Below are positions 1 to 20,231 of a stretch of DNA of 20,231 nucleotides, piece by piece. The position numbers and the translations under genes are program-made. The notes under the pieces are model-generated. The model saw nothing but the letters and a program-made list of their open reading frames with translations. It did no database searches and had not been told where the DNA came from. Numbering within the stretch: the first letter of the stretch is position 1; every line of letters starts with the position of its first letter. This stretch comes from Vulcanimicrobiia bacterium (lineage in GTDB: Bacteria; Eremiobacterota; Eremiobacteria; Baltobacterales; Baltobacteraceae), in NCBI GenBank assembly GCA_024281135.1, contig JAMXLG010000035.1, forward strand, positions 1 to 20,231, in the 5' to 3' direction.

Positions 1-1047
1 GGCATGACGATGTGGCGCGTTCCGATTTTCACTTGGGAGATCATCGCCACCGCGCTCCTGATTCTCATCGCGTTTCCCTCGCTCACCGCCGTCCTCTTGA
101 TGGTCCTCATCGACCGGCATCTCGGTGGGCATTTCTTCGATGCCGCGTACGGCGGCAATGCGATCCTTTATCAGCACTTGTTCTGGTTTTTCGGGCACCC
201 GGAAGTCTACGTCATGATCCTGCCGTACTTCGGGATCGTCACAGAAGTCATCGCGACGTTCTCGCATAAACCAGTATACGGCTACGTCGGACTCGTAATC
301 GCCGCGTTTGCTATTGCGGGCCTCTCGATCGGCGTTTGGGCTCACCACATGTTCACCACGGGCGCTGTGAGCAATCCGTTCTTCGCCGGAGTGTCGTTCC
401 TGATTGCCGTTCCGACCGGAGTAAAGTTCGTGAATTGGATCGGCACGATGTGGAAGGGCTCGCTCGAGTTTACGACAGCGATGCTGTTCTCGCTGGGCTT
501 TCTGTTCAATTTCTTGCTCGGCGGCATTACGGGCGTGATCGTCGCTTCGCCGCCGATCGATTATCAGGTGCACGGTTCCTATTTCATCGTGCATCACTTT
601 CACTACGTGCTCGGCGGCGGCAGCATGTTCGCGTTGTTCTCCGCACTCTTCTTTTGGTTCCCAAAGATTTTCGGCGTGCGGTTGAACGAGGCGCTCGGCA
701 AATGGTTCTTCTGGTTGATGTTCGTCGGATTCAACCTCACGTTCTTACCAATGGCGTTGATGGGTGTCGAGGGCATGGCACGCCGAGTGTACACCTATCC
801 TAACATCGAGCATCTCGCGCTACTCAACGGACTCGCGAGCGCAGGCGGAGCGATCATGGCAATCGCCGTGCTGCTCTTCTTCATCAATGTGTTCGTCTCG
901 GCGTTCGCGCGCATCCCCGTGCCGGCAAACCCCTGGGGCGGCTACTCGCTCGAATGGGCGACGCCCTCGCCGCCACCGGAGCATAACTTCGAAACGCTTC
1001 CGCCGATCACGAGCCGCCGTCCCGCATGGGATATGACACGCACGTGA
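1..1047 (+). CDS. ctaD: Cytochrome c oxidase subunit I, C-terminal part (5' end outside window)
   Basis: Catalytic subunit of the haem-copper terminal oxidase, which reduces O2 to water in the cytoplasmic membrane and pumps protons. The reading frame is open from base 1, so the gene starts upstream of the window. Numbering from the Met at base 4, the sequence shows FGHPEVY (CuB ligand H65, proton-channel E67, cross-link Tyr Y69), the CuB pair H114-H115 in AHHMFTTG, a K-channel VPTGVK (T138, K141), and HHFHYV carrying the haem ligands H198 and H200. The GHPEVY glutamate and the K-channel lysine place it in the A1 (mitochondrial-like) oxidases. Many hydrophobic helices follow, and a MARRVYTYP segment matches the usual family signature. 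Oddly, the motif before the haem ligands reads HGSY where HDTY is usual, so the Asp of the Mg/Mn site is replaced by Gly. The 3' end overlaps the next gene, indicating a cox operon. Confidence 0.96.
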   Translation, partial: GMTMWRVPIFTWEIIATALLILIAFPSLTAVLLMVLIDRHLGGHFFDAAYGGNAILYQHLFWFFGHPEVYVMILPYFGIVTEVIATFSHKPVYGYVGLVIAAFAIAGLSIGVWAHHMFTTGAVSNPFFAGVSFLIAVPTGVKFVNWIGTMWKGSLEFTTAMLFSLGFLFNFLLGGITGVIVASPPIDYQVHGSYFIVHHFHYVLGGGSMFALFSALFFWFPKIFGVRLNEALGKWFFWLMFVGFNLTFLPMALMGVEGMARRVYTYPNIEHLALLNGLASAGGAIMAIAVLLFFINVFVSAFARIPVPANPWGGYSLEWATPSPPPEHNFETLPPITSRRPAWDMTRT

Positions 1048-1430
1048 AAACCTTTGTCGGCCTCTTCTTGAGTTCAACAGCGTTCGGTGCCGCAATCGGC
1101 ATCGCGTATTTTTTCATCGCACATGAAGAAGCGACGGGTACGATGTTGCTCGGAATCATGACGGGAGCGCTCGCGTTCGCCGCGATGTACGCGGTCGTCG
1201 CGGAACGAAATGCGGACCTCGACGGGGATGTCGAAGAGCTGAAACCGCGTGAGACTGCAGGCGAAGACATGGGCATTTACACGTTGCACAGTACCTACCC
1301 GATTCTCGTTGCGCTTTCGGCGCTATTCTTTCTCTTGGGGCTCCTCTACTCGCCGTTGCTGGCGCTAATCTCAATCATCGCACTTCTTCTCTGCCTTTGG
1401 CGCCTCGGGGCGGAAAGCGCCCGAATCTAG
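1044..1430 (+). CDS. Small cytochrome c oxidase subunit IV-like (CtaF-type) membrane protein
   Basis: Probably a small structural subunit of the oxidase encoded just upstream. The protein is about 128 aa. It has two hydrophobic helices in the N-terminal half (roughly residues 1-22 and 32-55), a charged loop rich in Glu/Asp, a short segment GIYTLHSTYP, and two more hydrophobic helices at the C-terminus. This loop-plus-helices arrangement resembles the actinobacterial-type subunit IV (CtaF). I chose GTG at 1044 because it overlaps the subunit I stop codon as GTGA, the classic translational-coupling geometry. An ATG at 1026 in the same frame would add six residues (MGYDTH) and is possible. Assignment rests on topology and on position directly after subunit I, not on catalytic residues. 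Confidence 0.7.
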   Translation: MKTFVGLFLSSTAFGAAIGIAYFFIAHEEATGTMLLGIMTGALAFAAMYAVVAERNADLDGDVEELKPRETAGEDMGIYTLHSTYPILVALSALFFLLGLLYSPLLALISIIALLLCLWRLGAESARI

Positions 1431-1441
1431 CAACCTTCGGT

Positions 1442-1447
1442 TATAAT
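1442..1447 (+). promoter_or_regulatory. Consensus -10 box (TATAAT) directly before the redoxin start
   Basis: A perfect TATAAT ends six bases before the ATG at 1454, and no Shine-Dalgarno sequence is visible. Transcription from this box would start at about the A of the ATG, so a leaderless mRNA is likely. No convincing -35 hexamer is seen about 17 bases upstream. The box lies only 11 bases after the subunit IV stop, so the redoxin could be transcribed both from here and by readthrough. Confidence 0.5.
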
Positions 1448-1453
1448 GGCCCC

Positions 1454-1966
1454 ATGCAAACGAGGGTTCCGTCTGTCGTCGAAGCTTTGAATATTCCGCG
1501 GCCTGCGCTCGTCGTTTGGCTGCGCCACGTCGGTTGAACGTTTTTTCCTGAACCGTTCGCGCAGTTGCGCGAGCTCGAGGAAGAGTTCGAACGCGAAGGT
1601 ATTGCTGTGCGCTTCGTCGTGATCGGTGACTACGAAAAAGTGCGCCATTACTGCGATCAGTACGGCATGACTTCACGCTGCATTCCCGACCCATCGAAAG
1701 AAACGTATGCAGCGATGGGGTTCGGTAAGTACAACATGCTCAAGCTCTTCACCGACCCGGCGCTCAAAGTACGTCGTAAAGAGAATCATGCCGCCGGCTT
1801 TCACCAGAATTGGGCCGCGACGCGTTTGGGAGATAGCGCGCAGCTTCCCGGCGCGGCCATTATCGACCGTGACGGAAGATTAGCATGGCGCCACGCGGGC
1901 GAGCATCCCGGCGATCTTCCGCCGATGAACGAGATGCTCGAAATCGCTCGCGCCACCACGACCTAA
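1454..1966 (+). CDS. SelL/peroxiredoxin-like selenoprotein (TGA at 1535-1537 read as selenocysteine)
   Basis: Thioredoxin-fold redox protein of the AhpC/TSA, SelL-related group, 170 aa if the in-frame TGA is decoded. The frame from ATG 1454 reads MQTRVPSVVEALNIPRPALV, then VWLRHVG, then TGA (residue 28), then TFFPEPFAQLREL and onward to TAA at 1964. The TGA falls exactly where Cys-containing relatives have the catalytic Cys of RHxGCxFC. The protein continues in register on both sides, with later family features FVVIGDYEKVRHYCDQYG, PDPSKETYAAMGFG and LPGAAIIDRDGRLAWRH. A SECIS-like hairpin begins five bases after the TGA. The second Cys of the usual CxxC is Phe (U28-T-F-F31), so any resolving thiol must lie elsewhere, such as the Cys in RHYCDQ or SRCIPD, or come from a partner. 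Neighbours are oxidase genes upstream and a convergent DUF4239 gene that starts its stop codon at the next base. Alternatives are a nonsense-mutated pseudogene or a start at TTG 1565, but the latter would delete the active site. Confidence 0.82.
1542..1585 (+). promoter_or_regulatory. Putative bacterial SECIS element
   Basis: Two-part hairpin immediately downstream of the in-frame TGA (1535-1537). The outer stem pairs 1542-1549 with 1578-1585, eight pairs including two G-U. After a small internal loop, an inner stem pairs 1555-1562 with 1567-1574, eight pairs with one U-G, GC-rich near the tip. It is capped by the tetraloop AGUU (1563-1566). The loop begins 25 bases after the TGA and has G at its second position. 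Both agree with the known bacterial pattern in which SelB binds a hairpin 16-37 nt after UGA with a G among the first two loop bases. The pairing was worked out by hand, and no energy was computed. Confidence 0.72.
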
Positions 1967-2896
1967 CTACATCCGCATCGCCGGCTGCCAACCGGCTTGC
2001 ATTAAGTGAATGTGGTCGATCGCGGCAATCCAACGGCTCGGTTCAATACGCATATCGGTTCGGAACGGAAACTGCAACTCGAACAACAAGACAAGCGTCG
2101 ACGTAATGACGATCGCAACCGACGCCGTCATTAACACATGCACGCGCCGGTTCACGAGTCCGAAGATCCAGCAGAAGCAAATGATACAAGTCCCGCCGAG
2201 GGCCAACACGAGCCATTCAAACCCCGCGATCCCGCTGTCGTTCTCGGCGAGCCGGCGCTGACGCAGGTCATGTAATGCGCTCAGCTCTTGGATCGTTGCC
2301 GTCTGCGCGTTCGATTGCATCAGATTATTGGGTTTGAACAGTCCGACGGTCGACATCGCATCCATCACGATGTAGTCCGCTTTCCGCTCGTATCCGCCGG
2401 TGCGCATGGCGGTCCACTCTTCACCGGCCATGAGATCCGCGTAGTTGAGAATATCCGTGCGGACGCGGCGGCTTTGTTCGCGCGGCAGTCCCATCGTCAC
2501 ATGCCAGATATCCGCGGCTGCCGCCGATTCGAGTGCGACGAGTTGCCGCGCATCAGCAAAATGCTGCCACGCGACAACGGTGAGAAATCCGAGAAGCACG
2601 GAGTAGAGCGTGCCGGTAACCGCGATGATGAATCCGCCGACTTCATTGTGCTGCACGAAGTTGCGTTCGGGAAAGCGTTGATGCAGCAGCAATTGTCCTG
2701 CGCACGTGAGCGTGACGACGAGGGCGAGCGCAACCACCAGTATCAAGATCGCCGGCGCTTCAATCACGGCGTCTCGCCGCACGTTCCACAGTACGTCGAT
2801 CGCAAGACAACCCGCGAGTGAGGCTGCGACGAGAAACTTCGGCAGTTGCGAAGGTGCCGCAACCTTGAGGGGAATGACCGAGGCGCGAAGGATCAC
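1967..2896 (-). CDS. DUF4239-like multi-pass membrane protein
   Basis: Integral membrane protein of unknown function, 309 aa from the chosen GTG start. Hydrophobic segments are visible at about residues 20-37, 47-71 and 88-110, with two more near the C-terminus (around FEWLVLALGGTCIICFCW and VLMTASVAIVITSTLVLLFE). The block NEVGGFIIAVTGTLYSVLLG, followed by a W..F..A....ALE pattern, matches what I know of DUF4239 (bestrophin-like) proteins. The central soluble part is charged. The GTG at 2896 overlaps the stop of a 39-aa upstream ORF as GTGA. An in-frame GTG at 2956 would add 20 residues but lacks a ribosome site. The stop codon (1967-1969) abuts the stop of the convergent redoxin with no bases between. 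Confidence 0.7.
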   Translation of the reverse strand: MILRASVIPLKVAAPSQLPKFLVAASLAGCLAIDVLWNVRRDAVIEAPAILILVVALALVVTLTCAGQLLLHQRFPERNFVQHNEVGGFIIAVTGTLYSVLLGFLTVVAWQHFADARQLVALESAAAADIWHVTMGLPREQSRRVRTDILNYADLMAGEEWTAMRTGGYERKADYIVMDAMSTVGLFKPNNLMQSNAQTATIQELSALHDLRQRRLAENDSGIAGFEWLVLALGGTCIICFCWIFGLVNRRVHVLMTASVAIVITSTLVLLFELQFPFRTDMRIEPSRWIAAIDHIHLMQAGWQPAMRM

Positions 2897-3012
2897 AGCT
2901 TCGGCCCCCAGCCGGAGAAGGGCTGCGAATCCGCACGACGCGGACGGATGATACACGCTTGACGATCGTCGTTGGAAATGATGAGCGAAACGATTTTCGG
3001 GCGGGCAAGCAC
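2893..3012 (-). CDS. Possible 39-aa leader ORF coupled to the DUF4239 gene
   Basis: A short frame starts at GTG 3010-3012 and ends in TGA at 2893-2895. The start is preceded by AAAGGA with a seven-base spacer, the best ribosome site upstream of the membrane-protein gene. The stop overlaps the downstream GTG as GTGA, the geometry of translational coupling. The peptide begins VLARPKIVSLIISNDDRQAC and is basic in its second half (IIRPRRADSQPFSGW). I recognise no family. It may be a regulatory leader peptide, a small protein, or only a chance frame carrying the ribosome site. Confidence 0.35.
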   Translation of the reverse strand: MLARPKIVSLIISNDDRQACIIRPRRADSQPFSGWGPKL

Positions 3013-3110
3013 GGAGGTATCCTTTCGTGTTTAGGAGATGGCCACATCGGCCTCACCAATCATGCCGTTGCGCCGCGACCGCGAACACCGATATCCGCAT
3101 AAGATAGCCG

Positions 3111-3116
3111 TATAAT
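3111..3116 (+). promoter_or_regulatory. Consensus -10 box (TATAAT) before the XRE-NTPase gene
   Basis: A perfect TATAAT lies 11 bases before the ATG at 3128. Initiation about seven bases downstream would give a 5' leader of only about five bases, too short to keep the GAGG at 3118-3121 as a full ribosome site. No good -35 hexamer is visible. The stretch from 3013 to 3127 otherwise holds the divergent upstream region of the minus-strand ORFs, with no further gene seen. Confidence 0.45.
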
Positions 3117-3127
3117 TGAGGTTGGCT

Positions 3128-5554
3128 ATGCCAGCATCTACGAAGAGCCGTTCGGAATTCGGCACGCTGCTGCGGCAGTATCGCGTTGAGGCGGGACTCT
3201 CGCAAGAAAACCTCGCCGAGCGAGCGTCCATGAGCGTCGACGGAATCAGCGCACTCGAACGAGGAACCAACCAAGCGCCGCAACGCGAAACGCTCGCGCT
3301 GCTCGTACGAGCGCTCGGCCTCGACGATGACCGTCAGCGCACGCTGGAGTCGGTCGCCGTTCGCACATCTCGTCCCCGCCGCCGCGCGATACTCGTTGCG
3401 CACCCCCAAAACTTGCCGAAAATTGCGACTTGCCTCTATGGGCGCGAACGCGATATCGAAGCGATACAGGGTCTTGTCGCGTCGGCACAATTGGTAACGC
3501 TCACCGGTGCCGGTGGCGTCGGCAAAACGCGCCTCGCACTCGCGGCCGCGCAGTCGCTGCTTCCAACGTTCACTGACGGCGTTTGGTTCGCCGATTTTGC
3601 CCCAATTGACGACGAGCAGCTCATTCCGGCGGTGATTGCACGAATCTTCAACCTCAGCGAATCTCTCGATTGTTCGGTTCTCGATGCGCTCGCTCGCGTG
3701 CTGCACGATAAGCATACGTTGCTCGTTCTCGACAACTGCGAGCACTTCGCAAAGCGGATCAAAGAGCTCGCCGAGCGCATACTGAGCGCGAGTAACCACG
3801 TGCACATGCTCGCTACGAGCCGCCAACCGCTGCGAGTTGACGGCGAACGCATGTATCGCGTCGCGCCGCTCGAGCGCGATGCAGCGTTCGCGTTGTGCGT
3901 CGAGCGCGCACAACACGTCTCCGATACGTTCACGCTTTCGAACGAAAACCGCGAAGCCGTCGAACGAATCGTGCACAGGCTCGACGGCATTCCGCTCGCC
4001 ATCGAGCTCGCAGCCGCGCGCCTGCGTGTATTGACGCCGGTCGAGCTCGAAGAGCGGCTTTCGGAACGGTTTCGCGTACTCGCCGATCCGTCAAAAGGGG
4101 TGCTGCCGCGCCATCAAACGATGCGCGCGACACTCGATTGGAGTTACGAATCTCTGGAGCCGCTAGAACAACTCCTTTTCCGCCGGCTTGCGGTCTTTCC
4201 GGCGAGTTTTTCTCTCGATGCGGTAAACCGCGTCTGTACGGACGAGCGGATCGACGAATGGAACGTCATCGATGCGCTTGGATCGCTTGTTGATAAATCT
4301 TTGGTGACGCGCACCGTGGCGGGCGGCGCGCAGCGGTACAGGCTTCTCGAGAACATGCGCGCATACGCGAATGAAAAGGCTGCCGCGCAAGGGCCGAGCG
4401 ACTTGTTTCACGATCGTCACGCAGCATACTATGCCGCGCTCGCCGTGCGAGCCGAATCGGACCGCCGCCACGAAACGTCCACGGCCGCGTGGGCGCACGC
4501 GCTGGAGCCGGAGCTCGAGAATTTTCGCAGCGCGCTGCATTGGACGGTCGACGCGAGTCATGATTTCCCACTCGGCGCGCGGATGCTTTCGGCGCTGTAC
4601 TCGTTCTGGATGTTCGAGGGCCTTGCCATGGAAAGCGTGCGACGAACGCGGACAGCGCTCGAGGCCCGGGATAAACTTCCACCGGCCGCACTCGCGGCGA
4701 TGTTTCTGCTGCTTGCGAGGCTCTATCACGACTTTCCGATGACGTCGCAGCAGATGCTCGACGCCGCCTCACGAGCAGTCGCGTTATACGAAACGCTGGA
4801 TGAGGAGGGCGGCGCGGCGGCCTCGCTGCGCGAACTCGGCATCGCTCAAATGCGGCTGGGCTTGCTCGAAGAATCGCACGCATCGCTGCAGCGCGCACTC
4901 GAACTCGCCCACGCGGCCGGGGACGTTGAACTCGGCGGCCGCGTATCGGCGAGTCTCGCGTTTCTTCTGCGAGCTCAAGGGAAACCGCGCGAAGCGCGCT
5001 CAGAAATGCTGGAGGTTTTGAAAACCGTTCACGATAGCGGCGACGAACGGCTCGTGACGATTACCACGATGACCATAGGCGAGTTGGACTTCGAAATCGG
5101 AGACATCGGAGCAGCCGTCGAGCGTGCAAAAGCGATTCTCGCCAACCACGAAACGATGCGCAAAAACGCAGACTTGCGAGCAACCGAACAGGCCAATCTC
5201 GCAGCTTATCTGTTTGCTCTTGGGCGGCGCGATGAAGCACGCGCGACGGCGCTCGATGCGCTTGCGCACTCCAGATACCCGGCGATTCCGTTGCAACACT
5301 TCGCGGCAATCACCGCCATCGACGATCCGGTGCGCGCCGCCAAGTTGCTCGGCTACGTCGAGCGCGCGCACGAGGAGGCCGCGTTCACCAAAGAAACGCC
5401 GGAGCATTACACTTACGAGCGTCTCCTCGACGCCGTCGAAACCTTGCTCACACCCACCGAGGTCGAAGGCTACCGACGCGCCGGCTCGGCAATGACTGAA
5501 GATCAGGCGCGCAGGCTCGCTCTCGGAGGTACACATGCTCGACGTCATCCTTAA
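3128..5554 (+). CDS. XRE-family regulator with NB-ARC/AfsR-like NTPase and TPR domains
   Basis: Large cytoplasmic signal-transducing regulator of 808 aa. Residues 8-65 form an XRE helix-turn-helix (FGTLLRQYRVEAGLSQENLA, then SVDGISALERG). A STAND-type NTPase follows, with Walker A GAGGVGKT at 127-134, Walker B LLVLDN at 198-203, a sensor-like MLATSRQPL around 227-235, and the GIPLA motif at 287-291. The remaining roughly 400 residues are Ala-rich helical repeats that read as TPRs. The family usually senses a ligand or protein through the repeats and switches DNA binding through the NTPase, but the signal is unknown here. I chose ATG 3128, which has GAGG six bases upstream, over an in-frame TTG at 3116 that lies inside the -10 box. 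The 3' end overlaps the cupin gene by 20 bases, so the two are co-translated and may share a function. Confidence 0.88.
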   Translation: MPASTKSRSEFGTLLRQYRVEAGLSQENLAERASMSVDGISALERGTNQAPQRETLALLVRALGLDDDRQRTLESVAVRTSRPRRRAILVAHPQNLPKIATCLYGRERDIEAIQGLVASAQLVTLTGAGGVGKTRLALAAAQSLLPTFTDGVWFADFAPIDDEQLIPAVIARIFNLSESLDCSVLDALARVLHDKHTLLVLDNCEHFAKRIKELAERILSASNHVHMLATSRQPLRVDGERMYRVAPLERDAAFALCVERAQHVSDTFTLSNENREAVERIVHRLDGIPLAIELAAARLRVLTPVELEERLSERFRVLADPSKGVLPRHQTMRATLDWSYESLEPLEQLLFRRLAVFPASFSLDAVNRVCTDERIDEWNVIDALGSLVDKSLVTRTVAGGAQRYRLLENMRAYANEKAAAQGPSDLFHDRHAAYYAALAVRAESDRRHETSTAAWAHALEPELENFRSALHWTVDASHDFPLGARMLSALYSFWMFEGLAMESVRRTRTALEARDKLPPAALAAMFLLLARLYHDFPMTSQQMLDAASRAVALYETLDEEGGAAASLRELGIAQMRLGLLEESHASLQRALELAHAAGDVELGGRVSASLAFLLRAQGKPREARSEMLEVLKTVHDSGDERLVTITTMTIGELDFEIGDIGAAVERAKAILANHETMRKNADLRATEQANLAAYLFALGRRDEARATALDALAHSRYPAIPLQHFAAITAIDDPVRAAKLLGYVERAHEEAAFTKETPEHYTYERLLDAVETLLTPTEVEGYRRAGSAMTEDQARRLALGGTHARRHP

Positions 5555-5891
5555 GCGCTTCGATGAACCCGATGAAGTGCGCGAATTTCCCAAAGGCAAG
5601 TTCGAAGTCGTCACCGTCGGTGGCATGACGATCGGGCGCGCAACCTACGATCCCGGTTGGATCTGGTCGGAACACGTCGGCGCCGCGCTCGGTAAGGCGA
5701 GCTGCGACGTCGAGCACGTCGGTCTGGTCGTCTCAGGCTGCGCAACCGCTGAAATGGACGACGGTCGCGTCATCGAGATGAAGCCCGGCGACCTCTTCTA
5801 CATCGCACCGGGCCACAACAGCCGCGTGGTTGGCCACGAACCGTACGTCTCAATCCACTTCCAAGGCGTAACTGCTTACGCTTCCAAATAG
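5535..5891 (+). CDS. Small cupin-domain protein
   Basis: Single-domain cupin of 118 aa, probably cytoplasmic. The two cupin motifs are visible: motif 1 around residues 44-70 (WSEHVG, then VEHVGLVVSG) and motif 2 around 83-98 (KPGDLFYIAPGHNS). H47, H61 and H94 are candidate metal ligands. The enzyme or sensor role is unknown; proteins of this shape are often annotated only as cupin. The start is supported by a strong GGAGGT with a four-base spacer before ATG 5535. It overlaps the end of the XRE-NTPase gene by 20 bases, so it is likely translated from the same mRNA and could act as its ligand sensor. The last 16 bases overlap the 3' end of the convergent hydrolase gene. Confidence 0.85.
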   Translation: MLDVILKRFDEPDEVREFPKGKFEVVTVGGMTIGRATYDPGWIWSEHVGAALGKASCDVEHVGLVVSGCATAEMDDGRVIEMKPGDLFYIAPGHNSRVVGHEPYVSIHFQGVTAYASK

Positions 5892-6733
5892 GCTTTCATA
5901 CAGTACACGCTGCCGCCGGATTTCATAAACTCCCGCGTGTGCACCGGAACAACCGCGAACCCGCGTGAAGTAAGCGCGGCAGCCGTCTCGTCCGCACCTT
6001 CTTGAATCAACACGGTTCGGCCGAAGCACGCCGTTGCATTGCACGCAAAAAACTCCGTCGCTTCACGTTCGCTCACTTCGATCAGATCGGAAAAGCCGTC
6101 GCGCAGCGCCTCGATACTGCTTGCGCTAAAGGCCGGCGCATACATCAGAGCCGTACGTTCATCGATCGCGCAAAAACACGTATCGAGATGATAGAACCTC
6201 TCGGTCGCCAGTTCTAAGGTCACGACCCGCGCGTCAAACGCTTCTGCGATCGCCGCATGGGCGCGCGCGTCCGTACGCGGTCCCGCGCCCATCCAGAGCA
6301 ACGCGCGCCCTGGATGCCACACGGCGTCGCCGCCGCCTTCGAACCGCGCAATCGTCGAATCAAGCTCGACGACGCGATAGCCGTGCGAAGCGTACCATGC
6401 AGCATGCGCGCCGACTTCTCGCTGACGCGAGGGATAGCGCATCCGACTGAGTACGCAGATCCGTTCACCTCGCGCATTGCGCCCGCAGATCGCGGGGTTC
6501 GCCGTAAAGACCATGTCCTCACAACCCGGAACCGGATCGAGCACCTCGACGCGCATGCCTGCCGCTTCGAACCCAGCGCGTAACGCACTCCACTCTTGTG
6601 CTGCTTCCGCACCATCGATCCGTCCGACGTTCTTTTCCATGAATGGATTCTTGACGTCGATCACTGCGAAGAAGTCGGGCGGGGACATCAGCACACCCGT
6701 TGGGAGCGGCCGAGGGATGATATTTTGTCCCAT
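5876..6733 (-). CDS. Dimethylargininase/amidinotransferase-fold hydrolase (DDAH-like)
   Basis: Member of the guanidino-group-modifying superfamily, 285 aa, probably cytosolic. It likely hydrolyses arginine or a methylarginine-type substrate through a covalent Cys intermediate. Visible motifs are FTAN (76-79), FEGGGDAVW (131-139), GPRTDARAHA (151-160), FYHLDTCF (180-187, catalytic H182) and the C-terminal SGGSVYCMK with catalytic C278. Length and motif order fit DDAH-like enzymes rather than full-length ADI. The substrate could be dimethylarginine, arginine or another guanidine. ATG 6733 adds a 13-residue lead (MGQNII...) before the usual start of the fold at VLMSPPDFF. No ribosome site is seen, and the start codon lies inside an inverted repeat with a TATTTA box five bases upstream, suggesting a leaderless message. 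It is divergent from the dipeptide epimerase gene. Confidence 0.85.
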   Translation of the reverse strand: MGQNIIPRPLPTGVLMSPPDFFAVIDVKNPFMEKNVGRIDGAEAAQEWSALRAGFEAAGMRVEVLDPVPGCEDMVFTANPAICGRNARGERICVLSRMRYPSRQREVGAHAAWYASHGYRVVELDSTIARFEGGGDAVWHPGRALLWMGAGPRTDARAHAAIAEAFDARVVTLELATERFYHLDTCFCAIDERTALMYAPAFSASSIEALRDGFSDLIEVSEREATEFFACNATACFGRTVLIQEGADETAAALTSRGFAVVPVHTREFMKSGGSVYCMKAYLEA

Positions 6734-6749
6734 ACGCCTAAATATTGCT
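6716..6749. promoter_or_regulatory. Shared 34-bp operator/promoter element, copy A
   Basis: Divergent regulatory region between the DDAH-like gene (-) and the epimerase gene (+). It matches copy B at 10455-10488 in 28 of 34 positions. Core: TATTTTGT, 8-base spacer, CCTAAATA, an imperfect inverted repeat (6721-6744). The spacer contains the minus-strand ATG (6731-6733). TATTTT and TATTTA can act as -10 boxes on the plus and minus strand respectively. The epimerase ATG at 6773 has GAAAGGAAG about 11 bases upstream. Confidence 0.6.
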
Positions 6750-6772
6750 TCCGAAAGGAAGAACCCCCTGTA

Positions 6773-7789
6773 ATGGAAGTTTCCGTTCGCACCGAGACAT
6801 GGGCATTTCGCTATCCCTTCCGCATCACCGGATACGTGTGGACCAGTTGTGAGGTCGTCGTCGCCGAAGTCACGGACGACCGTCAACGCGGACGAGGTGA
6901 AGCCCTGGGCGTGTACTACCACGATGAAACCGCCGCGAGCATAAGCGCGCAAATCATTGCCGCCGCGCAACGCGCGGACACCGTTGCCGGGCTCGCCCAA
7001 GTCGCGGCGTCGCTGCCGCCCGGCGGCGCAAAAAACGCGCTTGACTGCGCGCTGTGGGAACTCCGCGCACGGCAAGAAGCCGTGCCGGTTTGGCGACTCG
7101 CGCAATTACCGTCCGCTCCGCGTCCGGTCCAAACGACGTGCACGGTCGGCGCGGCGGATCCGGAAGACATGGCCTCGCGCGCCCGCGAGTTTGCCACCGC
7201 GACGGCACTCAAACTGAAACTGACCGGTGACGGCCGCGACGCCGAACGCGTCCGCGCTGTTCGCGACGTGCGTCCCGACGTGTGGCTGGGCGTCGACGGC
7301 AATCAAGGACTCACGCGCGCTTCGCTCGAGACGCTGCTTCCTACGTTCGTAGAATGTGGCGTGCAACTCGTCGAACAGCCGCTCCCGCTCACGCGCGATG
7401 CGGATCTCGACGGTCTCAAGTCACCGATTCCCATCGCCGCCGATGAAAGCGTGCAAACGCTGAACGATATCGAGGGACTCGTCGGACGCTTCGACACCAT
7501 CAACATTAAACTCGACAAGTGCGGCGGACTCACCGATGCGCTGCGCATGCAAGCCCGAGCCCGTGAACTGGGCCTCGGCGTGATGGTCGGGTGCATGGGA
7601 GGCACGTCGCTCTCGATGGCTCCGGCGTTTATCGTCGCGCAGCGTTGCGATATTACCGATCTCGACGGACCGCTTCTTCTCGCTTCCGACCGGTCGCCGT
7701 CCGCGGTCTACCGCAACGGCTGCATTGACTGCCCCGAAGATGTGTGGGGCTGGGTACCCTCACTCACCACCCAAGACGTGGAGCGTTGA
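6773..7789 (+). CDS. Dipeptide epimerase (enolase superfamily, L-Ala-D/L-Glu epimerase-like)
   Basis: Enolase-superfamily enzyme of 338 aa that should racemise the C-terminal residue of a dipeptide by 1,1-proton transfer; the family type enzyme is L-Ala-D/L-Glu epimerase of murein-peptide recycling. An N-terminal capping domain (about 1-115) precedes the barrel. Visible catalytic elements are the K-x-K pair K147/K149 in ALKLKL, metal ligands D175 (GVDGNQ), E201 (VEQP) and D224 (AADES), and the opposite-face base K246 in NIKLDKCGG. The GCMGGTSLSMAPA segment fits the substrate-specificity loop region. Residue specificity cannot be read from sequence, and other epimerases of this group act on varied dipeptides. 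ATG 6773 has a GAAAGGAAG ribosome site. Its stop is one base from the next start, so the two genes form an operon. Confidence 0.9.
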   Translation: MEVSVRTETWAFRYPFRITGYVWTSCEVVVAEVTDDRQRGRGEALGVYYHDETAASISAQIIAAAQRADTVAGLAQVAASLPPGGAKNALDCALWELRARQEAVPVWRLAQLPSAPRPVQTTCTVGAADPEDMASRAREFATATALKLKLTGDGRDAERVRAVRDVRPDVWLGVDGNQGLTRASLETLLPTFVECGVQLVEQPLPLTRDADLDGLKSPIPIAADESVQTLNDIEGLVGRFDTINIKLDKCGGLTDALRMQARARELGLGVMVGCMGGTSLSMAPAFIVAQRCDITDLDGPLLLASDRSPSAVYRNGCIDCPEDVWGWVPSLTTQDVER

Positions 7790-7790
7790 T

Positions 7791-8894
7791 ATGATCGGAC
7801 TTTCATTCATACTCGCCGCCGCGCTGAACGCAACGCAAACATCGGCGATCAGCTCCATCGTTCAGGAAGCGATGGCGAAGCAGCATTTGACGGGCGTCGA
7901 GGTCGGCGTCGGGCGTAACGGTACGCTCTTATATTCGGCAGGCTACGGCTTGCGTAACCGCTCGGCGAACCTTCCGGTAACAAACGACACCGTCTTCGCG
8001 ATTGGTTCGATCACCAAGCAATTCACCGCCGCCGGCGTCATGCTGCTCGTGCAACGCGGCCTCGTCTCGCTCGATGCGCCCCTCTCACGCTATCTCCCGG
8101 ACATCCCGCACGCACGCGAGATTACCGTACGCGAGCTGCTCGATCAGACAACCGGCCTCCACGATTATCTCGAAGACAAACAGCTCTTCGGATCGCTCGT
8201 CGACGCAAGTATAAAGACGCACCCCATTTCATATTACGTCGAAATCGGAGCAAAACAGCCGCTGCAATTCAAGCCCGGAACGAAGTGGGCGTACAGCAAC
8301 ACGAACTACGCGATCCTCGGAATGCTAACCGCAAAGATGAGCGGCAAACCGTACGAATCGTACATCCAATCGACGATTCTCGTTCCGCACGATCTCAGTG
8401 CCACGGAATTCATGGCGTACGCCCCGCCGTCGGGAACGAATGTTTCCGAAGGGTACGATTACAAGCAAAACCATTTCGTCACGCTCCCGCGCTACAACAT
8501 GTCATGGGCGAACTCCGCCGGAGCGCTCGCCTCAAACGCGCAGAACCTGGTTCGCTGGGACGGAGCGTTCTTTTCAGACAAGGTGCTCGACGCCGCCGGC
8601 GTACACTCGGCGACGACGCCGCCCCCCGGCATCCAAATGCTCTCCACGAAAAAGGACGCCCGCAATAATCTCGCTCTCGGGTACGCATTCGGCTGGGTTC
8701 AAGGCACCGACGAAGGCCGTCGCCTCATCTGGCACAACGGCGGAACCCTCGGCGCAAGAGCAATGAATCTCGTCTTCCCAGCTGACGGCCTCGAAATCGT
8801 CGTCCTCACCAATCAAACAACAGCCGATCCCGAATCAATTGCCCTGCGCATCGCCCGAGTGCTGTATTCGCCAAGTTCCAACGTTCCACACTGA
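7791..8894 (+). CDS. Serine hydrolase, beta-lactamase/penicillin-binding fold (class C-like)
   Basis: SxxK-type serine hydrolase of 367 aa, related to class C beta-lactamases, D-aminopeptidases and EstB-like esterases. The catalytic motifs are S73-I-T-K76, Y168-S-N170 and H315-N-G-G318, the last replacing the KTG triad as is common in the esterase/peptidase branch. A short hydrophobic N-terminus (MIGLSFILAAALNA) may be a weak signal peptide, so export is likely but not certain. ATG 7791 follows the epimerase stop by one base. Pairing with a dipeptide epimerase argues for peptide or D-amino-acid peptide hydrolysis rather than antibiotic resistance. The last 60 bases overlap the 3' end of the convergent binding-protein gene. 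Confidence 0.88.
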   Translation: MIGLSFILAAALNATQTSAISSIVQEAMAKQHLTGVEVGVGRNGTLLYSAGYGLRNRSANLPVTNDTVFAIGSITKQFTAAGVMLLVQRGLVSLDAPLSRYLPDIPHAREITVRELLDQTTGLHDYLEDKQLFGSLVDASIKTHPISYYVEIGAKQPLQFKPGTKWAYSNTNYAILGMLTAKMSGKPYESYIQSTILVPHDLSATEFMAYAPPSGTNVSEGYDYKQNHFVTLPRYNMSWANSAGALASNAQNLVRWDGAFFSDKVLDAAGVHSATTPPPGIQMLSTKKDARNNLALGYAFGWVQGTDEGRRLIWHNGGTLGARAMNLVFPADGLEIVVLTNQTTADPESIALRIARVLYSPSSNVPH

Positions 8895-10472
8895 CGACGT
8901 CGGCGCTGGATCAACGCCGATAAGCGAATCGATGTGAACCGCGACGTGCCCTTGCTGCCAAAGTGCAATCAAGGGCACTTCTTCTGCAAGGCGCCGTTGG
9001 ATCACGATCGACTGCCGCCGTCGTTCGTTCCAATCATAGCTCGCGACCGACGCAGCATCCGCTGCACTCACTTGTGAATCGCAGAAGCGCGAAATATTGA
9101 ACCCGTTCGGCGGCATCTGGTCGCAACCGAAGAACCAGCTCAAATCCGGATCGGTCGGCCCAGTCAGTTGCACGAACGACATCTCGAATTTGCCTCCGAG
9201 CAGCGGACCGCCGATATGAGCCGGCGCCGTGAAAATCTGTGTCGAATACCCACGCATCGCGAGTCTCACGCCGAGCGTTCGCATCGCTTGCTGCAACAAA
9301 ACGCCGAAGTCCGTGCCCTCCGCCTCTTGCAGATCGTAGGCGTAGTCGAGTTCCAACGGCACGCCGTCACGCGAGCGCACGCCGCCCGGCCCGTCGCGCC
9401 AGCCTGCCTCATCCAGTAACGCCTTCGCGCGCGTAACGTCGAAGGGCAATTGCTTCACCGACGGATCGTACGTCGCGCCGAAGAGACCTGCAGGAGCGTT
9501 CCTAGTTGACTCCGTGCCCCTCGATGCATCGTGAACGATGCGCGCATAGTCAATACCTTGCGCAAGCGCGCGCCGCACTCGCACGTCACTGAGGGGCGCA
9601 CTCGCCACGTTGAAAATAAGCAATGCCGCTCCGCCGGCGTCGACTTTCGACGCTGTCACGCCCGGAATCGGATGAAAGTCGTGCGCGTATTGGGCTTGCG
9701 TCACAAACGCTGAGTCCAGTTCGCCCGTGCGTACTTGCTCGTAGAGGGTCGACACGATCGGCACGGACTTCATCGTCAAATGCGCGATCGCGGGTGCGCC
9801 GCGGAAGTACAGCGGGTTTGCGGCAAAACGGATGTAATCGCCGTGCGACCACTCCTCGACGCGATAAGGTCCGCTGCCGACCGGCATCGTGTTAAACGCG
9901 GCGTGATTGACGTCGCGCTCGTGTACTAACACGTGCTTCGGCAGCACCGGGTAATTGTTGTCTGGTGCAAAAAAATTCGAGAAAAGCGGCGAGAACCGGC
10001 GCTTCAACCGTACGCGAACGGTGTACAGATCGGGGGCACTCACGCTCTCAATTTCGTCATAATCAGTACGCGATGGAACGTTGATCGACGGATTCATGAC
10101 CAGTCCGTAGCTGTACACGACGTCGGCTGCGGTGAGCGGCTGGCCGTCTTGCCATTTTACGCCGTGACGCAGATGGTATGTCACCGTAAGTCCGTCGGCC
10201 GAGACGCCGCCATTGCGCCGGCTCGGAATCGCCTCCGCCAAGTCAGGCTGCAACCGGCCGTTCGAATCGATCGTCAGGAGATAGGAAAAAATGACCGGCC
10301 CGATCGTCGCCGAGATCGTACCCTCTTCCAGCAGTGGATTGAGCGTATGCGGTTCAAAGGGTATGCCCATCGTCAAGGACGTGGGGTCGGAACGATGCGC
10401 GCCCTTGGTGCAGCTGGTGAGTATCAGGGCGGAGGCGAAAACGACTGCGCAAAAGATGATATTTTGGCGCAT
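8835..10472 (-). CDS. Oligopeptide ABC transporter substrate-binding lipoprotein (SBP_bac_5)
   Basis: Extracytoplasmic solute-binding protein of family 5 (DppA/OppA type), 545 aa, capturing peptides for ABC import. The N-terminus is a lipoprotein signal: MRQNII, a hydrophobic stretch, then LILTSC with the lipidated Cys at residue 21. The mature part shows family features such as GIPFEPHTLNPLLEEGT, YHLRHGVKWQDGQPLTAADV, VGSGPYRVEEW and LAQGIDYARIV. ATG 10472 is chosen because it begins the signal peptide; the frame remains open upstream but encodes no sensible protein. No ribosome site is present, and TATTTT lies five bases before the ATG, again consistent with a leaderless mRNA. No permease or ATPase gene is in the window, so partners must be elsewhere. 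The gene is divergent from the M81 peptidase, and the two share an operator-like inverted repeat. Confidence 0.92.
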   Translation of the reverse strand: MRQNIIFCAVVFASALILTSCTKGAHRSDPTSLTMGIPFEPHTLNPLLEEGTISATIGPVIFSYLLTIDSNGRLQPDLAEAIPSRRNGGVSADGLTVTYHLRHGVKWQDGQPLTAADVVYSYGLVMNPSINVPSRTDYDEIESVSAPDLYTVRVRLKRRFSPLFSNFFAPDNNYPVLPKHVLVHERDVNHAAFNTMPVGSGPYRVEEWSHGDYIRFAANPLYFRGAPAIAHLTMKSVPIVSTLYEQVRTGELDSAFVTQAQYAHDFHPIPGVTASKVDAGGAALLIFNVASAPLSDVRVRRALAQGIDYARIVHDASRGTESTRNAPAGLFGATYDPSVKQLPFDVTRAKALLDEAGWRDGPGGVRSRDGVPLELDYAYDLQEAEGTDFGVLLQQAMRTLGVRLAMRGYSTQIFTAPAHIGGPLLGGKFEMSFVQLTGPTDPDLSWFFGCDQMPPNGFNISRFCDSQVSAADAASVASYDWNERRRQSIVIQRRLAEEVPLIALWQQGHVAVHIDSLIGVDPAPTSSVWNVGTWRIQHSGDAQGN

Positions 10473-10488
10473 AGACCAAAATACTGCT
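10455..10488. promoter_or_regulatory. Shared 34-bp operator/promoter element, copy B (perfect inverted repeat)
   Basis: Lies between the binding-lipoprotein gene (-) and the M81 peptidase gene (+). Core: TATTTTGG, 8-base spacer, CCAAAATA, a perfect 8-8-8 inverted repeat (10460-10483), with the minus-strand ATG (10470-10472) in the spacer. It matches copy A in 28 of 34 positions. The half-sites also supply TATTTT boxes on both strands. It is either a repressor site, a bidirectional promoter, or both. Confidence 0.65.
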
Positions 10489-10523
10489 CGAACGAAGCCC
10501 GGTCCTACCGCGGGAGAGTCCGT

Positions 10524-11987
10524 TTGAGAATTTTCACCGCCGCCCTCGTTACCGAGACCAATACGTTCTCGCCCATTCCAACCGGTCGGGCGTCCTTCGC
10601 AATGAATCGGATCAGCGACGACGAGCCCTTCCCCGATTTCGCGTCCTTGTTTGTCTGGCGTGATATGGCGGCCGCCGATGGACACGAGGTGATCGAAAGC
10701 GTCGCTGCGATTGCAGAACCCGCCGGCAAAACGGTGCGGGCCGTTTATGAAGAGTTACGCGATCGCTTACTACACGATCTGCGTGCTGCCATGCCGGTCG
10801 ACGTCGTCCTCCTCTATCTTCACGGTGCCATGGTCGCCGAAGGCTACGACGATTGCGAAGGCGACGTACTCGAGCGTGTTCGCGCAATCGCCGCTAGCGC
10901 GACCGTCGGCGCGGAACTGGATTTACACGCACACCTCACCGACGCCATGTGCGAGGCGGCCAACGTCATCGTCGCCTATAAAGAATATCCGCACGTCGAT
11001 ATTGTCGATCGTGCGGTCGACCTCTATCGCCTCTGCACGCGCGCAGCCGCAGGACTCATCGCGCCCGCGAGTTCGCTCTACGACTGCCGCGCCAACGGAC
11101 TCTTTCCGACGACGCGCGAGCCGATGCGCAGCTTTGTCGACGACATGCGCGCCCGCGAGGGAGACGACATTCTTTCACTCAGCTTCGTACACGGATTTCC
11201 GTACGGCGACGTTCCCGGCGCGGGAGCAAAAATGCTCGCAATTGCTGACCGCGACGGTGACCTCGCCTCGCGCACCGCGGAAGAATTCGGCAAACGATTC
11301 ACGAGCATACGCGAAGAAGCGGCGTTGCAATCGATGCCGTTTGAAGACGCGATCGATCTCGCACTCTCCGATGCCGTAGGCGCAACGGTGATCGCCGACG
11401 TGGCCGACAATGCCGGCGGCGGCGCACCCGGAGACAGTACCTTCGTGCTCCAATATCTTTTGGATCGCGCAGCGAAACATGTCGTTTCCGGAACGTACTA
11501 CGATCCGATAGCCGTCGAGATGTGTTTCGAAGCGGGTACGGGCGCGACATTAGCGCTCCGAATCGGAGGCAAACTTGGCCCGGCTTCCGGCATGCCGGTC
11601 GACGTCGACGTCACGGTTCGCGCGTTGAGCGAGCGCCACGTTCAAGACGCGATGGATGACTCGGGCGTCGTGCCGTTAGGACGCAGCGCGTGGGTGCACG
11701 CGCGCGGAATCGACCTCGTGCTGGTCTCGATCCGGTCGCAGGTGTTCGGGCCGACCGCGTTCACGAATCTCGGCATCGACCTGCGACGAGCGAAAATCAT
11801 CATCGTAAAATCCACGCACCATTTTTACGGAAAGTTTGCGCCGCTCGCATCGCGCGTGCTCTACGCCGATAGCCCCGGTGCATTGCGTACCGATTTTGCA
11901 GCGATTCCCTACCAAAAGCGCGATTTAGACTATTGGCCGCGCACCGAGAGGACTTCGCACGTCGCGCACCTTAATCGCGCAAAATGA
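10524..11987 (+). CDS. M81 family metallopeptidase (MlrC-like)
   Basis: Zinc metallopeptidase of family M81, 487 aa; the best-known member, MlrC (microcystinase C), cleaves small linear peptides from microcystin. The sequence carries the N-terminal signature ETNTFSP (11-17), a metal-site segment ELDLHAHLTD (131-140), AYKEYPHVD (151-159), DVADNAGGGAPGD (292-304) and KSTHHFYGKFAPLA (429-442). Length is normal for the family. No signal peptide is seen, so it should act in the cytosol on imported peptides. I chose TTG 10524 because it gives MRIFTAAL, the usual family beginning, with GGGAG about six to seven bases upstream; the frame stays open further upstream without a plausible protein. It overlaps the XRE-cupin gene as ATGA. 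Confidence 0.93.
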   Translation: MRIFTAALVTETNTFSPIPTGRASFAMNRISDDEPFPDFASLFVWRDMAAADGHEVIESVAAIAEPAGKTVRAVYEELRDRLLHDLRAAMPVDVVLLYLHGAMVAEGYDDCEGDVLERVRAIAASATVGAELDLHAHLTDAMCEAANVIVAYKEYPHVDIVDRAVDLYRLCTRAAAGLIAPASSLYDCRANGLFPTTREPMRSFVDDMRAREGDDILSLSFVHGFPYGDVPGAGAKMLAIADRDGDLASRTAEEFGKRFTSIREEAALQSMPFEDAIDLALSDAVGATVIADVADNAGGGAPGDSTFVLQYLLDRAAKHVVSGTYYDPIAVEMCFEAGTGATLALRIGGKLGPASGMPVDVDVTVRALSERHVQDAMDDSGVVPLGRSAWVHARGIDLVLVSIRSQVFGPTAFTNLGIDLRRAKIIIVKSTHHFYGKFAPLASRVLYADSPGALRTDFAAIPYQKRDLDYWPRTERTSHVAHLNRAK

Positions 11988-12535
11988 AAGATGTAGCGGT
12001 CCCCGACGTCGGCACGATTCTCAAGCGTCTGCGCGAGCGCAATCGCGTTACCGTTCGCGACGTGGCCGACGCCACAGGGCTCTCGGCATCGTTCATCCGC
12101 GCGCTCGAACGCGGCGAAACCGATATCTCTCTCGGCCGCGCCGCCCGTTTGGCAAAATTCTTCGATTACGATCTCGGCTCGTTCTTGGGATTCAGCGCGC
12201 AGAGTTCGCGCCCGACGTTCATGGGTCCGGAAACGCGGAAGAAAGTCAATCGCGGACGCGGTATCGACTACGAGGCGATTCACCTGCCGGGCGTCGACCT
12301 CGACTTTATCGCGCTGAATCTCGCACCGCGCACCAAGTTCAAAAACGAGCTCGCGCACGAAGGTATCGACGTCATCTATGTGATCGACGGCGAGATTATC
12401 GTGGTGGTCAACGGCATCGACTATCCGATGACCGCGGGCGAGTGCTGTGTCTTTGCCGCCGGCTATCCGCACTCGGTGCGCAACGACTCCGGCCGCCAGG
12501 CGCGGGCCATTTCTCTGACCACCGGCCGCATGTAA
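11984..12535 (+). CDS. XRE-family transcriptional regulator with C-terminal cupin sensor
   Basis: DNA-binding regulator of 183 aa. Residues 10-64 form a helix-turn-helix (GTILKRLRERNRVTVRDVAD, then GLSASFIRALERGETD). The C-terminal half is a cupin barrel (about 105-178, YVIDGEIIVVVNGIDYPMTA, then AGYPHSVRND) that should bind a small ligand or metal. Regulators of this shape commonly control amino-acid, polyamine or peptide catabolism next to their own gene. The start codon overlaps the M81 stop as ATGA, so translation is coupled. It is the most obvious local candidate for binding the shared inverted repeats at 6716-6749 and 10455-10488, but that is inference. Confidence 0.9.
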   Translation: MKDVAVPDVGTILKRLRERNRVTVRDVADATGLSASFIRALERGETDISLGRAARLAKFFDYDLGSFLGFSAQSSRPTFMGPETRKKVNRGRGIDYEAIHLPGVDLDFIALNLAPRTKFKNELAHEGIDVIYVIDGEIIVVVNGIDYPMTAGECCVFAAGYPHSVRNDSGRQARAISLTTGRM

Positions 12536-12554
12536 ACTCCAGCGCCTCGCCAAT

Positions 12555-12575
12555 ATATCGCTCTATGAGCGATAT
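12555..12575. promoter_or_regulatory. Perfect 8-5-8 inverted repeat around the start codon of the second serine hydrolase
   Basis: ATATCGCT, loop CTATG, AGCGATAT. The ATG (12565-12567) sits in the loop. It could be a DNA operator or an mRNA hairpin that displays or hides the start codon. TATATC five bases before the ATG could also be a -10 box, and no ribosome site is present. The half-site sequence differs from the two shared 34-bp elements. Confidence 0.5.
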
Positions 12576-14310
12576 TTCGTCTGCATTGGCCGGCTACCGC
12601 GTTCCCGGCCTCGGTTACGCTCTTCTCATCGACGGTCGCGAAGCGGACTGCCGGGGATTCGGCGTACGCAACATCGAGCGCAACGATCCCGTCGACGCCG
12701 ATACGCTTTTTGCCATCGGTTCTGTTTCAAAGTCGTTCACCAGCGCGGCGATCGCTATGCTCGTCGACGAAGGTAAGATCGATTGGGACACACGCGTGAT
12801 CGATCGCCTGCCGTCGTTCCGCATGTTCGATCCGTACGTCACGCGTGAATTGACGGTGCGCGATTTACTCGTTCATCGCAGTGGTCTCGCGCGCGGAGAT
12901 TTCATGTGGTATAAGAGCGCGTACACGATCGACGAAGTGTTGGCCCGCGCGCAGCATCTCGAGCCGAGCTGGGGCTTCCGCACGGCCTTCGGCTATCAAA
13001 ACATTATGTACGTCGCGGCCGGCGAGTTGATCCGCGCCGCGAGCGGCTTGTCTTGGGATGAGTTCATCAAGCAGCGGATCCTCGAGCCGCTCGCCATGAA
13101 CCGCAGCCACGTTCATCCGCAGTACATCTCCGATATGTCGAACGTCGCCAAACCGCACGCCGAGCTCGAACCTGGAACGGTTCGCACGATCCCTCATGAC
13201 TACGGCACGAACTCCAACGCTGCGGGCTCGATTTATTCGAGCGCCCGCGACATGCTCCGGTGGCTCCGGTTCAATCTCGGCGATGGGACGATCGATGGAA
13301 AGCGGCTGATGACGTCCGGATCGATGCACGCGCTGCATACGCCGCAGATGCTGATCGCGTATGCCTCCCCGTGGAGCGAGATGTTTCCCGATGCATCGTT
13401 TTTGAGCTACGGATATGGGTGGTTTCTCTTCTCCTACCGCGGTGAAGCGGTGATCACGCACAGCGGAAACATCGACGGAATGACGGCTGTCGCATGCGTG
13501 GTGCCGCGTATCGGCTTCGGATTCACGGCTCTAGCAAACGCCGACGTCAGCGCGCTGCCGCATGCGCTCCTCTATCGCGCGCTCGACGATGTGCTCGGGG
13601 GTGGTTCGACGAATTGGCTCGTGCACTTCAAAGAACAGCGCGACGAAGCCCAAGAGCGCCTTGAATTCATGCGTCGCGAGCGCGAAAGTGCACGCGTCGA
13701 CGAGACCATGGCGTCGCGCCCACTCTCGGCGTACACCGGCACTTACGACGACGCATTTTACGGCAGAGCTACCGTAAGCAGCAACGGCGACGGACTCGCG
13801 TTGCAATTCGTCGGGCTCAACGGGCGCCTCGAGCACGAACACTTCGACGTCTTCGTCCTTCGTCCCGAGAATGAACTCTTCGTCAAGTATCAGCCGACGG
13901 TGCGCTTCGATCGGAACGAATTCGGCGAACCCTCAGCACTGACGGTCAATATTCTCGGCGCGCTCGAACTGCACCTCAAGCGCAACGAGAACGCAGAGCA
14001 AGCCGAAGCAAAACCCGCCGACCGAGCGCCGATGCTCGGAAACTACACCTCGCGGTCGTTTGGTACCATCGCAATCGAAGAACTTGGTGACACGATGAAG
14101 GTCACGCTTCCGGGCGCTCTCGCGGGCGCTCAAACGAGCGAGAAAGTGTTCACGCTCGTTCCGCTCGCACCCGATTCTGCCGCGATCGAAGGAACGGGGC
14201 TGATCTTTCGCTTCAGCGGATTGAAGGACGGACGCTTCGCCGAACTCGACGTATGCGTGCCGCATCAGATGCCAATGCGCTTCACGACACTTCACGCGCA
14301 CGCGAAATAA
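12565..14310 (+). CDS. Serine hydrolase, beta-lactamase fold with C-terminal DUF3471-like domains
   Basis: SxxK serine hydrolase of 581 aa. The catalytic domain (about 1-345) shows S53-V-S-K56, Y144-Q-N146 and H299-S-G301. After a charged helical linker (about 355-385), a beta-rich domain [19 protein letters not shown] resembles DUF3471, and a further similar unit begins near [17 protein letters not shown]. The layout is typical of the MlrB/EstB/Pab87-like branch, which cleaves peptides or esters rather than beta-lactams. No signal peptide is visible, so a cytosolic location fits an intracellular peptidase. It follows the XRE-cupin gene by 29 bases and belongs with the M81 gene, giving an MlrC-like plus MlrB-like pair. 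ATG 12565 lies inside a perfect inverted repeat. The frame is open further upstream, but that part is antisense-like to nothing and overlaps the XRE-cupin gene. Confidence 0.88.
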
Positions 14311-14330
14311 CCGCGTGCTACAACCGAGTC

Positions 14331-14774
14331 GTGCAGCAGCCGACTCGCCGGGAAGCCCTCGGAGAGATTCTTGCGTTCGGAACGACTCTTGCCGCCGCGC
14401 CGCGGCTGCTTGCTGCTTCGCCCGACGAGAGGAATGCCACCGTGATCGTGTGCTTGATCCGCTACCAAATCGATCCGTTTCAACTCGATGCCTTCACGCA
14501 ATACGCGACAAACTGGGCGAAGAGCATTCCGCGCTGCGGCGGGCACTTGATCGGCTACTTTCTCCCGCACGAAGGCACGAACGACGTCGCGTGGGGAATC
14601 ATCGGGTTCGATTCGCTCGAAAGTTACGAGAAGTATAAGGCACGGCTCAAAGCCGACCCGGAGGGGACGGCGAATTTCCAATTCGCCCAGTCGAAGCGGT
14701 TCATACTCCGTGAAGAACGTAACTTCGTCCGCCTCGTACCCGGCACATTTGACCTACCCTCGCTGTTAAAGTAG
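14331..14774 (+). CDS. NIPSNAP-family protein, possibly with a Tat-type signal
   Basis: Small protein of 147 aa with a NIPSNAP (dimeric alpha/beta barrel) domain from about residue 38: [38 protein letters not shown], and a conserved tail [11 protein letters not shown]. Function of the family is unclear; members often sit beside catabolic or oxidoreductase genes. Starting at GTG 14331 gives an N-terminal extension with twin arginines (PTRREAL) and a hydrophobic run ending LLAAS, compatible with Tat export. An internal GTG at 14442 would give a cytosolic protein like most relatives. TACAAC lies six bases before GTG 14331, similar to other leaderless-looking starts here. It follows the serine hydrolase by 20 bases and precedes the acylase by two, so it is probably in the same operon. 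Confidence 0.78.
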
Positions 14775-14776
14775 AT

Positions 14777-16981
14777 GTGAGTTTTTTCGTCGCGAAGGAT
14801 GCGAAGTGGCTCGAATGCCGTGATCCGGCGGCATCCACGGCCGTCTTCGTGCGCCTTCGCCGGCATGGCGCCGTCATGCTCGTCCTTCTCGCGGCGGCGA
14901 CGCTGTTGTACATCGCCAACGTTGCAATCGGTGCGGTAAGCACGGCGCGCAACAGCGGAACGATCGCGACCCCCGGCATTCTTGCACCGGTAACGATCGC
15001 GCGCGATAAGCGAGGCGTTCCGCATATACGCGCATCGGCGCTACGCGATCTCTTCTTTGCGCAAGGGTTTGCCGAAGCATCGGATCGTCTGTTTCAAATG
15101 GACCTCGCGCGTCGCTACGCTTACGGACGTCTAAGCGAAGTTTTCGGTTGGCGTGCACTCTCGCGGGACGAAGAGATGCGCGCCGTCGATATCGTCGGAA
15201 TTGCGCGCCGGCAATGGTCTGCCGCCGACAAGTCGACGCGACGCGCGCTCGATGCGTTCAGCGCCGGTGTGAACGAAGCAATGAAAACACAACCGTTGCC
15301 GGTTGAGTTTCGCATGCTTCTCTATCGCCCGAAGCCATGGACGCCTGAAGACTCCATCGCCGTTGCAACGATGGCCGCGCTCGAGTTGAGCGATTCATGG
15401 CAAGATGTTCTTGCACGTGATGAAGCGTGGCACAAGCTCGGCGCAGCGTGCTACGCAAAGGAGTTTCCGCTCTCCGATCCACGATACGATGTCACGGTCG
15501 ACGGCGCGCGCACGAGTTCGACCTTCGACGAACGCTCGAAGTGCGCGAGTGAGGCAACCATCGCGTTCCATCGGTCCCGAAAAATCGGCAGCAACGCGTG
15601 GGCCGCGGGTTCCGCTCGCAGCCGCGACGGCGGCGCACTCATCGCGAATGACCCGCACGTCGACATCTCGATTCCCGGCATATGGTACGTGATGGATCTC
15701 GACGCACCGGGGTTTCACACAGCCGGCGCAACGCTTCCAGGGCTACCGGGAATCGTTCTCGGGCACAACGAGCATCTCGCTTGGGCGGCAACGAACGCGC
15801 AAGTCGCGACGACGGTTCTTTATCGTGGCAATTCGCGTCCCCATGCGCGTGCCGGCATCGAACGCTTTCGCGTCCGATTCTCGCACGACATTTCGAAGGC
15901 GTATTATCGAAGCGCGACAGAATTCTATGTCAACGATCCGTCCGGCTCGACAATTGCGGTGCGTTGGCCCGTCTATTGGCAACGCCGAACAAGCATTACA
16001 ACGCTTCTCGCCCTCGATTCGGCTCGAACGATCTACGACGCAAGACGCGCGCTTGAATCGTATGCGGGCGCACCCGAAAACTTTATCCTTGCGGATCGCA
16101 CAGGATCGGTCGCCTATCATCTTGCCGGGCTCGTTCCGCTCGATTCCGCCTGGGGACGCTTCGCCCATCCGCTCTCCGCGCTCGAATCCCCAACGCGGGT
16201 TGTGAAGTTCGATGCTCTTCCGCAGCGTCGCCCGTCACGTACGGTAATCGCAATTAGCGCGAACAATAAGATGTACGGCGACCACTATCCATATCGACTC
16301 ACGAGTGCCTTTGAGCCGCCGTACCGTGCGTCGCGAATCGCGTCGCTCTTACACATGCGCGCTTCGTATGATGCCGGCTACTTCCAAGCGATGCAGCTCG
16401 ACACGTTCTCACCGATCGACATGGAAATAGTTCGCGATCTCGATGCGAAACAATTGCGAGTCTGGAACGGCCGTTTCGATCCGGATTCGCGTCTCGCATC
16501 GGCGGTGTACGAGTTGCGCACCGATCTCGAATCCGAAAACACGTCACTTGCGGTGCTCATGGCGCGCTTGCGCGACCCGGAAGAACGGACCGCGATCCGG
16601 CTTTCGTCTCAGGGATTCTTGTACTACAACGCGTTGTCGCGGCGTCCGTGGGGACAACAAGGTGCGGTCGACGTAGAGAATCCGCTTTCACCGATGTGGT
16701 ACGGGTTTCTGCGCGGACGTTCGCTGCCGGGCGACGGCAACGACTACACGATTCGTCTACAAGAGACAGGATTCGCGCAAGGATTCCGCGCCGTATGGGA
16801 TACGAGAAATTGGGACGCCGGCGGCATCTCGATCCCAACCGGCGAGTCCGGCGAAGTAGGCTCTCGCTACTACGACGACGCCGCCGCCTCATGGATCGCC
16901 GGCACACTTGAACCGCTTCCATTCTCAACGAAAGCTATTACGCACGCTACCGTGCACGTCTTAACCCTCGTTTCATCCTGA
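14777..16981 (+). CDS. Penicillin acylase-family Ntn hydrolase (S45)
   Basis: N-terminal-nucleophile amidohydrolase of up to 734 aa, made as a precursor that cuts itself into alpha and beta chains. A membrane/signal segment (about 32-52, VMLVLLAAATLLYIANVAIG) follows basic RLRR, so the enzyme should be exported or membrane-anchored. The alpha part shows RDKRGVPHIRA and FAQGFAEASDRLFQMDLARR, family landmarks. The autoprocessing and nucleophile site is G271-S272-N273-A-W, with S272 the expected N-terminal Ser of the beta chain; an oxyanion Asn is likely within ISANNKMYG. Family substrates include penicillins, cephalosporins, acyl-homoserine lactones and other N-acyl amides, and this one cannot be told apart by eye. 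GTG 14777 is two bases after the NIPSNAP stop. GTG 14849, right before RLRR, would give a tidier signal peptide. Confidence 0.88.
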   Translation: MSFFVAKDAKWLECRDPAASTAVFVRLRRHGAVMLVLLAAATLLYIANVAIGAVSTARNSGTIATPGILAPVTIARDKRGVPHIRASALRDLFFAQGFAEASDRLFQMDLARRYAYGRLSEVFGWRALSRDEEMRAVDIVGIARRQWSAADKSTRRALDAFSAGVNEAMKTQPLPVEFRMLLYRPKPWTPEDSIAVATMAALELSDSWQDVLARDEAWHKLGAACYAKEFPLSDPRYDVTVDGARTSSTFDERSKCASEATIAFHRSRKIGSNAWAAGSARSRDGGALIANDPHVDISIPGIWYVMDLDAPGFHTAGATLPGLPGIVLGHNEHLAWAATNAQVATTVLYRGNSRPHARAGIERFRVRFSHDISKAYYRSATEFYVNDPSGSTIAVRWPVYWQRRTSITTLLALDSARTIYDARRALESYAGAPENFILADRTGSVAYHLAGLVPLDSAWGRFAHPLSALESPTRVVKFDALPQRRPSRTVIAISANNKMYGDHYPYRLTSAFEPPYRASRIASLLHMRASYDAGYFQAMQLDTFSPIDMEIVRDLDAKQLRVWNGRFDPDSRLASAVYELRTDLESENTSLAVLMARLRDPEERTAIRLSSQGFLYYNALSRRPWGQQGAVDVENPLSPMWYGFLRGRSLPGDGNDYTIRLQETGFAQGFRAVWDTRNWDAGGISIPTGESGEVGSRYYDDAAASWIAGTLEPLPFSTKAITHATVHVLTLVSS

Positions 16982-16995
16982 GAAGTCGAAGGACC
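16974..16995. repeat. Possible copy of a dispersed intergenic CATCCTGAG...GTCGAAGG element
   Basis: CATCCTGAGAAGTCGAAGGACC spans the stop codon of the acylase gene. It resembles a dispersed element, CATCCTGAGCGAAGTCGAAGGA, that I remember from intergenic regions of many bacteria; here two bases (GC) seem to be missing. Only one copy is in this window, so repetition cannot be shown. No other feature is seen between 16996 and the tsaD start. Confidence 0.3.
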
Positions 16996-17027
16996 GCCTC
17001 AAAACGACAGCGCACAAAAACTCCTTA

Positions 17028-18041
17028 ATGCTTCTTCTTGGAATCGAGACCTCGTGCGATGATACCGCGACGGCCGTCGTTCGTGACGGACGCGCCGTAC
17101 TTTCAAGCGTCTCGACGAATCAAGACGAATTTCACGCGAAATACGGCGGCATCGTTCCCGAGATCGCAAGCCGGCAGCATGTCGCGCTGCTTTCGGCCGC
17201 CGTCGACGATGCACTCGGGCGTGCCGGCATGACGCTCGAAGAGATCGACGGCATTGCCGTGACTCGCGGACCGGGATTGATCGGCAGCCTCGTTGTTGGC
17301 GTTGCGGCAGCCAAAGCACTTGCCTTTGCGCTCGATAAACCACTCTATGCCGTCAACCATCTGCACGGCCACATCTTCTCGGCGTTCCTCGATCGCGACG
17401 AACCGATTCCGTATCCGTTCTTGGCGCTGCTCGTCTCCGGCGGCCACTCACAACTCGTCGAAGTACACTCGGCGCTCGATCTGCGAATCATCGGCCGTAC
17501 GCGCGACGATGCCGCAGGCGAAGCATATGACAAGACCGCGCGCCTCTTGGGACTCGGTTACCCCGGCGGCCCGCAACTCGACAAACTCGCGCGCGAAGGC
17601 AATCCCAAGGCGTTCACTTTCCCTCGGCACCGTCCGGATCCCGGAACGCTCGATCTCTCGTTCTCCGGGCTCAAAACCTCCGTGCGATATTTCCTCGAGT
17701 CCGACGATGGCAAACGCGCGAAACGCGAAGACGTCGCCGCCTCGTTTCAAGCTGCCGTCGTGGACGTACTCGTCGCGCGTCTGACGCGCGCGTTCGAAGG
17801 CGGCGATTATAACGCGGTCGTTCTTTCCGGTGGCGTTGCCGCGAATTCGGCGCTGCAGAACGCAGTCGTGAAATGGAGCCGCGAGCGCAACATCCCGGCG
17901 TTCGTGCCGCCTCCGAAATACTGCACGGATAACGCCGCAATGATCGCGGCGGCGGCCTATTTTCAGCGTGAGGCGACTGAGTCCGATCCGTTCACGCTGT
18001 CGGCGGATCCGAATCTCCCCTTCGCAACCATCGCAGCCTAA
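17028..18041 (+). CDS. tsaD: tRNA N6-threonylcarbamoyladenosine transferase subunit TsaD
   Basis: Housekeeping enzyme of 337 aa that, with TsaB and TsaE, transfers the threonylcarbamoyl group to A37 of ANN-decoding tRNAs in the cytosol. Diagnostic features are GIETSCDDTATAVV (5-18), HAKYGGIVPEIASRQH (36-51), the metal ligands H111 and H115 in NHLHGHIFS, LLVSGGHSQLV, LSFSGLKTSV and the C-terminal KYCTDNAAMIA with ligand D301. Length and motif order are standard. No Shine-Dalgarno sequence precedes ATG 17028, yet the protein starts exactly where the family does. It follows the acylase by 46 bases and is probably unrelated to the peptide genes in function. Confidence 0.97.
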   Translation: MLLLGIETSCDDTATAVVRDGRAVLSSVSTNQDEFHAKYGGIVPEIASRQHVALLSAAVDDALGRAGMTLEEIDGIAVTRGPGLIGSLVVGVAAAKALAFALDKPLYAVNHLHGHIFSAFLDRDEPIPYPFLALLVSGGHSQLVEVHSALDLRIIGRTRDDAAGEAYDKTARLLGLGYPGGPQLDKLAREGNPKAFTFPRHRPDPGTLDLSFSGLKTSVRYFLESDDGKRAKREDVAASFQAAVVDVLVARLTRAFEGGDYNAVVLSGGVAANSALQNAVVKWSRERNIPAFVPPPKYCTDNAAMIAAAAYFQREATESDPFTLSADPNLPFATIAA

Positions 18042-18073
18042 CCGCGACGTATAGGCCAGGCCCTGGTGCTTAC

Positions 18074-18128
18074 GCCCCTCGCAAGCAAGCGTGATCGCCA
18101 TTACGCTGTACGCTATGCGAGCAGGGGC
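18074..18128 (+). promoter_or_regulatory. Structured leader overlapping the start of the beta-propeller lipoprotein
   Basis: CTCGCA (18078-18083) pairs perfectly with TGCGAG (18116-18121), and GCCC (18074-18077) with GGGC (18125-18128) across a three-base bulge. Inside, AGCGT can pair with either of two nearby ACGCT copies, giving mutually exclusive inner helices. The outer stem covers part of the ATG at 18115-18117. I match it to no known riboswitch. It may control translation, or may be chance pairing in GC-rich DNA. Confidence 0.35.
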
Positions 18129-19674
18129 TTTTCGTCACGCTGCACTTGGGGCGCTATGCTTAATTGCTACGAGCTGCGGCGGCGCAGGAACTTCGGGGAC
18201 TGTGCCTTCCGCATTGTCCTCTCGCACGCCGACGCCGGCGTCGCCATCGACGTCGAAGCCGACATCGACGCCGCGGCCGACGCCGACGCCGGCACCAACA
18301 CCAACCCCGCCGTCGAACGTCGATTGGTCGCAGTCGGCCTTTAACTTACAACGGACCGGCTATAACCCGAGCGAAACCAAGCTTGGGACGGGGAACGTGT
18401 CGGGATTGCACGCTCTTTGGGCATCGCCGTTCGGCGTGGGCGGCGAAATCGGCGAACCCGTGTACGCGAGCAACGTGCCGGTAAACGGTTCGAACAAGAA
18501 CCTTCTCATCGTCAATGGCGCAAGCGGGCACGCATTCGCGCTCAATGCAGACACGGGAACGGTCGTGTGGACATCGCCGTTGCTTGGGACCTCGTCTAAT
18601 AGCTGCGGCAGCTATGCATTCACGTTTGGACCTTACGGTGCACCCGCGCTCGATCGCGCTCGCAATCGCGTCTACCTTCCCGACGGCGCGGCCAACGTCC
18701 ACGCGTTCAACCTCTCAACCGGCACAGAAATTTCAGGCTGGCCCGTTACCATCGCGAGCCCCGCAAATTTCAATTTCATCGAAGCCGGGCTCACGTACAA
18801 TTCGGCAAATGGCTATCTCTACGCCGAAACATCATCGACGTGCGATATCTCACCATGGTACGGACGAATCGTCGCGATTAACACAGCCGGTCCGTCGATT
18901 CTCAACACGTTCTATCCGACACAAGGACAGAGCGGCGGTTCAGTATGGGGTTTCGGAGGCGCTTCGATCGATCCGGCAACGAACAACGTCTTCATCGCCA
19001 CCGGTAATGCGGACACGGCATCGCAACCCAATCAAGCCCTTGCGTACGCGGAACAGATCGTCGAACTCGCTCCCGATGTGAGCACGGTTATCGCGCACAG
19101 CTATGCGACGCTGCCTCCCGTACGGGATTCCGATTACGGGGCGACGCCGATGCTCTTCACGCCACCCGGATGCAGCGAAATGCTCGCAGCCGTGAATAAA
19201 TCGGGCCTCTTCGTTCTCTACGACGTAAGCAATATCAGCAGCGGACCAAAGCAAACGATTCAAATGTCGGTCGCAACGGATAACGGCGATTTCGTCGGCA
19301 TTCCCGCGTACGATCCGGCGACCAACTACGTCTACGTCGGCCTCCCGGCAACCGAAGGCATCTATAGACCGGGACTCGGAGCATTTTCTCTGCAAAACTG
19401 CTCGCTCAACCCGACGCCGGTATGGAATGCATCGTTCGGTGAAGACGGTGCGGCAACGAGCGACGACACGTTGCGCTCGCAAATTTCAATCGCCAACGGC
19501 GTCGTGTATGTCAACGACTACAACAACGGTGTTGCCCATGCATTCAACGCGTCATCGGGCGCGCAATTGTGGTCGGCGTCACTCAGTGGGATGGGCGTCG
19601 TCGGACCCATCGTGGCCAACGGTCATCTCTACACGAGCGACATCAAGGGACAAGTTCGCGGCTGGACACCATAG
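18091..19674 (+). CDS. PQQ-type beta-propeller lipoprotein
   Basis: Secreted or surface-anchored protein of 527 aa from ATG 18091, or 519 aa from ATG 18115, which starts MRAGAFRHAAL and gives a more typical signal peptide. The signal ends in LIATSC followed by GG, a plausible lipobox with C29 (long form). A Thr/Pro-rich spacer (about 45-74, TPTPASPSTSKP then PTPTPAPTPTPP) separates the anchor from the globular part. The rest contains recurring blade-like units such as GHAFALNADTGTVVW, NVHAFNLSTGTEISGW, GVAHAFNASSGAQLWSASL and GQVRGW, typical of PQQ-like eight-bladed propellers. No dehydrogenase active-site signature is evident, so a binding or scaffold role (BamB-like fold) is as likely as an enzyme. 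It stands apart from tsaD by 49 bases and is followed by a terminator-like hairpin. Confidence 0.82.
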   Translation: MIAITLYAMRAGAFRHAALGALCLIATSCGGAGTSGTVPSALSSRTPTPASPSTSKPTSTPRPTPTPAPTPTPPSNVDWSQSAFNLQRTGYNPSETKLGTGNVSGLHALWASPFGVGGEIGEPVYASNVPVNGSNKNLLIVNGASGHAFALNADTGTVVWTSPLLGTSSNSCGSYAFTFGPYGAPALDRARNRVYLPDGAANVHAFNLSTGTEISGWPVTIASPANFNFIEAGLTYNSANGYLYAETSSTCDISPWYGRIVAINTAGPSILNTFYPTQGQSGGSVWGFGGASIDPATNNVFIATGNADTASQPNQALAYAEQIVELAPDVSTVIAHSYATLPPVRDSDYGATPMLFTPPGCSEMLAAVNKSGLFVLYDVSNISSGPKQTIQMSVATDNGDFVGIPAYDPATNYVYVGLPATEGIYRPGLGAFSLQNCSLNPTPVWNASFGEDGAATSDDTLRSQISIANGVVYVNDYNNGVAHAFNASSGAQLWSASLSGMGVVGPIVANGHLYTSDIKGQVRGWTP

Positions 19675-19687
19675 CTTAAAAATGAAC

Positions 19688-19709
19688 ACCGACAGCCAAT
19701 GTCGGTTTC
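19688..19709 (+). terminator. Terminator-like hairpin after the beta-propeller gene
   Basis: ACCGACA, loop GCCAA, TGTCGGT: a perfect seven-pair stem 13 bases after the TAG, followed only by TTCG, so the U-tract is weak. It could be a rho-independent terminator of modest strength or a 3'-end stabilising hairpin. Confidence 0.5.
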
Positions 19710-19812
19710 GAGCGCTCTTTAACTCCCGAAAGCAAATGAAGCCTTCGACTCTTGTATTTTTGCGACACGGTAGCTTAGATAAGTACCTACGACGCGTTCG
19801 GGTGGATGAGTC

Positions 19813-20231
19813 ATGCCTGCGACCAAAGCCCAATATGACGTATTTAAATCCTTATACGATGAGGAGTCAAACCGCTATACGGCACTGCAGGATCGAGCTA
19901 AAACGCTGCTTTCGATTATAACGCTGTACGGCGGCATCGTCCTATTTAAGGGCGACTCCATACCGGGGGCGATTTGGAAGTCGCGTCCCGCGACCATCAC
20001 GTTGTTCGTCGTTGGTCTCGCCTTCACGGCAGCGCTTGTCGCGATCGTCAGAGCGATGCAGATCCGAAGCTACGAAATTCCGTTCGATGCGCTGCAGTAT
20101 CTCGAGGAGCTCCCTGACAATCAACCGTGGACGAACGCATCACTTTTTGGCGACTCCGTGAACGGATTCGCCGTTGCAACGTCGCGAAACGCCGACACGA
20201 ACAACAGCGTCGCGCGGGTACTGAGTGTCGC
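19813..20231 (+). CDS. Two-helix membrane protein of unknown function (3' end outside window)
   Basis: The frame from ATG 19813 stays open to the window edge (139 codons). An N-terminal amphipathic region (YDVFKSLYDEESNRYTALQD, then RAKTLLS) leads into a hydrophobic helix around IITLYGGIVLF, a short charged loop, and a second helix PATITLFVVGLAFTAALVAI. A soluble region containing IPFDALQYLEELPDNQPW follows. This layout, a basic/acidic helix plus a tight pair of membrane helices, is seen in several uncharacterised bacterial membrane proteins, including some defence-linked ones, but no family is recognised. A GGTGGATGAG stretch just upstream may act as a weak ribosome site. The 138 bases from 19675 hold only the hairpin and a possible promoter (TTGTAT, 18 bases, TAGATA). 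Confidence 0.6.
   Translation, partial: MPATKAQYDVFKSLYDEESNRYTALQDRAKTLLSIITLYGGIVLFKGDSIPGAIWKSRPATITLFVVGLAFTAALVAIVRAMQIRSYEIPFDALQYLEELPDNQPWTNASLFGDSVNGFAVATSRNADTNNSVARVLSV

Follow-up and report, generated by a model that had tools for sequence, protein, structure and literature searches.

SelL carries two selenocysteine (Sec) residues in a UxxU motif. It has been named in the literature as a peroxiredoxin (Prx)-like protein (PMC2398784). A further described relative is the peroxiredoxin-like (AhpC/TSA) selenoprotein with a UxxS motif, which is listed under cd02970 (PMC13188914) and under pfam13911 (PMC9312934), while classical Prx proteins are described by the motif PxxxTxxU/C (PMC13188914). 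The 2026 inventory gives 119 prokaryotic selenoprotein families or subfamilies (PMC13188914), and different Sec motifs within one domain are counted as different subfamilies (PMC13188914, PMC9312934). In the model for the bacterial SECIS element (bSECIS), a loop of 3-9 nt with G in the first two loop positions caps an upper stem of 4-16 bp, the distance from UGA to loop is 16-37 nt and the minimum free energy is -7.5 kcal/mol or lower (PMC13188914). The family comparison in this study was drawn from the available parts of PMC13188914, PMC9312934, PMC2398784 and PMC12013277.

Translation of the window (the whole stretch of 20,231 nucleotides analysed here) revealed a plus-strand gene (1454..1966) running from ATG at 1454 to TAA at 1964-1966 with only one in-frame TGA, at codon 28 (1535..1537). 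Based on its frame and profile matches, it is listed as a Sec-containing peroxiredoxin-like gene (AhpC-TSA_2/SelL-related) of 170 amino acids with Sec as residue 28. The earlier note had described an ATG frame passing through one TGA with family-like sequence on both sides, and re-translation found the same frame (LRHVG-U-TFFPEPF around the TGA). Its placing of the TGA at the catalytic-cysteine column of relatives also held in the homologue alignment planned beforehand, where relatives show either TGA or Cys, the latter in G128, P0019, P0039, P0124 and P0158. The features by which a bacterial selenoprotein is recognized, namely an in-frame UGA, family-like coding on both sides and Cys in homologues, were all found at this locus. 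Gene 1454-1966 is very probably a genuine selenocysteine gene. The reading preferred in this study, with a probability of about 0.94, is a 170-amino-acid peroxiredoxin-like oxidoreductase with Sec28, its UGA being decoded via the hairpin at 1555-1574 and SelB; both the Sec in the protein and the recruitment of SelB are what we infer from sequence. A TATAAT at window positions 1442-1447 ends 6 bases 5' of the ATG, as for a leaderless transcript, and none was seen by eye at the corresponding place in the nearest relative. Searches of the window with Rfam at gathering thresholds and with ARAGORN gave no match, nor did tblastn of the protein against 72,556 plasmid records.

Analysis of the protein family revealed a match to Pfam PF13911 (AhpC-TSA_2) of 56.6 bits, above the gathering cut-off of 27. 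The sole NCBIfam match was NF040769 (SelL-related redox protein) at 94.6 bits, short of its curated cut-off of 120. Each of the 16 sequences in alignment A6 matches NF040769 at E <= 0.001. The label SelL proposed beforehand is a loose one in view of the score under the cut-off, the single Sec and the phenylalanine at +3. The window protein is a Prx-like selenoprotein as SelL is, but it has one Sec in the sequence U28-T-F-F31, with neither U nor C at +3. The PF13911 domain and a single Sec are common to this protein and the UxxS selenoprotein, whereas serine occupies +3 there and phenylalanine here. Phenylalanine is the residue at +3 from Sec in the window and in 22 TGA loci of relatives, and cysteine is found in G136 and G139. 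Classical Prx proteins, including the 1-Cys peroxiredoxin AhpE (1xvw, 5id2), whose fold matches with TMq up to 0.61, differ by the PxxxTxxC/U motif, which is absent here, LRHVGU having no threonine at -3.

The structure model, built with Cys in place of Sec, has a pLDDT of 89.4 and a pTM of 0.88 and shows a thioredoxin/peroxiredoxin fold in which residue 28 comes after the first core strand (18-25) and before the helix 32-48. The best structural match in the PDB is human prostamide/PGF synthase (9us9, 9usa; TMq 0.65, E 1.7e-5), which is also the only sequence match in the PDB at E <= 1 (best E 5.5e-4); other peroxiredoxins and ResA-like proteins are among the further structural matches. Prostamide/PGF synthase has the same fold, and residue 28 aligns with its Cys44 and Phe31 with its Cys47. 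It differs in its Cys44/Cys47 pair, against U-x-x-F here, and identity over the structural alignment is 17%. Since the second cysteine of CxxC is Phe31 here, the resolving thiol may be Cys76 (codon TGC, 1679..1681, plus strand), which is a candidate for this role because it is kept in 158 of the 162 listed homologues; Cys67 is kept in 145/162. In the proposed mechanism the mRNA hairpin at 1555-1574 would recruit SelB carrying Sec-tRNA(Sec), so that the ribosome would read UGA 1535-1537 as Sec. The selenolate would then sit in the turn that leads from the first core strand into the first long helix, at the place of PGF synthase Cys44. The Sec enzyme would most likely reduce a peroxide or a disulfide, and the oxidised Sec would be resolved by a thiol, perhaps Cys76. 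Both a peroxidase-type activity and this part for Cys76 are proposals.

Folding of the hairpin region, also foreseen beforehand, gave -20.9 kcal/mol for the 44-mer at 1543-1586 (z -4.08), and none of 200 dinucleotide shuffles was as stable; for the longer piece 1532-1590 the z value was -2.95 and two of 200 shuffles were as stable. The conserved bacterial SECIS core (1555..1574, plus strand), identified by folding and conservation, is an 8-bp stem with arms GTTCGCGC (1555-1562) and GCGCGAGC (1567-1574) and the loop AGTT (AGUU in RNA) at 1563-1566. The hairpin begins 5 nt after the TGA, and the loop lies 25 nt from it, as the coordinates given in the earlier note had it. Set beside the bSECIS constraints in the available text of PMC13188914, the four-base AGUU loop, the 8-bp stem, the G at loop position 2, the distance of 25 nt and the -20.9 kcal/mol all lie within the ranges. 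The 44-nt two-stem hairpin (1543..1586, plus strand) that the earlier note had drawn is present and in the right place; folding and alignment showed its apical stem of 7-8 bp and its loop to be conserved, while its lower stem is not conserved and differs between relatives.

A stricter fold control kept the protein and redrew synonymous codons, 1000 versions each, for seven sequences. Redraws at least as stable as the native hairpin numbered 51/1000 for the window, 97 for the nearest relative G001, 72 for G089, 54 for G088, 4 for G120 and 0 for G068, and 131/1000 for the Cys form G128. For five of the seven sequences, the window included, this synonymous-shuffle test is weak. Because 51 of 1000 redraws fold as well, the window's own fold energy is by itself weak evidence for the hairpin; the strong evidence is the hairpin's conservation.

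A contig scan of genomes with the window protein as sole query found one locus (L001), in a Candidatus Eremiobacterota MAG (G001), with 81% protein identity and a TGA at the same codon. A total of 149 genomes of Candidatus Eremiobacterota, the phylum of this nearest relative, were then taken as the sample. A homologue was found in 24 of the 149 genomes, with 25 loci altogether, and 24 of the 25 loci (23 genomes) have one TGA at the site, the exception being G128. Additional TAG or TAA stops that seemed to lie inside the gene at five loci proved to be the genes' own ends, by translation for G065 and G070 and by alignment for G064, G068 and G071. TGA, flanking protein and hairpin recur at equal spacing in 22 other loci, and the counts over 23 sequences given below represent the window plus these 22 TGA loci, leaving out the distant G136 and G139. 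The latter two (L032 and L033) are distant TGA homologues from genomes of about 8 Mb, with U-x-x-C and a differently built GUU-loop hairpin.

Comparison of the 23 sequences revealed almost no variation in codons +6 to +12 of the hairpin, even at silent positions. CCG at +6 is found in 20/23, CTC at +7 in 22/23 and GCG at +8 in 21/23; CAG at +9, TTG at +10 and GAG at +12 are each found in all 23, and codon +11 is CGC in 14 and CGT in nine. ACG at +1 is found in 20/23, and codons +2 to +5 are more variable. For codons +1 to +17 the synonymous-codon identity comes to 0.78, compared with 0.53 for the codons upstream and 0.55 for those downstream; the top six of 152 ten-codon windows by this measure all begin at +4 to +9. 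At the stem pair that varies, 22/23 sequences have G-C, G-U or A-U, and the nearest relative, G001, has a mismatch (U-C). Two-sided change was observed at one of 12 stem pairs; the covariation is scant, since there is so little variation in the stem. In the stem-pair alignment the row for G077 (L018) begins 3' of the TGA, which leaves one gap in four pairs.

The exception, G128, has Cys (TGC) at the Sec column and lacks the hairpin. Its codons +6 to +10 and +12 differ from the TGA forms (GAA, CTG and GAC at +9, +10 and +12), and its predicted fold is another one. The check for homologues with a sense codon and no hairpin found this Cys form, and the hairpin is kept where the TGA is kept. On the tree of the family either Cys or Sec may be the ancestral form: Cys needs three changes, good support is limited to seven of the 27 inner branches, and the tree brings long branches together.

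The genes selA, selB, selC and selD, to which the earlier note had pointed, were all found in the nearest relative G001, where selA (514.6 bits) adjoins selB (312.8 bits), a tRNA-Sec of 71 bits with anticodon UCA (ARAGORN) lies on the contig of selA/selB, and selD is present with a TGA in its own frame. That the window organism makes selenocysteine is suggested by these relatives. Among the 149 genomes, counted as matches over the family cut-off and with a strictly filtered tRNA search, selA was found in 121, selD in 118, selB in 113 and tRNA-Sec in 102; among the 23 TGA-form genomes the numbers are 23 for selA, 21 for selB, 19 for tRNA-Sec and 20 for selD. No match was found for tRNA-Sec under these filters in the TGA-carrying G062-G065, for selB in G082 and G127, or for selD in G063, G064 and G072. 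These missing matches may be gaps in the genomes, since the genomes come without completeness values. In G128, the genome with the Cys form, selA, selB and a partial selD were found, with no tRNA-Sec match. The occurrence of selA in 24/24 gene-bearing genomes versus 121/149 overall (hypergeometric 0.004) is given little weight because kinship is uncorrected.

Several side observations were made on these genes. A selD match with an in-frame TGA occurs at G001:C18:5390-6313, and many genomes in the phylum have one too, so that selenophosphate synthetase itself looks like a selenoprotein there. A selA match with one TGA inside is found at G135:C21:69523-70815. On G062:C130 the TGA gene (36094-36582), selB (38466-39497, opposite strand) and selA (39524-40846) all lie within 5 kb. 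G119, one contig of 3,508,363 bases, has selA, selB, selC and selD, and the Sec gene is without a match in it.

The earlier note had also expected standard gene calling to begin after the active site, and this is what was found. ORF calling under table 11 gives a plus-strand ORF of 133 amino acids at 1565..1966, which has its TTG start inside the SECIS loop/stem and lacks the active site. Two protein searches gave 162 distinct listed homologues (the best 120 of 225 and the best 120 of 421, the second search scoring only its 7998 best candidates). The starts of these were placed by protein alignment, with the DNA seen for a few, P0005 among them, and in 151/162 the start aligns with residue 38; where the DNA was seen (the window and 22 inspected loci), this residue is the TTG in the hairpin. 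Residue 28 is absent from 158/162, and the other four are full-length and all have Cys. The DNA of P0005 is identical to the L001 ORF, and there the TGA is the cause of the short call. P0035 (143 amino acids) begins with MTFF at roughly the Sec position, where it may have a sense or start codon instead of the TGA.

Other explanations of this locus were considered together. A single in-frame stop resembles a nonsense mutation, and a pseudogene or an error in sequencing the TGA would leave no full-length product; the recurrence of this TGA in 24 loci from 23 other genomes, the conserved hairpin and purifying selection on both sides of the TGA make this extremely improbable, and we reject it. Compared with L001, the window has 13 synonymous and 4 non-synonymous differences in codons 1-27, 1 and 4 in the 17 codons that follow the TGA, and 42 and 24 over the other 125 codons. 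The first two of these comparisons point to coding constraint 5' of the TGA and to an additional constraint on silent sites 3' of it. The same counts bear on the proposal that TTG 1565 is the true start of a 133-amino-acid protein which lacks the active-site segment and is not co-translated with the upstream frame. Gene calls in the source records begin at the TTG residue in the 151 listed homologues mentioned above and the TTG is invariant, but the pattern of change in codons 1-27 is that of coding sequence in this frame, and G128 together with four Cys homologues passes the site without a stop. The conservation of the TTG is explained by its position within the hairpin, and a start there is rejected as very unlikely. 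A genome-wide reassignment of TGA, for example to tryptophan, instead of local recoding would account for the toleration of an in-frame TGA in the Sec frame. Against it, relatives have Cys and not Trp at the site, the nearest relative has selB and a tRNA-Sec with a UCA anticodon, and Pfam matches (E <= 0.001) were obtained for 16/16 of the ORFs that were scanned in the window under table 11, so that its probability is very low and it too is rejected.

A different question is whether the Sec protein reduces peroxide, as against serving disulfide exchange, prostaglandin-synthase-like reduction or cytochrome oxidase. Such a role is possible, but we hold it to be somewhat improbable. It draws on prostamide/PGF synthase being the closest solved structure, on the ResA-type thiol-disulfide proteins among the structural matches and on the gene neighbourhood. 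The gene follows cox genes in the window, where ORF and Pfam analysis identified cytochrome c oxidase subunit I (1..1047, plus strand, cut by the window start) and subunit IV (1026..1430, plus strand) as its upstream neighbours; by eye, L001 has coxA and a small cox subunit upstream in the same order, and in G089 the Sec gene lies 2.4 kb from coxA. Weighing against this role, the protein has no CxxC partner, and no close coxA match was found within 5 kb of the gene in the other genomes searched, where several loci lie near contig ends. A conserved cytochrome oxidase operon was looked for and was not found beyond the window, L001/G001 and, loosely, G089.

Downstream of the Sec gene, L001 has cupin, enolase-superfamily and beta-lactamase-fold genes that resemble those of the window by eye, with other genes standing between some of these shared neighbours in the window. 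In window 1967-7105 the Sec gene and the cupin are separated by a minus-strand bestrophin-like gene and a gene for a large HTH/NB-ARC/TPR regulator, and a DDAH-like gene follows the cupin; the corresponding L001 8513-8943 has no room for bestrophin-like, HTH/NB-ARC/TPR or DDAH-like genes. Genes for enolase-superfamily, beta-lactamase-fold, family-5 solute-binding, M81/MlrC peptidase and penicillin amidase proteins occur together in window 6776-16981, which looks like a peptide-use locus if this pathway reading of the gene content is right.

Analysis of the window gene against the described families suggests a real selenoprotein of a known kind that would form a new Sec-motif (U-x-x-F) subfamily. 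The word UxxF is absent from the available text of PMC13188914, in which the nearest entry is cd02970 with UxxS. Eremiobacterota are frequent in oligotrophic environments and have an aerobic cultured member (PMC9758169). Searches for Eremiobacterota, Eremiobacter or WPS-2 together with selenocysteine or selenoprotein found no relevant literature, most subscription journals being outside the coverage and priority not being established, and words in 'selen-' are absent from the main texts of the Eremiobacterota papers searched. Use of Sec in this phylum was found to be unreported in the searchable literature.

Sec machinery is present in most of the phylum genomes examined, and the Cys form without a hairpin in G128 constitutes a natural control for SECIS requirements. 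Genome annotation easily misses selenoproteins; in this soil bacterium, and in most relatives examined, the UGA appears to hide the active-site part of a small antioxidant-type enzyme from annotation software. Since 158 of the 162 listed homologues lack the active-site residue, the chemistry of the family is unreadable from databases. We consider the chances about even that the Sec form is the rule in Eremiobacterota and environmental relatives and the Cys form rare, with a frozen SECIS core, a U-x-x-F motif resolved by the distant Cys76 and a family hidden as headless AhpC/TSA proteins. If this is true, databases would conceal a whole family of soil selenoenzymes under the label of AhpC/TSA proteins some 133 amino acids long.
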